From IMG/VR virus record IMGVR_UViG_3300008262_000226, positions 62,001 to 126,000 of that record: 64,000 bases of DNA; one strand, 5' to 3'. The DNA comes from a virus. The position numbers and the translations under genes are program-made. Positions 1-64,000 of the stretch are shown one piece after another; the stretch's first letter is position 1; every line of letters starts with the position of its first letter. Under the pieces are notes generated by a model, which searched no databases, was not told the origin of the DNA, and saw nothing but the letters and a program-made list of their open reading frames with translations.

Positions 1-22
1 AGTTTGATTCTACCCACTGCCT
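1..22 (+). tRNA. 3' end of a tRNA cut by the window edge
   Basis: The first 22 bases fit the 3' part of a tRNA. They give the end of a T stem (AG pairing with CT), a seven-base T loop, a 3' T-stem strand CTACC, an acceptor strand CACTGCC and a discriminator T. They directly precede the next tRNA, as in the rest of the cluster. The anticodon is outside the window, so the amino acid is unknown. A U73 discriminator would suit Cys or Gly, but that is a guess. Confidence 0.5.
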
Positions 23-23
23 T

Positions 24-94
24 GTGATGTTAGCCTAGAGGTAAGGCAGTGGTTTGTGGAACCACCTAGATGGGTTCGATTCCCATACGTCACC
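24..94 (+). tRNA. tRNA-His (GTG)
   Basis: A complete cloverleaf can be drawn. The acceptor GTGATGT pairs with ACGTCAC with one G-T wobble. The anticodon stem GTGGT/ACCAC encloses the loop TTGTGGA with anticodon GTG, and a standard TTCGATT-type T loop follows. No CCA is encoded. It is part of a run of tightly spaced tRNAs that probably share one transcript. Confidence 0.9.
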
Positions 95-96
95 CC

Positions 97-168
97 GCCC
101 GATTAGCTCAGTGGTAGAGCAACTCACTAGTAATGAGTAGGTCGTCAGTTCGAGTCTGACATCGGGCT
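97..168 (+). tRNA. tRNA-Thr (AGT)
   Basis: All stems pair perfectly: acceptor GCCCGAT/ATCGGGC, D stem GCTC/GAGC, anticodon stem ACTCA/TGAGT and T stem GTCAG/CTGAC. The anticodon loop CTAGTAA gives AGT, read as Thr for ACU codons. An unmodified A at the wobble position is unusual for a bacterial-type Thr tRNA. A second Thr tRNA with the commoner TGT anticodon lies at 37199-37270. The next tRNA starts on the following base. Confidence 0.88.
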
Positions 169-243
169 TCTGAGGTCGCCAAGCGGTAAGGCAGCGGGTT
201 TTGGTCCCGCCATTCGTGGGTTCGAATCCTACCCTCAGAACCA
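169..243 (+). tRNA. tRNA-Gln (TTG), CCA encoded
   Basis: The acceptor TCTGAGG pairs with CCTCAGA. The anticodon stem GCGGG/CCCGC encloses the loop TTTTGGT with anticodon TTG for Gln. The T stem has one G-T pair. Bases 241-243 encode the 3' CCA directly, and the next tRNA begins at 244 with no spacer. Confidence 0.9.
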
Positions 244-318
244 GTTGGGTTGGTGTAATTGGTAACATCTTGGTCTCCAAAACCAAAGTTCAGAGTTCAA
301 GTCTCTGACCCTTCGCCA
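244..318 (+). tRNA. tRNA-Trp (CCA) with mismatched acceptor stem, CCA encoded
   Basis: The anticodon stem TTGGT/ACCAA encloses loop CTCCAAA with anticodon CCA for Trp. The T stem CAGAG/CTCTG is perfect, the discriminator is G as expected for bacterial Trp tRNA, and the terminal CCA is encoded at 316-318. The acceptor strands GTTGGGT and ACCCTTC leave two adjacent U-U mismatches at the second and third pairs. It may therefore be a decaying or weakly functional tRNA. Confidence 0.8.
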
Positions 319-319
319 T

Positions 320-394
320 GCTCTCTTAGCTCAGTGGATATAGAGCACTTGACTACGGATCAAGGTGTCGTAGGTTCGAATCCTACAGAGAGCG
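320..394 (+). tRNA. tRNA-Arg (ACG)
   Basis: The acceptor GCTCTCT pairs with AGAGAGC, with discriminator G. The anticodon stem CTTGA/TCAAG encloses loop CTACGGA with anticodon ACG, the usual inosine-modified Arg tRNA of bacteria. It is the last gene of the five-prime tRNA cluster and lies one base from a possible coding region. Confidence 0.92.
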
Positions 395-395
395 T

Positions 396-644
396 TTGGT
401 AGTCTATGCTACCAAAAAAGATAAATATATACAATACGTTCATCCCTATGGGACGGAAGTAAGCCGACTCGGAACGGATCGTTCATCTATGGAAGCAATC
501 CTATTAACTTGCCTTCAAGCTAATTTTATTATCGGAAGAGTAGTTACTCATCCAAAATTAGATGCTCAACAAAAAAATGATATTGTTTGGGAAGTGAAAC
601 AAGTTACAAAAAAAGGTTGTTTTATAGACGCAAAGGTTGACTGA
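396..644 (+). CDS. small hypothetical protein, start uncertain
   Basis: This is an open frame of 82 residues directly after tRNA-Arg. I do not recognise the family. The product is basic at its N terminus and mixed alpha/beta by appearance. The only in-frame start near the 5' end is a TTG one base past the tRNA; an ATG lies about 30 codons in. There is no clear ribosome site except the purine-rich 3' end of the tRNA itself. Either the start is unusual or the gene lost its 5' end when the tRNA cluster was placed here. No neighbour suggests a role. Confidence 0.55.
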   Translation: MVVYATKKDKYIQYVHPYGTEVSRLGTDRSSMEAILLTCLQANFIIGRVVTHPKLDAQQKNDIVWEVKQVTKKGCFIDAKVD

Positions 645-683
645 AGGAACGCTCTTTAACCTAAAAAACTAAGGAGAACCCTA

Positions 684-821
684 ATGTCTAAAGTAGTATA
701 TCGCGGCGTTGAATACGATACGCAAAAGCGTTTAGAGTATCAACAGCAGATGATGCAACAACCCCAACAATACAACGAAACCTATCGTGGTGTTAAGTTT
801 GTAAAGGAGGGTCACAAATGA
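684..821 (+). CDS. DUF4278-like small protein
   Basis: A 45-residue protein with an AAGGAG ribosome site about eight bases before its ATG. The N terminus has the pattern V-x-Y-R-G-V-x-Y and a second Y-R-G-V-K-F lies near the C terminus, separated by a glutamine- and methionine-rich stretch. This repeated Y-R-G-x-x-Y motif is typical of the short DUF4278 proteins common in cyanobacteria, whose function is unknown. Its stop overlaps the next gene's start as ATGA, so the two are probably translationally coupled. Confidence 0.75.
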   Translation: MSKVVYRGVEYDTQKRLEYQQQMMQQPQQYNETYRGVKFVKEGHK

Positions 822-904
822 ACTGGCTCAATCTAATCCGCAAGCAAATTGAAAAGCAAAGAAAACTAGAGATTGCTCAATATCATATGGCAACTCTTGG
901 ATAA
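818..904 (+). CDS. 28-residue hypothetical peptide
   Basis: A tiny basic, amphipathic peptide that begins M-N-W-L-N-L-I-R and is rich in Lys, Gln and Glu. It overlaps the upstream gene by four bases and has a strong AAGGAGG ribosome site. It is followed at once by an intrinsic terminator. No known domain is visible. The ribosome site, the coupling and the operon position are the reasons to call it real. Confidence 0.6.
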   Translation: MNWLNLIRKQIEKQRKLEIAQYHMATLG

Positions 905-906
905 AG

Positions 907-932
907 CAAAGGGGCATATGCCCCCTTTTTTA
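907..932 (+). terminator. intrinsic terminator after the 684-904 genes
   Basis: A perfect GGGGCAT/ATGCCCC hairpin flanked by A's on the left and six T's on the right. The symmetry lets it work in both directions, ending both the plus-strand genes and the minus-strand operon that converges here. Confidence 0.85.
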
Positions 933-1115
933 ATGCCTTCTTAATGTCTGTAAGTAATCAAGCATTGCTGTTCGTATGTGCATTAGTTCATTATAACATT
1001 TCTGGTTGTGAGCACACTGTCGCAGTTCGTTGTCTGGCTTATGCACACTTTCAATGAATAGGTCTAAACCTCTATTCCATTTGTCGTTGTCTTCAATCAC
1101 GTTGCCTCCAGTCAT
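930..1115 (-). CDS. small hypothetical protein
   Basis: 61 residues, unrecognised, predicted helical with several His and Cys residues but no clear metal-binding pattern. Its start lies inside the 3' end of the upstream 108-residue gene (23-base overlap). It is the last gene of the minus-strand operon that begins near 2736. The stop abuts the bidirectional terminator. The overlap suggests coupled translation. Confidence 0.6.
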   Translation of the reverse strand: MTGGNVIEDNDKWNRGLDLFIESVHKPDNELRQCAHNQKCYNELMHIRTAMLDYLQTLRRH

Positions 1116-1419
1116 CGGGTTTGTCTCTTCCTTCAGAAAAGAAATCTACAATATCATCAACACTATCAAACCTTCTGATACCTTTTGCTTCGTGACCGAT
1201 GCCACCGATATCAAGTTGGTTTAAAAAATCGTCTAGGTCTCCTTCTTGCATGTCTGGGTTAGCAGCAGTTCGTCTTGCCTGTCTGAGCATTGTGCCAGCG
1301 GTTCTGTTTGCTGCTGCTAGTTTCTCTGCCCAAATCATTTCAGATAGTTCTACAGCTTCTCCTTTTACAATCTTGTCACAAATAGCCTGTAATCTCAGGC
1401 GATACTGAGTAGAGAGCAT
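1093..1419 (-). CDS. conserved cyanophage hypothetical protein
   Basis: 108 residues. The first half is a basic helical region with many Arg residues (M-L-S-T-Q-Y-R-L-R-L onward) and the second half is acidic with several D-D-F or D-D-I motifs. I recall close relatives as uncharacterised proteins in other T4-like cyanophages. No enzyme motif is visible. A CTAAATAT box on the minus strand at 1441-1448 lies just upstream and may be a late-type promoter. The gene overlaps the 61-residue gene downstream. Confidence 0.75.
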   Translation of the reverse strand: MLSTQYRLRLQAICDKIVKGEAVELSEMIWAEKLAAANRTAGTMLRQARRTAANPDMQEGDLDDFLNQLDIGGIGHEAKGIRRFDSVDDIVDFFSEGRDKPDDWRQRD

Positions 1420-1444
1420 ACTATGTATAGCAGTAATACTATAT

Positions 1445-1534
1445 TTAGTGTGGGTATGCGTTGTTCAATCCCCAGTAAATAAAAAGTGCAATAGAACTAA
1501 ACAAACAAAAAGTGCTAAGAATAAGATTATTCAT
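1445..1534 (-). CDS. 29-residue single-span membrane peptide
   Basis: Starting at the minus-strand ATG at 1534, this peptide is nearly all hydrophobic from residue 4 to 22 and ends in a short polar tail (Y-W-G-L-N-N-A-Y-P-H). It looks like one transmembrane helix with a short exposed end, similar in size to small photosystem subunits, though I cannot match it to one. Its start overlaps the upstream stop as ATGA, which supports translation. Confidence 0.6.
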   Translation of the reverse strand: MNNLILSTFCLFSSIALFIYWGLNNAYPH

Positions 1535-1764
1535 AGTTGGTTCTCGACGTATTCGATATACATTTTTTTGATATCTCTATCAACATCAACCAGACTATTC
1601 AAAGGAGGTTGATATCCTTGACTGATGATATAGTCTATAAACTCATAAACATTTGCTTTGATTGGTAGACTTAATCTAACAAAAGATGACAAGAAAAAAT
1701 TTCTTGCTTGCCATCTATCATTCTTTTCCCTCCAATCATATGGGCTAGTGCTTAGGTGGTTCAT
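1531..1764 (-). CDS. small hypothetical protein
   Basis: 77 residues with no recognised domain. The N-terminal third is polar and rich in Trp, Arg and Asp. The middle has a hydrophobic F-F-L-S-S-F-V-R stretch, and the C terminus is acidic and helical. The start overlaps the end of the upstream 41-residue membrane peptide by 20 bases and the stop overlaps the next start by four. This is tight operon packing. Confidence 0.65.
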   Translation of the reverse strand: MNHLSTSPYDWREKNDRWQARNFFLSSFVRLSLPIKANVYEFIDYIISQGYQPPLNSLVDVDRDIKKMYIEYVENQL

Positions 1765-1870
1765 CTTTCATTTCCTCGTTTGCTAATCTTAGAATGTAAT
1801 AGATGACATATAGAGTAAATAACAATCCACACGATAATAAAATGATTACTCCCCAAGGCAAGTTACTCAT
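1745..1870 (-). CDS. 41-residue single-span membrane peptide
   Basis: A short N terminus (M-S-N-L-P-W-G) is followed by about 20 hydrophobic residues, and then a charged tail with L-A-N-E-E-M-K. That pattern indicates one membrane helix with a cytoplasmic acidic/basic tail. Overlaps of eight bases with the gene before it and 20 bases with the gene after it support a real gene in a compact operon. The family is unknown to me. Confidence 0.6.
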   Translation of the reverse strand: MSNLPWGVIILLSCGLLFTLYVIYYILRLANEEMKDEPPKH

Positions 1871-1973
1871 TTTCGTCTTCGTAAGTAGATGGTTCTTCGA
1901 AAAGTTCTTCCATTTTTTGTTGAAGAACTCTTTCTTGTAGTTCTTTTAAATCTTCTTCTGTTAAAACTATCAT
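1863..1973 (-). CDS. 36-residue acidic coiled peptide
   Basis: A highly charged, Glu-rich peptide (E-E-D-L-K-E-L-Q-E-R and further E-E-L-F-E-E) that should form one amphipathic helix. It overlaps both neighbours by four to eight bases, which is the main evidence that it is translated. It could bind a host protein, but nothing in the sequence shows that. Confidence 0.5.
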   Translation of the reverse strand: MIVLTEEDLKELQERVLQQKMEELFEEPSTYEDENE

Positions 1974-2149
1974 TTATCTTTGAGTAGTTCTTCTATTCTT
2001 TTACGCATGTTTGTGCTATCTTGTTTGAGATAATCTCTTAAAGAATACCCACGCTGCCCTTTCATAATACATGTCCCCTGATAGAACATGGTGGCGGCGA
2101 ATACTAAAAGGAATGCTATTCCTATTATTTCAGGGTAATGTTGAGCCAT
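1970..2149 (-). CDS. 59-residue membrane-anchored hypothetical protein
   Basis: The N-terminal 25 residues after a short polar start are hydrophobic (I-I-G-I-A-F-L-L-V-F-A-A). They are followed by a basic, helical C-terminal half rich in Lys, Arg and Asp. It looks like a single-pass protein with a soluble tail. A four-base ATGA overlap links it to the next gene and it overlaps the upstream gene by 25 bases. Confidence 0.6.
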   Translation of the reverse strand: MAQHYPEIIGIAFLLVFAATMFYQGTCIMKGQRGYSLRDYLKQDSTNMRKRIEELLKDK

Positions 2150-2313
2150 GGTAGTAGTGGGGGAATTACTCCAATGAGTCGAAGCAAACCTTCAGCAAAA
2201 AGAGACAAAACAACCCAGCCAACACACATTGAGATAATTGAAGCATTACGATTATGTTGTCGTATTGCATCATCGATCATCTCCTTCACTTCTTCTTTCG
2301 TTACTTGTGTCAT
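2125..2313 (-). CDS. conserved small membrane protein
   Basis: 62 residues from the ATG at 2313. The first 28 residues form a charged helix (V-T-K-E-E-V-K-E-M-I-D-D) and the rest is a hydrophobic segment of about 25 residues with G-W-V-V-L-S-L-F. I recall this layout from other cyanophages, without a function. A longer frame begins 14 codons earlier, but the residues there match the sense of an overlapping membrane ORF, so the shorter start is preferred. Confidence 0.65.
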   Translation of the reverse strand: MTQVTKEEVKEMIDDAIRQHNRNASIISMCVGWVVLSLFAEGLLRLIGVIPPLLPWLNITLK

Positions 2314-2413
2314 GGATTTTAGCGATTCCGATAATGGGAAACATAACAAGGGCAAAGCAAAGGATGCCCAAACTGATGGGATTATTTAAGATTTCAACTA
2401 TCAGATGAGTCAT
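2270..2413 (-). CDS. 47-residue membrane peptide overlapping its neighbours
   Basis: In another frame of the same strand, an ATG at 2413 opens a 47-residue peptide. It has a central hydrophobic stretch (I-S-L-G-I-L-C-F-A-L-V-M-F) and an Arg-, Asp- and Ser-rich tail. It overlaps the upstream gene by 20 bases and the downstream gene by 44. The ribosome site is weak (AAAGAAAA). It is plausible because the gap between its neighbours would otherwise be unused, but the long overlap keeps confidence moderate. Confidence 0.45.
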   Translation of the reverse strand: MTHLIVEILNNPISLGILCFALVMFPIIGIAKIHDTSNERRSEGDDR

Positions 2414-2606
2414 TTTTCTTTACATGGATGTAACATTCAAGTGGTTTCTGTGTCTCACTGTCGAAGTTTTGATCTAGGTAGACACAAAGTTTCTCGATAA
2501 TTTTTATATACTCATCATGCATCCACTCACTACCAGTTTCATGGTATGCATAATGCTTACATGCTGTGATGATGCGATTGACATCTCTGCTTGATAGGTT
2601 ATACAT
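2394..2606 (-). CDS. small hypothetical protein
   Basis: 70 residues, soluble and helical, with three His, two Cys and a conserved-looking start (M-Y-N-L-S-S-R-D-V-N-R-I). I recall related short proteins in other cyanophages but no function. It is the second gene of the minus-strand operon that seems to start from the promoter near 2745-2773. Confidence 0.65.
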   Translation of the reverse strand: MYNLSSRDVNRIITACKHYAYHETGSEWMHDEYIKIIEKLCVYLDQNFDSETQKPLECYIHVKKNDSSDS

Positions 2607-2610
2607 AAGT

Positions 2611-2736
2611 TTACTCTTTATACATTATTATGTCGCCATGTTGTCTGTGAAAATCAAGGTGCTTTTTACCCCAAGGTATCACTCTCCATTCAGTTTTTCC
2701 ATTCCAAAGTAAAAGGCATATATGGATGTATCTCAT
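2611..2736 (-). CDS. 41-residue basic peptide, first gene of the minus operon
   Basis: A Trp-, His- and Lys-rich peptide (W-N-G-K-T-E-W-R-V-I-P-W-G). The frame is open much further upstream, to 2877, but that extension would run through a strong divergent promoter. The ATG at 2736 is therefore the likely start. The predicted transcription start is only about two bases before this ATG, so the message may be leaderless. No family recognised. Confidence 0.5.
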   Translation of the reverse strand: MRYIHICLLLWNGKTEWRVIPWGKKHLDFHRQHGDIIMYKE

Positions 2737-2744
2737 ACATCTGT

Positions 2745-2773
2745 AGTATAACGACCTATTTAGATGGGTGCAA
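2745..2773 (-). promoter_or_regulatory. minus-strand sigma70-type promoter
   Basis: On the minus strand, TTGCAC (2768-2773) is followed by a 17-base spacer and TATACT (2745-2750). It points at the tiny-gene operon ending near 930. It lies back to back with the hli promoter at 2805-2833. Confidence 0.6.
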
Positions 2774-2804
2774 ATACTCATCAGAGTTCCCTGACAAAAG
2801 GGGC

Positions 2805-2833
2805 TTGACAAGGATGCTAAAATGCTATATACT
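2805..2833 (+). promoter_or_regulatory. sigma70-type promoter for the hli-petF operon
   Basis: TTGACA at 2805-2810, a 17-base spacer, and TATACT at 2828-2833. Transcription would start about 20 bases before the hli start codon. A host RNA polymerase should recognise it early in infection. Confidence 0.85.
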
Positions 2834-2860
2834 ATGTAAAGATTTACAACAGAATGTAAC

Positions 2861-3064
2861 ATGACTGTAACAAGCAATGAGTTTGGTCAACAGAATATGT
2901 GGGCCAAAGAACCTGAAATGGTTTACCAAGAATACAATCGTAAAGGTCTTCTGACCCCTATGCAAATGACGGAGATGTATAATGGACGCTGGGCTATGGT
3001 CGGTATTGTTGCTGGGGCTCTTTCTTATGCTCTCACTGGCAAACTCTTCTTCGGCATCTTCTGA
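2861..3064 (+). CDS. hli: high-light-inducible protein
   Basis: A 67-residue member of the Hli (one-helix chlorophyll-binding, LHC-like) family. The single membrane helix carries the signature E-M-Y-N-G-R-W-A-M-V-G-I-V-A-G-A at residues 38-53, where E and N ligate chlorophyll and R makes the salt bridge. In cyanobacteria Hli proteins bind chlorophyll and carotenoid in the thylakoid and protect photosystem II. Phage copies are thought to keep the host photosystems working during infection. It is the first gene after a strong promoter and leads into petF. Confidence 0.95.
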   Translation: MTVTSNEFGQQNMWAKEPEMVYQEYNRKGLLTPMQMTEMYNGRWAMVGIVAGALSYALTGKLFFGIF

Positions 3065-3071
3065 CAATTGA

Positions 3072-3100
3072 TTGACAATGACTGAAATTTTGTTTACAAT
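3072..3100 (+). promoter_or_regulatory. second sigma70-type promoter, upstream of petF
   Basis: TTGACA (3072-3077), 17 bases, TACAAT (3095-3100). It starts just after the hli stop and lies inside the small ORF that precedes petF. It would give ferredoxin and the second hli a transcript independent of the first promoter. Confidence 0.65.
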
Positions 3101-3164
3101 GACTTCCGTTGCCTTCTTTATTTTACTGGCAGCATCCGTAGAAAAACTTTGTGAAACTTACTAA
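3078..3164 (+). CDS. 28-residue membrane peptide
   Basis: An ATG at 3078 opens a short hydrophobic peptide ([20 protein letters not shown], then a polar tail with one Cys). It fits one membrane span. Its stop overlaps the petF start as TAATG, which suggests coupling. A promoter-like sequence lies inside it, so it may instead be leader sequence. I cannot match it to a known photosystem subunit. Confidence 0.45.
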
Positions 3165-3454
3165 TGGCATATAACATTACCCTTCGCTCCCCTGATGGCA
3201 CCGAGCAAACTATTCAGTGCCCTGACGATCAATACATTCTTGAAGCTGCTGAAGAGGCAGGTGTTGATCTTCCCTCGTCATGCAAAGCTGGTGCCTGCTC
3301 TGCATGTGCTGGTAAACTGATCAGCGGCACCGTTGATAACGAGGAGCAATCGTTCCTTGATGATGATCAACTTGCTGAAGGTTGGGTGCTAACTTGTGTA
3401 GCATATCCCACCAGCGATTGTGTGATTCTTACCGAACAGGAAGAAAACTTGTGA
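3164..3454 (+). CDS. petF: plant-type [2Fe-2S] ferredoxin
   Basis: A 96-residue soluble ferredoxin with the full cluster-binding pattern: Cys40, Cys45 and Cys48 in C-K-A-G-A-C-S-A-C, and Cys78 in L-T-C. Length and fold match PetF, which takes electrons from photosystem I and passes them to NADP reductase and other acceptors. Phage ferredoxins may redirect electrons, for example to ribonucleotide reduction or bilin reductases. It sits between two hli genes in one transcription unit. The stop overlaps a possible GTG start of the next gene. Confidence 0.96.
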
Positions 3455-3663
3455 GTGCTGGAATGCTTGGGCAATTCAATCTTGCCCTTCAAGAGTTAGT
3501 TGATAGTGGTGCCTGGGATCGTCACGTCGAATTGGAAGTTAAGATTGCTGGCACTTTAAAGAACGACAAGTTTATTGTTATTAAACCTGTGAAAGAAAAA
3601 CTGGTTTGTAATCCAAATCCAGATCTTAAACAAAAACACATTTATCAAGGAGAACAAAAATGA
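3451..3663 (+). CDS. hypothetical protein of the hli-petF operon
   Basis: 70 residues from a GTG that overlaps the petF stop (GTGA), or 66 from an ATG at 3463. The N-terminal part is helical and the C-terminal part is basic with K-P-V-K-E-K and a Cys. I do not recognise it. Its TGA overlaps the next ATG, so it is translated within the operon. The GTG is favoured by the four-base coupling and the ATG by codon choice. Confidence 0.65.
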
Positions 3664-3779
3664 AATTCGGTTTTACCCCTGAGGCAGAGATCCTCAATGC
3701 ACGTTTGGCAATGCTTGGTTTTGTCATTGCCGTTGGAACTTATCTCACTACTGGGCAGATTATTCCTGGGGTGCTTTGA
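3660..3779 (+). CDS. hli: short high-light-inducible protein
   Basis: A 39-residue minimal Hli protein. It keeps the chlorophyll-binding core with E10, N13, R15, A17, M18 and G20 in the pattern E-I-L-N-A-R-L-A-M-L-G-F, followed by a hydrophobic run. It is the shortest usual form of the family and lacks the N-terminal extension of the hli at 2861. A good GGAG ribosome site precedes it and a bidirectional terminator follows. Role as for the other hli: photoprotection in the thylakoid membrane. Confidence 0.9.
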   Translation: MKFGFTPEAEILNARLAMLGFVIAVGTYLTTGQIIPGVL

Positions 3780-3785
3780 TACTTT

Positions 3786-3810
3786 AAAGGGGGTCTAGAC
3801 CCCCTTTTTT
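3786..3810 (+). terminator. bidirectional intrinsic terminator
   Basis: The 16-base perfect palindrome GGGGGTCTAGACCCCC (3789-3804) is flanked by A's on the left and six T's on the right. It ends the hli-petF unit on the plus strand and the small protein gene (3812-4066) on the minus strand. Confidence 0.85.
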
Positions 3811-3811
3811 A

Positions 3812-4066
3812 TTATTCAGTTGCTTCTGGTTGAGGCAGAGAGGCTTGATAAGCAGCAACAACTTCTTCCGTCCAAGTAGCAGCAGCGATAGCAGCAACTC
3901 TTGGATCTTCGTTGCTTACATCATCACCAGGATTGACTACATGACGATGATAAGTAGCAGCAACTTCTACACCATCTTTGAGGATTTGATCTCTTCTTCT
4001 TACTTGAATAGATCCGTTGAGTAGAACTTCAACTTTATCTACTACTGATACTTCTTCTAATGCCAT
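3812..4066 (-). CDS. conserved small cyanophage protein next to a tail fibre
   Basis: 84 residues with a conserved-looking layout: V-V-D-K-V-E-V-L, then R-R-R-D-Q-I, then Y-H-R-H-V-V-N-P-G-D-D and an Ala-rich C-terminal helix. I recall the pattern H-R-H-V-x-x-P-G-D-D as common to short proteins in marine T4-like phages, often beside structural genes. The function is unknown. It is transcribed after the large fibre gene, 44 bases away, with a late-type box between. Confidence 0.7.
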   Translation of the reverse strand: MALEEVSVVDKVEVLLNGSIQVRRRDQILKDGVEVAATYHRHVVNPGDDVSNEDPRVAAIAAATWTEEVVAAYQASLPQPEATE

Positions 4067-4104
4067 TAGGGTTATTCTCCGAATAAGACAGGTTTAGGCA
4101 GAGT

Positions 4105-4112
4105 TATTTATC
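4105..4112 (-). promoter_or_regulatory. late-type promoter box (GATAAATA)
   Basis: A GATAAATA octamer on the minus strand, one mismatch from the T4 late consensus TATAAATA. It lies about 40 bases upstream of the small minus-strand gene at 4066. Confidence 0.5.
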
Positions 4113-7100
4113 AATCAACGTAATACTGACCAGAAACAATTTGCTGAGCACTATTTGTGAAGTCAGCATCTGTTATACCATTTCCACCATTTTCAATTAA
4201 TGTTATTGAAGTATTACCACCAACAATTCTATATGTAATAATGTTGTCGAATGTAATGCCACCAATATCAGCTCCAACAGCTGCTCCATATCCTTGATTT
4301 CCAGCTCCTGGGGTAAATGGTAATCCAGCGATTGTAGCAATACCAGTAGCAGTTCCTTTATTACTTATATTTAAAAGTATATTAAATAAAACTCTGTTGC
4401 CAATTTTTGTATATCTTCCCACTCTTACCGAATAAACTACTCCTAGATCACTTCCACCAAAAGCTATTGAAGGTGTAAATGATCCCTCTTCATAATCATT
4501 CAACAACTCAGAAGTCATGCCAGCATTATTAGAATTAGCAGAGAAGTCAATACCTTTGCCAGATGTTCCGATGATTAGGTTGCCTCTATTGACAGTAACA
4601 TCACCGAGATGTGAGATAGTTAGACCTTGCTGAGGACCAGTGGTGTAGTTATCGGTCGTAGCAAGTGTCATTGCTGTTCCGATGGTATTGTTGTTTACTA
4701 CATAGATACCTGCTTGTGCTTCGTCTGTTGCGTTACCACGGAATGTAATAGCAACTTGTCTAGCAGCACCACCAGTTCCAGCAGCATTACCAAAGTGAAT
4801 GCCACCTTTAACTGTCTTAGCAATACTGAATGTGTTGTTAGCGAGAGATGTGGCAGCATCGTTTGTAAGAGTTAATGCTGCTGAACCTACAGTAGAGAAC
4901 GAAGATGAAATAGCACCAGAAGTGCTTAAACTTGTAAGTGTTCCAACTTGTGTCAAACTGGAAGTAGTAACACCCGCACCCAAACTGAATGAACCAGTTG
5001 AAGGACCAATTTGACTGCCACTAGCAATCAATACGTTACCGATTCTATATTGCTTACCAGTAGCAAGGTCAAAGTTTTCTGTAGATGTGAATGCTGTTGT
5101 GGCATTTACATAAGTTATAGACTTATCGGTGGTTCCTTTAACACGGAAACCTCCACCATCAGCTGTGGTATCTGTAGCACCAGTTGACACAAACGTAGCA
5201 GTGCCAGAAGAACCAGTAACTGGATTTGATAACGTAGCAGTATTATTAGTAATCGAAACAATCGTTGTGCCAGCAGGAACACTTAAACCAGCAGTAGAAA
5301 TGCTAACTGCCATACCAGCAATCAATCCTGTAACAGGTGAAATTGCAGTAATATTAGCACTATTGCTTACGATAGTTGCTGTAAATGTTCTTGCAGAAAC
5401 GTCAGCAAGATCAATCAGTTTATCATCAATACTTAATACATTAGTATTAATTGTTGTTGTGGTTCCATTCACAGTCAAATTACCGCTGACAATTAAGTTG
5501 CCGCCAACGTTTGCGTTTTGTGGAAGAGTAACATCGAAGTTTGCATCTCCACGAATCCAAGTAGCAGTGCCAGAACCAATAACTAACTGGTTGTCACCTG
5601 ATGGTGATGGTGGAGTGTGAGTTACGTTAGTATTGTTGCCGTCAGGTGCTGGTCCGATTAATACATTACCGTTACCAGTAGCACCAGCACCAGCATAATA
5701 ACCAATCGCTACGTTATCTGTTCCAGTTGTATTTCCTTCTAAAGTATTGGATCCAACGCCAACATTTCTTTCGCCAGTTAGTAACCCCGTGAGAGCACTT
5801 CTACCAATACCAATATTATTTTGACCCGTGCTTAGATTGGTCAGTGCTTGATAACCAACAGCAACAGTAGCAGCACCAGAGTTGACTGTCTTAGCAGCTT
5901 CATAACCAATAGCAGTGTTCTGACTACCTGAAGTGTTTGAGTTCAAGCAGTTGAAACCCATTCTGGTGTTGGTAGCAATCGCGTTACCACCTCTACCGAT
6001 TGCGATTGGGTTTGCTCCACCTCCGCGAATGGTGAAGTCAGCATTAACAAAGTCTACAGTTCCATTCAGGTTGACAACATCACCAACAACGTCACCTAAG
6101 TTTGTTGTTCCATTTACAGTTAACCCATTTCTTATGGTTGTCGTTCCAGTTGTAGCACCGATGTTAACCGCAGTGGCAGCACCGAAAGCATTGATTGTTG
6201 TTGCTGTGGTGTTGAAGACAGCAAACGTAGTGCTACCAGTAAGAACGCTGGTGGTAAATGTGGGTGATGTTCCGAATACAGCAACGCCAGTTCCAGTTTC
6301 ATCACTCAAAACACCACGAAGTTGTGCCGAAGTTGTTGAACCAAATACTGATAGGTTGTTGGTTGTGTAAACAACCGTTCCACCAGTTCCAAATCCAACT
6401 GTTGAACCATCAGTTCCACTGAAAGTTAGAGTGTTGTTTGCAGTGAGTGTTATGTTGTTAGCAATCGTTAGAGTTCCACTAACTGTCTGTGAGATTGCTA
6501 GACCGTTGATTGTTGTAGCTGTAGCAGCACCAAGAGTTGGTGTAGTAAATGTTGGGTTGGTAAGTGTTTTGTTTGTGAGTGTTTGTGTCTCCCCTTCAGT
6601 TACCAATCGGTTGGCAACTGAACCATCATAAACTCTCCAGTAACCACCAGATTCAAACCACTGCATCACGCTGTAGGATGAAACAACACCCAAAGCATTG
6701 GTGGTTCTATTGACCTGAACACCAGCATCAACACCAGTTAGGTTTAATCCTTTTCTAAGTTCAATCTGTGCGTCAGCAATAACAAGTGTTTGTGATTCGA
6801 TTGTTGAAGTTGTTCCTGTAACTGTTAAGTTACCAGCGATGGTGATAGTTGAACCATCATCAGAAATAATACTGTTTGTTATCTGTGAGTTACCACTATC
6901 CCATTTAAGTAATCTGTTGCCAGTCAGGTTAGCATTATTTTTGAGTGAGAATGTAGTGCCTGTTAATGTAATTGCAGTTCCAGCTGAATATGTGGTATCG
7001 TTATCTGTTGAACTGATAGTAAAAGTATTTGCTGCAGCGCCAGATCCTCTAGTAACAGTCGTAAAACCACCACCAGTAATATTAATTATTCCAGTTCTGG

Positions 7101-8109
7101 CATTTCCATCTGATTCACCATTTACTTTTAAACTAGTTACAGTGTTTACATATTGCGAATCAATTGTAATAGTATTACCAACCTGAGATATAGATGCAGC
7201 ACCAGTAGTTGTATTAACACCATTTGCTCCTGCTGTAGTTGATCCAGTCGCCGTGGCAAATGTAAAATCACCAGATCCTAATGTTCCTCCAGTTGCTCTC
7301 AACCTAGTTACAGTATCTTGAGAAGAAATAGTAATATCTGTAGGTGTGCCTACAGACTGATTGATTGTTACATTACTTCCAGCAAGAAGCTGCAAATCAC
7401 CAGAGGTATAAATTCCAGCTGCTGTTCCTCTTAGTCTTGTAACAGTATTGACGTAGTTTGCATCAATGGTAATTGTATTTCCAACTTGCGAAATAGCGGC
7501 TGCATTACCACTAACTGCAAAAGTAACATCACCAGAGACTAAATTACCTCCACTTGCTGCAACACGAGTAACAGTATTTGTATCAATGTAACTAGAATTA
7601 ATTGTAATGGCATCACCAGTTCTTGTTAATGTAACGTTTGTTCCTGCTACTAAATTTACATCATCATCAACACCAGCTCCAGAGTTACCACCAGAAGTTA
7701 AACGAATAACTTTAGTTGCTGCGTTACCTCCATCTTGTGCTGAGATAGAATATGTTGTGTTGTTATCTGGAGTTGTTACTGTTCCCCCCAAAGAAATTGC
7801 TGTTCCATTGACAGTAATTGAAGAGTTAACTAGAGCACTATTTGGAATGAAAGTAAATGTATTTGTTGTGCCAGAAATGAAAGAAGATTCAATCGTTTTG
7901 TTTGTTAAAGTTTGATTGGCAGTTAAGTATACATCACCAGGATTATCCCAGATAACAGTTGTTCCATTGGTCTTTAGGTATTGACCAGTAGTTCCTAAGG
8001 TATTATTCGCAACTAAGCCACTACTTGTTAGATCTAAATTGTCACCAGCAACAAGCTCTTCAATTTTTTTTGTTGTTGCATTGACTATTAACGGAAAGCG
8101 ATTTGCCAT
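4111..8109 (-). CDS. tail fibre / receptor-binding structural protein
   Basis: 1332 residues, rich in Thr, Asn, Gly and Ser and built of short beta repeats (T-L-T-N-K-T, N-L-T-V-N-G-T-T and V-G-N-T-I-T-I-D recur). The N terminus (M-A-N-R-F-P-L-I-V-N) matches my memory of cyanophage fibre proteins, and this end normally anchors to the virion. A block around residues 700-800 has YadA-head-like repeats of the form G-x-x-N-T-A-I-G-Y-x-A. The C-terminal 130 residues (Y-E-E-G-S-F-T-P onward) look like a fibre tip domain. It probably binds the host surface. It is expressed from a minus-strand late box and diverges from psbA. Confidence 0.85.
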   Translation of the reverse strand: MANRFPLIVNATTKKIEELVAGDNLDLTSSGLVANNTLGTTGQYLKTNGTTVIWDNPGDVYLTANQTLTNKTIESSFISGTTNTFTFIPNSALVNSSITVNGTAISLGGTVTTPDNNTTYSISAQDGGNAATKVIRLTSGGNSGAGVDDDVNLVAGTNVTLTRTGDAITINSSYIDTNTVTRVAASGGNLVSGDVTFAVSGNAAAISQVGNTITIDANYVNTVTRLRGTAAGIYTSGDLQLLAGSNVTINQSVGTPTDITISSQDTVTRLRATGGTLGSGDFTFATATGSTTAGANGVNTTTGAASISQVGNTITIDSQYVNTVTSLKVNGESDGNARTGIINITGGGFTTVTRGSGAAANTFTISSTDNDTTYSAGTAITLTGTTFSLKNNANLTGNRLLKWDSGNSQITNSIISDDGSTITIAGNLTVTGTTSTIESQTLVIADAQIELRKGLNLTGVDAGVQVNRTTNALGVVSSYSVMQWFESGGYWRVYDGSVANRLVTEGETQTLTNKTLTNPTFTTPTLGAATATTINGLAISQTVSGTLTIANNITLTANNTLTFSGTDGSTVGFGTGGTVVYTTNNLSVFGSTTSAQLRGVLSDETGTGVAVFGTSPTFTTSVLTGSTTFAVFNTTATTINAFGAATAVNIGATTGTTTIRNGLTVNGTTNLGDVVGDVVNLNGTVDFVNADFTIRGGGANPIAIGRGGNAIATNTRMGFNCLNSNTSGSQNTAIGYEAAKTVNSGAATVAVGYQALTNLSTGQNNIGIGRSALTGLLTGERNVGVGSNTLEGNTTGTDNVAIGYYAGAGATGNGNVLIGPAPDGNNTNVTHTPPSPSGDNQLVIGSGTATWIRGDANFDVTLPQNANVGGNLIVSGNLTVNGTTTTINTNVLSIDDKLIDLADVSARTFTATIVSNSANITAISPVTGLIAGMAVSISTAGLSVPAGTTIVSITNNTATLSNPVTGSSGTATFVSTGATDTTADGGGFRVKGTTDKSITYVNATTAFTSTENFDLATGKQYRIGNVLIASGSQIGPSTGSFSLGAGVTTSSLTQVGTLTSLSTSGAISSSFSTVGSAALTLTNDAATSLANNTFSIAKTVKGGIHFGNAAGTGGAARQVAITFRGNATDEAQAGIYVVNNNTIGTAMTLATTDNYTTGPQQGLTISHLGDVTVNRGNLIIGTSGKGIDFSANSNNAGMTSELLNDYEEGSFTPSIAFGGSDLGVVYSVRVGRYTKIGNRVLFNILLNISNKGTATGIATIAGLPFTPGAGNQGYGAAVGADIGGITFDNIITYRIVGGNTSITLIENGGNGITDADFTNSAQQIVSGQYYVD

Positions 8110-8146
8110 TACACGACGCCCGTAGGAAAATGAGTTCTATTTATGT

Positions 8147-8154
8147 TATTTATA
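8147..8154 (-). promoter_or_regulatory. T4-type late promoter box for the fibre gene
   Basis: An exact TATAAATA on the minus strand, 38 bases upstream of the fibre ATG. It is part of the palindrome ATTTATAAAT (8148-8157). Confidence 0.7.
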
Positions 8155-8173
8155 AATGGTTCTGTCAAGGGGC

Positions 8174-8207
8174 TTGACAGGTGCGGGGAACCGTGCTACT
8201 ATAAATA
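8174..8207 (+). promoter_or_regulatory. overlapping early and late promoters of psbA
   Basis: TTGACA (8174-8179), a 17-base spacer and TACTAT (8197-8202) form a host-type promoter. An exact T4 late box TATAAATA (8200-8207) overlaps its -10 element. psbA could thus be read both by unmodified host polymerase and by the late, phage-programmed enzyme. Confidence 0.8.
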
Positions 8208-8267
8208 AATGTTAAGGAACGTTACGTTTCTTAATAATACTTACCTCAACTACTCGGAGTATTTTCA

Positions 8268-9350
8268 ATGACTGCAACTATCGCACAACAACGCGGTGGT
8301 GAAAACATTTGGGAAAGCTTCTGCGAGTGGGTTACCTCTACCAACAATCGTCTTTATGTTGGGTGGTTCGGAACTCTCATGATTCCTACCCTTCTTGCAG
8401 CAACCATCTGTTTCATCGTCGCTTTCATCGCTGCCCCTCCCGTCGATATCGACGGCATTCGTGAACCTGTTGCTGGTTCACTCATGTATGGAAACAACAT
8501 CATCTCTGGTGCCGTTGTTCCTTCTTCAAATGCTATTGGTCTGCATTTTTATCCTATCTGGAATGCAATGTCACTCGATGAGTGGCTATATAATGGTGGT
8601 CCTTATCAACTGGTGGTCTTCCACTTCCTTATCGGTGTCTTCTCTTACATGGGTCGTGAATGGGAACTCTCTTACCGACTGGGTATGCGTCCTTGGATTT
8701 GTGTTGCCTACAGCGCACCCGTTGCTGCTGCTACTGCAGTTTTCCTCGTCTATCCCTTTGGGCAAGGTTCCTTCTCTGATGGTATGCCGCTCGGCATTAG
8801 TGGAACATTTAACTACATGCTTGTTTTTCAGGCGGAGCATAACATCCTCATGCACCCCTTCCATATGCTTGGGGTGGCTGGTGTATTTGGCGGTTCTCTT
8901 TTCTCTGCTATGCATGGATCTCTGGTCACTAGTTCCCTCGTTCGTGAAACCACGGAAGTAGAGTCTCAGAACTATGGTTACAAGTTCGGTCAAGAAGAAG
9001 AGACCTACAACATTGTTGCTGCACACGGTTACTTTGGTCGTCTCATCTTCCAATACGCTTCGTTCAACAACTCTCGTTCACTGCACTTCTTCCTTGCTGC
9101 TTGGCCTGTAGTTGGTATCTGGTTTGCTGCTCTCGGTGTTAGCACCATGGCATTCAACCTCAACGGTTTCAACTTCAACCAGTCTCTGCTTGATAACAAG
9201 GGTCATGTAATCAACACTTGGGCAGACATCCTCAACCGCGCCAACCTTGGATTTGAGGTAATGCACGAGCGTAATGCTCACAACTTCCCTCTTGACCTTG
9301 CTGCTGCTGAGATGACTCCTGTTGCTCTCACTGCACCTGCTATCGGTTGA
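8268..9350 (+). CDS. psbA: photosystem II D1 protein
   Basis: A complete 360-residue D1 reaction-centre protein with five membrane helices. Redox and metal ligands are intact: the Tyr161-region Y-P-x-G-Q-G-S, D170-region F-S-D-G, and the C-terminal ligands in [15 protein letters not shown], before the processing site. The position equal to residue 130 of host D1 is Glu (M-G-R-E-W-E-L), as in high-light D1 forms. There is no intron. The reading frame is richer in C at third positions than neighbouring genes, as expected for high expression. Phage D1 replaces the rapidly damaged host copy and keeps photosynthesis running. It has its own promoter and terminator. Confidence 0.99.
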
Positions 9351-9375
9351 CACTTAAGTTAAAATCAGGTAAACT
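9347..9375 (+). promoter_or_regulatory. sigma70-type promoter overlapping the psbA stop
   Basis: TTGACA (9347-9352) contains the psbA stop codon. A 17-base spacer is followed by TAAACT (9370-9375). The start point would fall near 9382, inside the psbA terminator hairpin, and the transcript would run into the cupin-speD operon. Confidence 0.65.
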
Positions 9376-9398
9376 AGGAGGGGAAACCCTCCTTTTTT
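9376..9398 (+). terminator. psbA intrinsic terminator
   Basis: A stem AGGAGGG/CCCTCCT closed by a GAAA tetraloop is followed by a run of T's. It ends psbA transcripts about 25 bases after the stop. Confidence 0.88.
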
Positions 9399-9404
9399 AT
9401 TGGC

Positions 9405-10079
9405 ATGGAAGAAATTTTAAAATACGTTTTGGATGGAGGATCCGCCAAATATTTTAAAAATGCTTATAAAGAAGACCTAGTAACTATAGAGGATGTTAAT
9501 AATTATATCAACAAAACAAATGCCAATGAATATGAACTTGCTATCATAAAAAATCATTCTAGAATAACCACTCCCATAAAAAAATATGGTTGGAGAAATT
9601 CTTGGAATACTAAAATGCTTCAAAAATATTGGAATGAAGGATGTGCATTCGTTTTGCATACTATACATCTCAATGAAAAATTAAAAAAATTAATTAAATC
9701 ATTAGAAGAATATTCAGGTATGCAATTTGATTCTCACATCTATTGTGGAAAAGCAGGAAGCACATCGTATAACTATCATTGTGATGTAAGTCATAATCTA
9801 ATCATACAGTGTCAGGGTGTTACTAGATGGAGAGTATATCCATTGATAACTAAACAATCTATGACTTTTTCAGAAATGAAATTGGATCCAATCATAGATG
9901 TTACAATGAATCCTGGAGATGTAATCTGGATTCCAATGTTTCAAGTTCATTATGCTGAACCTATTACAGATAGATTAAGTGTTAGTCTTCCATTTTCTTC
10001 GCCATGTAAGGAAAGAACTACTATACAACCACCAGTTAATTTTACAATAAATACTCAACGATATTTGGAGAACCATTAA
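9405..10079 (+). CDS. cupin/JmjC-type Fe(II) oxygenase
   Basis: 224 residues. The C-terminal half shows a cupin/JmjC iron site: His125 and Asp127 in N-Y-H-C-D-V-S-H, and His182 in F-Q-V-H-Y-A-E-P, with the typical N-P-G-D-V-I-W-I-P turn between. This family (Cupin_4/JmjC) hydroxylates protein or small-molecule substrates using 2-oxoglutarate; the substrate here is unknown. The gene is much more AT-rich than psbA before it. Its stop overlaps the speD start as TAATG. The start at 9405 lies only six bases after the terminator tail, with no strong ribosome site apart from GGCATGG context. Confidence 0.8.
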   Translation: MEEILKYVLDGGSAKYFKNAYKEDLVTIEDVNNYINKTNANEYELAIIKNHSRITTPIKKYGWRNSWNTKMLQKYWNEGCAFVLHTIHLNEKLKKLIKSLEEYSGMQFDSHIYCGKAGSTSYNYHCDVSHNLIIQCQGVTRWRVYPLITKQSMTFSEMKLDPIIDVTMNPGDVIWIPMFQVHYAEPITDRLSVSLPFSSPCKERTTIQPPVNFTINTQRYLENH

Positions 10080-10429
10080 TGATTGACGAAGTGCTAGGTG
10101 TGCATCACATTGCGGAGCTGTGTGAATGCAATCCCGATCTATTAAATGACTCAGAGTTTATTAGCACTTCCCTCAGGCAAGCAGTAGAACATGCTAACGC
10201 AACGTTACTAGAAGAAGTTAAATACGAATTCACGCCACAGGGAATCACTGCTGTTTGCTTGCTATCAGAAAGTCATATTAGTATTCATACGTGGCCCGAG
10301 AAAGGATATGCTGCTGTGGATATCTTTACTTGTGGTGATCACACTATGCCAGGCAAAGCTTGCGAATACATGGTGCAGGTGCTAGAATGTATGAAACCAA
10401 ACATTCAAGTATATACAAGAGGTATCTGA
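10079..10429 (+). CDS. speD: S-adenosylmethionine decarboxylase proenzyme
   Basis: 116 residues, the length of bacterial class 1B SpeD. The self-cleavage site is E64-S65 in L-S-E-S-H-I-S-I-H-T-W-P-E, where Ser65 becomes the pyruvoyl group. His70 and Cys85 (I-F-T-C-G) match the processing and catalytic residues. It makes decarboxylated AdoMet, the aminopropyl donor for spermidine. Cyanophages commonly carry speD, perhaps to supply polyamines for DNA packaging or photosystem stability. It overlaps the genes on both sides by one base (TAATG, TGATG). Confidence 0.96.
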   Translation: MIDEVLGVHHIAELCECNPDLLNDSEFISTSLRQAVEHANATLLEEVKYEFTPQGITAVCLLSESHISIHTWPEKGYAAVDIFTCGDHTMPGKACEYMVQVLECMKPNIQVYTRGI

Positions 10430-10683
10430 TGGAAATAGTAGCTTATACATTGTCAGGATGCAATCACTGCACAAGTCTTAAAGAATTATTTCGCAGAGCA
10501 CAAACAGACTATACTGAGGTTATGGTCAAGAGGGATATGCTTTTAGAAGATTTTCAGAAAGAATATCCAGGTATTACCCATTTTCCATATGTGGTAATTG
10601 ATAAAGAACCTATTGGTGGATTGGTTGATGTTGTAAAAAGATTTGTTGCGAAAGGATTGGTGACTAGTTCTAGGAGGGAATAG
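10429..10683 (+). CDS. nrdC: glutaredoxin-like protein
   Basis: 84 residues from the ATG that overlaps the speD stop. It has a thioredoxin-fold layout with a C-x-x-C active site at Cys11 and Cys14 (S-G-C-N-H-C) near the N terminus. A cis-Pro loop follows (H-F-P-Y-V-V-I, residues 54-60) and then a G-G motif (I-G-G-L, near residue 65), all glutaredoxin signatures. In T4 the equivalent NrdC reduces ribonucleotide reductase. The symbol is by analogy. An upstream extension of the frame inside speD is ignored because this start is coupled. Confidence 0.85.
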   Translation: MEIVAYTLSGCNHCTSLKELFRRAQTDYTEVMVKRDMLLEDFQKEYPGITHFPYVVIDKEPIGGLVDVVKRFVAKGLVTSSRRE

Positions 10684-10684
10684 A

Positions 10685-11041
10685 GTGGCGTCGCTCAATG
10701 AGATTTACGATCTAATAAACACTGCTATTGATACTGCATTTATGAAGGAAAAGTATCAATTGAATTTTTATGAGTATCTTGAATCAGAAAAAGTAAAGAA
10801 AGATTACATACAATCTTTTATATCTTCTTCTTTGGGAGTTGCGATTATACATCAGATAGAAGAATTGGATTTGTATCTAGATGGTGGGAGTCAAGCTGCT
10901 TTTGTTAGAGAATCATATGGATGGATGGGGAAACCTAGAGCAAGGAGAATGAAAGAATATCTTGAAAAGATTATGAGTGATGCAAAAAAGTATGAGCAAT
11001 CCAAAAGACCAGGAAGGAAATCAAAAACTTCAAATAAATAA
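10685..11041 (+). CDS. conserved hypothetical protein
   Basis: 118 residues from a GTG start with a strong TAGGAGGG ribosome site a few bases upstream. It is mostly helical, with W-M-G-K-P-R-A-R-R-M near residue 95 and a Lys/Ser/Gly-rich basic tail (R-P-G-R-K-S-K) that may bind nucleic acid. I recall homologues of this kind in other cyanophages, without a function. It lies in the nucleotide and DNA metabolism operon. Confidence 0.75.
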   Translation: MASLNEIYDLINTAIDTAFMKEKYQLNFYEYLESEKVKKDYIQSFISSSLGVAIIHQIEELDLYLDGGSQAAFVRESYGWMGKPRARRMKEYLEKIMSDAKKYEQSKRPGRKSKTSNK

Positions 11042-11054
11042 GGGTATAGAATTC

Positions 11055-11189
11055 ATGTTGCGTAGGAGGGTTGATAAAGTCAAACCTAGACATGGATTAA
11101 CACTGAGTAAATCATTCAACCTCCTACGCAGAACATACCATTTTAATTTGGAGTTCTCTTGGGAGGTTGACAAACCAACAAGGGAGTAG
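11055..11189 (+). CDS. possible 44-residue basic peptide
   Basis: An ATG at 11055 opens a short Arg- and Lys-rich frame (M-L-R-R-R-V-D-K onward) in a 150-base gap within an otherwise packed operon. Both arms of a long inverted repeat lie inside it, giving the echoing residues L-R-R-R and L-L-R-R. The ribosome site is weak. The segment may be a structured RNA and not a gene. Confidence 0.25.
   Translation: MLRRRVDKVKPRHGLTLSKSFNLLRRTYHFNLEFSWEVDKPTRE
11059..11130 (+). other. long imperfect hairpin in an intergenic gap
   Basis: TGCGTAGGAGG (11059-11069) pairs perfectly with CCTCCTACGCA (11120-11130). After one bulged G, TTGA (11071-11074) pairs with TCAA (11116-11119). That is 15 base pairs around a 41-base loop. 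There is no T tract, so it is not an intrinsic terminator. It lies between an operon gene and a membrane protein gene. Confidence 0.7.
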
Positions 11190-11193
11190 TAAG

Positions 11194-11436
11194 ATGGAGT
11201 CAGCAACACCATACATCCTGTTCTTTAGTGGAATAGGTATCGTAGGATCTTTTATGATCGGTCTAATGATTGGATGGTTCGGAAACGATATCGTCTATGC
11301 ATTTTTAAACAAGAATAGGATTCAACCAATGCATCCTGAAATGTTTGATGAGAACGGTCAACTGATTCCCGACGAGATTGTAGCAGTTCGCTTTGAGAAT
11401 TCTGAAGATTTTGAGGATTACGACGACGAGGATTAA
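11194..11436 (+). CDS. small single-span membrane protein with acidic tail
   Basis: 80 residues from the ATG at 11194, which has an AAGGGAG ribosome site. Residues 8-30 form a hydrophobic, Gly-rich membrane helix (F-S-G-I-G-I-V-G-S-F). The remainder is soluble and ends in a run of Glu and Asp with aromatic residues. I recall related proteins before the RNase H gene in other cyanophages, without a function. The stop is directly followed by the RNase H start. A longer frame upstream is not supported by a ribosome site. Confidence 0.7.
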   Translation: MESATPYILFFSGIGIVGSFMIGLMIGWFGNDIVYAFLNKNRIQPMHPEMFDENGQLIPDEIVAVRFENSEDFEDYDDED

Positions 11437-12327
11437 ATGATTCTTATTGATATGAATCAGATTATGATTAGTAATCTGATGATGCAACTGAAGGGCGATG
11501 CTCTAAATGAAAATCTTGTTCGTCATATGGTGCTTACTGCCCTTCGAGCATTTGAAAGACAATACTCCCCTAAGTTCGGTGAGATTGTTTTAGCTTATGA
11601 CAGTAAGCACTACTGGCGAAAAGAAGCATTCCCTTATTACAAACAGAATAGAAAGAAAGATCGAGAAGCATCCGATCTAGATTGGAATGCAATCTTTGAA
11701 GTTCTGAATAAGATACGCGATGAGATTAAAACCTTTTTTCCATACAAGGTGGTGGAAGTTTATGGCGCTGAGGCAGATGATGTTATCAGCACACTCACTA
11801 CTTACCAAGCTTATCGCAATATCAAACTTCAAAAAGAAGGTAAAGATGCTGAGGAAGTATTAATTCTTTCGGGAGACAAAGACTTTATTCAGCTACAGAA
11901 GTATCCATTTGTGAAGCAATACAATCCGATTCTTAAGAAGGAGATTAAACATGATGACCCTAAAGCATACGCTAGAGAGCATATCATTAAGGGAGATAAG
12001 TCAGATGGCATACCTAACTTCTTATCTGATGCTGATACATTTGTGGTAGGCAAGAGACAGAAACCTATAAGTAAGAAAAACTTAGAAAAGTGGGTGAACC
12101 AAGACCCATCTGTATTCTGTTTAACGCAAGAAGCTGCTCAAAATTATGAGCGTAATCGGAAATTAATCGATCTTACTTGCATTCCTGAGCATCTTGCTAC
12201 TGAGATTGTATCTTGTTACAAGTCACTAAATAGCAACGAAAGGAAAGTTCCACTAGAATACTTTCAACAACATCAACTTACGAAGTTGATGGAAGAATAT
12301 GTATTTCGTAACACACAACCATTTTGA
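11437..12327 (+). CDS. rnh: RNase H (T4 Rnh-like 5'-3' exonuclease)
   Basis: 296 residues, near the size of T4 RNase H. It shows the flap-endonuclease family order: I-L-I-D-M-N at the N terminus, L-A-Y-D-S-K-H-Y-W-R-K around residue 55, E-A-D-D-V-I-S-T-L near 110, and L-S-G-D-K-D-F-I-Q-L near 145. These give the acidic metal-binding residues. A helix-hairpin-like region follows (G-D-K-S-D-G-I-P-N). In T4 this enzyme removes RNA primers from lagging-strand fragments. It directly follows the membrane gene. Confidence 0.92.
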   Translation: MILIDMNQIMISNLMMQLKGDALNENLVRHMVLTALRAFERQYSPKFGEIVLAYDSKHYWRKEAFPYYKQNRKKDREASDLDWNAIFEVLNKIRDEIKTFFPYKVVEVYGAEADDVISTLTTYQAYRNIKLQKEGKDAEEVLILSGDKDFIQLQKYPFVKQYNPILKKEIKHDDPKAYAREHIIKGDKSDGIPNFLSDADTFVVGKRQKPISKKNLEKWVNQDPSVFCLTQEAAQNYERNRKLIDLTCIPEHLATEIVSCYKSLNSNERKVPLEYFQQHQLTKLMEEYVFRNTQPF

Positions 12328-12333
12328 ATTGAC

Positions 12334-12783
12334 ATGGCACCTAAAACATATCGCCCTCTAATTTCAGAGGTGCTGCGTAAAGCTAACAACGCAAAGACTA
12401 AAGAAGAAAAGAAAAGAATTTTATTGGAGAACAACACACAAGTTCTTCGTTCTCTTTTTATCTGGAACTTTGATGAGAGCGTAGTGTCTATGCTACCAGA
12501 AGGAGAAGTTCCTTTTACTACTAATCCAGCACCAGAAGGAACAGATCATCTATTGCTGGAGAATGAAGGTAAGAAAATGTTCCACTTCGTTAAGGGTGGA
12601 TCTAACATCACTCAGAGTAAGCGTGAACAAATCTTTTTAGCAATGCTTGAGCAACTCCATCCAGATGAAGCAGAGATTCTTTGTCTCGTAAAGGATAAAA
12701 ATCTTCAAAAGAAGTATACTCGTATTTCAAAAGCACTTATCCAAGAGACATTCCCACAAATTCAGTGGGGGGGTCGTAGCTAA
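12334..12783 (+). CDS. conserved cyanophage protein (DUF6433-like)
   Basis: 149 residues. The N-terminal helix A-K-T-K-E-E-K-K-R-I-L, the phrase V-L-R-S-L-F-I-W-N-F-D, and the C-terminal K-Y-T-R-I-S-K-A-L-I match what I recall as DUF6433, a conserved protein of T4-like phages with no assigned function. Similar proteins sit near replication genes. It overlaps the next start by one base. Confidence 0.7.
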   Translation: MAPKTYRPLISEVLRKANNAKTKEEKKRILLENNTQVLRSLFIWNFDESVVSMLPEGEVPFTTNPAPEGTDHLLLENEGKKMFHFVKGGSNITQSKREQIFLAMLEQLHPDEAEILCLVKDKNLQKKYTRISKALIQETFPQIQWGGRS

Positions 12784-13040
12784 TGAGAATTCTCCATCAA
12801 AACTGTGATCCTGAACTAGCAAAAGATAGATCTTTGCCCTATACAGCATATATTGTTGAGTATGAGATTGATGGAGCACTTGCACATGATATTGTCATTG
12901 CAAATAAACGCACCGATATCTTTGATCATTATTGGGATAAATATCGTGAGGGATTAAAAGGATTTAAACAAACCGAAGGTCGTGTAAATCCTAAACTTTG
13001 GGGATCTCAACCAAAAGAAACTAAAAAAGGTAAACGATAA
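12783..13040 (+). CDS. hypothetical protein
   Basis: 85 residues. A beta-rich first half (Y-T-A-Y-I-V-E-Y-E-I-D-G) is followed by a charged helix and a basic tail (K-E-T-K-K-G-K-R). I recall it only as an uncharacterised cyanophage protein. Both boundaries overlap neighbours by one base (TAATG), so it belongs to a coupled run of small genes. Confidence 0.7.
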   Translation: MRILHQNCDPELAKDRSLPYTAYIVEYEIDGALAHDIVIANKRTDIFDHYWDKYREGLKGFKQTEGRVNPKLWGSQPKETKKGKR

Positions 13041-13435
13041 TGGCATTAGTTATACCAAATGTAGGAAAATCATTAGCACTGAATTACTTGGTAAATAAAA
13101 CCTCTTCTACTGAGCAATTAGTTCTTAAGTTATTTTCTAATGATGTAACTCCCGCATCAACTACTATTAATTCTAATTTTGTGTATACTACTGCACAAAA
13201 CGGATATGCTCCGATTACATTGAATGCAGCATCATGGACAATTTCTGATGGAACAGCATCATATCCAGAACAAACGTGGACATTGACGGGGCCTATTGGA
13301 AATGTGTATGGGTATGCTGTAGTTACCAGCACTACAAATACTGTTCTTATGGCAGAAAGATTTTCATCTGCTCCATATAATGTCGTATCTGTGGATGATA
13401 GAATTAGAGTAACTCTTAACATTAATTTAACATGA
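13040..13435 (+). CDS. putative virion-associated protein
   Basis: 131 residues with almost no charge, rich in Thr, Asn, Ser and Val, so probably a beta-sandwich. The start M-A-L-V-I-P-N-V-G-K, the central L-K-L-F-S-N-D-V-T-P, and V-Y-G-Y-A-V-V match a widespread type of small phage structural or decoration protein that I recall from marine myoviruses. It lies among middle genes, which is odd for a structural gene. The last four bases overlap the next start. Confidence 0.55.
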   Translation: MALVIPNVGKSLALNYLVNKTSSTEQLVLKLFSNDVTPASTTINSNFVYTTAQNGYAPITLNAASWTISDGTASYPEQTWTLTGPIGNVYGYAVVTSTTNTVLMAERFSSAPYNVVSVDDRIRVTLNINLT

Positions 13436-13686
13436 CACTCACTAATCCAACAAAGAACTGGGTAGTTCGCTACCATCTTTCAGGCAAACCAGCGACACAA
13501 TATAACTTTGCTGGTTGGAAAGAAAGTGGTAAACCTAGCTATACCGCCAAGTTTGATAAGATTGAAAAGTTCGAGAAAGCTGATGATGCATTTCGTATAG
13601 CAGTTCAACTTAATGAAACTGGAGATTATGTAGCAGAAGTAAAACGTATTTGTATTGCCCTAGGCGAAGATTATTATTTTATCTAA
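13432..13686 (+). CDS. hypothetical protein
   Basis: 84 residues, soluble, with a basic beta-rich first half (W-V-V-R-Y-H-L-S-G-K) and a helical second half. No recognised domain. It overlaps the upstream gene by four bases (ATGA) and is followed by another small gene after four bases. Confidence 0.6.
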   Translation: MTLTNPTKNWVVRYHLSGKPATQYNFAGWKESGKPSYTAKFDKIEKFEKADDAFRIAVQLNETGDYVAEVKRICIALGEDYYFI

Positions 13687-13690
13687 AACT

Positions 13691-13891
13691 ATGACTGAAC
13701 AAACTATTGACATTGAAGCCCAAGAGGTGATAGAATCACCAGAGATAGATCCACAAACTCCTTTTTTGAATGCCCAAATTAATCAAAAGGAATTAAAAAA
13801 AGTTATCAAGCAGTATAACCGCTATCGTAAATCTATTTTTGCTGAAATTCGTCGTCTCGATGGTGCTCCCCAATATGACAATCCATTCTAA
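13691..13891 (+). CDS. small acidic-to-basic hypothetical protein
   Basis: 66 residues. The N-terminal half is acidic (D-I-E-A-Q-E-V-I-E) and the C-terminal half is a basic helix (K-K-V-I-K-Q-Y-N-R-Y-R-K). It looks like a small binding protein, but the partner is not shown. Its last 17 bases overlap the likely thyX start. Confidence 0.6.
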   Translation: MTEQTIDIEAQEVIESPEIDPQTPFLNAQINQKELKKVIKQYNRYRKSIFAEIRRLDGAPQYDNPF

Positions 13892-14519
13892 AGTTCAACT
13901 TATCTCGGTTACACCTGATGCAGAAAAGACAATGGCATATGTTGCTAGAGTCTCTAATCCTAGTAACCAAGATAATGAAAACTACGCAGGGTTACTGCGT
14001 TATTGTATTAAGCATAATCATTGGTCTGTGTTTGAACAATCTCATATGACACTTGAGATTGAAACAACTCGTGGTATTGCAGCACAAGTGCTTCGTCATA
14101 GGAGCTTCACATTCCAAGAGTTTTCCCAGCGTTATGCTGATACCAATCTGATTACTCAGAATATTCCCATCCCAGATCTTCGTAAACAAGATACTAAGAA
14201 CCGTCAGAACTCTACAGATGACCTTGGAGACTATGTGAAACTCAAGTTTCAGGCAGAGATCGCTGAGCATTTCACCGCCGCCAACAACCTCTACAAGCGC
14301 CTGCTAGAGGCGGGAGTCGCTAAGGAGTGTGCAAGGTTCGTGCTGCCCCTGGCAACGCCCACAAGGATCTACATGACGGGATCGTGCAGGTCATGGATCC
14401 ATTACATTGATCTTCGCTCTGCCCACGGCACTCAGAAGGAACACATGATCATCGCTGAGCAATGCAGAGAAATCTTTAAGGAACAGTTTCCAGCGGTTGC
14501 AGAAGCAATGGAATGGTGA
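13875..14519 (+). CDS. thyX: flavin-dependent thymidylate synthase
   Basis: 214 residues from the ATG at 13875, the start that gives the usual ThyX N terminus; the open frame itself extends 12 codons further upstream. The signature R-H-R-x7-S is present at residues 74-84 (R-H-R-S-F-T-F-Q-E-F-S), followed by Q-R-Y. The enzyme converts dUMP to dTMP using methylene-tetrahydrofolate and FAD, supplying thymidine for phage DNA. The second half is much richer in G+C than the first (counted about 58-60% at 14281-14400, against about 40% at 13981-14040). That suggests recombination inside the gene. Confidence 0.96.
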   Translation: MTIHSKVQLISVTPDAEKTMAYVARVSNPSNQDNENYAGLLRYCIKHNHWSVFEQSHMTLEIETTRGIAAQVLRHRSFTFQEFSQRYADTNLITQNIPIPDLRKQDTKNRQNSTDDLGDYVKLKFQAEIAEHFTAANNLYKRLLEAGVAKECARFVLPLATPTRIYMTGSCRSWIHYIDLRSAHGTQKEHMIIAEQCREIFKEQFPAVAEAMEW

Positions 14520-14525
14520 TATAAT
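14497..14525 (+). promoter_or_regulatory. sigma70-type promoter at the end of thyX
   Basis: TTGCAG (14497-14502), 17 bases, and a perfect TATAAT (14520-14525) that begins next to the thyX stop. It would start transcription about 15 bases before the next gene at 14547. Confidence 0.75.
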
Positions 14526-14546
14526 AGGGTCAACCACACAGACCCA

Positions 14547-15110
14547 ATGAATATTTTCTATCTCAGCTACGATCCTCGAACGTGTGCCGCCGAGCATTGC
14601 GATAAACATGTGGTTAAAATGATTGTTGAGTATGCTCAGCTTCTCTCCACTGCTCATCGTGTGCTTGACGGCATTCCTTATACTTCCAAGACTGCTAACA
14701 ATCGTAATATCAAACGCTGGCGACTAGACAAACCACGCGAAGATATTCTTTATAAAGCATCGCATATCAATCATCCATCTGCTGTATGGGTGCGGCAATC
14801 CCGTTCGCACTATCGTTGGTTGTTTGATTTGTTTCAGCATTGCTGCTTAGAATATACACGACGATACAAAAAGTATCACAGCACTGAGAGTTTGATTAGT
14901 TATCTTTGGGTTCCTCCATTTAACATTCCTGATGCTGGATGGATCGATCCGCCGCCTGCAATGCCCGATAAATACAAAGTGATTGGAGACAGTATCCAAT
15001 CATACCGCAACTATTACGTCGGAGACAAAGTTGCTTTTGCTACTTGGAAGTCTCCAGCAACTCCCCCATTATGGTTTATTGAAGATGCCAACTTACAGAT
15101 TCAAGGATAA
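14547..15110 (+). CDS. pyrimidine-dimer DNA glycosylase-like protein
   Basis: 187 residues. The N terminus (M-N-I-F-Y-L-S-Y-D-P, then C-D-K-H-V-V-K-M-I-V-E-Y-A-Q-L-L) and the downstream H-P-S-A-V-W-V-R-Q-S match a family I recall being annotated in cyanophages as pyrimidine dimer DNA glycosylase, after T4 DenV. Such an enzyme would excise UV-induced dimers, useful in sunlit water. It is longer than DenV (138 residues). It has its own early-type promoter. Overlaps the next gene by 26 bases. Confidence 0.75.
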   Translation: MNIFYLSYDPRTCAAEHCDKHVVKMIVEYAQLLSTAHRVLDGIPYTSKTANNRNIKRWRLDKPREDILYKASHINHPSAVWVRQSRSHYRWLFDLFQHCCLEYTRRYKKYHSTESLISYLWVPPFNIPDAGWIDPPPAMPDKYKVIGDSIQSYRNYYVGDKVAFATWKSPATPPLWFIEDANLQIQG

Positions 15111-15315
15111 TAACACAGGTGAAGAGTTTGAAAAGTGGATGTATATGGCAGAGAGAGAACCATATCTCGAAGCTAATCCTCACATCACTCAGATGCCTAC
15201 CATACTACATGCAGTCTCTGAAGTAGGAAACTGGCAGAATAAAACTGATAGTGATTGGAAACACATTATCAATCGCGCTGCCGACACACCTGGATCCACT
15301 GTTAATCGTATTTAA
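15085..15315 (+). CDS. conserved small protein with FmdB-like start
   Basis: 76 residues beginning M-P-T-Y-R-F-K-D-N-N-T-G, with E-P-Y-L-E-A-N-P-H-I in the middle. Similar proteins are present in many T4-like cyanophages. The N terminus resembles FmdB zinc-ribbon proteins, but the metal-binding cysteines are missing, so any zinc role is lost. The start lies within the end of the upstream gene. The longer frame upstream is an overlap artefact. Confidence 0.65.
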   Translation: MPTYRFKDNNTGEEFEKWMYMAEREPYLEANPHITQMPTILHAVSEVGNWQNKTDSDWKHIINRAADTPGSTVNRI

Positions 15316-15316
15316 T

Positions 15317-15985
15317 ATGCCCGTAAGAAATCGTAAAACCAAGCAAGCTGTTCCAAATGGAATGAGCGTGAAGCAGATGAAGCGCAAGAAGCCTCTCAAC
15401 GATGGTGCCGCTGGAACTGGTAAAACATTTGTGGCATTGTATCTTGCACTGAAGGATGTTCTGAATGAGAACACCCCATACGAAAAGGTATATATTGTTC
15501 GCTCACTTGTGGCAACTCGTGAGATTGGTTTCCTTCCTGGAGATCATGAAGACAAGTCAAGTCTTTATCAGATTCCTTATAAGAATATGGTAAAGTATAT
15601 GTTTGAACTGTCAACGGATGAAGAGTTTGAGATGCTGTATGGTAATCTAAAAAATCAGGGAACGATTAGTTTCTGGTCTACATCATTCCTTCGTGGAACT
15701 ACCATGGATAACTGCATCATCATCGTCGATGAAATGCAGAACCTAAATTTCCATGAACTTGATTCAATCATCACTCGCGTGGGTCAAGATTGTAAGATCA
15801 TCTTCTCGGGTGATGTTCAACAAACTGACCTGATCAAAACTAATGAACGTAATGGCATTCTTGACTTCCAACGTATCATCAATACAATGGAAGAGTTTGC
15901 ATCTGTTGAGTTTGGTGTTCAGGATATTGTTCGCTCTGGTTTAGTTCGTAGTTACATCATCAGTAAAATTAATTTGGGATTCTAA
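15317..15985 (+). CDS. phoH: PhoH-like ATPase with apparent internal deletion
   Basis: 222 residues. The Walker A loop G-A-A-G-T-G-K-T is at residues 30-37, and a Walker B-like I-I-I-V-D-E-M-Q-N follows near residue 140. L-V-A-T-R-E-I-G-F-L-P-G-D matches PhoH P-loop ATPases, which are widespread in cyanophages. In the relatives I remember, about 35 residues with a conserved T-x-N-Q segment lie between K-P-L-N-D and the Walker A loop. Here they are joined directly. The frame is kept, so the product may be made but impaired. Its cellular role (phosphate stress or RNA metabolism) is unsettled. Confidence 0.9.
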   Translation: MPVRNRKTKQAVPNGMSVKQMKRKKPLNDGAAGTGKTFVALYLALKDVLNENTPYEKVYIVRSLVATREIGFLPGDHEDKSSLYQIPYKNMVKYMFELSTDEEFEMLYGNLKNQGTISFWSTSFLRGTTMDNCIIIVDEMQNLNFHELDSIITRVGQDCKIIFSGDVQQTDLIKTNERNGILDFQRIINTMEEFASVEFGVQDIVRSGLVRSYIISKINLGF

Positions 15986-16660
15986 ATGTTTATTCATTCT
16001 TCGTCATTCGCACCTATTGAACTGGAAGCTATCATGGTAGATGGTCGTAGGCTCTATCCAACACCTTCGGGTGGAAAGTATCCTTCGATCACCACAGTTC
16101 TAGGTGTGTGCCCGAAGAAGAAAAAGAAACTGAACGAATGGAAACAACGTGTTGGTCATGATAAAGCACAAGCAATCTCAACTCGTGCCGCCACTCGTGG
16201 CACAGACTTTCACAAAATGGTTGAAGATTTGCTGAATAACTGCTATAATGAAGAGAACTTCAAAGGGAAGTTCCTCCCCCTTATGATGTTTAAAAATGCT
16301 GTTCCGACTCTCAATAGAATCACCAAAGTCTATTTACAAGAAGCAGCATTATACTCAGATCACCTGGAAGTAGCTGGGCGCGTCGATTGTATCGGTGAGT
16401 TTGATGGTATTCCATCCATCATTGACTTCAAAACCTCAAAGGAAGAGAAGAAAGAAGAATGGATGGAAGACTATTACATTCAAGAGACTGCGTATGGGTG
16501 TATGTTCTATGAACTATATAATACACGCATTAAACAACTTGTGACTATCGTTGCCTGTGAAGATGGTAACACACAAGTAGTGATTAAGCAACCTAAAAAA
16601 GAATATCTAGAAAGATTAATCGAACTACGCTCTCTCTACCAGGAAATCTATGGAGGATAA
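15986..16660 (+). CDS. PD-(D/E)XK (RecB/Cas4-like) nuclease
   Basis: 224 residues, starting one base after phoH. It has the motif series of the RecB/lambda-exonuclease fold: R-G-T-D-F-H-K-M-V-E near residue 72, G-R-V-D-C-I-G near 131, I-I-D-F-K-T-S-K near 145 (the D-x-K core), and I-Q-E-T-A-Y-G near 168. Lysine-rich stretches near the N terminus may bind DNA. No iron-sulfur cysteines of the Cas4 type are seen. Similar proteins are annotated as exonucleases in cyanophages. It probably degrades host DNA or processes phage DNA ends. The stop is just before gp33. Confidence 0.85.
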   Translation: MFIHSSSFAPIELEAIMVDGRRLYPTPSGGKYPSITTVLGVCPKKKKKLNEWKQRVGHDKAQAISTRAATRGTDFHKMVEDLLNNCYNEENFKGKFLPLMMFKNAVPTLNRITKVYLQEAALYSDHLEVAGRVDCIGEFDGIPSIIDFKTSKEEKKEEWMEDYYIQETAYGCMFYELYNTRIKQLVTIVACEDGNTQVVIKQPKKEYLERLIELRSLYQEIYGG

Positions 16661-16679
16661 TATATTACAGGAAAAATTT

Positions 16680-16898
16680 ATGACCGTTGCGAGATTCTCT
16701 TCTGAAGTTGAGACGCTTGTGAACAGTGATTCAATGAGTTATATTGATGCTATCATTCATTATTGTGATACCAACGATATTGAGTTGGAGACTGTGCCCA
16801 AGTTGATTTCAAAACCACTAAAAGAAAAACTAAGACATGAAGCTCAACAACTGAACTTCATCAAGAAAACATCCCGTGCAAAACTAATGTTAGTATGA
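16680..16898 (+). CDS. 33: late transcription co-activator gp33
   Basis: 72 residues from ATG 16680, which has an AGGAAA ribosome site. A longer start at 16650 would overlap the nuclease gene. The pattern S-Y-I-D-A-I-I-H-Y-C-D-T-N-D-I-E-L-E-T-V, then L-K-E-K-L-R-H-E-A, matches gp33 homologues of cyanophages. In T4, gp33 bridges the host polymerase flap and the gp45 sliding clamp to activate late promoters. The position just before gp32 fits T4 order. It overlaps the next gene by four bases. Confidence 0.85.
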   Translation: MTVARFSSEVETLVNSDSMSYIDAIIHYCDTNDIELETVPKLISKPLKEKLRHEAQQLNFIKKTSRAKLMLV

Positions 16899-17239
16899 CA
16901 GACTTCTTTGATTCTGATATTGTTAGAGAAGAAGCAAGAGAAATGGAACGCCTTCAAATGAAGGCAATGGAACTGACTCTTGCTTCTCCTATGAAAGGCG
17001 ACAAAGAAGATCAACTTGAATATATTCGAGTTGTTCGTTCTCTTGTTGAAAAACAACAGATCTTTTATATGCGTCTGAAACTATCTGATGACCCTCGCGC
17101 AGTAGAAATGTGTGAGCAAATCGAACAGGGTGCTAAGATGCTGTATGGGTGGTGGGAAACGCAAGACGTTCAGACCCTCATGCGTAACATGCTCGACAAG
17201 CTCGACGAGTTTGAGCAGGAGATCGAGGCAGAGGGTTGA
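16895..17239 (+). CDS. DUF1825-like conserved protein
   Basis: 114 residues, entirely helical. The start M-T-D-F-F-D-S-D-I-V-R-E-E and the segment F-Y-M-R-L-K-L-S-D-D-P-R-A match DUF1825, a small family of cyanobacteria and their phages with unknown function. It lies where T4 carries gene 59 (helicase loader) between 33 and 32, but it shows no likeness to gp59. Its TGA stop forms part of the -35 box for gp32. Confidence 0.75.
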   Translation: MTDFFDSDIVREEAREMERLQMKAMELTLASPMKGDKEDQLEYIRVVRSLVEKQQIFYMRLKLSDDPRAVEMCEQIEQGAKMLYGWWETQDVQTLMRNMLDKLDEFEQEIEAEG

Positions 17240-17264
17240 CGCCGACCTCTGCCCGTGGTATGAT
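17236..17264 (+). promoter_or_regulatory. sigma70-type promoter of gp32
   Basis: TTGACG (17236-17241) includes the upstream stop codon. A 17-base spacer precedes TATGAT (17259-17264). The gp32 start is about 55 bases downstream. The leader may serve translational autoregulation, as in T4, but no pseudoknot was identified. Confidence 0.8.
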
Positions 17265-17319
17265 GACTAAGTGATCGGGCGTCACACAGACCAAATCTAA
17301 AACAATCCGAGGTAATCCT

Positions 17320-18240
17320 ATGTCTTTCGCTGACCTTAAGCGCAAATCTCAAAACTCCTTTGCTTCTCTGACTAAGGAACTTGAGAAAGCAAACTCTTCT
17401 TCTAGTGGCGATGATCGCTTCTGGAAACCTAGCGTTGACGCCGCTGGTAACGGGTTCGCTGTTATTCGTTTCCTCCCTGCACCTGATGGTGAGGAAATCC
17501 CTTTTGTGAAACTCTATTCCCATGCCTTCCAAGGTGATGGTGGTTGGTATATCGAGAACTCTCTCACCACTCTGGGTCAGAAAGATCCTGTGGGTGAGGT
17601 GAATCGCCGCCTGTGGAATAGTGGTCGTGATGCTGATAAAGAAACTGCTCGCAAGCAGAAGCGCAAACTGACTTACTACTCTAACATCTATGTGGTGAGT
17701 GATAAAGCCAATCCCGAGAATGAGGGTAAGGTGTTCCTGTATAAGTATGGCAAGAAGATCTATGACAAGATCTGTGCTGCTATGCAACCTGAATTTGAAG
17801 ATGAGTCTCCTGTGAATCCTTTCGATCTGTGGGAAGGTGCTAACTTCAAACTGAAGATCACCAACGTTGCTGGTTATTGGAACTATGATAAGTCTGAGTT
17901 CGCCGCCCCGTCTGCACTCTCAGCGGATGATACTGCGCTTGAAAAAATCTGGCGTCAAGCATACTCTCTCCAAGAGTTTGTCGCGCCGTCTAACTTCAAG
18001 ACCTATGAAGAACTGGAAGAGCGTCTGAATCTGGTGTTGGGTATCACTCAAACTCCTTCCCAAGCTCGTGCTGCTCAAGCAACTCGTGTGATGGATGAGG
18101 AAGAGGATGAAGAGTTCTCTGCTCCCGCTCCCGTCGCTCGCCGCGAACCTGCACTCCCTAAAGTTGCAGTTGCTGCTGGCGTAGATGAAGATGAAGACGA
18201 TGCTTTGAGTTACTTTGCTCGTCTTGCTGAGGAAGACTGA
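17320..18240 (+). CDS. 32: single-stranded DNA-binding protein gp32
   Basis: 306 residues, matching cyanophage gp32. A basic N-terminal domain (L-K-R-K-S-Q-N-S-F) is the cooperative-binding region. The core has D-R-F-W-K-P, K-Q-K-R-K-L-T-Y-Y-S-N-I-Y-V and V-F-L-Y-K-Y-G-K-K-I. The acidic C-terminal tail (D-E-D-E-D-D-A-L-S) contacts replication proteins. The zinc-binding His/Cys set of T4 gp32 is absent, with D-P-V-G-E-V-N replacing the Cys-x-x-Cys region. Codons are unusually C-rich, in keeping with high expression. It has its own promoter and terminator. Confidence 0.96.
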   Translation: MSFADLKRKSQNSFASLTKELEKANSSSSGDDRFWKPSVDAAGNGFAVIRFLPAPDGEEIPFVKLYSHAFQGDGGWYIENSLTTLGQKDPVGEVNRRLWNSGRDADKETARKQKRKLTYYSNIYVVSDKANPENEGKVFLYKYGKKIYDKICAAMQPEFEDESPVNPFDLWEGANFKLKITNVAGYWNYDKSEFAAPSALSADDTALEKIWRQAYSLQEFVAPSNFKTYEELEERLNLVLGITQTPSQARAAQATRVMDEEEDEEFSAPAPVARREPALPKVAVAAGVDEDEDDALSYFARLAEED

Positions 18241-18247
18241 TAATAGT

Positions 18248-18274
18248 AAAGGGGGCATTATGCCCCCTTTTTTT
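18248..18274 (+). terminator. bidirectional terminator after gp32
   Basis: The stem GGGGGCAT/ATGCCCCC-type palindrome (18251-18267) with A's before and seven T's after ends gp32. On the opposite strand it follows the gp53 stop, so both converging units can end here. Confidence 0.88.
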
Positions 18275-18923
18275 ATATACCAGCTTTCTTGGTTGTTCGA
18301 TTTATGTAAGAACTAGACTTAGAATACTCCATCCCTAAATCAAATTGATCAATAAATTCTTGAACATATTCTGGTCTTAGGATATAAATTTTTCTTTTCT
18401 CATCATTCAATTTTAATTCATATTCATAATTAGTGATAGGTTTTGATATGGTATTTCCATTTACTGATACTACACTTCCATTATTATAGTATTTGTATAC
18501 ACTATTATAGAAAGATTGTTCTACTCTTAATCCAGATTTAAGCACAACTAACCCAGAACTATTCTTCACTTCGTATGTTTCATAGTGGTGAATACCTTCT
18601 GGGTTTCCGTATGTTTTTTGAACTATCTCATACAAATCAGATTCTCTGATTGGTAGATCAAAATAAGAATTGATAATATTATTTGTAATTAATATCACCC
18701 AATCAAAATCAGATTTTCCGTAAAATTTATATGACAGATAATCAATTCTGTCTGTGTCTGTCATGTTATATTCATTGAAAAAGTTCTGAAAGTTGTAAGA
18801 GCTTTCAGTTACTTTGTATCTTCTGAAGAAATTTTTAGCAAGAACATATTCTCTTTCCGAGAATGGAAAGGTCAATGGTTTCTTGTCGTATTCTATGTTT
18901 GGTAAACGTTTGAAGTATGACAT
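18273..18923 (-). CDS. 53: baseplate wedge subunit gp53
   Basis: 216 residues. The N-terminal F-K-R-L-P-N-I-E-Y, then D-R-I-D-Y-L-S-Y-K-F-Y-G-K-S-D-F-D-W-V-I-L and N-N-I-I-N-S-Y-F-D-L-P form the known T4 gp53 core (LysM-like wedge protein). In T4 it joins wedges into the six-fold baseplate. It follows gp48 on the same strand with a one-base overlap. Very AT-rich. Confidence 0.93.
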   Translation of the reverse strand: MSYFKRLPNIEYDKKPLTFPFSEREYVLAKNFFRRYKVTESSYNFQNFFNEYNMTDTDRIDYLSYKFYGKSDFDWVILITNNIINSYFDLPIRESDLYEIVQKTYGNPEGIHHYETYEVKNSSGLVVLKSGLRVEQSFYNSVYKYYNNGSVVSVNGNTISKPITNYEYELKLNDEKRKIYILRPEYVQEFIDQFDLGMEYSKSSSYINRTTKKAGI

Positions 18924-19786
18924 TATCGTGCTCTACCTGATTCTAAATCATCTCTGAATACAAGTTTGGTTTCTTTAAATCCAACTGTTAGTTGAATTCC
19001 TATTGGTTTACCATCTTCAAATGACATATAACTTCCTTCCGTAACGTAACTTATATTTACTGAAGTTATACCCGAAACTTTATACTTGGGTAAGTATTCG
19101 TTTTCACCACCGCCAGCTTTAAAGAATTTCACTTCACATAATTTAGGTAGGTTTATAAAATTTTTACCTTCTGTTCCGAATATACTATTTGCTGTTGATG
19201 GAACACATGCTTCTCTAAAAGTCTTTACGATATCTAATATCGCTTGCGCTTCGCCAGATGACTGAGGAATCATTTTAAAACTATATCCATGAGACCTCAA
19301 TCCAAATCCACTATAAAGAAGTTCTGTATTTGGATTTAATATAGTTCCTGATGTTAATGCTAAAACATCATTATAATTTAAATTCGCTCCCAGTCCAGGA
19401 AGATTGGAAAAACTAGTTGCGAGATATTTTACTGCATCATCTCCAGCTGCTTTTGCAAAGTTTGTGAATTTTTCTCCAGGATTTTTAAAGACAGAATCAA
19501 TAGCGCCTTGCAAATTTCCTTTTGTTACTGCTTGAGATATTGGTTCTGCTACAGCACCCAAGGCAAATTGCGCTAGAGAAGTTGTATCTTTTCCTTGCCA
19601 ATTACCAGAAAAGGAAGTTCCCACATCACTAGGCATATTCATTGCAATTGTGCTACCACTAGCAGTGTATCCTTGCGTCTGACTATATGCACTACTTCCA
19701 CCTGAAACTGGTGGCTTATAATCACCAAATGAAAATTGGATCCAGTCACTACTACCATCAATATCTGCTGGATATTTTAATGTCAT
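18923..19786 (-). CDS. 48: baseplate tail-tube cap gp48
   Basis: 287 residues. The conserved core is N-P-N-T-E-L-L-Y-S-G-F-G-L-R-S-H-G-Y-S-F near the middle, then a beta-rich half resembling the tail tube protein. T4 gp48 completes the baseplate hub and starts the tube. The N-terminal half is Ser-, Gly- and Thr-rich and probably flexible. Overlaps the upstream gene by four bases. Confidence 0.9.
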   Translation of the reverse strand: MTLKYPADIDGSSDWIQFSFGDYKPPVSGGSSAYSQTQGYTASGSTIAMNMPSDVGTSFSGNWQGKDTTSLAQFALGAVAEPISQAVTKGNLQGAIDSVFKNPGEKFTNFAKAAGDDAVKYLATSFSNLPGLGANLNYNDVLALTSGTILNPNTELLYSGFGLRSHGYSFKMIPQSSGEAQAILDIVKTFREACVPSTANSIFGTEGKNFINLPKLCEVKFFKAGGGENEYLPKYKVSGITSVNISYVTEGSYMSFEDGKPIGIQLTVGFKETKLVFRDDLESGRAR

Positions 19787-20463
19787 TGACTTACTACCTC
19801 GATGTCTTCTGGTCTACCATAACCTTTGATGATTCTTTTTGCTTTGATTCTATCATTATATTTTTCGTTGGTTTCTTTCCATACATCAGATGACTTGTAT
19901 GGAACTAAAACGTTTCCTCTTTCTCTAACAAAATGTTCTATCGGCAAAGCAATAGCAGTATCCCATTCATCAATCGCAAGATCTAAAAGGAATCCATCTA
20001 CATGGTCTAAAATATATTTATGGAAACATGCACGAGGTAAATCAATACGATCATTTTTTAATTTTTCTATAGCAAGCACTCTTTTTCTCGGATCCATGTA
20101 GTGTAAATTAGCACCAAAGAAATGATCTGAGTTTGCTTTGATGACATATACTAATGGAAATGTATCATAGTATGGTAGATACTTCATCTTAGCTTTATAT
20201 TCAAAAAGAAATAGTCTACCTACTCTTGCGTATCTTCTGAGTTGGTTTTGGTCTTTATTTTCTTCTGTGTCTGCTCTATCTCTACGTTCATCACGTATTG
20301 TTTTATCTGGTTGTTGTTTGTATTCTAAAGCCATGGTGCGAACAGTCTTTCTATACCACTGCCAAGATTGTTCTTCGCTCCCTGCTTTTTCTTTAACTCT
20401 TTCAAATAAAGTATTATATCCTTTTCTAGTTTTAGATGTTTCTTTTTTAAATCCTTGTGCCAT
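19783..20463 (-). CDS. conserved head/neck cluster protein, unnamed
   Basis: 226 residues. Highly charged N-terminal helices with many Lys, Arg and Glu are followed by a conserved-looking core: L-P-Y-Y-D-T-F-P-L-V-Y-V-I, F-F-G-A-N-L-H-Y-M and E-W-D-T-A-I-A-L-P-I-E-H-F. It lies between gp4 and gp48. T4 carries gene 2, the DNA end protector, beside gene 4, so that role is possible but not shown by sequence here. It is probably a virion or assembly protein given its late operon. Confidence 0.7.
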   Translation of the reverse strand: MAQGFKKETSKTRKGYNTLFERVKEKAGSEEQSWQWYRKTVRTMALEYKQQPDKTIRDERRDRADTEENKDQNQLRRYARVGRLFLFEYKAKMKYLPYYDTFPLVYVIKANSDHFFGANLHYMDPRKRVLAIEKLKNDRIDLPRACFHKYILDHVDGFLLDLAIDEWDTAIALPIEHFVRERGNVLVPYKSSDVWKETNEKYNDRIKAKRIIKGYGRPEDIEVVSQ

Positions 20464-20466
20464 CTG

Positions 20467-20901
20467 CTACACCCCCAAGTGATCTTCGGTGAGAATAAGG
20501 AATTGCATTTGTCTATCCTCACACCAGTCACTTGCGGCTTCCCATTTCGCTTGGTTTTTTAGAAACGTTAGAACCTTGTCTTTGTATACTTTAGTTTGTT
20601 TCTTTGCTGGAGGTGGAGGAGTTGTCTGTTTCTTTGGTTTAATTTCAACAAGATATTTTTTAATTTCATTTGATTTTGTACGAACTTTGATATAGAAGTC
20701 TACATAATAACGATGAACCCTTCCATCAATAGGTGAACGATAAGGTATCACAACTTCCTCACTGCCCCACTCAATGACACTGCTGTTTCTGTCACAGAAT
20801 ATCATAAACTTTCTTTCCCATAACGAACGATAGATTATATTCATAGGGTTACCCCTATACTTCGTGGGATTTATGGGGCGATAAAATCCCGAGTATGCCA
20901 T
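20467..20901 (-). CDS. 4: head completion protein gp4 (nuclease fold)
   Basis: 144 residues. The start M-A-Y-S-G-F-Y-R-P and R-S-L-W-E-R-K-F-M, then I-P-Y-R-S-P-I-D-G-R-V-H-R-Y-Y-V-D-F-Y-I-K match T4 gp4. A PD-(D/E)XK pattern is visible: E in W-E-R-K, D in V-D-F-Y-I, and E-x-K in V-E-I-K-P-K-K. A Pro/Lys-rich loop follows. gp4 helps make filled heads competent for tail joining. Its start faces a divergent late promoter. Confidence 0.93.
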   Translation of the reverse strand: MAYSGFYRPINPTKYRGNPMNIIYRSLWERKFMIFCDRNSSVIEWGSEEVVIPYRSPIDGRVHRYYVDFYIKVRTKSNEIKKYLVEIKPKKQTTPPPPAKKQTKVYKDKVLTFLKNQAKWEAASDWCEDRQMQFLILTEDHLGV

Positions 20902-20904
20902 AAA

Positions 20905-20912
20905 TATAAATA
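20905..20912 (+). promoter_or_regulatory. T4-type late promoter box, plus strand
   Basis: An exact TATAAATA, about 25 bases before the tail tube-like gene at 20936. It is paired with an opposite-strand box 14 bases away. Confidence 0.75.
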
Positions 20913-20925
20913 TAACTTCTCAAGG

Positions 20926-20933
20926 TATTTATT
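20926..20933 (-). promoter_or_regulatory. late promoter box for gp4, minus strand
   Basis: AATAAATA on the minus strand, 25 bases upstream of the gp4 start. The two late boxes face away from each other's genes across a 34-base gap, so transcription from each crosses the other's box. Confidence 0.65.
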
Positions 20934-20935
20934 AA

Positions 20936-21550
20936 ATGGGCGTTCAAACCTATTTAACAGCAATCTCAAATGGAAGAGGGATGGCAAAAAGCAATCTCTA
21001 TTCTGTTTATTTTTCTGGAGGTGTTATCAACGAACTGATAGGAGATTTTGGCGGCATTGACAGAAAAGCTGGAACGCAACCTTCTCTAGTTGGAGAACGA
21101 GTTAATATCATGTGTGATGAAGTATCCTTACCAGGAGTTCAATCCTCGACAGGTAGTGTGGTTAGACATCCTGGAGCAAATCCAATTTACTATCCAACCA
21201 ATCCAATATATAATGACCTTCAATTATCTTTTATGTGTGACGCAGAGATGCAAGCACTGAATTTCTTAACAGATTGGCACGCTAAAATTTACAAGAAAGT
21301 TGGTAATTCATATCAAATTAATTACCCAGAAAAATATAAATGCACTACATTAACTATCGAAAAAAACGAAAAGGATTCTAAATCTGAAGTTGGTTTGACC
21401 CCTGTTAAATATGAACTTAAAGATGCATGGGTTTATTCAGTTGATGCTATTCCTCTCTCGTATGGATCTAGTCAAATAGTTAAGGTGACTGCTAACTTCT
21501 ACTACACTAATTGGAATGCAACTTTCAACCGTCTCAACACTATAACCTAA
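20936..21550 (+). CDS. tail tube-fold protein, probably gp54-like
   Basis: 204 residues with the layout of the gp19/gp54/gp48 tail-tube fold: S-N-L-Y-S-V-Y-F near the start, V-S-L-P-G-V-Q, L-S-F-M-C-D, F-L-T-D-W-H-A-K-I, and the closing V-T-A-N-F-Y-Y-T-N-W. It lies between the gp48/gp53 unit and gp26. In T4, gp54 starts tail tube growth on the baseplate and gp19 forms the tube. The position favours gp54, though length is shorter than T4 gp54 (320). Confidence 0.75.
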   Translation: MGVQTYLTAISNGRGMAKSNLYSVYFSGGVINELIGDFGGIDRKAGTQPSLVGERVNIMCDEVSLPGVQSSTGSVVRHPGANPIYYPTNPIYNDLQLSFMCDAEMQALNFLTDWHAKIYKKVGNSYQINYPEKYKCTTLTIEKNEKDSKSEVGLTPVKYELKDAWVYSVDAIPLSYGSSQIVKVTANFYYTNWNATFNRLNTIT

Positions 21551-21587
21551 ATATTTTTACGAACATATTATCTTCTTTGGAGTAATC

Positions 21588-22304
21588 ATGACTTTACCAA
21601 AACCACCAGTGCCAACATATGAGTTGGAATTGCCATCATCAGGAAAGACAATTAAGTATAGACCATTTCTAGTTAGTGAAGAAAAGATTCTTCTTATGGC
21701 TATGGAATCTGAAGATGAAAAACAAATCACACAAGCAGTAAAAGATATTGTGAAAGCTTGTGTTCTTACGAAGGGTGTGAAGATTGAAGACCTAGCATCA
21801 TTTGATATCGAATACATCTTTCTCAACATACGTGGCAAATCTGTTGGTGAAGAAGTTAAAATGAAAATCATCTGTAATGATGACAATGAAACAGAGGTAG
21901 AATATACTTTAGATTTAAGTAAAGTAGAAGTTCAAAAAAATCCAGATCATGATGCTAAAATATTATTAGATGATACTACAGGTATTGTGATGAAGTATCC
22001 TGGTGTTGATCAGTTTATTCAAACACAAATCATGATGAAGTCATTGAACGCAGAAGAAGTATTTGATATTATTATTGATTCTGTTCATCAGATCTTTTCT
22101 GGAGAAGAAGTGTTCGAGGCTAAAACAACATCAAGAAAAGAAATTGAAGATTGGATGGGTGGATTAACTTCCAAACAATTCGAGAAAGTTAAAGATTTTT
22201 TTGCTACCATGCCCAAGTTAGCGCATACATTTAAAGTTACTAATCCTAACACTGGAGTTGAATCTGAATACACAATTGAGGGTCTGGTAAATTTTTTCGG
22301 GTGA
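21588..22304 (+). CDS. 26: baseplate hub protein gp26
   Basis: 238 residues. P-S-S-G-K-T-I-K-Y-R-P-F-L-V-S-E-E-K-I-L-L-M-A is the signature start of the T4 gp26-type baseplate protein, followed by an acidic helical body. In T4 it is needed for hub assembly. A CTAAATAT late-like box lies at 21547-21554, about 35 bases upstream. The stop touches the next small gene. Confidence 0.9.
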   Translation: MTLPKPPVPTYELELPSSGKTIKYRPFLVSEEKILLMAMESEDEKQITQAVKDIVKACVLTKGVKIEDLASFDIEYIFLNIRGKSVGEEVKMKIICNDDNETEVEYTLDLSKVEVQKNPDHDAKILLDDTTGIVMKYPGVDQFIQTQIMMKSLNAEEVFDIIIDSVHQIFSGEEVFEAKTTSRKEIEDWMGGLTSKQFEKVKDFFATMPKLAHTFKVTNPNTGVESEYTIEGLVNFFG

Positions 22305-22306
22305 GC

Positions 22307-22471
22307 ATGTTCCATGAGAGCCTTGCTAATTATTATCAGTCAAATTTTAATCTCATGTATATTCATAAGTTTAGTTTGACTGAATTGGATAACATGCTCC
22401 CCTGGGAAAGAATGGTTTATATTACTATGTTGAATGCTTATATTGAAGAGCAGAACAGTAAGAATAAATGA
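22307..22471 (+). CDS. 51: gp51-like baseplate hub assembly protein
   Basis: 54 residues from ATG 22307 (a GTG two codons earlier overlaps the gp26 stop). The core M-L-P-W-E-R-M-V-Y-I-T-M-L, preceded by L-T-E-L-D-N, is the L-P-W-E-R motif of small hub-assembly proteins. In T4, gp51 is a catalyst of hub assembly and is not in the virion. Position after gp26 agrees. The stop overlaps the next start as ATGA. Confidence 0.75.
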   Translation: MFHESLANYYQSNFNLMYIHKFSLTELDNMLPWERMVYITMLNAYIEEQNSKNK

Positions 22472-25191
22472 ACTACGATTACTTACCCCAACCACCTGAA
22501 GGTGTATTAGATCCAAAGATACCTTGGAGTAGGATTAATCCTAACTCTAGGTTGTGGTTGGTTTTAAAATCAAAATTAACTGGCAGAAGACAGGGAGATG
22601 AATTCTATAGTTCATATGTAAATCTTTCTGATGCTGATGCTGATAAACTGATTGCAAACATGAAGAAGGATCCTCGTGGGTATCCTTCTTTAGATCAGAC
22701 TAGTGGCACTCCTGTTCAGTGGATGGAAAGACAGAGATTATATCAAGAGTGGTTGGTAGAAGCATACCTCGAAAATCCTTTTCGTGAAGATGTAAATAAA
22801 AAAATTGAAGCAGCTGAACAAGAAAGAAGATTACTAGAAATACAGGAACAAAGAAAAAAAGAAAAAGAAGAGAAGGAAGAGAGAGAAAAAAGAAAGAAAG
22901 AGCGCGAGCAGATCAAACCCCCAGAGACATCCGTTCCTGCTCCTGTAGCACCTGCTCCTGTTGAACCTGCTTCTGTGCCAGCAGCACCTGCTCCTGCTGC
23001 TCCAGAAGCACGCAAACCCAAGCCAGCGCCTTTGAGAGATGAGGATCTGGTTGCCCCATATCGAATGCCATCGAATGTTTCTAAAGCGATGGCGAGTTAT
23101 GGTGATGCTTTAGATGCTATTGGTAATCAATTATCAAAACAGAATTCTATTCTCACTAGAAACCTAGGTTACTTAAGAAGGATAAATGAAGATCTTGGTG
23201 ATGTAGAATTCTTACTCGGTCAGATGACTGAGAATTATCAAGAAGCACTTGATGATTTTGAAACCGAAGAAAGAAAAAAAGCATTACGAAAAAAGATTGT
23301 TGGTAAAATATTTTCTCCATTTGGTAGTGGAAAAGAACCACCTTCGAAGGTAAAACCAAAACAAGAGAAGAAACAAAATTGGTTTGATGGGATCACCTCG
23401 TTCTTTAATCCAAGTAAAAGACCAGAAAAAAAATTAGCATCAGGTGGAATTGCATTAGGTCAAACGGGAGGAGATAAAGTAATACCTCCAGGTGTGTATG
23501 ATAATCCTATCAGAGGTAGACTAGCGCCAGGAACTGTAGTCGTTCCTCATAACAGAAACGACGGGAAGAGAATACTAAACCAATATGATCAGCAATCTTA
23601 TATACAATCTTTCGGTGATGTATTAGCAAAATCATCAAATGCTTTACTTGGTTCTGCTGTTGTTGTATATGGATCTGTTCTTCGTAGTTTAGGTCCTCTT
23701 GCTGGATATTTTAATACTAGTATTTCTGGATTAATACCTACAGTATCTTCAATACTCAGCATATCTCGCAGTGCTGTTATTGATATGTTTGGTGGTCCTG
23801 CGTATGCAGGAACTACAGAAAATACACAAGATCTGAAATCATTCTATAAATCCTGGCGTGTTTATATGAATGATAATGATTTATATTTTCCAGGTGCTAC
23901 TGGTGTTTTTGGTGGAGCTCCATTACCTTCAGGAGAGATTGCAGAAGATATAGGTATCATTTCTTCTGCTGCCGATCTTAGATACGTTGGTGGAACTAAT
24001 GTAAATAAATTACCTGCATGGATACCTTTTTCAAAAGAAGATACAAAGAAGATTGGATATGTATCTGGGTTTGGATATAGGTGGGGAAGGCAGCATAGTG
24101 GTATTGATTTAGATGGCGATCCTGGCATCAAAATTATTTCACCTTTTGCTGGAACTGTATATGACATTAATAAAAACTGGCCAGCTGATGGTGGTGGTGG
24201 GTATGGTAATTTGGTTGGCATCGCCCACGATCAACCAAAAATATTTACATTTTATGGTCACTTAAAAGATGTTGCTACCAATTTGGAGATGGGATCTAAA
24301 GTAAAAGCAGGTGAAGTAATAGGAACAGTGGGTAACACTGGTCGTTCTTTTGGTCCCCACCTGCACTGGGAAGTTAGAACACAGGCTAGCGGAGGGCAAA
24401 TAGATCCCGTTGAATGGACGCATCAAAACAAACCAAGTTTTGCTGTTGGTGGATGGTTCAAACCATTGGTTAATTTAGTTAGGAATGTCACTAGACCAAA
24501 AGGACTTAGTATCAGAGGAGTTCAAGCTGGTTTTACTGGCATGGCGAGAGAAGGATTTGAGGCTATTATGAAAGGTGACAAATTTAGATTGGGTAAATGG
24601 AAACCACAGATACTTGGCAGGGGAGCATACTCTGCTCCAACACTAAAAGGTGCTCAAAGATATGCTGGTGCTCAAGGATCTTTAGGAGGCAAGCAAACTC
24701 CTGGTGGTGTTGTGAAGAGTATTGTTCCAGGAACTGCTAGGAGGATTGATATATTAGAACCACAAGCAGCAGTGAAACCAGCAACATTTGATAAGGGTAA
24801 ACTGTTAGCAGATAAGTTACTACAAGGTGCATATGCAAACAGCCCATTAGCAAACAATCTTCGTTTACAACTTATAACTGGCAGTGCTCAAAATGTTGGT
24901 GTTGGAATGGGAAAACTTTTCAGTAAAGCAATTGGTATTTTAAATGCTCCTGTAATTGGAGACATGTTATTCCCAGAACCAACTGCTGCTGGAACATTAG
25001 ATTATGCTAGATCTCAAGGGTGGGTCACACCGCAATCATCAAAACCACCAGTAAAACAAACTACCATTCAGATGCCACCATCTTCTGCAAATGTATCTCC
25101 TGCACCCAGAGCATCTTCAAAACCTCAGTTTGTAAATATTGATATACCAACTGGTGAAGTATTAACCACTACACAAATGAGGCGCATGTAA
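22468..25191 (+). CDS. tail structural protein with M23 peptidase domain
   Basis: 907 residues. Residues about 110-150 are a highly charged coiled coil, then a Pro/Ala linker (160-185). Around residues 525-650 is a Peptidase M23 (LytM) domain with zinc ligands His543 and Asp547 (H-S-G-I-D-L-D), and His633 in H-L-H-W-E, where His631 is the catalytic partner. The rest is flexible with short hydrophobic parts. It may cut host peptidoglycan peptides as the tail penetrates. The gene precedes a second cell-wall enzyme, so the pair may act together. Confidence 0.85.
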   Translation: MNYDYLPQPPEGVLDPKIPWSRINPNSRLWLVLKSKLTGRRQGDEFYSSYVNLSDADADKLIANMKKDPRGYPSLDQTSGTPVQWMERQRLYQEWLVEAYLENPFREDVNKKIEAAEQERRLLEIQEQRKKEKEEKEEREKRKKEREQIKPPETSVPAPVAPAPVEPASVPAAPAPAAPEARKPKPAPLRDEDLVAPYRMPSNVSKAMASYGDALDAIGNQLSKQNSILTRNLGYLRRINEDLGDVEFLLGQMTENYQEALDDFETEERKKALRKKIVGKIFSPFGSGKEPPSKVKPKQEKKQNWFDGITSFFNPSKRPEKKLASGGIALGQTGGDKVIPPGVYDNPIRGRLAPGTVVVPHNRNDGKRILNQYDQQSYIQSFGDVLAKSSNALLGSAVVVYGSVLRSLGPLAGYFNTSISGLIPTVSSILSISRSAVIDMFGGPAYAGTTENTQDLKSFYKSWRVYMNDNDLYFPGATGVFGGAPLPSGEIAEDIGIISSAADLRYVGGTNVNKLPAWIPFSKEDTKKIGYVSGFGYRWGRQHSGIDLDGDPGIKIISPFAGTVYDINKNWPADGGGGYGNLVGIAHDQPKIFTFYGHLKDVATNLEMGSKVKAGEVIGTVGNTGRSFGPHLHWEVRTQASGGQIDPVEWTHQNKPSFAVGGWFKPLVNLVRNVTRPKGLSIRGVQAGFTGMAREGFEAIMKGDKFRLGKWKPQILGRGAYSAPTLKGAQRYAGAQGSLGGKQTPGGVVKSIVPGTARRIDILEPQAAVKPATFDKGKLLADKLLQGAYANSPLANNLRLQLITGSAQNVGVGMGKLFSKAIGILNAPVIGDMLFPEPTAAGTLDYARSQGWVTPQSSKPPVKQTTIQMPPSSANVSPAPRASSKPQFVNIDIPTGEVLTTTQMRRM

Positions 25192-25192
25192 T

Positions 25193-27349
25193 ATGTTACT
25201 CAACAATCTTATTCCACAAAAAGCAAAGCAAACTAGACAGGAAGCAGTAAGTTTTGAAAGCTCACTTGCTTCAGAATTTAGATCATTAACATCAAAGAGT
25301 GGTGAGAATGTAAGGAAGGTTAATCAGCAATTAGATATTTTAATAGAGCAAGCAGAATTAGAAAACGAAATTGCTAATCGTGTTGCTAAACTAGCAGCAA
25401 TGTTTTCTAAAAATTCTTTGCTGGAAACTTTATCTTACTCTAAGATAGAGGAAAGATTATCAGTATTTCCTAAAAAGACAGAAGAAGATATTATATTAGA
25501 AAAAAAGAATACAAAAAAGTCTAAGGTTTCAGAACCTAAAAAACAACCTAAAGTAAATCCCCCCAAAAAATTGGCATCGGGTGGTGTTACTCCTCCAGCT
25601 TCTGGTTTGAATAAAGACAAACTTCAATCAAATAAAGGGGAGCAGATTGCTTATAGTGAAGTATTACAGCTCTCGATGAGAGCATCTGGTATTTTTGCAA
25701 TCACTACTCTAGGAGAATTCATACAAGGAACAGGGGCTCTCGGGGCATTTTTTAAACCTTATTTGAAATCAGTCGTAACACCATTTGCATTATCATTAGG
25801 GGTTGAGCAGAATTTAATTAACAGTTTATTAAATTCTCCAATTGAATCTGCATCTTTGGAATTAAAAAATCAACAAAAAGAGTTTGGTAAAACTTGGGCT
25901 AAATTTTTAAATGATCCTGATTTTGTTAAGATTTATATTGATAGAGAAGCAACTCTCGATGCTCAAGGAAAACCAAAAGGATTTGTTCCTGCTGATTGGA
26001 AGGAAGATCCTGAGTTTGTTGCTTTAGTTAATGCGTTTGCAGAAGAATGGGAATTGAATGCAAATGGATTGCTTGCGTTAATGGCAAGTGAAAGTGGATT
26101 GAAACCAGATGCAGAAAATGATGGTGGTTGTGTTGGATTAATTCAGTTTTGCCCTGGTGGTGGTTTACCTGGAACAGGAAAATCAGCGGCAGAACTCAAA
26201 GCAATGAGTCGAAGTGAGCAGTGGCCTTATGTAGTAAAATATTGGGTTGGTGTTGGATTGAAAAAAGGAATGACAGCTGGTGATATCTATGGATTGACTC
26301 ACGTTCCTGCTTGGTATGGAAAAGCAGTGAACGGATTAGCAGTAGGATCTCCAGAGAGAATGAATGCTGTAGTTGCTACTTCTGCTGATGGTCCTGCGTA
26401 TTCTCAAAATGCTAGACTTGATTTTAATGGAGATGGGAAGATAACAGTTCAAGATTACGACGATGAGGTTAGAAGAGTTGGTAAAAATTTCGGAATAAAA
26501 TATGAGACTGGAGGTTACTATACTCCAGAAGAATTAGATATGGTAACACCAATGACGCCATATCTATTATCCGGACCCGATTCTGGTTATGATGTAGTGA
26601 TTCAAAATACTCCTATCATAATGCACGGTGATGAGATTGTTGAAGAGACACCAGAAGGAGTTAAAATTTATCCAGTAAAAAATAGACTGTATGATATCAC
26701 AAAAGATCCAGTTGATGTTATAAAAAGATGGCAACAAATTTCTTTGCAATCTAATACTCAACGTGTGGAATCATTTGCAAGAGGTGGAGTAACACAACGC
26801 CCCTGGTGGGATAAAATGGGTTGGTTCGGTGGCGCGGCGGCGGAAAGAAAAAGAACACAAAAAAATCGCAAGAGAAATTACGGTGATGATTACAAAAGAC
26901 AAGAATTAATTCTTGCGGCAAAAGCATCTGGTGGTAGTGGTCTTGCTGACATTAGGGGTAGTCAAAGACTAAAGCAAGTATTTGATGATCAGAGAACTAC
27001 AACGAACAAACTATCTCCAAGTAAATCAGAATCTCTAGTCATTTCTAAGTTAGATCCTTCTCTAACACCGATGCAAAATTGGGCTAAATTATTTCCAGAT
27101 CTTGCCAGAAAAGTTAAACCAGGGCAATCTGGATACGATGAAATACAAAAAGTCTTATCATCTTCAGGAACCAGAGAAGTAGCATCACAAACAAAATCAA
27201 CTGGCACAGTAATTGTAAATAGAATCCCAATAGAATCCTCACCTAATGTGTCTCAATCTGTTCAAAGTTCTACGCCCACACAAATTACTACAGTTACTTT
27301 CAATCCTCATCGATTGAGATCAGAACTTAATATGAGACGCGCTCGATAA
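25193..27349 (+). CDS. tail protein with lysozyme/transglycosylase-like domain and Ca-binding loop
   Basis: 718 residues. An N-terminal helical, Lys-rich region is followed at about residues 285-400 by a soluble-lytic-transglycosylase-like domain with catalytic Glu300 in M-A-S-E-S-G-L and G-L-I-Q-F downstream. At about 410 is an EF-hand or dockerin-like loop D-F-N-G-D-G-K-I-T. The C-terminal half is low complexity. It probably cleaves glycan strands during DNA entry. With the M23 gene it gives two complementary wall-cutting activities. The stop is one base before a late-type box. Confidence 0.8.
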   Translation: MLLNNLIPQKAKQTRQEAVSFESSLASEFRSLTSKSGENVRKVNQQLDILIEQAELENEIANRVAKLAAMFSKNSLLETLSYSKIEERLSVFPKKTEEDIILEKKNTKKSKVSEPKKQPKVNPPKKLASGGVTPPASGLNKDKLQSNKGEQIAYSEVLQLSMRASGIFAITTLGEFIQGTGALGAFFKPYLKSVVTPFALSLGVEQNLINSLLNSPIESASLELKNQQKEFGKTWAKFLNDPDFVKIYIDREATLDAQGKPKGFVPADWKEDPEFVALVNAFAEEWELNANGLLALMASESGLKPDAENDGGCVGLIQFCPGGGLPGTGKSAAELKAMSRSEQWPYVVKYWVGVGLKKGMTAGDIYGLTHVPAWYGKAVNGLAVGSPERMNAVVATSADGPAYSQNARLDFNGDGKITVQDYDDEVRRVGKNFGIKYETGGYYTPEELDMVTPMTPYLLSGPDSGYDVVIQNTPIIMHGDEIVEETPEGVKIYPVKNRLYDITKDPVDVIKRWQQISLQSNTQRVESFARGGVTQRPWWDKMGWFGGAAAERKRTQKNRKRNYGDDYKRQELILAAKASGGSGLADIRGSQRLKQVFDDQRTTTNKLSPSKSESLVISKLDPSLTPMQNWAKLFPDLARKVKPGQSGYDEIQKVLSSSGTREVASQTKSTGTVIVNRIPIESSPNVSQSVQSSTPTQITTVTFNPHRLRSELNMRRAR

Positions 27350-27352
27350 ATA
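27345..27352 (+). promoter_or_regulatory. late-type promoter box (GATAAATA)
   Basis: GATAAATA overlaps the end of the upstream gene, about 25 bases before the ATG at 27376. It is one base from the T4 late consensus. Confidence 0.5.
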
Positions 27353-27375
27353 CTTTTACTAGGAGAGATAAATAG

Positions 27376-30087
27376 ATGTCTTTTGGAACCGAAAGCTCAG
27401 CATCAGTAGGAGGTCAATCCCTCGCAGGTTTCATAGTATCTAAAGCAACTCAGTCTCGTAAGGATGCGAGAAAAGAGGATAGAAAACAATCGCGCAGAAA
27501 AAAGAAAGAAGAACAAACAAAAAAAGAAAACAAACAACAAGAGAAGAAACAAAAAATAGGAACTAAGTTACTTGGGAGTCTTCCTTCTTTAGGTAATCTT
27601 TTTTCATTTAAGAAACCAGAAACTAAAACTTCATCTCAGTCATCACAACCCAGATCTTCTGGTGGGGCAACTGGATTAGCAAAAATTCTTACGCAAGGAT
27701 TTGGTTCTCTCACGGCTGATACGATGGGAGTTGCTTCTGGTCTCGCATCAGTTACGCAAGTTCTCAATAGTTCTTTAAGAGCACAATCTTTTACTGCAAC
27801 TGGTGTTCAAACTATTGCTAGTATTCTTTCAGATCAAGTAGAGAATCAAGGATCTATATTATCAACTGTTAAATCATTGAAAACTGGTGGTAGATCTTCA
27901 GGAACTGGATCAAGTATGTTTGGATCCAGTAGATCATCAGGTGTAAAATCTGATACTCTAACTGGATTTGTTTGGGAAAAAGTTAAAGATAAAGTTTTAG
28001 GGTTTTTATCTGGAGCTGCTGCTACTCAATTAGGAAAACTAAAAAATTTATTTAAACCTAAAGGTGCTACATCAACTGCAAAACCTTCTCCTTCTCCAGG
28101 TGCATCTGCATTAAAACCAAAACCATTGGGAAGAATGACAGGTTCTTATGATAGATTTTTACAAGGATCATCTAATTTTGGTGATAGATTAAGATTACTT
28201 CGTAGAGGTCAAATAGGTCCTGGTCAATTATTTACTAAAGGTGGTGTAGATTCCCTGGCAAAACCAACTGGGGGTGGGTTATTAAAATCTTTTAAATCTT
28301 TTGCAACACCGAAAAATTTGTTAACGGGAGTTAAAGGATTAGGTGTTGGATTGCTGGGTGATATGGCAGTAAATAAAATTGGAGAGGCAGTAGGCAATAA
28401 AGTAACAGAAGATTCTATCAGAAGAATTAGTTCCTTACCTCCAGAGAAAAAAGAAAAAGCGATCAAAGGTTTGCGTTCTGAATTAGAAAAAGAAAAATCA
28501 TGGCAATCTGGATTTGGGGGAGCTTTTGATAACATCATTAACCTTGGTGGTATTTTAGGGGAAAGTTCCAGTCAAACAAAATCAGGTGGAATTGAGCGAA
28601 TATTATCTGGATTAGGTGAAGAGAAAATGGCATCAGGTGGAGTGATGCTTGGTGAAGCAGGTAAAGAATCTGTCGTTGATTTAAATTCAAAAACTGGAAA
28701 AGATTTAGTTGGTAAACAGGGTGAAGATCCAGGCATGAAAGCATCAGCTGCCTCCACTCTTGCTGTAGTTGATCAATTCATTAAAGGCATGGGTTCTTTA
28801 GGTGCTCCAGTAGCACAAGCACTCGGACCAGAAATTCAAAACCTTGCTAGAACTTTTGGTATGTCACAGGCATTACCAAACTTAAAAGTTGGTGGTGGTA
28901 AGTTTAAAGAAGATGGCGGTGCAAAAAAGACTAGAGAAGATTTCTTAAAAAATTTAATAGCAGGTTCACTAGAATCACTCGATGCCAAGAAGAAAGAAGA
29001 GAAGAAGCAAGGGCAGGATAACAAACCTCAAACTACTAACGAACAACAGAATCAATCAAACCCTTCTAATCCAGATACAGGATCAGGAACACAAAGAAAT
29101 GTTGGTGCTGATGGAAAACCAATGGATGTTCATGATCCTAAGTCTTATGGTGCTGGTCGTCAGTCTGTTACCAAAGGAACTAACGAAGGTGTTGGTGTTT
29201 CGGATGTGGATACCAACCGCCAGACTGGGCAACTAGAAGCAAATCATGTGAACTTTAATCATGATGGAAAAGATTACAAAGTAAGAATCAATCCCAACAA
29301 TGGAGATTATGAAGTCTTCCAATCTCGTGGGTATCTTGGAATGGTAGATAAAAAAATAGATGTTGGCGGACCTCAAGGACCAAAGCCAGGTCAAGCGAAC
29401 GAAGCACTGTTGAGAAAAGCACATGGTCAAGTTAGAGCATTCTTTATGAAGAACGCCCCACAGAAAGGATTGTCATTGAAGTACTTGAGTGAAGCGGAAG
29501 TTGATAAGAGCTCCACGGGTAATCAAAAACGAGGTGGAACAGTTAAGTCATATAATAAAGGCGGCGTAGTTCAAAAACCTTGGTGGGATTTCATAGGAAA
29601 TTTCATAGATACTCATCGCAATACCAAGTCAACTGATTATAAGAATCAAAATAATAATCCTCTTGCCTCGATGGCAAAGCAAAGAGAGATGATGAAAGAG
29701 TTGGGTTATGAAGAAGGAGGAACGGTAAAAAGACCAACAATCAGAGAAGATGTAGATGATATCAGAAGAATGATTGCTGCTTCAATGATGAGGCAACAGG
29801 ATAGATATCTTCCTGGAGATAAAATACCAGTTGGAAATGATCTGATAACTAAATCAGTAACACCAAAGGTATCACCAGCATCCCCACCAACAAGTGCCAC
29901 ATCTAAAGAGGGTGAAGGTTTAAATTCTGCTGCGATTATTAATATAGTTGGTGCTGGGGGTGCGGGTATGACTATCCCATCATCGGCAGATGAGATGAAT
30001 GAACAATCTACAGCAGAGTTTGTTTCAGATCCATGGCCAGGTGGTTTAGCATCTGTTCTTTGTGTATCATCACCTTGGGGGAATTAA
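27376..30087 (+). CDS. large tail/baseplate structural protein
   Basis: 903 residues. A very basic N-terminal segment (R-K-E-D-R-K-Q-S-R-R-K-K-K) is followed by Gly/Ser-rich and helical stretches, with A-S-G-G-V-M-L-G-E-A-G near residue 420. A similar A-S-G-G phrase also occurs in the two upstream genes. A short hydrophobic C terminus ends in S-S-P-W-G-N. I recall such proteins as structural in cyanophage virions. Tape-measure or internal hub function is possible but not proven. It has a good AGGAG site. Confidence 0.65.
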   Translation: MSFGTESSASVGGQSLAGFIVSKATQSRKDARKEDRKQSRRKKKEEQTKKENKQQEKKQKIGTKLLGSLPSLGNLFSFKKPETKTSSQSSQPRSSGGATGLAKILTQGFGSLTADTMGVASGLASVTQVLNSSLRAQSFTATGVQTIASILSDQVENQGSILSTVKSLKTGGRSSGTGSSMFGSSRSSGVKSDTLTGFVWEKVKDKVLGFLSGAAATQLGKLKNLFKPKGATSTAKPSPSPGASALKPKPLGRMTGSYDRFLQGSSNFGDRLRLLRRGQIGPGQLFTKGGVDSLAKPTGGGLLKSFKSFATPKNLLTGVKGLGVGLLGDMAVNKIGEAVGNKVTEDSIRRISSLPPEKKEKAIKGLRSELEKEKSWQSGFGGAFDNIINLGGILGESSSQTKSGGIERILSGLGEEKMASGGVMLGEAGKESVVDLNSKTGKDLVGKQGEDPGMKASAASTLAVVDQFIKGMGSLGAPVAQALGPEIQNLARTFGMSQALPNLKVGGGKFKEDGGAKKTREDFLKNLIAGSLESLDAKKKEEKKQGQDNKPQTTNEQQNQSNPSNPDTGSGTQRNVGADGKPMDVHDPKSYGAGRQSVTKGTNEGVGVSDVDTNRQTGQLEANHVNFNHDGKDYKVRINPNNGDYEVFQSRGYLGMVDKKIDVGGPQGPKPGQANEALLRKAHGQVRAFFMKNAPQKGLSLKYLSEAEVDKSSTGNQKRGGTVKSYNKGGVVQKPWWDFIGNFIDTHRNTKSTDYKNQNNNPLASMAKQREMMKELGYEEGGTVKRPTIREDVDDIRRMIAASMMRQQDRYLPGDKIPVGNDLITKSVTPKVSPASPPTSATSKEGEGLNSAAIINIVGAGGAGMTIPSSADEMNEQSTAEFVSDPWPGGLASVLCVSSPWGN

Positions 30088-30090
30088 TAA

Positions 30091-31506
30091 ATGTCAGTAG
30101 ATCTTAATGCTCACGTAAAGAACGTTGTTATTATTGATACAAACGGAGTCAAGCATCCTTTAACTGGTAAGAATCCAGAAGCGCAATTAAATGCTATTAA
30201 AATATACGAGAGTATAGAATTGAATACTGTAGTTGCTGAATTAATGGTTGTTGACACAGGAATTAACTTGATTGCTAGCGCACCTATCGTAGGCACAGAA
30301 ACAGTTGAGATAGAACTAATAGCGCCTAATATTTCTGAAGAATCTTATAAGTGGAAGTTTGTAGTTTATGGGATTAGAAATAGAATAGTTTCTAAAAATA
30401 TGCAAGTCTACATATTAGATTTGTTTTCTCCAGAAGCATTGAGAAATGAAACTTTACGAATTGGAAAAGCTATATCAGGCACGGGCGACTCCATCGTTAG
30501 TCAAATCTTAAAGGATTACTTAGACACCGATAAAGATATATCATCGGAATCTTGTAAGTATAAAATGAAACAGATACCATCATTGAAAAGACCATTCGAT
30601 GTTGTCTCATCAATGCTTCCTGAATGTGTATCTTCATCCGCTACAACTCCACTAGCCCCTCAACCATCTGCAACATCTTCTAAAGGTGGATCCACTAGTG
30701 CTTCTGGTGGTCAGACACAAGCTGCTACTAAAGAAACTGCAACTGTTGTTTCTGGTTCTGCTGGATACATGTTCTTTGAAACATATGATGGTTATGTTTT
30801 CAAATCTATAGATGCTTTAATACAAGAAAATCAAAACAAACACCCAGAATATGTTTATGGTATGGCGCAAGATGATAATTCAAATGCACAAAAGAACTCT
30901 TATCTTATTTTGAATTATTCTTTTGGCAGTCAAGAAAATATTTTGAAAAAGATGCGTTATGGTGTTTACTCATCGATGATATCATTTTTCAATCCATCTA
31001 ACTTAGAGTATGAAGAATACTTTTTTGATCTCAGTAAAGAATATCCTAGGATGGTTCACTTAGGAACTGATGAAGATATCCCAGAGACAATTAAAACTTT
31101 GGCAAAGTATCCTTCTAGAGTTATGTTACAATTTTTTGATCATGAAACATTCCATGACGCAGATACAATTGCTGATCCACAGAAGGCTGGTGCTAGTGGA
31201 GGAACACAATACCCAGACTTCAGGAAGCAATGGATGGCTCAATCGATGAGCAGGCATATGATTTTGAATAACCAGATACTAAATATCACTATACCTATTA
31301 ATTTCGGAATTAGAGCTGGCGATAAACTGAACGTTAAGTTACCTAACCAATCAGTCTCCTCTAAAAGAGAAGAAGAAAAATATGATTTAGTGAACAGTGG
31401 TTTGTATCTAGTTAAGAAAATTTCTTATGATATAACTAGAGACTCTTCTAAGGGATTGATCGCAGTTTGTAATTTGGAACTTATTAGAGATAATTTAGGG
31501 AGTTAG
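30091..31506 (+). CDS. 27: baseplate hub subunit, gp27-like
   Basis: 471 residues. The order I-K-I-Y-E-S-I-E-L-N-T-V-V-A, W-K-F-V-V-Y-G-I-R-N-R, I-L-D-L-F-S-P-E-A-L-R-N-E and the late R-A-G-D-K-L-N-V-K-L-P are typical of the gp27-type hub protein of marine T4-like phages. In T4, a gp27 trimer forms the torus that holds gp5. It is followed by CP12 and then by the gp5-like gene, so the T4 pairing is split. Confidence rests on order as much as sequence. Confidence 0.75.
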   Translation: MSVDLNAHVKNVVIIDTNGVKHPLTGKNPEAQLNAIKIYESIELNTVVAELMVVDTGINLIASAPIVGTETVEIELIAPNISEESYKWKFVVYGIRNRIVSKNMQVYILDLFSPEALRNETLRIGKAISGTGDSIVSQILKDYLDTDKDISSESCKYKMKQIPSLKRPFDVVSSMLPECVSSSATTPLAPQPSATSSKGGSTSASGGQTQAATKETATVVSGSAGYMFFETYDGYVFKSIDALIQENQNKHPEYVYGMAQDDNSNAQKNSYLILNYSFGSQENILKKMRYGVYSSMISFFNPSNLEYEEYFFDLSKEYPRMVHLGTDEDIPETIKTLAKYPSRVMLQFFDHETFHDADTIADPQKAGASGGTQYPDFRKQWMAQSMSRHMILNNQILNITIPINFGIRAGDKLNVKLPNQSVSSKREEEKYDLVNSGLYLVKKISYDITRDSSKGLIAVCNLELIRDNLGS

Positions 31507-31508
31507 TA

Positions 31509-31721
31509 ATGGAAAACATTCAAAAACATATAGAACACGATAAGAGAATCTTAGATGATCCTCTATCTTCTTCTCAATCAAGAAGACATGCTGAAGAAGA
31601 ACTGGAATCTTTGGAAGCATATCATTCTCGTCACCCAGAAGATGATCATGATCCATCGCCATTGGAATTATACTGTGACGAAAATCCAAATGCTTTAGAG
31701 TGTAGAATTTACGACAACTAA
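31509..31721 (+). CDS. cp12: CP12-like regulator of the Calvin cycle
   Basis: 70 residues, acidic and probably unfolded in part. The C terminus Y-C-D-E-N-P-N-A-L-E-C-R-I-Y-D-N matches the CP12 C-terminal module, with Cys56 and Cys65 spaced as in CP12 (C-x8-C). A-E-E-E-L-E-S-L-E-A before it resembles the central helix. The N-terminal cysteine pair is missing. CP12 binds GAPDH and phosphoribulokinase and stops carbon fixation when oxidised. Phage CP12 is thought to push carbon to the pentose phosphate path. The location inside the baseplate hub operon is unexpected for a metabolic gene. Confidence 0.88.
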   Translation: MENIQKHIEHDKRILDDPLSSSQSRRHAEEELESLEAYHSRHPEDDHDPSPLELYCDENPNALECRIYDN

Positions 31722-31723
31722 TT

Positions 31724-34378
31724 ATGTTGCTACCCGAATTAAATTTACCAGTAGGTTTTGCTGGCAAAGATGGTTTCTATTGGTGGATAGGTCAGATCGA
31801 AACAGATGTAGACAAAAAGTTCTCCAATAGATATAAAGTAAGAATTGTTGGGCAGCATGTTAAGAGTTGCACTGCTGTTTCCGTTGAGGATTTACCTTGG
31901 GCGGTAGTTATGCTGCCTGTAACTGCTCCTTCATCGGAAGGTAATAGTTCATATCATCCAGCAAGATTACAGAAAGGAGATTGGGTAGTAGGTTTCTTTT
32001 TAGATGGTGCTGAAGGTCAACACCCTGTTATCATGGGTAGTTTCCAGAAGGTAACCAAGTCAACAACTAATACATCATTATCAAATAATAATTCTACTGC
32101 AGAGTGTCTGGCATTCACAAGATATGTTCCAGATACTAATCCTAAAATGACTGTTCCAGAAGGCAGTCAGGATGCAACTGCTAGACCAGGAATTAAAAAC
32201 GGAGAAGGATCTGGATCATCAACCATTTTAAATGCTACAAATGATCAGCAATCTGGAACTAATCCACATGGAAGATATGCATGTGTTTTGATTGCAGATC
32301 CTACATGTGAAGATACATCATCATCTCAATCTAAATTTGAGCAAACCCTATCAGAATTTTTTGGAGCAGTTTCTAAAAATGGTGGGCAGTTAGGAACTCA
32401 GATGTTGAGCAGTGTCACTGGAAAACTCTACGATTATACTGGTGCTGCTGGTGGATATATTAGAAGAGTATTTGGATTAGCGAGAACTTATATTAAAGCT
32501 GGAAAGTTTCAACTGCTTGCTTTGATAAAGAAGGGAGTGCAAACTTTAATATCATTCTGTTTAGGAATACCTATCCCAACATCAAATCCTAAAGATGGCA
32601 AAGCAGTTAAATTAAAAAATCAAGGTATATTAAGTAAACTATTCCAGTGGTTGAATGAACAACTCGGATTGATTAATTGTGCCATTGCAGGATTAGAAGA
32701 TAGACTTCTAGATTTTTTAACAAACTTAATTTATGGTTTACTTACGGAAGTTGTATCTGCTGCAACTTGTAAGATAGAACAGATTGTATCTCAAATTATT
32801 AATGAGATTGAAAGTTTTCTTACCGACGCAATAAGTGCAATTCTAGGACCTCTACAAGCTATCTTAGGAATTATTGCTAGCCCACTTAATATCTTGGGAG
32901 CAATTCTACAATACATATTCACACTGTTTGGTATCTCCTGCACAGGACCAGATAAAAAATGTAAGAAACCAGAACAGTCTCAGTTTTGCACTGGAGCTGC
33001 TAATAATAAGAAACCAGGGGAAGATGATTTCGCAGCACTAGATAAATTAATTGCTGATGTTGCTGCAGGTGGTCAAGCAGATTTACAAACAAGTTGCACA
33101 GATTACACTACATTGCCTTGCCCAGCAGTCACAACAGCAAATGTATACGGCGGAGAACCAGGAGACGGTTCTGGTGATCCAGAAACACCACCCCCAGAAG
33201 TAGAAGATCCTTTCGATAATTTCTTTGATTCATTTAATCCGCCAACTGATGACGGTAATAGAGATGGATCAGATGATATTGACGAAGAGGTTGATGCGAT
33301 ACCAGTTAATGCGGCAGTTAATAGCACAGTTGGTTTAAGATTAACTAGCAACTCAAGGTATAGAATTGCATTAGCACAAAGAAGTGATTATACATGGAGG
33401 GGAACTTTAAACATCAACTTATCATCTACTTCTTCTGAAGTTAGAACGCAAGATAGATACGAAGTTGATGTCGTTTCAGTTATACCACAGACAGAGACTA
33501 ATATTATAACATATTCATTGACTGCTGACAAGACAAGAGTTAGACAAAGTGAAACAATTTCATTTACATTAAGATTATTAAGTGGATCTGTTCCAGATGG
33601 AACAGTATTTAATTATTTTATGTTTGGTTTTATTCAAGCATCTGATTTTGCTAATGGAATAAACACAGGAAGAATGACAATGATTGACGGTGTTGCTACT
33701 GCAAACATAACAATCTCTTCACAAATAAGTATAGCAGATGAAGAAGAAGTGCTATTCAGTGTGACAGAAGCTGGTTTGTCTAGGCAGTTTATCATCTACA
33801 ATCAGAATCCCGTAGTAACTACACCAACAGAACCACCTAGATCATTTGTTCCTCCCACTTTAGGAATACCTGAAGTTGATGGGGAGGGTAGGATCATATA
33901 CATACCTATCGTTGACCCAGGAGATCCATATGTAAGACCTCCATTTATTAATATAGCAGGAACTGGTAGTGGTGCTTCTGCTACTGCACTTTTAGATGAT
34001 AGTGGTAGGTTGACGAAGATAAAGATAGAAAGACCTGGAAGGAATTATGTTCCAAACAAATCTAACAAAACTAGTTGTGTAATAGATGGGTTTGTTGTCA
34101 TTAGACCTGGATCTGGATACACATCAGAACCAACTGTAACTGTAAATGGAGAGCAAGGAATTGCCAGAGCAATTATAAGAGATGGATTTGTAGTTGATCT
34201 TGAAGTAATAAATAAGACGAAAACCTATGAAGATTTCCCTGCTGTCAGAGTGTTTGGTGGTGGTGGATCAGGAACCAGAGTTATTTCGTCGCTCTCTTGT
34301 TTAGAAAGAGAAACATACGAAGAGTTTGCATTATCTGTTGCTCCATCTGGAGAAGCACAAGTAATCGATTGCCCATAA
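31724..34378 (+). CDS. 5: gp5-like baseplate hub/spike protein
   Basis: 884 residues. The N-terminal 110 residues form the gp5-type OB domain: F-Y-W-W-I-G-Q-I-E, Y-K-V-R-I-V-G, D-L-P-W-A-V-V-M-L-P and G-D-W-V-V-G-F-F-L-D-G. No T4-type lysozyme domain is visible. The middle holds membrane-like or amphipathic helices (I-L-G-P-L-Q-A-I-L-G-I-I-A), and the C-terminal half is beta-rich with Pro-rich linkers. The C-terminal G-S-G-Y-T-S-E-P-T-V phrase resembles a repeat in fibres. The protein probably forms the central spike. The wall lysis function may have moved to the M23 and SLT genes. Confidence 0.8.
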   Translation: MLLPELNLPVGFAGKDGFYWWIGQIETDVDKKFSNRYKVRIVGQHVKSCTAVSVEDLPWAVVMLPVTAPSSEGNSSYHPARLQKGDWVVGFFLDGAEGQHPVIMGSFQKVTKSTTNTSLSNNNSTAECLAFTRYVPDTNPKMTVPEGSQDATARPGIKNGEGSGSSTILNATNDQQSGTNPHGRYACVLIADPTCEDTSSSQSKFEQTLSEFFGAVSKNGGQLGTQMLSSVTGKLYDYTGAAGGYIRRVFGLARTYIKAGKFQLLALIKKGVQTLISFCLGIPIPTSNPKDGKAVKLKNQGILSKLFQWLNEQLGLINCAIAGLEDRLLDFLTNLIYGLLTEVVSAATCKIEQIVSQIINEIESFLTDAISAILGPLQAILGIIASPLNILGAILQYIFTLFGISCTGPDKKCKKPEQSQFCTGAANNKKPGEDDFAALDKLIADVAAGGQADLQTSCTDYTTLPCPAVTTANVYGGEPGDGSGDPETPPPEVEDPFDNFFDSFNPPTDDGNRDGSDDIDEEVDAIPVNAAVNSTVGLRLTSNSRYRIALAQRSDYTWRGTLNINLSSTSSEVRTQDRYEVDVVSVIPQTETNIITYSLTADKTRVRQSETISFTLRLLSGSVPDGTVFNYFMFGFIQASDFANGINTGRMTMIDGVATANITISSQISIADEEEVLFSVTEAGLSRQFIIYNQNPVVTTPTEPPRSFVPPTLGIPEVDGEGRIIYIPIVDPGDPYVRPPFINIAGTGSGASATALLDDSGRLTKIKIERPGRNYVPNKSNKTSCVIDGFVVIRPGSGYTSEPTVTVNGEQGIARAIIRDGFVVDLEVINKTKTYEDFPAVRVFGGGGSGTRVISSLSCLERETYEEFALSVAPSGEAQVIDCP

Positions 34379-34384
34379 AAAATC

Positions 34385-35914
34385 ATGGCAAAAAGTTGGC
34401 TAGAACTACAAGAGAATTTAAGAACTGGAGCGGCAAAACTACCTAACCCAGTTCCTAATAGTAGTTGTGGGGTATCTGAAAATCAAACAGCACAAACAGA
34501 TATACTTGGATTGCCTAATCTAGGTGAACTTACCCAACCAGTTAATGATTTCCTTTCTGGTGTTCAGGGTGAGATAGATCAGTTCGGTGCTGATGTCATG
34601 GGAGTGCTTCAAGATATTGGAGCATTTATTCCACCCGAATTACAGGGATCTGGTGGCAGCAACTCGACAACAGAAGACGGAAAATCTAAAGTTGCGGCTG
34701 TATCAAGTTTAAATCATACCATTCTAGCAAATGGCGAAGTAACAGTAACTGATGGTAGTGATTCTGATACTGGTGATAGTTTTTATTCTATAGTAACTAG
34801 TTCTGGTGGTGGAATAACATTAGATACTGATGGCAGTGTTATTTTAACAGCTGGAAAAAATCCATCTTCAGATCCAAAAACAGGAAGAGTAGATATAATT
34901 GCACAGGGAGCTGGCGTGCAAAAGTATGGTGAGTTTCTTGCCATAGAAGTTAATAATGATAATGAGGCATTGTCAGCGGAAAATCCTTCAGTTAAAGGAG
35001 CTGCATTTTCTATTGTAGTTCATGGAAACGTTGAAATTCAATCAACATCTGGTGATGTTAAAGTAGGTGGAAAAAATATTGTATTTTCTGCATCTGATTC
35101 TATCGAATTAAATGGAGCAGATATTAAATTATATGCTGGATCATCCAGCACAACTACTGGTGGATCTTCTGGTAAAGCGAAAGAAGAACAAGGTGGAATC
35201 ATAGAACTGAAGTGTGGATTATTAAAGAATTCTAGTGCCGCTCAACAAAATATTGAAGGTGGAACATATAACAAGGTAGATGGTGAGAAGTTTATCACCA
35301 CTACTAATTCACAGGGTAACGTGACTATCGAATCCACAGGAACTCTTAATATTAAGAGTGGTGGAGACATGATAGAAGAAATTGGAGGAAGGAAACTTAC
35401 TACCGTATTTGCTGCTCTCCCTGGAGTTAGCTTGGGTGGGGGGTTGATACCACCTAGACCACAAGTATTGGGAGTTTCCGCTGGATATTATATCACAAAT
35501 AAGTATCCTATCATTCCTGCAGGAGGAACCTCAGCAGAAATTCCTCCTCTAGTTCACATTGATTCAAATGTCAGTGCAGGTGGTCATGGATTCACTGTGG
35601 AAGCACCTATGGGCAACATAGGATTATACAGTAGATTTGGTAGCGTTGGTATGGCAACCGATTTTTCTGCTTTTGCTGATATAACTCCACCTGGATTTGT
35701 TGGGGCAACTGTTCCTAAACCATTACTTCAATTAAAATCTCCTGGTGCATACATAACAGCACTCGATAATTTAAGTATGGGTGCAAAAATTAACACCAGT
35801 CTATTCGCTGGTCCTATTCCTACAGGAGGAACACCACCTATCGATGACTCTATCAATATTACTCCTGGAACTATCAGAGTATCTGCATTAAAGGGTGGTA
35901 TTTTCTTAAACTAA
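34385..35914 (+). CDS. beta-helix spike-like structural protein
   Basis: 509 residues. A helical N terminus with N-P-V-P-N-S-S-C is followed by many short beta repeats such as V-H-G-N-V-E-I-Q-S-T-S-G-D-V-K-V-G-G-K-N-I-type strings (residues about 215-260), typical of the triple beta-helix of gp5 or VgrG needles. It starts six bases after the gp5-like gene. It may be the needle that T4 fuses to gp5, here separate. The rest is Gly/Pro-rich. Confidence 0.65.
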   Translation: MAKSWLELQENLRTGAAKLPNPVPNSSCGVSENQTAQTDILGLPNLGELTQPVNDFLSGVQGEIDQFGADVMGVLQDIGAFIPPELQGSGGSNSTTEDGKSKVAAVSSLNHTILANGEVTVTDGSDSDTGDSFYSIVTSSGGGITLDTDGSVILTAGKNPSSDPKTGRVDIIAQGAGVQKYGEFLAIEVNNDNEALSAENPSVKGAAFSIVVHGNVEIQSTSGDVKVGGKNIVFSASDSIELNGADIKLYAGSSSTTTGGSSGKAKEEQGGIIELKCGLLKNSSAAQQNIEGGTYNKVDGEKFITTTNSQGNVTIESTGTLNIKSGGDMIEEIGGRKLTTVFAALPGVSLGGGLIPPRPQVLGVSAGYYITNKYPIIPAGGTSAEIPPLVHIDSNVSAGGHGFTVEAPMGNIGLYSRFGSVGMATDFSAFADITPPGFVGATVPKPLLQLKSPGAYITALDNLSMGAKINTSLFAGPIPTGGTPPIDDSINITPGTIRVSALKGGIFLN

Positions 35915-35994
35915 TAGTCATTTCAAAATTGACCTCCAATTACCAAAAGGTCGCAAAAAAAATCTCGGCAAATTTTTGGTCAAAAAAGTCGAGC

Positions 35995-36023
35995 TTGACA
36001 AAACCCCTAAATACCGCTAAACT
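35995..36023 (+). promoter_or_regulatory. sigma70-type promoter with overlapping CTAAATA
   Basis: TTGACA (35995-36000), 17 bases, TAAACT (36018-36023). The spacer contains CTAAATAC, a late-like variant. It reads into the small gene at 36054 and the tRNA island. The 80 bases before it hold AT-rich sequence with no gene. Confidence 0.7.
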
Positions 36024-36053
36024 AGCAATGTGGCGCTTTGAGAATCGAATTTT

Positions 36054-36242
36054 ATGAATCTCCAAAATCCTTCTGAACCAGCTCTTGACAAGATTACGGT
36101 TGACCTCTATAATAAGAAGGTAATCATCCGAGGTGAACATGGAACGACTCTTACCTTTCGATGTGCCACAATTAACGAGTTAGTTGAATTAAAGGAAAAA
36201 TGTGGTAAACTGTTGAAGACAGATAACTTCATTTATCGCTGA
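36054..36242 (+). CDS. small hypothetical protein of the tRNA island
   Basis: 62 residues, beta-rich at the start (I-T-V-D-L-Y-N-K-K-V-I-I-R-G) and helical at the end. No recognised domain. It begins about 25 bases from the expected transcript start and its stop is directly followed by tRNA-Met. Confidence 0.6.
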   Translation: MNLQNPSEPALDKITVDLYNKKVIIRGEHGTTLTFRCATINELVELKEKCGKLLKTDNFIYR

Positions 36243-36315
36243 GCTCCTTTAGCAATCTGGCGAATGCACCGAACTCATAATTCGGCTAAGGTGGGTTCGA
36301 TCCCCTCAAGGAGCA
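36243..36315 (+). tRNA. tRNA with CAT anticodon (Met or Ile2)
   Basis: Acceptor GCTCCTT pairs with AAGGAGC, with discriminator A. Anticodon stem CCGAA/TTCGG encloses loop CTCATAA with anticodon CAT. The T stem GTGGG/CCCTC has one U-U mismatch. Whether it is elongator Met, initiator or lysidine-modified Ile cannot be decided by eye. It begins one base after the upstream stop codon. Confidence 0.85.
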
Positions 36316-36316
36316 C

Positions 36317-36345
36317 TTGACAGTCATTACGGCACCTGCTATAAT
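36317..36345 (+). promoter_or_regulatory. perfect-consensus sigma70 promoter of tRNA-Leu
   Basis: TTGACA (36317-36322), 17 bases, TATAAT (36340-36345). Both hexamers match the consensus exactly. It lies between two tRNAs, with the start point only about eight bases before tRNA-Leu. Confidence 0.9.
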
Positions 36346-36359
36346 ACTGTCATCATCAC

Positions 36360-36443
36360 GGGGCGGTGGTGGAATCGGTAGACACACCAGACTTAAAATC
36401 TGTTGGGGGCAACCCCGTGGGAGTTCAAGTCTCCCTCGCCCTA
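36360..36443 (+). tRNA. tRNA-Leu (TAA)
   Basis: Acceptor GGGGCGG pairs with TCGCCCT (two G-T pairs), with discriminator A. Anticodon loop CTTAAAA has TAA for Leu. A long variable arm (TGGGGG...CCCC) is present, as in Leu tRNAs. The T stem GGGAG/CTCCC is perfect. It is read from the promoter directly upstream. Confidence 0.92.
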
Positions 36444-36445
36444 TT

Positions 36446-36470
36446 TCCCACTAAATAATTTGTAGTGGGA
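36446..36470 (+). other. hairpin over the ribosome site of the 36476 gene
   Basis: TCCCACTA (36446-36453) pairs with TAGTGGGA (36463-36470) around a nine-base loop that contains CTAAATAA-type sequence. The 3' arm is the purine-rich GGGA just before the ATG at 36476. It could hide the ribosome site, or mark the tRNA processing end. There is no T tract. Confidence 0.55.
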
Positions 36471-36475
36471 ATGTT

Positions 36476-36742
36476 ATGAAATACACATTATCACAAGCAT
36501 ATGTCTTCTACATGGGAGAAGTTGTGCGAATGTATTTCATACAAAATCTTCCATATACGTTTGATGAGTTACCTCAAATAATCCAAGATCATCCTTCTGT
36601 TCAAACAGAAGCACTTAGTCATCGTGATTATGATGATGAAGATCTTTACAGAGTTTCAAATTATCTTATAATGGAAGAAATGCATCCTTTGATGTTTGAC
36701 TTAGAAATCGAAAATCCTGAATTGTTACCTAAAGATGATTGA
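36476..36742 (+). CDS. hypothetical protein before cpeT
   Basis: 88 residues, acidic, with aromatic residues in the N-terminal helix (Y-V-F-Y-M-G-E-V-V-R-M-Y-F-I). I do not recognise it. It overlaps cpeT by eight bases, suggesting a joint operon. Both could be expressed from the tRNA-Leu promoter. Confidence 0.6.
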   Translation: MKYTLSQAYVFYMGEVVRMYFIQNLPYTFDELPQIIQDHPSVQTEALSHRDYDDEDLYRVSNYLIMEEMHPLMFDLEIENPELLPKDD

Positions 36743-37208
36743 CAAATTTTGTGAATATTTTGAAGGAACATTTGAGAATAAATTGCAAGCAATGTCTTAT
36801 CCGACACAGTTTGCTATGATTGAACTGATTCACGAAAAAATCGATGAAAATCGTTTTCGTTGTATTCAACGTTATTATGTTGATAAAAACGAATATCGTA
36901 GAACAGTTATTGAGGTCATTCCGCAAGAAACTTCAATTCTAGTCAAAAATTATAAAGAAAAAGATGAGTTGACTTATCTTTCTGGGTGTGATATAATGTT
37001 CGAGCAGATAGGTGATGAATTTCACGGCAAAAATCTTTGTAAAACCTGCTTTGTCTCCTGGTCGGGAAAAGAAACCTATCTACAAACACAAAGTATTCTC
37101 GGAAACGGTTACTATCATGTAATTGATAAGGGATACGATATAAATACCGACGAACATATTTGGGGTAGCTTTCACGGGCAATTCCAGTTCGTCAAATCGC
37201 CCTTGTAG
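36735..37208 (+). CDS. cpeT: CpeT-like phycobiliprotein lyase
   Basis: 157 residues of the CpcT/CpeT family. Conserved elements are Y-P-T-Q-F-A-M-I near the start, I-Q-R-Y-Y-V-D, L-S-G-C-D-I-M, G-K-E-T-Y-L-Q-T-Q, D-K-G-Y-D and W-G-S-F-H-G-Q-F. The family handles bilin attachment to phycoerythrin or phycocyanin, and phage copies may help keep or remodel the host antenna. The gene is a little shorter than host CpeT. Its last ten bases are the first ten bases of tRNA-Thr, so the mRNA and tRNA overlap. A promoter-like sequence lies inside it. Confidence 0.9.
   Translation: MIDKFCEYFEGTFENKLQAMSYPTQFAMIELIHEKIDENRFRCIQRYYVDKNEYRRTVIEVIPQETSILVKNYKEKDELTYLSGCDIMFEQIGDEFHGKNLCKTCFVSWSGKETYLQTQSILGNGYYHVIDKGYDINTDEHIWGSFHGQFQFVKSPL
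36969..36997 (+). promoter_or_regulatory. internal promoter within cpeT
   Basis: TTGACT (36969-36974), 17 bases, TATAAT (36992-36997), inside the cpeT frame. It could drive tRNA-Thr about 200 bases downstream on its own. The near-perfect match may also be chance in coding sequence. Confidence 0.5.
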
Positions 37209-37270
37209 CTCAGTGGTAGAGCAGCGGTTTTGTAAACCGCTGGTCGTCTGTTCGAATCAGATCGGGGGCT
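37199..37270 (+). tRNA. tRNA-Thr (TGT)
   Basis: Acceptor GCCCTTG pairs with CGGGGGC through two wobbles, with discriminator T. Anticodon stem GCGGT/ACCGC encloses loop TTTGTAA with anticodon TGT. The T stem GTCTG/CAGAT also has a wobble. It overlaps the cpeT stop and is followed by a terminator. Confidence 0.9.
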
Positions 37271-37290
37271 CTCCGTGTGAAGGAAGTGAT

Positions 37291-37315
37291 ACCTGAGGTT
37301 CGCCTCAGGTTTTTT
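37291..37315 (+). terminator. intrinsic terminator of the tRNA-cpeT island
   Basis: Stem ACCTGAGG/CCTCAGGT with a TTCG tetraloop and six T's. It ends the island 20 bases after tRNA-Thr. Confidence 0.9.
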
Positions 37316-37317
37316 CT

Positions 37318-37325
37318 TATAAATA
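37318..37325 (+). promoter_or_regulatory. T4-type late promoter of the giant fibre gene
   Basis: An exact TATAAATA three bases after the terminator's T run. The likely ATG at 37364 is 38 bases further. The terminator and late box together switch from the early island to the late fibre operon. Confidence 0.8.
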
Positions 37326-37363
37326 ACTCAGAAGAAATCTCCATACTACGGGTTACTGAGAAG

Positions 37364-38134
37364 ATGCCATTAACAAGATTAGATAATCTTATTTCTAGTA
37401 AGACTGGTAAATATCTTTATGTTTCACCTGACGACTTTAATGCTACAGATGCCTTAGATAACAGAGGTAATTCTCCTCTAAGACCATTTGTTAGTATTCA
37501 AAGAGCATTTTTAGAAGCGGCAAGATTCTCGTATCTACCTAATGTAGATAATGACAGGTTTGACCAGTTTACAATCATGCTGTCGCCTGGCAATCACTAT
37601 ATTGATAACCGCCCTGGTGTGGAAGATGTTTCTACTCTTCCAATTTTTCAATTTAATCAGGCAACACAAGAGTGGGAAGCAAATACTAATGTAAGCTTCG
37701 ATCTCTCAGACCCAGATAATATTCTCTACAAGTTCAATGGTCGTGATGGTGGCGCAACCATTCCTAGAGGAACTTCTCTTGTTGGAACAGATCTTCGCAG
37801 AACACAAGTTCGTGCTTTATATGTTCCAGATCCTGCTGATCCAGATGTTCCTCGCACAGCTCTCTTTAATGTAACGGGTGGATGCTATTTCTGGCAGTTT
37901 ACCATTCTAGATGGTGATTTAGAAGCAAGTTCGCCATTATATAATGTTGGATCTCCTGTTGGTGTTGGTAAAGTATACACGCAACCTGGCAGCACTACGA
38001 ATTTAGCAATTCCTGAATTCTCTCACCACAAAATGACAAACTTTGTGTTTGCCGACAGAGAGGATCTAGGTTTACTTTACAGAAAGATTGCTCGTGTATT
38101 CAGTGATTATCAACCAGCAATTGATGACGTATAG
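37364..38134 (+). pseudogene. N-terminal part of a giant fibre protein, ended by a frameshift
   Basis: 256 residues from the ATG at 37364. The open frame extends upstream through the terminator and late promoter, so that longer form is not real. The start M-P-L-T-R-L-D-N-L and the stretch K-Y-L-Y-V-S-P-D-D-F-N-A-T-D match large cyanophage structural proteins, followed by a pectate-lyase-like beta region (F-T-I-M-L-S-P-G-N-H-Y). The frame stops at TAG 38132-38134. Reading on in the -1 frame continues the protein without pause. One missing base near 38130 explains this. If the stop is real, only this fragment is made. Confidence 0.75.
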
Positions 38135-41100
38135 CTCCTGATGCAGATGAAACAAAGTGGTCTCGTCTTGTAATTCGTGGTCGTGAATTTGATTTCAGGG
38201 TTCAAGAAAATAGAATCGTTGGTCCTCTTTCTGACGCTGTTAGATTAGATGAGGTAACAATTTTAGATTCTAACCCCGCAGGAACAGTTACTGTTAAAGT
38301 AAGAACAAAAATTAATCATGGTTTCTTCCCTGGTCAATACGTTGCAATTTCCAATAATGGATTGAATACTACACTCAATGGTGTATTCAAAGTAACTGCT
38401 ATCAGTCAAACTGATCCAAAAGAATTCGAATATAAAGTTGCAACCACAGCAACTGGTTTAGGATTGATTAGCGGAACTACTTACACTGCAGTATCTTCTC
38501 CATCACTTGACACTAACGCTACCGTACAGGCGGAGGTAGATAGCGTAGAATCAGCATCTCCATACGTCTTCAACGTTTCGATTCGTTCGACATGGGGTAT
38601 TTGCGGTATTTGGGCTGATGGTCGCAAGGCGACTGGTTTCAAATCCATGGTTATCGCCCAGTATACTGGTGTTTCGCTACAGAAAGACGACAGAGCATTC
38701 ATTCGTTACGACGAATTCAGCAACACATGGAACCAGGCACCACTAACTGATGCGTTTGCTACAACTCCTTATCACATCAAGGGAGATGCATATTGGAAGG
38801 ATGATTGGAGAAACTTCCACGTTCGTGCTTCAGATGACTCCTTCATTCAGAACGTTTCGATCTTCGCGGTAGGTTTTGCTGATCACTTCCTGCTTGAGTC
38901 AGGTGGTGACATGTCTATCACCAACTCGAACTCAAACTTTGGTAACACTTCGATGCACTCGAAGGGATACAAAGGTTTTGCATTCTCGCAAGATAAAGGC
39001 GGATACATCACTCATATTGTTCCACCAAAATCTCTTTCTACTCTAAAAAATATTAAGCAACAGTATTATGTTCTGGATGCTCAATTAACTAGAGCTACTT
39101 CTAATCAAAATAGATTATATTTTGGATCTGATGATGCTCGTAGCGCAGAAGATCGCCCAGCAGCATCGATTGGTGGGTATAGAATTGGTGCAAGAAGAAA
39201 TGAAAAATTATTTGTAAAACTAGATACTTCTGCTGCTAAGCAAGCAGAACTTTCTCCATCTGGGTTTAAGAGATGGGTTTCTTCTCTATCCACAATTTCT
39301 CCAACTGGTTCTAGATCTGTAGAAGATATAAGTCGTTTGTATGTAACTAGCACTGTTGGATTTGCTTCAAATGATTTTGTTAAAGTTGATAACGAATTTT
39401 TCAGAATTACTGCAGTTAATCCTTCTAGTTTAAATGTAGTAAGAGCACAATTGTCATCTGCAGCATCTGATCATGTTAATGCATCTATTGTTACAAAATA
39501 TATTCAAAACGCTGTAGCGACTACTGTTCTTAATGAAGAAGTTGATGCTACTGAGACAGTATTTGACGTTCAGAGCACTACTGGTCTTGCTCCAAATATG
39601 TTTGCTAGTATTACTAATAGTCAAACATCTATTAATGAAACAGTTAGAATTGTAACTATTGAGGGTGCTAGTCAAATTACAGTTCAGAGGGGTCAGTTAG
39701 GAACTATTGCTGTTGCTCAACCACAGACATCTTTAGTTACTCTAACAACACTTTCAAATACATATTCTCCTGCTTCTCCTAGTGTAACAACAACTCTCAC
39801 TGAGAGATATCCAAGAATTACTCCTGCATCAAATGCATCAGAAAGAGATTATAATCTTGCACAAGATGCTGCGAATCTAATTGATTCAAATAAAACATTC
39901 ATTCAAGCAGAAGCATTTGGATATGTTTTACAGAAATATCCATATCTTCAAAATATTTCTTATGTAAACCCAAATATCACTGCGGAAACTGGTAGATATC
40001 GTGATGCCAGCAATTTGATTAAAGCAAATCGCCAAGAAATTATTGATTATGCTTTCACTCAAATGCAAGTTGCATTCCCTTCATTCGTTGTTCCAAACAA
40101 TGAAAATGATAAGTGTAAGCGTGATATTGGATATATTGTAGATGCAATCGCAAACGATTTATATGATGGTGGAAATGCAAGCATCATTGAGGCAACCAAA
40201 GCATATTTTGACAATAACGGATCTTTAATTACAAATGGTGTTTTGGGTGAGCAAACTCAATCGGTATTTGCTTTCAATAGAGCAAGAGATTGGGCTAAGA
40301 AAGCAATTTCAAACCTTCTAGGAAATACTTCTCTACTTGATGTAATTAGTATCACTTCATCTGGAACAACTGTCACCGTAACGACAGGAAATCCACATAA
40401 TTTAGAAGCAGGTAATAAAGTAACAGTTGGCGGTGCAACTCAAACTGCATATAATGGAAAAGTAACTGTTCTTGCTTCTGGATTAACTGCTACCCAATTT
40501 AGATACACTGCATTATCTGCTCCTTCTGCGTCACCAGCTACTGGTGCATATTATGTTTCGACTGTAACTATTGATCCATCTAATGATTCTATTGTTGCTG
40601 GTAGATATAAGGATGCGAGCAACTTAGTTAAATCAAATCGTCAAGAAATTATTGATAGAGCTGCAGCTAAAGTTGCTATTGATTTTCCTGATTTTTATTA
40701 TCCAGGTGATAGTCAATCAAATGCAACTTCTCGTTTTAAGGATTCGTATCGTCTAATTCAACAAAACAGACAAGAAATTATTGATAGAGCAGCTGCCGAA
40801 ATCGCTGTTCAGCATCCAGATTTTTATTATCCAAATGATGCTCAAACTACAAGCACATCGAGATATAAAGATGCTTATCGTTTGATCCAATTAAATAGAC
40901 AAGAAATTATTAATGGAGCTTATGCTCAAATTGCTATTGATTATCCTGGATTTACAAATCCAAATCCAACAAAGTGTCAAAGAGACATTGGATATTTTAT
41001 TGATGCAATTTCTCTTGATATTTCAATTGGATCTGGTAATGTTTATTCGCGCAAGTTCACTCAGCAGTATTTTACTGTTAGTGGAGCTCCAATTAGTGAT

Positions 41101-44100
41101 GGATTACTAGGAGAAGAAACACAATCGATTGCTGCATTTAATAAAGCTCGTGATTTGATGAAATCGGCAATCACAAATCAATTAACGGTAAAAGATTTAA
41201 CTGTTACTGTAGATCCTATTACTGGTTCTAATACAAATGTAAATTCTTGTTCTAATGTTCAACTTGCAATTACTAACTTAAGCGCAATTGTTACAAATGC
41301 TATTGGTGCTGGTAGTATTTCTGGTTTACCACCTGAAAATGTAGGAACTGTTCCTGCTGGAGAAACAAAATGCAAGAGAGATATTGGCATGTTTATTGAT
41401 GCTATTTCTCTTGATATTGTTCAGGGAGGTGGTAATGTTTATGCGCGTAAATTCATTCAACAGTATTTTAATCAGGCAGGAACTGCTTGGATAACTGGCG
41501 GATTACAAGGTGAAGAAGCTCAGTCTGTAACTGCATTTAACAAAGCAAGAGATATAATGAAACTTGCTGTAGCAAACCAGTTATATGTAAAAGATCTTTC
41601 TATTACTGCTGATCCTGCTCCTGGTTCTAATTATGGAACTTCTGGATCTAATACTGATAATAATTTAAATCCTGCTCTATGTTCAGATGTTCAAAATGCA
41701 ATTACAACTTTAACTTCTATTGTTACTGCTAGAGTAACTGCTGGAAATCTTACTGGATTACCTGCAGAAACACAAGCAACCATTCCAAATGGAGAAGCTA
41801 AGTGTAAGCGCGACATTGGTTATATTGTAGATTCTATTGCCCAAGATTTATTCTGGGGTGGAAATGAATTTACTGTTGGTGCAGTAAGAGAATATTTTAC
41901 TCTAGCAGGTGTTCCTATTTCTAATGGATTAGTTAATGAAGAGAGTCAAACAGTAGTTGCTTTTAATGCTGCAAAAGATGTTGTTAAAAAAGCAGTTACA
42001 AATCAACTTTATTCTAAAAATTTAAATCTTTCTTATGGTCCAGCAAATGCTGGTGGATCGGGTGGAAATGTAACATACAATGCATCTGGTAATGGTGCTA
42101 CTTGCGTAGATGTTCAGACCACAGTAGAAAACTTATTTGCAATTGCTACTAGTGTTGTAGCGTCTGGAACTTTAGCAAATCTTCCTCCAGTAACTAATGG
42201 ATCTTACGATTGTGCTAATGTTAGAAATAGTATAGATACATTAACTGCAATTTTAACAACTGCGTTAGCATCAGGAAATCTATCTTCTTTACCTGAAGAG
42301 AATCCAGGATCATGGAGCACAGTTAGTGAGAGTAGTAAGTGTAAGCGTGATATTGGATATATTGTAGAGGCAGTTACTTCTGATCTACGTTTGGGTGGAA
42401 ATGAAAATACTATCAACGCAGCAGAAGCATACTATACAGCTGTTCCTCTCAACACTGACACTGTAGACGGAAGACAAGATGGATTTACTCTAGATTATAT
42501 TGAAAATGAGAGACCAGAAACTCTAGATGCATACAACTATGTAAGAAATTTGGCTATCTCAGCAATGAGAAACCACAATACTTATATCAATAATGCTTCC
42601 ACTACTTTAAATTCTCCAATCGTTACAGTTCCAAGCACAATTGGTCTTGCTATTGGAATGCGTGTTAGAAGTGTCAATGCTATTCCAACAGGTCCTTCTG
42701 ATACAGTATCATTTACTTCTACTATTCCAGATACAGCATACATCAAAAAAATTGGTGATGGTCAAAATGGATTGGCATCGAATCAAATAGAATTAGGAAG
42801 ACTAGGAAGCAGATTTGATGATGGAGAAACTGTAAGTGCTCAGGGAACATCGTCTACTGTAAAATTATACGTTGAATTAAATCAAGGATCTTGGGCAACA
42901 ACAATTGCTCCTTCAACCGATAGCGCAGTTATTCAAGATTATAATTACACGGCTGCTGGCGATCCTTCAACTGGATCTCCAGGAGGAGAGTGCGCTACTG
43001 TTGCTAATTCAATTGTTAATTATTTCAATATTATTTCAACAATTATCAACAATGGTGTTGGTGTTGTTCCTAGAGTTGCTTCTTCTCTTAACACAGCATC
43101 CCTCGCTCAAAGAGGATCTCTATTCACTTTAACTGAATATGATAGCAATGGAAATCCAACATCAAACCCCCACCAGTTAGAAACTGGAACTCCAGTAAGA
43201 CTTGTTCCATCTCCTAGACCAGGAACTAATCCAGACAAGAGACTGGTTAGACTTCCAAAAGGATTTGATACAAATACTATTTACTATGTAATTGCTCCTG
43301 GCAGAAGAACAGATCCTTTTGATTATTCTAATTCTATCGGATTTAATGGCGCAAATCAGCAAACATTGATGCTTGCTACTAGTGAAGAGAATGCTGCCGC
43401 AGGTATTTACATTTATTCTTCCGAGACTGATAGTGTAGATCCAGATGTAAATATTGATGTTTATCAGTATGTTCTAGATCTTAAGTATGATCTACATCAA
43501 TATGAAACTAAAATTGCTAATAATAGCAGCACCGAATTTGAAACCACTAGACCACATATTTTTGACAAACCAGCTGATGGAGTTGAACCTCAGTTAGTGT
43601 TCTTTAGAGTTGGAAGTGATATTATTGGATCATCGTTGCCTACTCTATCTTCTAATTTTGGTGGAACTGTTATTTCAGAAAAGCAACAGTATTATGTTCG
43701 TTATGTAAGTTCCAGAAGATTTACGATTCACCAAACATTTACTGATGCTAGAGATAATATTAATCCTGTAACTTTCCAACCAGGAAGCACCGCAGTATTC
43801 TACGCATTTGCTAGCAAGAGAAGATCTCCTCTCAAATATGATCCTGTTGTAGGTGGTGCAAATGATGGTTGCTGGTATTTAAACACCTTAACTGCAGGAA
43901 ATGAAATTGTTCCTAGATTGAAGTTTAGTGATTATGCAGGAAGAATCAGAACAACTGATACTTACTTTGAACGTATTGAAGATAATAGAACGGAAGATGA
44001 TCGTGTATATAGATTCCGTTATGTAATTCCTAAGAATCTTAAAACCGTTCGTGATCCTCTACGTGGATTTGTGTTTAAGATTAGAACAGATGAAAAGAGA

Positions 44101-47100
44101 AGATTGCTCCCCCAGAAAATATTACTGAAACCAACTGCATCTGGTTCTTCACTTGCCACAATTAATGCTCCTGTCACTGGTGAAAGACTAGGTTTAACTG
44201 TATCTGAACTATACAGTCAAACTGGTAAAGATTCTACTTACGATCCAGGTCCTCAGGGTAATCCTAAGAGAATCGAAACAGATTCTAAGATTTCTTTCAC
44301 AGTTCAATCTGCCAGAAAGAGAACTATTCAAAATAGAGATTATTTAGAATTAACTGTATTTGATATTGGTGTAGATGCCGAAGCATATAAGACTAAACTC
44401 TTCACAACGGTTAAAATTTCTGCTCCTGAGGGTGGAGATGGATCCTTTATTGAAAGTATTCCAAATTCTAATAACACAAATAAAATTACTTGGGATGGTA
44501 ATAGCAAGGGAACTGCATATGTTCACGCATATTTTTCTTATGAAAACGATTACTACATGATTCTTAAGGATCTCACTGGTAATTCTGAAATTAAGTATGA
44601 TAGTAATACAGTTACTACCTTTACTCAAGGATCTGTAACTGCTACTTTACTTGATCAACCAAATGGCGGAAGATCTGACATTTCTAATTTCCTTTATGTT
44701 GTGGAAGGAGCAAACGTTTACACTATGACTCCTGGCGACACTTTAAATGATGATCAAGGAGTGTCGTATACAATTGCTGAAGTAGAAGATTCTTCTGAAC
44801 TTGAAAGCACTTTCTACATTTTTGATATTGATACTATCCGTAGAAGAATTGCTGGTCAACAAGATGGTGTGTATTATCTCACATGTTTACGTGGAGATAT
44901 TAGACCTTTCCCAACTGGTTCTGGTGTTGGTGAAAACTTCAGAAACTTCAGATTCTCTCAACCAGTATCTAAGTTATATCCAGAATTCTATAAGAACGAC
45001 CCAGAATGGTATAAGGGAATAAGTGCAGCAACTGCCACGTTACTTGATCCACCACCAACAATTTCTGCGGCAGACAACTATATCCATGGTTTAGTTACGG
45101 TTAATGATTCCAAAGGATCTGTAACTAGAGAAACCGTTCTTGATTTTGTTGCTGATCCTGGAACAGGAAATTATACATATTCTGGAAATAATACAATTCA
45201 AGCTCAACCAGGATCAGCTTCTGCTGGATCTGAAGGCAGATTGATTCCTATTTCTGGCGATTCTCCATATCCAACAGAAGGAAAACTTTATATAGAACTT
45301 CGTAGACCATCTATTGCGCGTTCTGGCAACCATACCTTTGAATACCTTGGTTTCGGTCCTGGTAACTACTCAACTGGTTTCCCTGCGCGTCAGGAAGTGG
45401 TCTTAACTGATGTTCAAGACTTCTATGCTCAAGCTAAGCGTGAAGACGCTGGTATCGTCTTCTACACGGGTCTGAACTCCAATGGTGACCTCTACATTGG
45501 TAATCGCAAGATCAATGCTATTACTGGTGAAGAAACATTCCTAGAAAGAGCGGCATTAGTTGAATCTGAGGATGAAGGAGATAGTATTGGCAATCTTGTA
45601 ACTACTTTTGATACTCCAGTTACATTTAATCAAATCATCACAATTAATGGTGGTGATGGATCTGATGAAAGTTTCTTCAATTCTCCAGTTGTAATTAATA
45701 ATGCAACTTCTTTCGGAACGGTAGAAAATTATCCTTCACTTAAGATTGTTACTGGAGAAGGAACTCCTGTTGGATTTGATCAGTATTTAGAATATAATAC
45801 TGTTGGTCAAAGAACAGGTGATATCGTCATTCATCAAAACAGAATTACTGCAGCTGTATTTGATTTCAATCCAAGAGGAACACAAGATTATACTATTAGA
45901 ACTTCCATATCAAATATCACTCCAGATTTTAACAATACATTTGGGCAAACTACAGGATTTACTTCTCAAATTTTAGCAACTAATTTTGGAACTAGAGATC
46001 CGTTGAAGTCAGGTGATATGCTATTGAAGGGAGATCAAACTTCCTTTACTGGATCGTTAGGTTGGATATATGCTAATGATTACATTGCTATAACTAACAG
46101 ATCTGATGGTCAAACAACACCTCAAGTTGTAGGTATTCAGGGTAATGCTACTGGAACATTTGCTAGAATTAACTGGAATACTGGTATTAATAATGGTTCT
46201 CTAAGTATTAATAGTTCTACTCAAATTAGAATTACTAATGCTACTGGAACATTAGCAGTTACAAATGGTGTTTGGAATATTGTTCCAGGAAGTTTTAACG
46301 CTTCTAACAATTATATTGATGTTATTCTGAACTCTAATCTTTCTGTGTATCCAGTTAATCTTAATAATGGTAAAGGATACCCAGTTGATCAAGTAGCACA
46401 ACCAAATATTGCAATCGCTCGTTCGTCTTCTCAATTTAAGGAGTGGGGTGTTCTAGGTGCAGAAGCAATTAGAACAGAAACTTCTTCGATTGGAAATTAC
46501 AAGTTAGGTATTAATACCGTTGCTCGTTCTCCACATTCTGCATATCTGACAGCATTTGTTTCTCCAGAAACAACGCCAAGAGCAAATCTTGATGTTGTCG
46601 GTAATGCATTTATCAGTGGTAAGGCAATTAATTCTTATTTAACTGAGCAAACATCTACGAAGACAGAAACTAATTTAGACAATGCTTTGGTTGTTGGTGG
46701 CAATAGTTTGAGTCTAAATGGTCCTGCTACATTCCGTGTTCAGACAACGAATAATGGTAGAGTAGGAATTAATACTTCTCTAGTTGATGTCGTAAATCCA
46801 TCCAACGTTCTTGATAGAAATTTTGTAGTTGTAGGTAATGCTAGAATTACTTCAGATTTTGAATTAACAGGTGACCTTCAAGTTAATGGTGGTGATTTAA
46901 CTACAACTTCTCCATCTTTCAATTTATTAAATACTTCTTCTCCAGACATTTTAAACTTTGCTGGTGGTGCAGAAATATTTAATATTGGTCACACGACAAC
47001 TGGAGCTCAAACAATTAATGTCGGCAATGCTGCTTCATCTAGTTATATTCAAGTTGGTAACGTTGCTACAGAATCTGTTTTCAGAATTCATAGAAATTCA

Positions 47101-49380
47101 TTAAACGCAATTGTTGATATTGCTTCCGTTGCTGATACTGTTGGTAATAGTTGTGAAGTTCAAATTGGCGGAGCATGGAACAATACTGCTAGCTTCACTG
47201 AAATACGCACCAGACAAACATTAATTGCTGGAGAATTAGAATTTGGAACTAGGTATGCTTCTGGAACTAGTCAGTCTAGAATTTTCACTCAGACTAGAGT
47301 TCTGAATGCATTTGATGGTGATCAAACCAATACAGTTAATCTTGCTACTAATGCAACTACCTTCAACCTCGGATCTCTTGGTGGTAATACTACCATTAGA
47401 AATACTCTTAATGTTCTTGCAAGTGAAAACGTTAATGGTAATATTAGACTGAATGGTGGATTAAATGCAGGTATTGTTGAAATTGTAAGAGGAAGATTCT
47501 CTACAACACCAGTCGCACACAACGTAGGAAATCTCGCAAACACCAACATTGATTATTATCAGTATAATACAACTGGTAGAATAATTGATACTCAAGGTGT
47601 TGCACAATGGGGAGGAACTTCGTTCTTGGTTGCTGGTGGTCAAATTGCTGGTATTGATACTATTACAAATACTGGCGGAACAAATAGAAATCCTGGAACA
47701 TATAGTTTCATTCCAGCAACAGGTGGAACTGGAACGGGTGCTACATTTACTATTAGCATTGCTAACGATAAAACTCTTAATATTGATATTGTTAGCCCTG
47801 GATCTGGATATACTGATAATGACCTATTAATAATTACTGCTGCACAAATTGGTGGTGGAACTGGTGCTGGCAATCTTACATTCCAAGTAAATGGTGTAAA
47901 TGCTGGTGGATCTAGCTATTATCTACCAATTTCTACTCCTGGTGTGTTTGATTTCAGAGTTGGTGATCTTATTCTCATAGATCGTGGTGATGCAGCAACA
48001 CCAGATAGTGTTGTTGTTTCTGGTGGTGGAAGCATTACTGGATTAAGAAATCAAGCAAACAGTGAGATTGTTCGTGTTACTGGATTAACAAACTTAAGTA
48101 ATCCAAATGATCCAGAAGGTTTCCGAGTTCAAGTTATTCGTGGTCAGGAAGGAACACAGGTAAGAACAGATCACCCACAAGGTTGTGTGCTTGCTAAATT
48201 AATTAAACAAACAAATGCAAGTTATATTACAGGATCTGATCTTAATAATGATGGAGTTTTAGATACACCTGTGACGGGTATTTCAAATTCCTCTGTCAAT
48301 GTTAATATTGGTGTTGCTGAATTTGGTGGAGTTCTTACTACCAGAGACTTCTTGAGATTATCTGGTTCAGAAATCGTTGGTATTGCTAGAACGGTATCCA
48401 CTGATATTCAAGTTCTTGAAGTTAACGATGGATCTTTAACACCCGCTACAGTATTCAAAGTAGAATCTACTACTGGTAATACAATTATTGGTGGTAATCT
48501 TGGGGTTGGAACTGGATTTAATAAATTTACAGTTACTGGATCATCTGGAAACACTAATATTGCTGGAACATTAACAACAGAGAACACATTAACTATTAAT
48601 GGATCTACTATTCCTAATACTCAATTCTTTACTATTACTAACGGTGGTGCTACAGGAACTCCATTGAGAACTACATTCCAGATTGATACTGCGAATGGTA
48701 ATGTTAGAATGAATGGTGGAAACATCAACATCTATGGAACTGATGGAACAACACCTAGACTAACGTTTGTCAATTCTTCGGGTGACTTTACCACATATGG
48801 TTCTTTCTCTGCTCTTGGAACGGGTGCTAGCACTTTTGGTGGTGATATTGTTGCTGCAGGTGATTTAACAATTAATGGTGGTGATATCACTGTTAATTCT
48901 GGAGGTAATCCTATTTTTGAGGTAAATAGTAATGGTTCTATGCGTATTGCTGGAATCAATAATTACTTTACTCAAACGGGTGGTAGAAGATGGGAGTATG
49001 CCGATGGATTTGTCATTAATGCTTTGGCAAACGTTAATTATTTTGTTAATGCTACACAAAATACGCTATTTAAACTTCCTCAAAATGCTCTAATTGGTGA
49101 TATGATTCGTATTATAGATATTGGTGGAAACTTAAATTATAATTTAAGTTTGATTGTAAGAGCTCCTGACAACGTAAAAGTTCAGAACGCATCTGATAAT
49201 ACTGCAAGAAATATTGCTTCTGGTATTCCAGTTTCTGATTTTGTTGGATATAATGGTGGTGAAATGGTTGTTCAAACTCCATACGCTGCATTTGCACTAG
49301 TTTTTGCAGGATCTACAACTCCAGATGGCAACACTGCTGTTCCATCATCTATCGCTGGTTGGTATTTAATCGAAGTCTAA
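38134..49380 (+). pseudogene. C-terminal part of the same giant fibre protein
   Basis: 3748 codons open without a start of its own; the first ATG is at 38362 and no ribosome site precedes it. The region just before that ATG is coding in style and continues the upstream fragment. Four copies of R-Y-K-D-A-x-x-L-I-x-x-N-R-Q-E-I-I-D (about 40000-40960) and five copies of K-C-K-R-D-I-G-Y-I-V-D-A-I (about 40111-42400) form the centre. The C-terminal third has short beta repeats (I-N-V-G-N-type) like the fibre at 4111. It is probably a long virion fibre. Whether it is expressed depends on the frameshift. Confidence 0.75.
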
Positions 49381-49381
49381 T

Positions 49382-50611
49382 ATGTTTTACCAAGAAGTAA
49401 AATCCGCAAGGGCAGCTGCAATAGGCACCATCATGCCCTGGACAGGACCAATTAGTGACGTTCCTAAGGGATGGGTATTCTGTAATGGTCAAACTGTTAC
49501 AGCAAGTGAGTATCCATTATTAGTTCAGGCAATAGGTGATACCTATAATGCAGGAACTTCAGATCTTGGTGGGTCTTTTCCTAATTATAGTGGAAGTATA
49601 GTTCTTCCTAGTTTAAATGGAAAAGCATTGATGGATTTGGAAGAATCATATTTTGCTAGTAGAGCAAGTGGTGGCACTGGAAGAGCAGCGGATACAAATA
49701 CAGAGGCAAGAACTATTATTTCTCCGTATATTGGAACTAACTCTGATAATTCTATTCCAGTTATTTTTAATGATGTCTATACTGATGTTATTTTTACATT
49801 AAATGATAGAAGTGGATATGGTGGTAGGATCAGAGGATCTAGTATTCAAAGAGGTGAGGCTTCTAGAACAGTTTATATTGCTCCAAGAAAATTAGGTAGA
49901 AATCATCTTAGGGGTCATAGACATTCTGGTAGTTACGACACCATATCTAGAACTCCAGATTCATCTCCTGGTGATGGGGTAATTCCTTGGGATAATATGG
50001 AATTCAAATTTGGTCTTGGTATTCAAGACGTTGAACCAGGACCTCAGGGTGATGTTTATGGTTTGAACTTTCAAATGACGAGAGGTGATACGTGGTCGGA
50101 TATAGAAAGCAGAAGTGGTTTTGGTAGTGGTCAGGCAGGAAGAACTGTTGCTGCTGTTTGGTCTGAAAATCCTCCCATAAACTTATTTCCTCAATCTGTT
50201 CGTAGAACTCCTATTTCTGGTGCATTGCAAGATGCAAGATTAACTTCTGGCAGAACTGTTTCTTATGGTATAGGTGGAGGAACTGTTACTGTTCCTAGTG
50301 GGTATACAAATTATTATGCTGATCTTGGAACATCTACAAATTATGGAACATTAAATAGTCATCCAGCATATGATTTCAATCAAAACTCAGGAGCAATTGG
50401 ATTTAATCCAGTTATAGAACCACATAATCATGACGAAATAGATGTAACTTTTGATACTGGAAATCTTAGACCACAAAGTTCTTTGACGGCTAGTGCAAAC
50501 ATACCAGTAACTACTACATTAGATAATACTCAAAATAGATCGGTATTGCAAGTTAATTTTAATACTTCGCAACCAGGATTAAATTGCATTTATATCATCA
50601 GAGCATACTAG
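49382..50611 (+). CDS. tail collar domain fibre protein
   Basis: 409 residues. The N terminus I-G-T-I-M-P-W-T-G-P-I-S-D-V-P-K-G-W-V-F-C-N-G-Q and later L-P-S-L-N-G-K are the phage tail collar domain (PF07484), which attaches or forms fibre parts. The body is Gly/Ser/Thr-rich. It ends with I-I-R-A-Y, as does the 974-residue gene (I-I-K-A-Y). It starts one base after the giant gene stop. Confidence 0.8.
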   Translation: MFYQEVKSARAAAIGTIMPWTGPISDVPKGWVFCNGQTVTASEYPLLVQAIGDTYNAGTSDLGGSFPNYSGSIVLPSLNGKALMDLEESYFASRASGGTGRAADTNTEARTIISPYIGTNSDNSIPVIFNDVYTDVIFTLNDRSGYGGRIRGSSIQRGEASRTVYIAPRKLGRNHLRGHRHSGSYDTISRTPDSSPGDGVIPWDNMEFKFGLGIQDVEPGPQGDVYGLNFQMTRGDTWSDIESRSGFGSGQAGRTVAAVWSENPPINLFPQSVRRTPISGALQDARLTSGRTVSYGIGGGTVTVPSGYTNYYADLGTSTNYGTLNSHPAYDFNQNSGAIGFNPVIEPHNHDEIDVTFDTGNLRPQSSLTASANIPVTTTLDNTQNRSVLQVNFNTSQPGLNCIYIIRAY

Positions 50612-50620
50612 GATAAAAAA

Positions 50621-51532
50621 ATGGCAGTTAGATACGCTAATTACGCAAGAGAAAAATCTAGATTTGGTGGGTATTGTGGTGCTATTATTATGCATTCAAC
50701 TCCTGGAGTTGGAGTTAACAATGACCCTACTTCTGCAGTATTTAAAAATAATTTACCAGCTGGTTATTTAAAATGTGATGGCACGGTAAAGAGTGTTAGA
50801 GATTTTTATGCTTTGGCTCAAATTCTTGGTGTTGGTGACGATTGTAGATTTAAAAAAGATGGAACTCAATTAAGAAATGCTGATCCCACGACAGGAGATT
50901 TGGGTCAATTTCAACTTCCAGATTTAGGATCTAAAGTTATTCTCCCAAACAGATCAACAGGAACATACGTTAATGATAGAGTAGAAACGGATGGTGGAAC
51001 AACATCCACAAATATTGTTAATAGAGTGGGACCTCAAATTGAGGTCGCTAGTAATGTGGGAAATCGTATAGAAGTAAATTATTCTGGAAATCTACAAGTA
51101 ACTGCTGCAAGTGGAATTAATTTTAGTGGAAATGCAAAATACAATATGGTAAGCACTTTATCCACTACAACATTAGGAATTGAAAATTTCCAAGGTCATG
51201 CTCACAATTCATCGCAAAGTTATTTAAATTTTTCTGCTACCCATAGAGTTGGATCAACAGGTGGTAAAGATGGTGGTAACTTAAGTGGAAATAGTGGATC
51301 TGGTAATGTGTTTGGAGAAACTCAGACAAATACTTCATCTCCATCAACACATAGTCATGGTATAATACGACCAACAACATATAATCCTAATCCATTTACT
51401 TATTCTTATTCTCAATTTAACGCTCCACTAGATAATGTAGTTTCATATGTTGATATTGATATTCAAAATCAAGATAAATTAGATCAGGTTGTAACTCCTT
51501 TTATTCTAATTGAATATTTAATTAAGTTCTAA
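50621..51532 (+). CDS. tail collar-like fibre protein
   Basis: 303 residues. G-A-I-I-M-H-S-T-P near the start and L-P-A-G-Y-L-K-C-D-G-T, then F-Q-L-P-D-L-G-S-K-V-I-L-P, again give the tail collar layout. The centre is rich in Ser, Asn and Gly with H-A-H-N and S-H-G motifs common in such domains. It overlaps the next gene by one base. Probably a short fibre. Confidence 0.75.
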   Translation: MAVRYANYAREKSRFGGYCGAIIMHSTPGVGVNNDPTSAVFKNNLPAGYLKCDGTVKSVRDFYALAQILGVGDDCRFKKDGTQLRNADPTTGDLGQFQLPDLGSKVILPNRSTGTYVNDRVETDGGTTSTNIVNRVGPQIEVASNVGNRIEVNYSGNLQVTAASGINFSGNAKYNMVSTLSTTTLGIENFQGHAHNSSQSYLNFSATHRVGSTGGKDGGNLSGNSGSGNVFGETQTNTSSPSTHSHGIIRPTTYNPNPFTYSYSQFNAPLDNVVSYVDIDIQNQDKLDQVVTPFILIEYLIKF

Positions 51533-53241
51533 TGCCACAGTTAGCATCTATCACCAACACTCAAAATTATACTATACCACAAGATGTTTATAGTATGCGT
51601 ATACGCATCTATGGAGCAGGAGGTGGTGGAGAATTTATTAATAATAATGTTGCACTAACATCCACTGCTGGAACTTCTGGTGGATCTTCGTCTTTTCTTG
51701 GATTAATTGCTGGTGGGGGAACTGGGGGTGGAATTGGTGGTAAAAATTCTGGTGGAAATGGGGGAGGAACTTCATTTACTTACAATTGGTCTAATTTAGG
51801 AGCTACTATTTCTACAGTTTCTGGTTCTAGTGGTGGAATTAGCACAGGTGGAACTGGTGGAAATATTGCGGGGGTTACAAAAAATGGAGGAAACGGTACA
51901 CCAGGGCAAGTTAGCTATACATCTAATGTATATCATGAATTTAATAATGAGACTAATGTTACTCTTTTTACTAGCAATAGCCCTGATTTGACAGTTTCAA
52001 TTAATAACACTGGATCTCCTGACGGAACTCCATGTGGATTACCTCCTAGTGGAAAAAATTATGGAGTTTATTTTAATGTTCCTTTTGTTGATTCTAGTTA
52101 TAGTGTAAGTGTATTTGGAGTATGTCAGCAAGCAGCTGCGGGTGGAACAGCTGGTGCTCCATATTCTTTGGATGGAATTGGTGCTAAAAGTGCAAATGGA
52201 TTTCAAATATGGTTTACTACGGGAGCTTGTAAAAATACTTACATTAGATGTTTTAGTTTTACTGCTACAGGATTGAAGGTAGGAGCGCGTGGGAGAGGAG
52301 GTGGTGGTGGTGGAGCCCTAGAAACTACTCTTACTAGAGAAATGTTATTGGGATCTGGGGGGACATATTCACCAGGAACTACGCATACTGCTACAGTTGG
52401 GGGTGGTGGATCTAGAGGAGGGAATACTGCATTTGATGGTGCAAGTGGGTTGATTGATTTATATCTTTTGATTATTCCTAGGATTAGTTTAAGTGCTACT
52501 AGAACACAAATTGCAGTTGGGGAATCTACTACATTAAATTGGTCAACCACTGGCGATGCTAGTAGTATTTCTTGGTCATCTGGAGGATTAACGAATGGAA
52601 ATTTAGCTAGTAGCGCAACAGTTTCGCCAACAGTTACTACTACATATACTGCTACCGCGAGTGGATTGGGTGGAACTTCCCCACCAGCAAGTGTTACTAT
52701 AGTAGTTTATCAGAGACCTACGGCTTCAATTACAGTTCCTTCTACTTTATTGTATGGTCAACAGGGAACAATTAGTTACGATACAAATTACGCTAATACT
52801 AGTATCACAATAACGCCAACATATAGTTATGATAATGGCACTGTAACTGGAACCGTAGTTAATATCACTCCAGCTGCTTCTGCTGAAAATGGCTCAGCAG
52901 GAACTCAAGTTGCTGGTAGTTTCACATCATCAATACCCTACAATAATTATGGACCTAGAACAGTTCAATATACTTTAAATGCAGTTGGATCTGGTGGTAA
53001 TACTACAGCACCTGTTACTAATACTACAATTATTATTGACGAAACTCCAGAAAATGTTAATATTCCTGAAACGGAAGATGCGTTTAAAAACCAAGATCCA
53101 GTTTTCTCTCCTGATTATGATGTTACTTCGAGTTATTTGCAAGTATTAGATATTGATATTCCAGTAGAAATTAAAGCTAGTGCCCCAATTAAAGTAGATA
53201 AAAATTTACAAGAAAACTGGCAGGATGTAAGGAGATTATAA
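51532..53241 (+). CDS. glycine-rich, Ig-like adhesin (paralogue A)
   Basis: 569 residues. The N-terminal 320 residues are very rich in Gly with G-G-G-G and G-G-N runs. Next is an Ig-like domain with V-G-E-S-T-T-L-N-W-S-T-T-G-D-A-S, then a beta domain (L-Y-G-Q-Q-G-T-I-S-Y). The C-terminal 65 residues start at E-T-P-E-N-V-N-I-P-E-T and end in W-Q-D-V-R-R-L. This tail is shared with the next two genes. The layout suits a virion adhesin with a common attachment tail and a variable head. Confidence 0.7.
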   Translation: MPQLASITNTQNYTIPQDVYSMRIRIYGAGGGGEFINNNVALTSTAGTSGGSSSFLGLIAGGGTGGGIGGKNSGGNGGGTSFTYNWSNLGATISTVSGSSGGISTGGTGGNIAGVTKNGGNGTPGQVSYTSNVYHEFNNETNVTLFTSNSPDLTVSINNTGSPDGTPCGLPPSGKNYGVYFNVPFVDSSYSVSVFGVCQQAAAGGTAGAPYSLDGIGAKSANGFQIWFTTGACKNTYIRCFSFTATGLKVGARGRGGGGGGALETTLTREMLLGSGGTYSPGTTHTATVGGGGSRGGNTAFDGASGLIDLYLLIIPRISLSATRTQIAVGESTTLNWSTTGDASSISWSSGGLTNGNLASSATVSPTVTTTYTATASGLGGTSPPASVTIVVYQRPTASITVPSTLLYGQQGTISYDTNYANTSITITPTYSYDNGTVTGTVVNITPAASAENGSAGTQVAGSFTSSIPYNNYGPRTVQYTLNAVGSGGNTTAPVTNTTIIIDETPENVNIPETEDAFKNQDPVFSPDYDVTSSYLQVLDIDIPVEIKASAPIKVDKNLQENWQDVRRL

Positions 53242-53242
53242 A

Positions 53243-54415
53243 ATGCCAATATATTCAACTAGTAGAGATGTAGGGTGGAATGCATGTACTCAAGGGCAAA
53301 ATATTGCGTGGTCTTGGAGTGTGCAGAATAGCACTAGTTCTGATAGTTTTATATTTAATCCTGTTGCTATCGCTTTTACTTTAGATGGTCCTTCTAGACC
53401 AAATGCTCCATCTGTAAGTATTTCTGTAAACCCTTCTTCTATTATTAATAATGGATCATCTTCAGCAACATTATCTTGGTCTGCTTCTGGAAACGTAAGT
53501 AGTGTTAGTGTTACTGATGTAAGTAGCCCTGGAACATCAGGAAGCAGAACTGTTCAGCCAACCTCTACTAGAACATATACTATCACTGCAAGCGGTGAAG
53601 GTGGAACAAGTAATGCAAGTACAACTCTTACTGTATATCAACCACCAAATCTTACGTTATCTTTAGACAGATCTTCTATTGCCGCAGGAGAATCTACTAC
53701 ACTTAGATGGTCAACTACTGGAGACGCAAGCACAATTACATGGACTTCTGGTGGTATTACTAATGGCAACTTGAATAGTTTTACTACAGTTTCACCAACA
53801 CAATCACAAACTTATTCTGCAACTGTTTCTGGATTAGGTGGTAGTGATAGTGATAGTATTAGATTAACAGTATATCAAAGACCAACAGTTTCATTGACTG
53901 TTCCAACTACATTAAATTATGGTCAACAGGGTATTATAAGTTATGAGAGTTGTTATAGCAATACATCATTAACAATTACTCCATCTTACAGTTACTCTAA
54001 TTCTTCTGGATCATCAACTGTAACTGGTGATGCTATTGCTCTACCCACACCAAATTCTGCTGAAGAAGGTGTTGGAATAAATTGTGTTAGTGGAACGTTA
54101 AATACTACTATACCTTACACTAGTTCTGGTCCTAGAACAGTTACTTACTCTTTAGCTGCAGTAGGTTCTGGCGGCGATCGAACAATTACTAATAGTGTAA
54201 CAATTAATATCGATGAAACTCCAGAAAATATTAATGTTCCTGAAACAGATGAGTTATATAAACAACAAGAACCAATTTATACACCAAACTACACAATAAC
54301 ATCAAATTATTTAGAAATTGCTGATATTGATATCCCCGTGGAGATAAAATCTAATTTTCCGATTAAAGTGGATAGAAATAGACAAGACAACTGGCAAGAT
54401 TTAAGACAAATATAA
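53243..54415 (+). CDS. Ig-like adhesin without glycine-rich head (paralogue B)
   Basis: 390 residues. It has two Ig-like domains (S-A-T-L-S-W-S-A-S-G and A-A-G-E-S-T-T-L-R-W-S-T-T-G), then the same beta domain (N-Y-G-Q-Q-G-I-I-S-Y) and the shared tail (E-T-P-E-N-I-N-V-P-E-T to W-Q-D-L-R-Q-I). The N-terminal head (about 100 residues) differs from the paralogues. A 99-base stretch is identical to one in the next gene. Starts one base after the upstream stop. Confidence 0.7.
   Translation: MPIYSTSRDVGWNACTQGQNIAWSWSVQNSTSSDSFIFNPVAIAFTLDGPSRPNAPSVSISVNPSSIINNGSSSATLSWSASGNVSSVSVTDVSSPGTSGSRTVQPTSTRTYTITASGEGGTSNASTTLTVYQPPNLTLSLDRSSIAAGESTTLRWSTTGDASTITWTSGGITNGNLNSFTTVSPTQSQTYSATVSGLGGSDSDSIRLTVYQRPTVSLTVPTTLNYGQQGIISYESCYSNTSLTITPSYSYSNSSGSSTVTGDAIALPTPNSAEEGVGINCVSGTLNTTIPYTSSGPRTVTYSLAAVGSGGDRTITNSVTINIDETPENINVPETDELYKQQEPIYTPNYTITSNYLEIADIDIPVEIKSNFPIKVDRNRQDNWQDLRQI
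53681..53779 (+). repeat. 99-base direct repeat, first copy
   Basis: These 99 bases, coding for part of an Ig-like domain, are identical to 55413-55511. A second shared block of roughly 67 bases occurs shortly after each copy. Flanking sequence is more diverged. Confidence 0.85.
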
Positions 54416-54416
54416 G

Positions 54417-56141
54417 ATGGCAACATACACAACAAATCAAACCGTAACAATACCAGCAAACGCAGCAAATGTTAGAGTTCAAGTTGCTGGAGCTCGCGGT
54501 GGTAATGGTGGAAATGACGGAAATCCTGGAGGAACTGGTGGTAATGGTAGAAGAGGAACTTTTTATCTATCCGATTTTACTGCTAGAACATTAACATTAA
54601 ATATTGGTCAATCTGGTGGTAACGGATTTGGGTGTGTTTCTAATAGTGGATCTGGTGGTGGAGGATCTGGAGTTGCTAGTGGTGGTAATGGTGGTCTTAC
54701 TGGTCCTCAAGGATGCTCTGGTGGTGGTGGCGGCGGCGGCGGTGCTACTGGAGTATATGATTCTGTTGCTAGTGGTTGGATAATTGTCGCGGCTGGGGGT
54801 GGCGGAGCGGGTGGAGCTAGTTATCCTGATAGTTTTTTACGTGGTGGTGATGGTGGTTTTGGATTGGGTTTCCTTACTGGTGATGTAAATAGCATATCTA
54901 GAGGTGGTAATGGATCATCGCAAGGATTTGATGGGGGAGGTGGAGGTGGTGGTGGTGGTGGATGCCCAGGAGGCGGCGGTGGTAGAGAAGGAGCTGATGA
55001 TAGAGCAGGTAGATATCCATCTGGAGGTGGTAGTGGAGGTGCCAGTTCATATAATTCTAGTTATGCTACTTTGAGTGGATCTGGCGATACTCATAATGGA
55101 AGTGGTTATGTAGATATTACTTACGATTTAATTAGCCCTAGTGCCACTAGTTTTACTGCTACTCCTTCTTCAATTATACGAGGTCAATCTACTAGATTGG
55201 AGTGGACTACAACTAATACAGTTAGTGCATCAATTAATAATGGCGTTGGTAATGTAACGGTTCCTAATAGTTTTGTTGATGTGTATCCCACTCAAACTAC
55301 AACATATGTTCTTAATTTAGTTGGATATGGTAATGCAACTGGATCTGCTCAAGTTACGATTACTGTATATCAACCACCTATTTTAACTTTCACATTAGAT
55401 AGAAATCCAATAGCCGCAGGAGAATCTACTACACTTAGATGGTCAACTACTGGAGACGCAAGCACAATTACATGGACTTCTGGTGGTATTACTAATGGCA
55501 ACTTGAATAGTAATGCCATAGTTTCTCCTTCAGAAAGCACAACATATTCAGCAGTTGTTTCTGGATTGGGTGGTAGTGATAGTGATAGTATTAGATTAAC
55601 AGTATATCAAAGACCAACAGTTTCATTGACTGTTCCTGCAAGTATAAATTATGGTCAACAAGGAACAATATCTTATAGTAGTTCATATTCTAATACGAGT
55701 TTAATATTGCAACCTGTTTATACTTACGGAAGAGGAGTTGGAACAATTAACGGAACTGCAATAACTTTAACAAAACCAACTTCTGCTGAAAGTGGTGTTG
55801 GTATAACTACTGTTAATGGAACAATAACAACAGAAATACCATATAATACTACTGGTCCTTTTTCTGTTTCTTATACTCTTACTGGTGTTGGTGGTGGTGG
55901 AGAAGCTTCCACTACTTCAGAAATACAAATTATAGTGGATGAAACACCCGAAAATATTAATCTACCAGAAACTGAAAATGTTTATAAATTGCAAGAACCA
56001 ATTAATACACCAGATTATACTGTAACATCAAATTATCTTGCAGTTGATGGTGTTGACATTCCAGTTGAAGTAAGATCAAATAGACCTATTAAGGTAGATA
56101 GAAATCAGCAACAGGATTGGCAAGATATAAGACAACTATAA
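54417..56141 (+). CDS. glycine-rich, Ig-like adhesin (paralogue C)
   Basis: 574 residues. The first 240 residues are strongly glycine-rich, with runs of up to nine Gly (G-G-G-G-G-G-G-G-G-C-P). Such runs could form a polyglycine II bundle like the tip protein gp38 of T-even phages. Two Ig-like segments follow, then the Y-G-Q-Q-G-T-I-S-Y beta domain, and the shared tail E-T-P-E-N-I-N-L-P-E-T to W-Q-D-I-R-Q-L. A receptor-binding role is inferred. The stop overlaps a late box. Confidence 0.7.
   Translation: MATYTTNQTVTIPANAANVRVQVAGARGGNGGNDGNPGGTGGNGRRGTFYLSDFTARTLTLNIGQSGGNGFGCVSNSGSGGGGSGVASGGNGGLTGPQGCSGGGGGGGGATGVYDSVASGWIIVAAGGGGAGGASYPDSFLRGGDGGFGLGFLTGDVNSISRGGNGSSQGFDGGGGGGGGGGCPGGGGGREGADDRAGRYPSGGGSGGASSYNSSYATLSGSGDTHNGSGYVDITYDLISPSATSFTATPSSIIRGQSTRLEWTTTNTVSASINNGVGNVTVPNSFVDVYPTQTTTYVLNLVGYGNATGSAQVTITVYQPPILTFTLDRNPIAAGESTTLRWSTTGDASTITWTSGGITNGNLNSNAIVSPSESTTYSAVVSGLGGSDSDSIRLTVYQRPTVSLTVPASINYGQQGTISYSSSYSNTSLILQPVYTYGRGVGTINGTAITLTKPTSAESGVGITTVNGTITTEIPYNTTGPFSVSYTLTGVGGGGEASTTSEIQIIVDETPENINLPETENVYKLQEPINTPDYTVTSNYLAVDGVDIPVEVRSNRPIKVDRNQQQDWQDIRQL
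55413..55511 (+). repeat. 99-base direct repeat, second copy
   Basis: Identical to 53681-53779 over 99 bases, in the matching domain of the neighbouring paralogue. The identity at silent sites implies recent duplication or gene conversion. Confidence 0.85.
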
Positions 56142-56144
56142 ATA
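56137..56144 (+). promoter_or_regulatory. T4-type late promoter box
   Basis: An exact TATAAATA overlapping the end of paralogue C, 32 bases before the start at 56176. It would drive the large collar-domain fibre and maybe the oxygenase genes. Confidence 0.75.
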
Positions 56145-56175
56145 ACATGGGAACTCATAACTAGACTGAACGAGG

Positions 56176-59100
56176 ATGCCATATCAATATTCTACAACAC
56201 CGCTATACGTTGCTGAGGGTGATATTCTTCAGTTTAGATATCAAGCACCTCCTTTTTGGGATTATACCGAAACAATTACTATTCAGATTGGTGGATTAAC
56301 AACATACTGGTATGTTACTACAGTTCCAGAAGATTTTAGACCAGATCCTTTTCCTTTAAATGAAGTTAATGATGCTTTGTTGGATACATATTATTATTTT
56401 GATCCAGTAGTATTCCAAGCAACAACTGGCAATTCAAATACTGTAACTGGATTAACTCCAACAACACAAGCTTCTGTTAGTTTGACTTCTAATTTTATCG
56501 GAACCGTTACTGATTATTCTTTGAGAATAAATGATGGAGCATGGTTTATTCCAGGATCTTCGACAACTGTTCAAAATGGAGATAAAATTGCTTTACGATT
56601 AAAATCTGGTGCTGGGAACCAAGAACTTAGAGAATTAGTTCTTGGTATTGGAACTGGGTATGAAACGTGGAGAGTAACTACTATAGCTATACCAAGAAAT
56701 GAACCTATTCCATTTCCAAATTTTACAGATCTTACTGCTCAGTCATTAAACAAAGTAATTTATAGTAATGTTCTTCGTATTCAGGGATTGTTGAGACCAG
56801 CTGCTGTTCAAGTAGATAACGGCGCTTCATTTGCAATATCTAGCACAAATACAACAACTACAAATGCAGATGGATTTGATGTATTAGATGGAGTAACGTT
56901 TGGAACTACAGGAACAATTTCAAACGGTCAATATTTGCAACTTAGAATGACCAGCCCAAGCACAGAGTTTACTTCTAAAACTACTGTTTTGGGGATTGGT
57001 GATATCACTAGTGGTTCTGATTGGGTTATCACAACAGGTCAAAGCTTATCAACTACTCCAACTAGTTTTACATTTCCTGATATTAGTGGAGCAATTGAAA
57101 ATTTCCTTCAACCATCTGCTGCTAGACCTGTTGGGGGAATAACTGGATTGGGAACTGGAATTAGTGTTCCTGTGGAATTAGTTTCAACTACTGCTTCTGA
57201 GGTTAAAGTTAAAATTAATAATTCTTCGATTGGTGTATTTCCTGCTACCGTTTCAAACGGAGACACAATAACTTTATATGCTAGATCTTCTTCTACTTTT
57301 GGGGCAAGTGTTGAGGTTAATGTGAAAGTTGGTGGAACTACGATTCCTACATGGAGAGTTCAAACAAATACAGGACCAGACACAACAGCAGATTTTACTC
57401 CACCAACAAATAAAACAAACCAAGTTCCAGGAACTTATGTATCTAGTTCGGTAGTTAGCATTACTGGAATTAATAGGTCAATAACAATTAGTGCTACAAA
57501 TAATGCATTAATTTCAATCGATTATGATACTGCAGTTGCTGGACCCAGAACATTTGATCCTACTGTAAATACTTCATTTTATTTGGTGTTACAATCTTCT
57601 TCTTCATTAAATACTACTGTTTCTACGAGTGTGACAGTAGGAACAGGAACTACAAATAATCCATTTACGTGGTCAGTTGGAACTTATGCAGTTGCACCTC
57701 CAGCACCTAGTTACGTTGGATCTTGGTATAGCAAAAAGAATGAGAAAGTAATTAGAAATGGATCAGGAACAATCACTTCTATCCAGAAAACAAAATATGA
57801 TGGATATTCAGTGGGAACTATTTTACCAATCTTGAAAGAAAGCACAGCTGCTGGTTATGGAACTTTAACCGCTGGAAGTCTTACTGCTAGATTCCCAGGA
57901 TATTTACTTTGTGATGGATCTTCGTATAATGTAGCAGATTATCCAGTATTGTGGGAAGTAATTGGTAATACATATGGTGGAACTGGATCATATAATACTA
58001 CAACAAAAGCATATAGTGGAACATTCAATGTTCCTGATTATAGAAATGTTAGAATGTGTGGAACTGGATTGATAGATGGTAACAAAGGATCTTCGGCATT
58101 CTTGCCAGTTGATGGTGGTAGTGTCTTTAGTGTTGGATCAACGGGGGGATTTTGGTTTGTTGATAGTGTTGGTGTTGCTGGTCCTCTTCCATACGAACAA
58201 GTCGAAGCATCTTCAAACACTGCTACTACAGGAACTACCAGCCCATTCTTTACTTTGGGAACAGTAAAAACTACTGGTGCTAACTTAGTTACAGCAGAAG
58301 TAAGTTTTACTACAATAGGAACTATTACTGCTCAGGTCGGACCAGTTTCTAGTGTCACTACTTCTGCTCCTTCGCATAGTCATACATATCTCAGTGCTGT
58401 GGTTGATGGTGATAGAGGAGATCCACTAATTCCTTGGGGAGCTAGAGCATTATTTGGAACTACTGCTGGTCCCATTGATACTGGAAATGATTACGCGGGA
58501 GAATTTCCAGATGAATCTGAAGCAACCAATGCTCCTGGTGTTTGGCGACAGTTCCTCACTGGAAGATTTCCAAATTTGGCAGCTGAATTGACTGCTGCTG
58601 GAACTTCTATTGGTGAATTGACAGGTCAGTTGACACGAGAAGGTGACACAAGAATTCAATACGAAAATCTATGGCCCAGTAATCTCACTGGATTAGATAC
58701 AAGCAAATTAATTACTCTGAATACTACTGGAAATCGTGAAGTTGCTGGTGTTATTGATACAAATGCGACGACTTTTAGAATAGATGATTTTGTTTCTACA
58801 TCTGGTTCGACGGAAACACACTCTCATTATATTACAACATCCATAGTTACCAATCCATTAACTGATTATTCTTATGGAAATTCTTCTGGTTCTGGAACCA
58901 AGAATGGTTTGGGTGATGCTGCAAATACTTTAAGTATTTCTTTCAATGCATCTGAAACAGGAATAGGCGTTAATGAAGGAACTTTTACAATGAATTCTAC
59001 CATAAAAAATCCAGTTCCAGAAGTTGCTTTATCTCCAAATAGAACAGTTCCTATTTTAGCACCATTCCACAAAGTTAGATATATAATTAAAGCATACTGA
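56176..59100 (+). CDS. large fibre protein with tail collar domain
   Basis: 974 residues. The first 540 residues hold several repeats of a beta domain with T-W-R-V-x-T and N-G-D-x-I-x-L-x patterns. Near residues 545-630 is a tail collar domain (G-T-I-L-P-I-L-K, then F-P-G-Y-L-L-C-D-G-S-S and F-N-V-P-D-Y-R-N-V). The C-terminal 300 residues contain S-H-S-H-T and end in R-Y-I-I-K-A-Y. Probably a distal fibre. It stands between the adhesins and the oxygenases. Confidence 0.75.
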   Translation: MPYQYSTTPLYVAEGDILQFRYQAPPFWDYTETITIQIGGLTTYWYVTTVPEDFRPDPFPLNEVNDALLDTYYYFDPVVFQATTGNSNTVTGLTPTTQASVSLTSNFIGTVTDYSLRINDGAWFIPGSSTTVQNGDKIALRLKSGAGNQELRELVLGIGTGYETWRVTTIAIPRNEPIPFPNFTDLTAQSLNKVIYSNVLRIQGLLRPAAVQVDNGASFAISSTNTTTTNADGFDVLDGVTFGTTGTISNGQYLQLRMTSPSTEFTSKTTVLGIGDITSGSDWVITTGQSLSTTPTSFTFPDISGAIENFLQPSAARPVGGITGLGTGISVPVELVSTTASEVKVKINNSSIGVFPATVSNGDTITLYARSSSTFGASVEVNVKVGGTTIPTWRVQTNTGPDTTADFTPPTNKTNQVPGTYVSSSVVSITGINRSITISATNNALISIDYDTAVAGPRTFDPTVNTSFYLVLQSSSSLNTTVSTSVTVGTGTTNNPFTWSVGTYAVAPPAPSYVGSWYSKKNEKVIRNGSGTITSIQKTKYDGYSVGTILPILKESTAAGYGTLTAGSLTARFPGYLLCDGSSYNVADYPVLWEVIGNTYGGTGSYNTTTKAYSGTFNVPDYRNVRMCGTGLIDGNKGSSAFLPVDGGSVFSVGSTGGFWFVDSVGVAGPLPYEQVEASSNTATTGTTSPFFTLGTVKTTGANLVTAEVSFTTIGTITAQVGPVSSVTTSAPSHSHTYLSAVVDGDRGDPLIPWGARALFGTTAGPIDTGNDYAGEFPDESEATNAPGVWRQFLTGRFPNLAAELTAAGTSIGELTGQLTREGDTRIQYENLWPSNLTGLDTSKLITLNTTGNREVAGVIDTNATTFRIDDFVSTSGSTETHSHYITTSIVTNPLTDYSYGNSSGSGTKNGLGDAANTLSISFNASETGIGVNEGTFTMNSTIKNPVPEVALSPNRTVPILAPFHKVRYIIKAY

Positions 59101-59107
59101 TTAATTT

Positions 59108-59767
59108 ATGACAATACAACCATATAGACCACTTGAGTTGATGCGAAATGATGCATTTACTAAATCTTCCTTTGATGATTTCATTGGAGTGTGGGAAGAT
59201 TTTGTTCCGACATCATTTTGTGAAGAACTTATTCAGTATTTCGAAGATACGAGATCTTTGAATAGTAGTATTGCTCCAGGTGATTTGGAATCTGACTATC
59301 AAGAATTTGTTAGAGGTGAAGATCAGTATCAAGGAGCATTACATAGGAAAGATGTTTCTATGTTATTGAACTACCATCAACAAGAATTGTCTTATAAAGT
59401 GCATCAATTTTTAACATCTTGTGTATTGCATTACATTGTTGAGTATGATCAACTTAGGAAAGTTCCTATGTTTTCCACTGATATAAAATTTCAAAAAACT
59501 TCCCCTGGCGGCGGGTATCATTTATGGCACTATGAAAATTCTGCAGCATCACATGCTCAGAGAGAATTAACATGGATGATTTATTTAAATGATATTCCAG
59601 ATGGAGAAGGAGAGACAGAATTTTTATATCAAAGAAGAAGAATTAAACCAAAGCAAGGAACTGTTGTTATATGGCCTGCTGGTATGACTCATGTTCATAA
59701 AGGAAATACAGTTCTAACAACAGATAAATACATATTAACAGGATGGTATATTAAATCAGGAAAATAA
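59108..59767 (+). CDS. 2OG-Fe(II) oxygenase A
   Basis: 219 residues. The iron site is His141-x-Glu143 (W-H-Y-E-N, Glu in place of the usual Asp) and His195 (M-T-H-V-H-K-G-N), with Lys207 as a possible 2-oxoglutarate anchor (D-K-Y-I-L-T-G-W). E-T-E-F-L-Y-Q before it is typical of prolyl-4-hydroxylase relatives. The substrate is unknown. It lies directly after a fibre gene, and the proline- and lysine-bearing structural proteins nearby are possible targets. The other two oxygenases here are only distantly like it. Confidence 0.85.
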   Translation: MTIQPYRPLELMRNDAFTKSSFDDFIGVWEDFVPTSFCEELIQYFEDTRSLNSSIAPGDLESDYQEFVRGEDQYQGALHRKDVSMLLNYHQQELSYKVHQFLTSCVLHYIVEYDQLRKVPMFSTDIKFQKTSPGGGYHLWHYENSAASHAQRELTWMIYLNDIPDGEGETEFLYQRRRIKPKQGTVVIWPAGMTHVHKGNTVLTTDKYILTGWYIKSGK

Positions 59768-59770
59768 ATC

Positions 59771-60670
59771 ATGCCATATCAACCAATTTTTAGAACAGCT
59801 ATAGTTGAGGCTGATTTCTTAAATAAAATTCTGATTACAACACCAACATTTGTTGAGGCGGGAGAAAAGATTCCTCTCAATAGAGTAAATATATCAGAAG
59901 AAATTTGTGAAAGATTTTTAAATGAACAAGTAGATTCATATTGGCACTCTGAAAAAGATAAATTAGAATATTTTGTTGCATATAATGATGGAACTTACTA
60001 TTGTCAAAGAAAAAGAGTAAGGTATGATTTCGAAACAAAAACAAATTATTGGTCAACATATAATTTTAATGGAGCCTCTAAAGATCAAATAGAAGCATTA
60101 ACAAATAAAATTCTTGATCTTACCGCTGCTCTTAGGGAATATAAAATTGCTGAGTATGAGGGTGTTCTTGAAAAGATTGATCAAGAGTTTATTTTCTTTG
60201 ATCAAAGATGGTTGAAGAAATTCAGAGAAAAACAAATGATGTTATCTGCTTCTGATTGGAGAGTTCTTCCTGATGTTGAGGATTCATATCCAGGCGAAAA
60301 GGATATGTGGATAAAGTGGCGTTCTACGATGAGATCGGAGACTGTAAAGAAACCTCAGGAATTTGAAACGAATTTAGAATTTTTAAAATATTTGTATGAC
60401 CATAAGTGGCCAATAGATCCAAAAAGATATAAAGAAAAATATCCAGATTCTGATGTTGAATACCTTTCTACTGAAGATCAATGGGTTAGTTATGATAGTG
60501 AAGCATCTACTGATTTTGTTGATTCTAGACTTGTCAATATTCTCAGTTCCAGTGGTGTTTATAGAGAAAAAATTGTTGATATTAAACGATCTGTATTCGA
60601 ACTTATTAAAGATCTTAGACTGGAAGACTTCACAGAAATTAATTACGATCAATATAATATTATAGAATGA
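59771..60670 (+). CDS. tail-assembly-chaperone-like protein
   Basis: 299 residues. The segment A-S-D-W-R-V-L-P-D-V-E-D near residue 160, with W-I-K-W-R-S-T-M-R and then W-P-I-D-P, resembles the phage tail-assembly chaperone pattern (x-S-D-W-x-x-x-P-D, W-x-x-Y-R, W-P). The N-terminal half is charged and helical with a Tyr-rich middle. In other phages such domains help fold or join fibres. Its place among fibre and oxygenase genes fits. It overlaps the next gene by four bases. Confidence 0.6.
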   Translation: MPYQPIFRTAIVEADFLNKILITTPTFVEAGEKIPLNRVNISEEICERFLNEQVDSYWHSEKDKLEYFVAYNDGTYYCQRKRVRYDFETKTNYWSTYNFNGASKDQIEALTNKILDLTAALREYKIAEYEGVLEKIDQEFIFFDQRWLKKFREKQMMLSASDWRVLPDVEDSYPGEKDMWIKWRSTMRSETVKKPQEFETNLEFLKYLYDHKWPIDPKRYKEKYPDSDVEYLSTEDQWVSYDSEASTDFVDSRLVNILSSSGVYREKIVDIKRSVFELIKDLRLEDFTEINYDQYNIIE

Positions 60671-61146
60671 TACATGAAATTGATTTACTAAATGATGATC
60701 AACTTCAATATATTAATGATTATTTTAACTATCTGACATTTAAAGATGGAAAAATTAGCAATCCTGGTATTTTGAAAGTATGTGAAACTGTTTTTGATGG
60801 TCCAGGTATTGCAGAACTTAATGATTATTGTCAGCAAATTATTTTAAATACAAATTTACCATTTTTGGTATCTAGAATATCACAAATTTATTTTGTAAAA
60901 TATAGCGTTGGTGGTCAATATAAAGATCACTATGATTCTAATCCTTGTGGTGGAGTTAGACCAGATTACAGTATGACTTGTTTTTTGAGTGATGATTATG
61001 ATGGTGGTGAATTAGTTATAGAAAATGAAAAATCTGTAAAATTGAAAAGGGGCAAAGCAGTAGTATATCCAGGCAATTTACTTCATAGAGTAAATAAAGT
61101 AATGTCTGGAAGACGAGATGTTTTTATATGTTGGATTGAAATATGA
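60667..61146 (+). CDS. 2OG-Fe(II) oxygenase B (PiuC-like)
   Basis: 159 residues. Iron ligands are His88-x-Asp90 (K-D-H-Y-D-S-N) and His140 (N-L-L-H-R-V), and Arg150 (G-R-R-D-V-F) binds 2-oxoglutarate. Small size and P-G-N-L-L-H-x-V match PKHD-type hydroxylases. The four-base overlaps with both neighbours suggest coordinated translation. Substrate unknown. Confidence 0.88.
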   Translation: MIHEIDLLNDDQLQYINDYFNYLTFKDGKISNPGILKVCETVFDGPGIAELNDYCQQIILNTNLPFLVSRISQIYFVKYSVGGQYKDHYDSNPCGGVRPDYSMTCFLSDDYDGGELVIENEKSVKLKRGKAVVYPGNLLHRVNKVMSGRRDVFICWIEI

Positions 61147-61661
61147 CTGAAATACTGTGTTATGATAATTTTTTTGAACAAAATGAATTCAAAAAAATAC
61201 TTGAATATGTGGGCAGACCTTGTTGGGGATTTGGTCATGGAACATTTGATGAATCACATCCTCAATATAAGAATAGCATTCCTTTTTGGGGTATGAATTT
61301 AGATGGAGAAGAGTATTTTACTAATTTTCTTCTAAATAAGATACAGGATAAAACTCAAACGAGATTTAAACTGCTGACAGTGTATGCTAATGGGCATACT
61401 TTTGGAACAAAAGGATCGTTTCACCAAGATTGGTATGACTATAGTGGGAGAACATTTCTTTTATATGCAAATACTGATTGGAATGTAGAATGGGGTGGAA
61501 ACACGGTTTTTGATTTGGGAAACGAAGAATATCAATTCTCTGTTCCTAAACCAAATACTGCTCTTTTATTCCCTGGTGTTATACCACATTATGCAGATGC
61601 CACTACCAGATTGTATACTGGTTTAAGAATAACAATAGCTTGGAAGTTACTTTTGGAGTAA
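61143..61661 (+). CDS. 2OG-Fe(II) oxygenase C
   Basis: 172 residues. His94-x-Asp96 (F-H-Q-D-W-Y), His149 (V-I-P-H-Y-A-D-A) and Arg162 (G-L-R-I-T-I-A-W-K) form a complete prolyl-4-hydroxylase-like site. W-G-G-N-T-V-F-D in between fits the family. Coupled to oxygenase B by a four-base overlap. It may act on the same class of target. Confidence 0.88.
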   Translation: MTEILCYDNFFEQNEFKKILEYVGRPCWGFGHGTFDESHPQYKNSIPFWGMNLDGEEYFTNFLLNKIQDKTQTRFKLLTVYANGHTFGTKGSFHQDWYDYSGRTFLLYANTDWNVEWGGNTVFDLGNEEYQFSVPKPNTALLFPGVIPHYADATTRLYTGLRITIAWKLLLE

Positions 61662-61662
61662 A

Positions 61663-62004
61663 ATGAAACAGGATTACGAAGTATTATACTTTCAAAATTT
61701 CATAGAAGAATCTGTAAAATCTTTAGGTAAACCTGCAATTTACCTCAGATCTTATGGGTGGAACAACAGCACAGACATTCAGAAAATCAATGATTCAATG
61801 GATGTTTATAGATCCATGCTTCCAGTTGACATGTTTAATGCACTTCATGATTCTGAATTTGTTTTTCTTTTACTAGAAGATATGGAGGAAGCAATTCAAT
61901 TTTGTGAAGATACATTTCCAAAAGATCAAGCAAGTTGTGAGAAAGAATTTTATATTCATTGCTCGATAATCAACGAGCAGGGTCAAACGATATATTCAAA
62001 TTAA
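61663..62004 (+). CDS. hypothetical protein
   Basis: 113 residues, mixed helix and strand, with an acidic helix in the middle (L-L-E-D-M-E-E-A-I-Q-F). Ends E-Q-G-Q-T-I-Y-S-N. No recognised domain. Starts one base after oxygenase C and one base before the next gene, so it belongs to the same operon. Confidence 0.6.
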   Translation: MKQDYEVLYFQNFIEESVKSLGKPAIYLRSYGWNNSTDIQKINDSMDVYRSMLPVDMFNALHDSEFVFLLLEDMEEAIQFCEDTFPKDQASCEKEFYIHCSIINEQGQTIYSN

Positions 62005-62005
62005 T

Positions 62006-62884
62006 ATGTTTTCAGCAGAATTCACTACTTTTCACAAGTATAATTTGAGAACAAAAGAGAAAGTATCTACGGTTTCTATTATGCCGTATGATTACACTTC
62101 TTTGTATGACCCTCAGTATCTACCAGAATTGTCTGAAAAATCTTTTGATGTATTGAAGTCTTATTGTGCATATAGATTTCTTCATACAGCCTATCCTTTG
62201 TATGATGATGCAAAATTAGTTAAAATTGAACACTGTGATGATAATATATTAAAATATGAAATAGTAAATTCTTTTCCTTACCATTTAATTTATACTGATA
62301 CTAGAAATTGGAATCATTTTGTTTCTAGTATTCAGTGTGAAGAAATGAGATCATGTAAAAAATACATTGACAGAATGACTGACATAACTGATATTGGTGT
62401 CACTTATTTAACATCGGTAGAATATGATGAAAATTGTAATTTTTCTTATGTGAATATATTTGATTCTGATTACAATTTAGTCGGATACGATGATAATATA
62501 TCACTTCATTCGATGAATAATTATTGCAAATCTTTTGGTGGAACTAACTTGAAACCAGTGGGAGTGATTGGTTTTTCTCCATCTGGTAATATAAAATTTA
62601 ATCTTAAACTTAATTACTATGATGGTGTCTATAGGTATGAAAAACTGTCACCCCTTCCTTCTAAAATAGAAAATACTAGTAAGTCTTCGCAAAGAGAACA
62701 ACAAATCAGTCAAATGGTTGCACATGGATTATTGGAACCAGAAGATCTTGATTTTATAGATTCTATTTCTACGGATGAAACACGCTGCGATTTCGAATAT
62801 TTCCTGAACGAAGATGGTTCTATAAAAGAAATTTATGTATACAACTGCGTTGTATATGAATTTAAAAACCTTTTGGGGGCTTGA
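62006..62884 (+). CDS. hypothetical protein at the operon end
   Basis: 292 residues, rich in Tyr, Asp and Ser with many F-x-Y pairs, and an acidic centre. No domain recognised. It may be a structural or assembly protein given the operon. AT-rich, like the oxygenases. Its TGA stop is inside the -35 box of the next promoter. Confidence 0.6.
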   Translation: MFSAEFTTFHKYNLRTKEKVSTVSIMPYDYTSLYDPQYLPELSEKSFDVLKSYCAYRFLHTAYPLYDDAKLVKIEHCDDNILKYEIVNSFPYHLIYTDTRNWNHFVSSIQCEEMRSCKKYIDRMTDITDIGVTYLTSVEYDENCNFSYVNIFDSDYNLVGYDDNISLHSMNNYCKSFGGTNLKPVGVIGFSPSGNIKFNLKLNYYDGVYRYEKLSPLPSKIENTSKSSQREQQISQMVAHGLLEPEDLDFIDSISTDETRCDFEYFLNEDGSIKEIYVYNCVVYEFKNLLGA

Positions 62885-62910
62885 CAAGCGGTTGACATCC
62901 GTGCTACAGT
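62881..62910 (+). promoter_or_regulatory. sigma70-type promoter with stop codon in its -35 box
   Basis: TTGACA (62881-62886) contains the upstream TGA. An 18-base spacer leads to TACAGT (62905-62910). A second TTGACA at 62892-62897 is too close to serve the same -10. The transcript would start about 15-20 bases before the next gene. Confidence 0.65.
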
Positions 62911-62934
62911 AGCAGAGCACTGAACAAGACACCC

Positions 62935-63168
62935 ATGAAAGGCATCATCGATTACGGTGACGACGGCGTAGTTCCGATGATTGATTCGGATGACGTTGAG
63001 AATGTCGTAGAAACCATTCTTGAGTATGTAGAGAATCGCTTTGAACTTCTTCACAAAGAAGGAGGTCGTGATCGTGACATCTTTGCTCTCGTTGAAGAGT
63101 TCCAAGAGTGGGGAGCTGCTGAGCAAGGCGACGAAATTTCTTACTTTACTTGCCCTACTTTTGGTTGA
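62935..63168 (+). CDS. small acidic hypothetical protein
   Basis: 77 residues, acidic and helical (V-E-N-V-V-E-T-I-L-E-Y-V-E-N), ending in Y-F-T-C-P-T-F-G. First gene after an early-type promoter. No match recognised. GC and C-ending codons are higher than in the operon before it, which supports a change of gene class at 62,900. Confidence 0.65.
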   Translation: MKGIIDYGDDGVVPMIDSDDVENVVETILEYVENRFELLHKEGGRDRDIFALVEEFQEWGAAEQGDEISYFTCPTFG

Positions 63169-63173
63169 TTATC

Positions 63174-63659
63174 ATGCTTTGGAACATTGACGCTCAAAAA
63201 GTTGCTGACGGTTACGGTATTAGTCTGGATGATTTTATTGACACCGTAAACGGTAGCGGCACATCACCAATTACAGAAGTAGCAGTTGCTAACATTCTTG
63301 GTGGTCAACGTGTCGTTGGTAAACAACTTCCTTACGATGTGATTGCCAAGGAACGTATTAATCAATTGGTAGAAGTTCGTAATATTTGCAAGACACAATA
63401 TGTTTATTTTTCGCCCTCTACCGCTACTGGTAAAGGTCGTTTTTACGATGAAAATGACTACCAAAAGAAATTGAGTTCGATTGATTCTTATGTCTTCTGT
63501 GATCTTCGTGCTCGCTTCACTGAACCTCCTAAGTTCTATGAAATTCCAGTTGACAAAGTAGTAGAATTGACGGATAATGGAACAATCAAAGATGGTAAAG
63601 TAACGGTCAAGCAATTCTTTGATCTCTTCCCCTACGAACAATACGCTCTCAAACCCTGA
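63174..63659 (+). CDS. possible nuclease-like protein beside a methyltransferase
   Basis: 161 residues from ATG 63174 (the frame extends eight codons further upstream into the previous gene). The middle (Y-V-Y-F-S-P-S-T-A-T-G-K-G-R-F) and the end (I-D-S-Y-V-F-C-D-L-R, then F-Y-E-I-P-V-D-K-V) resemble small restriction-like or intron endonucleases, in which I-D-x-x-x-V and F-Y-x-I-P recur. The full catalytic set is not clear. The methyltransferase starts one base after its stop. It may be just a phage hypothetical. Confidence 0.5.
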   Translation: MLWNIDAQKVADGYGISLDDFIDTVNGSGTSPITEVAVANILGGQRVVGKQLPYDVIAKERINQLVEVRNICKTQYVYFSPSTATGKGRFYDENDYQKKLSSIDSYVFCDLRARFTEPPKFYEIPVDKVVELTDNGTIKDGKVTVKQFFDLFPYEQYALKP

Positions 63660-63660
63660 T

Positions 63661-64000
63661 ATGAAAACAAACATCATTCACGTTGGAGACAACATCACCA
63701 ATCTGAAGAATCTTCCTGATTCTTCTGTGGATTTGTGTGTCACTTCGCCACCTTATTATAACCTGCGTGACTATCAGAATGCAGGTCAAATTGGTGTGGA
63801 AAATACTGTGAGTGAGTATGTAGAGAATCTTTGCAAAGTATTTGATGAGATCTATCGTGTATTGAAACCGACTGGATCGTGTTGGGTCAATATTGCTGAT
63901 ACATACGATAAGAAGCGTTTGCTTCAGGTTCCTAGTCGTTTTGAGATTGCCATGTGTGATCGTGGATGGCAGCTCAGAAATGAAATTATTTGGAACAAAC
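63661..64000 (+). CDS. DNA methyltransferase (N6A/N4C type), cut by the window end
   Basis: The first 113 codons of a DNA methyltransferase. Motif IV T-S-P-P-Y is at residues 28-32 (V-T-S-P-P-Y-Y-N-L-R-D-Y). The G-S-C-W-V-N segment around residue 74-79 is a later motif of the class. The T-S-P-P-Y type adds methyl groups to adenine N6 or cytosine N4 of DNA using AdoMet. The rest of the gene lies beyond the window. It may protect phage DNA, or modify host DNA. Confidence 0.9.
   Translation, partial: MKTNIIHVGDNITNLKNLPDSSVDLCVTSPPYYNLRDYQNAGQIGVENTVSEYVENLCKVFDEIYRVLKPTGSCWVNIADTYDKKRLLQVPSRFEIAMCDRGWQLRNEIIWNK

Follow-up and report, generated by a model that had tools for sequence, protein, structure and literature searches.

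Tandem adhesin-like genes with a shared C-terminal tail occupy an optional slot at the tail-fibre locus of T4-like cyanophages

Three tandem open reading frames, designated A, B, and C, sit at the tail-fibre locus of the Kyanoviridae (T4-like cyanophages) in the window analysed here, which is a stretch of 64,000 nucleotides of the IMG/VR virus record IMGVR_UViG_3300008262_000226. They fill a slot between the tail collar gene and the short tail fibre (STF) gene, and this slot is optional and expandable within the family, a feature which is reported here as new. The most probable reading, in our view, is that of an optional, expandable adhesin cassette, with the heads, at the N terminus, binding to hosts, and the tail, at the C terminus, attaching each unit to one virion site. 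Each unit is made up, from the N terminus, of a variable head (glycine-rich and ALK-like, weakly PA14/GLEYA-like, with a MIDAS motif, or of another kind), a stalk of two or three Ig-like or beta domains, and a tail of 67 residues. The heads would most likely bind the surface glycans or proteins of cyanobacteria, and the tail may fold on docking to one common site of the tail/baseplate fibre apparatus that is encoded by the neighbouring genes. Given that every unit must fit one site, and that tandem tails recombine, the tails would have been homogenised within each genome while the heads were changed, gained, and lost.

Table 1. Features of the locus, with positions in the window
Feature	Position	Strand	Remarks
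gp12-like short tail fibre gene	49382..50611	+	phrog_4591, E 8.1e-157
Tail collar gene, left edge of slot	50621..51532	+	phrog_4714, E 2.6e-122; adjoins STF in tail-less relatives
ORF A, 569 aa	51532..53241	+	Glycine-rich head with long insert (~residues 1-310), Ig-like and YGQQG beta domains, tail, in this order
A tail, 67 aa	53038..53238	+	
ORF B, 390 aa	53243..54415	+	Weakly PA14/GLEYA-like head remnant, Ig-like domains, YGQQG beta domain, tail
Junction, 237 nt of G001 and G002 absent	53288..53289	.	
B tail, 67 aa	54212..54412	+	
ORF C, 574 aa	54417..56141	+	Glycine-rich head (ALK/LTK-like predicted fold), Ig-like domains, YGQQG beta domain, tail
C head, residues 1-238, ALK/LTK glycine-rich (TG) domain-like	54417..55130	+	Structure comparison of predicted model
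C tail, 67 aa	55938..56138	+	
Short tail fibre (STF) gene, right edge of slot	56176..59100	+	phrog_4924, Pfam Collar
2OG-Fe(II) oxygenase	59108..59767	+	phrog_61, E 1.4e-58
Tail assembly chaperone-like gene	59771..60670	+	phrog_4697, E 5.5e-96; found in tail-less relatives too

The same order of genes, i.e., gp12-like, collar, tail-bearing genes, STF, 2OG oxygenase, and chaperone, is found in the window, Syn1, S-PM2, S-CAM3, and ACG-2014e. The initial annotation named no described system of this form, but the tail-bearing genes themselves are not new, as they are already included in the PHROGs and T4-GC clusters. In the PHROG profile search, A matched phrog_9770 (E 8.7e-162, with positions 1-590 of the 590 of the profile covered), and phrog_2155 was matched by both B (E 2e-114) and C (E 5.9e-168), these matches covering either the whole profile or its C-terminal part. 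A, B, and C belong to the PHROG families 9770, 2155, and 29022, which are annotated as “virion structural protein”, under the category “head and packaging”, and T4-GC 737-739, 1047, and 1048 occupy the matching position in S-PM2 and Syn1. The original records of these two phages apply the term “virion structural protein” to the middle gene only, the other two being “hypothetical”, and the RefSeq versions apply it to all three. The records of these PHROG and T4-GC families give neither a function nor the organisation of the cassette, and a search of the literature, made largely at the level of listings and abstracts and with the subscription literature mostly outside its reach, found no description of a cassette between the collar and STF genes.

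The claim that the three genes share a C-terminal tail together with Ig-like and YGQQG domains was borne out by BLASTP, with E-values from 1e-104 to 1e-136. B and C are the most similar pair, with 58.5% identity over 352 residues (E 1e-136) and 74.5% over 791 nt at the DNA level, followed by A and B (52% over 317 residues, E 1e-104) and A and C (36% over 612 residues, E 1e-105). This resemblance is well above chance and spans approximately 250-350 residues, which is more than the 65-residue ends. The tails themselves had been described as nearly the same, which overstates their likeness, as identity to the B tail, over 67 residues, is 60% for A and 69% for C. The heads had been described as different, two of them being glycine-rich, but the head of A is not independent of that of C, given that it has the same kind of glycine-rich start with the addition of an insert (group “Gly-rich+insert” when heads are grouped by their first 150 residues).

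The length of B in the window must be read with care, as two near-identical records (G001 and G002) have 469 residues in this protein rather than 390, with 237 nt (79 codons) absent, in frame, from the window. The pattern of the junction was found in none of the IMG/VR contigs, and the intact pattern in two, in a search which possibly did not include the window's own record. The window has two further gaps, one of 90 nt at 15402, in frame, and one of approximately 121 nt at 38133, out of frame, where a giant fibre gene that forms a single frame of 4093 aa in G001 is split, and G002, in turn, lacks four other stretches that are present in the window. A strain-specific deletion of the head of B was considered and set aside. 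We lean to gaps of assembly, through which the 237 nt were perhaps lost; real deletions are a possible alternative, given that two of the three gaps in the window are in frame.

The heads are of several types. The predicted model of the head of C aligned with chain 7nx0_C over 188 residues (VIA-align Z 16.5, rmsd 3.3, 27% identity), and its residues 1-238 matched 12 ALK/LTK glycine-rich entries with Z from 13.2 to 16.5, compared with 11.4 for the top Ig row and 11.0 for the Bxb1 tail-tip chain 9d93_Qa (147 residues aligned). A phmmer search with the first 231 residues against the solved chains returned no chain at E<=0.1, and the likeness is one of predicted fold, to the ALK/LTK glycine-rich (TG) domain, and not one of family membership. 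Heads of the B type are weakly PA14/GLEYA-like, in that seven of the 18 members match PA14 (E<=1, lowest value 0.012), four match GLEYA (lowest value 0.033), and three each match InlK_D3 and PKD, with E-values below those of PA14 and GLEYA; the PA14-like group is heterogeneous under single linkage, and includes a DUF4114-like head and others. The PA14 profile had no match in the full-length B or in the 486-aa gene of S-RIM44, and the profile of the B-type heads retrieved no PDB chain at E<=1. When the model of B was compared with viral structures, an S-RIM44 protein named PA14 domain-containing came out on top, and its PDB matches were mostly chains aligned over the Ig-like domains.

A third type of head, found in the relatives, has the D, S, G, S, and M of the motif DxSGSM invariant in 18/18 members, and its DxSGS portion is presumably a MIDAS-like motif, as in the von Willebrand factor A domain. 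Pfam families at E<=1 were found in none of these 18 members, and no vWA chain was found among the nine PDB sequences retrieved at E<=1. When whole heads were clustered, 124 of 125 were linked together because their Ig-like parts were still included, and the first 150 residues alone separated into groups.

The tail, for its part, was found in 49 of 50,697 phage records, of which 48 are named cyanophages and one is a Kyanoviridae single-cell record. At the sensitivity used, it is thus not widespread among unrelated proteins, the outcome that would have spoken against the initial annotation. No tail was found outside the collar-fibre slot in the stretches retrieved around 56 complete cassettes. 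Among the 263 tails identified in 104 loci, 228 end within three residues of the end of the ORF, and 32 lie more than 20 residues from it (including two whose ORFs are interrupted by the end of the contig), which indicates that the tail need not be terminal. Its fold was predicted with low confidence in both models (means over 10 residues of 37-64 and 47-63). The tails of Sf-FR1 and L197 (type II) gave no match to those of type I in a direct profile-profile comparison, and they are treated as distant members because both profiles match overlapping residues in L200, L203, and L195. The TIG-repeat cassettes (Sf-CH1b, L157, L165, and L176) terminate in repeats, without a tail of the A/B/C type.

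The size of the cassette varies considerably. The 56 complete cassettes, which include near-duplicate contigs, span one to six ORFs, sometimes with several tails in one polypeptide, and have three tails in 40 cases, two in eight, one in four, five in two, and four and six in one case each. The predominance of three tails had suggested a fixed three-unit stoichiometry or heterotrimer, which was dropped given the cassettes with one, two, four, five, and six tails. The STF could be seen in 66 loci, of which 50 have no tail, and in 45 of these 50 the gap between the collar and STF genes is -60 to +17 nt. In the 16 loci that were scored as tail-bearing, this gap is 3.2-6.8 kb (one of these, L126, which carries a type II tail, was counted through a weak partial match inside the STF itself).

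The N-terminal region of the STF, of approximately 530 residues, is a candidate for the docking partner of the tail. At 80% coverage, the phage records that contain these 530 aa are the same 49 that contain the tail (accessions compared by eye), and many of them are isolates or duplicate entries that share a species. In the IMG/VR loci and six named phages, the region was found in 16/16 loci counted with tails and 16/50 without (Fisher p 7e-7, with kinship and duplicates ignored). A docking site in this Ig-like N-terminal region of the STF is part of a further reading, that of a reversed-polarity exchange of multi-unit adhesins with one lineage-specific C-terminal tail and many N-terminal heads, which we put forward tentatively and regard as somewhat doubtful. 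Under this reading, whole head units would be exchanged, acquired, lost, or fused at one constant place in the genome, and a single cyanophage might display several host-binding folds at once.

Close relatives provide evidence of gene change in which the tail is kept. In the S-RIM44 isolates L048 and L131, the flanks are 97.7% and 98.8% identical and the middle gene has either 486 or 884 aa, with high identity returning 42 nt upstream of the tail, and 205 of 216 nt are identical in the tail (95%), compared with 140 of 258 just upstream. The initial expectation of variable heads on a kept tail is upheld here, in that the rest of the middle gene has changed between close isolates. The comparison of S-CAM4 with ACG-2014j (L043/L044) was first a candidate for a plain head swap, and was rejected as such, given that the 582-aa protein has a counterpart with 58% identity inside the 1861-aa protein, at residues 731-1303; the sequences suggest, rather, the gain and fusion of units. 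In this pair, the flanks are 92-98% identical, likeness at that level breaks off immediately downstream of the second gene's start codon, and the tail that adjoins the right flank is visibly diverged.

The tails also track the genome in which they are found. Of 54 tails, 42 had their nearest neighbour in their own genome, and of the three regions upstream, 12, 11, and three of 54 did; in a larger set, the counts were 56/125 for the tails, compared with 18/125, 15/125, and 0/124 upstream. The beta and Ig1 regions (12 and 11 of 54, with permuted means of approximately 2.5) thus retain some genome signal, and the region three domains upstream of the tail rarely has its nearest relative in its own genome. 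Identity at fourfold sites is 0.524 within genomes and 0.428 between them for the tails, compared with 0.395 and 0.416 for Ig0, where it is not raised. The excess in the tails persists at equal protein identity (0.513 vs 0.432 at 60-70%, and 0.588 vs 0.513 at 70-80%), as it does in most bins for beta and Ig1, and in L094 a single protein has two tails whose DNA is 90% identical, starting 2 nt before the start of the tail. These results are what would be expected if the 3' ends were homogenised by gene conversion in neutral concerted evolution, with the tail being a conserved end domain (for oligomerisation, for example) that has no common docking site, and the variety of heads reflecting ordinary divergence and recombination. 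Recombination without a docking constraint may, in fact, explain the clustering of the tails partly or wholly. As an account of the whole cassette, however, this neutral process is unlikely, given the wide differences among the head groups, and the 95% identity of the tail where the remainder of the middle gene differs between the S-RIM44 isolates.

It is about as improbable that the proteins decorate the capsid in the manner of Hoc, with the C-terminal tail on the capsid and the Ig-like stalk and head projecting to aid loose attachment. The parts follow the same order as in T4 Hoc, which has N-terminal Ig-like domains and a C-terminal capsid-binding part, the PHROGs category of the three families is that of the head, and records named “outer capsid protein” are among the viral structural matches. 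In the 56 complete cassettes, however, every tail is situated between the tail-collar and short-tail-fibre genes, the cassette adjoins a tail-assembly chaperone in the annotated phages, and the structural matches of the model of B rest mainly on generic Ig-like domains. The presence of the chaperone-like gene downstream (phrog_4697), whose closest homologues are in tail-bearing records, raises the prospect that the tail is a recognition site for this chaperone and not a structural anchor. This is very improbable, and was rejected as the main reading because the chaperone also occurs in S-H9-1, ACG-2014h, and S-RSM4, in the slots of which no tail gene was found; the internal tails also count against it. 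The docking of host-binding units on one virion site remains the preferred reading.

The host-range determinants of T4-like cyanophages are not settled, and if the heads bind hosts, the type of head would be a genomic marker that could be compared with host range, and the S-RIM44 pairs, with like flanks and unlike middle genes, would provide a direct natural test. A leading role of the cassette in host adaptation is not favoured by the study of S-PM2d evolution, where the mutations found listed are in ORFs 218, 219, 220, and 224, on either side of the cassette, and ORFs 221-223 are not mentioned in the main text. Some T4 genes, including g12, g34, and g37, are not shared by all cyanomyoviruses, where structural proteins with no assigned function may replace the missing tail-fibre proteins (PMC2984593).

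If the proposed arrangement is true, the cassette would represent a phage adhesin anchored at the end opposite to that of the receptor-binding proteins that are anchored N-terminally. T4 Hoc is a single gene, of the capsid, to which the cassette is linked only by generic Ig-like structural matches. In the myocyanophage Pam3, the TNF-like and glycine-rich domains of gp24, which are described as recognising the host receptor, resemble ALK (7LIR), and the protein is compared with both this structure and S16 gp38 (PMC9608196). The predicted head of C shares this TNF-like/glycine-rich architecture, which lies at the host-recognition end of gp24. In Pam3 gp24, however, a helical docking domain is N-terminal and the glycine-rich domain is distal (PMC9608196), whereas in the cassette the glycine-rich domain is N-terminal, and is followed by the Ig-like domains and the C-terminal tail, in one to six paralogous units which also include other types of head. 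The receptor-binding proteins of Klebsiella phages conserve an N-terminal attachment module and exchange the specificity module (PMC8262889), and the cassette likewise combines a conserved module with an exchanged one, although its conserved end is C-terminal and its variable end N-terminal.

The adhesin-like genes A, B and C (Table) are paralogous in every pairwise sequence comparison and lie 1 nt apart from one another, with a gp12-like gene and a tail-collar gene on their left and an STF gene, a 2OG-Fe(II) oxygenase and a tail-assembly chaperone on their right, as identified by profile matches. The gene order is identical in Syn1, S-PM2, S-CAM3 and ACG-2014e (all Kyanoviridae), and A, B and C, judged by their sequences, belong to gene families that are already known. 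The source virus record has 126,473 bases, and the window, which opens with five tandem tRNA genes (24-395), is near-identical over the compared stretch to the IMG/VR contig 3300008108_000011 (192,732 bases).

Table. Tandem adhesin-like genes of the window and their PHROGs assignments
Gene	Position	Strand	PHROGs family	Annotation
A	51532-53241	+	phrog_9770	virion structural protein
B	53243-54415	+	phrog_2155/29022	virion structural protein
C	54417-56141	+	phrog_2155/29022	virion structural protein

A single-sequence tblastn search of 50,697 phage records found the C-terminal tail of B 147 times, in 49 of the records, 48 of them named as cyanophages and one a Kyanoviridae single-cell record. 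A tail profile retrieved 263 tails from 104 loci (the window, 30 previously collected loci and the top 80 of 309 IMG/VR relatives, near-duplicates kept), of which 228 finish within three residues of the ORF end and three at 4-20 residues from it, and 32 lie deeper inside the ORF, two of these in ORFs truncated where the contig stops. After an internal tail there is mostly a Gly/Pro/Ala-rich stretch and then another unit, and the locus L105 holds three tails in one frame of 1555 aa. Given these internal occurrences, the tail acts as a domain for which a free C terminus is unnecessary.

The slot between the collar and STF genes is itself variable. In the 56 loci with both borders in view, the cassettes carry one to six tails spread over one to six ORFs, with three tails in 40 loci. 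A collar-gene scan covered 86 loci (the best 80 of at least 397 IMG/VR relatives and six named phages), of which 66 had the STF in view and the other 20 were set aside. Among these 66, the tail is absent from 50, where collar and STF either abut (45 loci, gap of -60 to +17 nt) or are separated by other genes (L125, L157, L165, L176 and L197). The gap measures 3.2-6.8 kb in the 16 loci counted with tails, which include L126 solely through a weak partial match inside the STF, and L177, where a split STF lengthens the gap. L126 (Sf-FR1) and L197 each have three genes whose C-terminal tail is of a second type, which in L126, L182 and L197 is common to three or four consecutive genes, and which the intermediates L200, L203 and L195 connect to the first kind. 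In L125, L157, L165 and L176 the slot holds one to three paralogous genes outside the tail family, with TIG/Ig-like repeats at their ends that are relatives of the STF N-terminal region. As empty, tail-bearing and otherwise filled slots are all found, occupation of the slot is optional, and lineages differ in what it holds.

The heads in front of these tails are of several types. Grouped by their first 150 residues, 125 heads from 45 loci comprise 34 glycine-rich heads of the C-type, 30 of a heterogeneous B-type, 29 of the A-type (glycine-rich with an insert), 22 with the MIDAS motif, three DUF5648 heads, a group of two and five singletons. The order of the types within the cassette is not fixed; when whole heads are compared, 124 fall into one cluster, joined through their Ig-like parts. 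Weak profile matches to PA14 (7/18) and GLEYA (4/18) occur among the B-type heads, where other families match three of the 18 members each with lower E-values, and full-length B gave no PA14 match in the profile search. The MIDAS-like motif is invariant in 18/18 heads of its type, for which neither a supporting Pfam match nor a vWA structure match was found.

The tails follow the genome more closely than the regions upstream. In 17 genomes hand-picked for being distinct, 42 of 54 tails have their closest relative within their own genome, versus 12, 11 and 3 of 54 for the three regions towards the head (beta, Ig1 and Ig0), and label permutations give a mean of 2.4-2.5 and a maximum of 11-13, so the first two of these regions retain some genome signal relative to the permuted mean. 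The counts are 56/125 for tails and 18/125, 15/125 and 0/124 for the upstream regions in a larger set of 43 genomes, dereplicated at 90% tail identity only. Identity at fourfold-degenerate sites is also higher within than between genomes in the tails (0.524 vs 0.428) and rises less in beta (0.484 vs 0.437) and Ig1 (0.472 vs 0.440), while Ig0 shows no rise (0.395 vs 0.416). At matched protein identity the excess persists in tails above 60% identity, and mostly likewise in beta and Ig1. This likeness of fourfold sites within genomes, also at matched protein identity, speaks for recombination among the tandem genes, and a common docking constraint on the tails would be compatible with the data.

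Close relatives provide examples of gene change with the tail retained. The S-RIM44 isolates Np_42_0711 (L048) and Sn_08_0709 (L131) share 97.7% identity across 7,758 nt of the left flank and 98.8% over 12,258 nt of the right flank, with 85% identity between their first tail-bearing genes, and their middle genes encode 486 aa (with a head of the PA14-like group) and 884 aa, respectively. High identity returns 42 nt upstream of the middle tail, which is identical at 205/216 nt, and the ungapped stretch directly upstream has 140/258 identical nt, so that the stalks are related to each other, though diverged. In Syn1, whose flanks are 98-99% identical to those of L048, the middle gene likewise encodes 884 aa, and its head is of the glycine-rich type with an insert. 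S-CAM4 (L043) has one tail in 582 aa versus two in the 1861 aa of ACG-2014j (L044), where the middle of the longer protein shares 58% identity with the 582-aa one. From the sequences, units have here been gained and fused. When 264 units were scanned at 90% identity, the end of high identity came into view in 19 pairs, four of which represent the window's own gap and nine a single set of related contigs (-1125 nt from the tail start). The others lie at -1232, -343, -42 (two), -2 and +72 nt, and given this scatter, breakpoints are not limited to the tail start. A protein at L094:3-4226 has two tails whose DNA is 90% identical from 2 nt ahead of the tail start, which may reflect a duplication or a conversion event at this boundary.

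The gap in question is in the head of B, which has 469 aa in two records near-identical to the window; in the window itself 237 nt are missing in frame. The B of locus L001 was taken for structure prediction. At 15402, 90 nt present in one of these records (G001) are also missing in frame, through deletion or an assembly gap, which shortens an open frame from 282 to 252 codons. About 121 nt fewer than in G001 at 38133 split the giant tail-fibre gene (37220-49380) into frames of 304 and 3750 aa, versus a single frame of 4093 aa in G001. The other record, G002, in turn lacks other stretches, and we lean towards assembly gaps for those of the window. Three further tRNA genes (Met, Leu and Thr; 36243-37271) stand directly ahead of the giant fibre gene, and the tail gene cluster includes a 907-aa protein (22468-25191) with an endolysin/peptidase-like region at about residues 530-655.

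The initial annotation suggested that the tail anchors to the virion, and its conservation across unlike heads suggests that it may dock there. Both AlphaFold models give the tail low confidence. The heads, in turn, may bind hosts, a reading drawn from the predicted fold of the C head, the weak resemblance to PA14 and the location among fibre genes. Evidence from record labels for a virion location is thin: in the original S-PM2 and Syn1 records the middle genes (T4-GC clusters GC738 and GC1047) are labelled virion structural, and GC737, GC739 and GC1048 hypothetical. A Hoc-like decoration of the capsid by these proteins is a less likely alternative. For S-SM1 virions, 41 proteins have been reported (PMC3037559). 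Mutated ORFs in an S-PM2d evolution study include 218, 219, 220 and 224, and its main text does not name ORFs 221-223 (PMC9910659); in the deposited S-PM2 numbering, 218, 219, 220 and 224 flank the cassette.

Finally, the predicted C head (residues 1-238) matches the glycine-rich domains of ALK/LTK with Z up to 16.5 (188 aligned residues, rmsd 3.3, 27% identity), with lower scores for the best Ig match (11.4) and for chain 9d93_Qa of the Bxb1 tail tip (11.0). No chain was matched by phmmer against the PDB sequences, and the likeness, in this model, is one of fold only. A comparable pair of domains, TNF-like and glycine-rich, is described at the receptor-binding tip of Pam3 gp24 (PMC9608196). 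In the literature searched, no paper was recognised that describes an optional cassette of several units with unlike heads and a tail at the C-terminal end; in kind, the cassette belongs with the modular phage adhesins already known.
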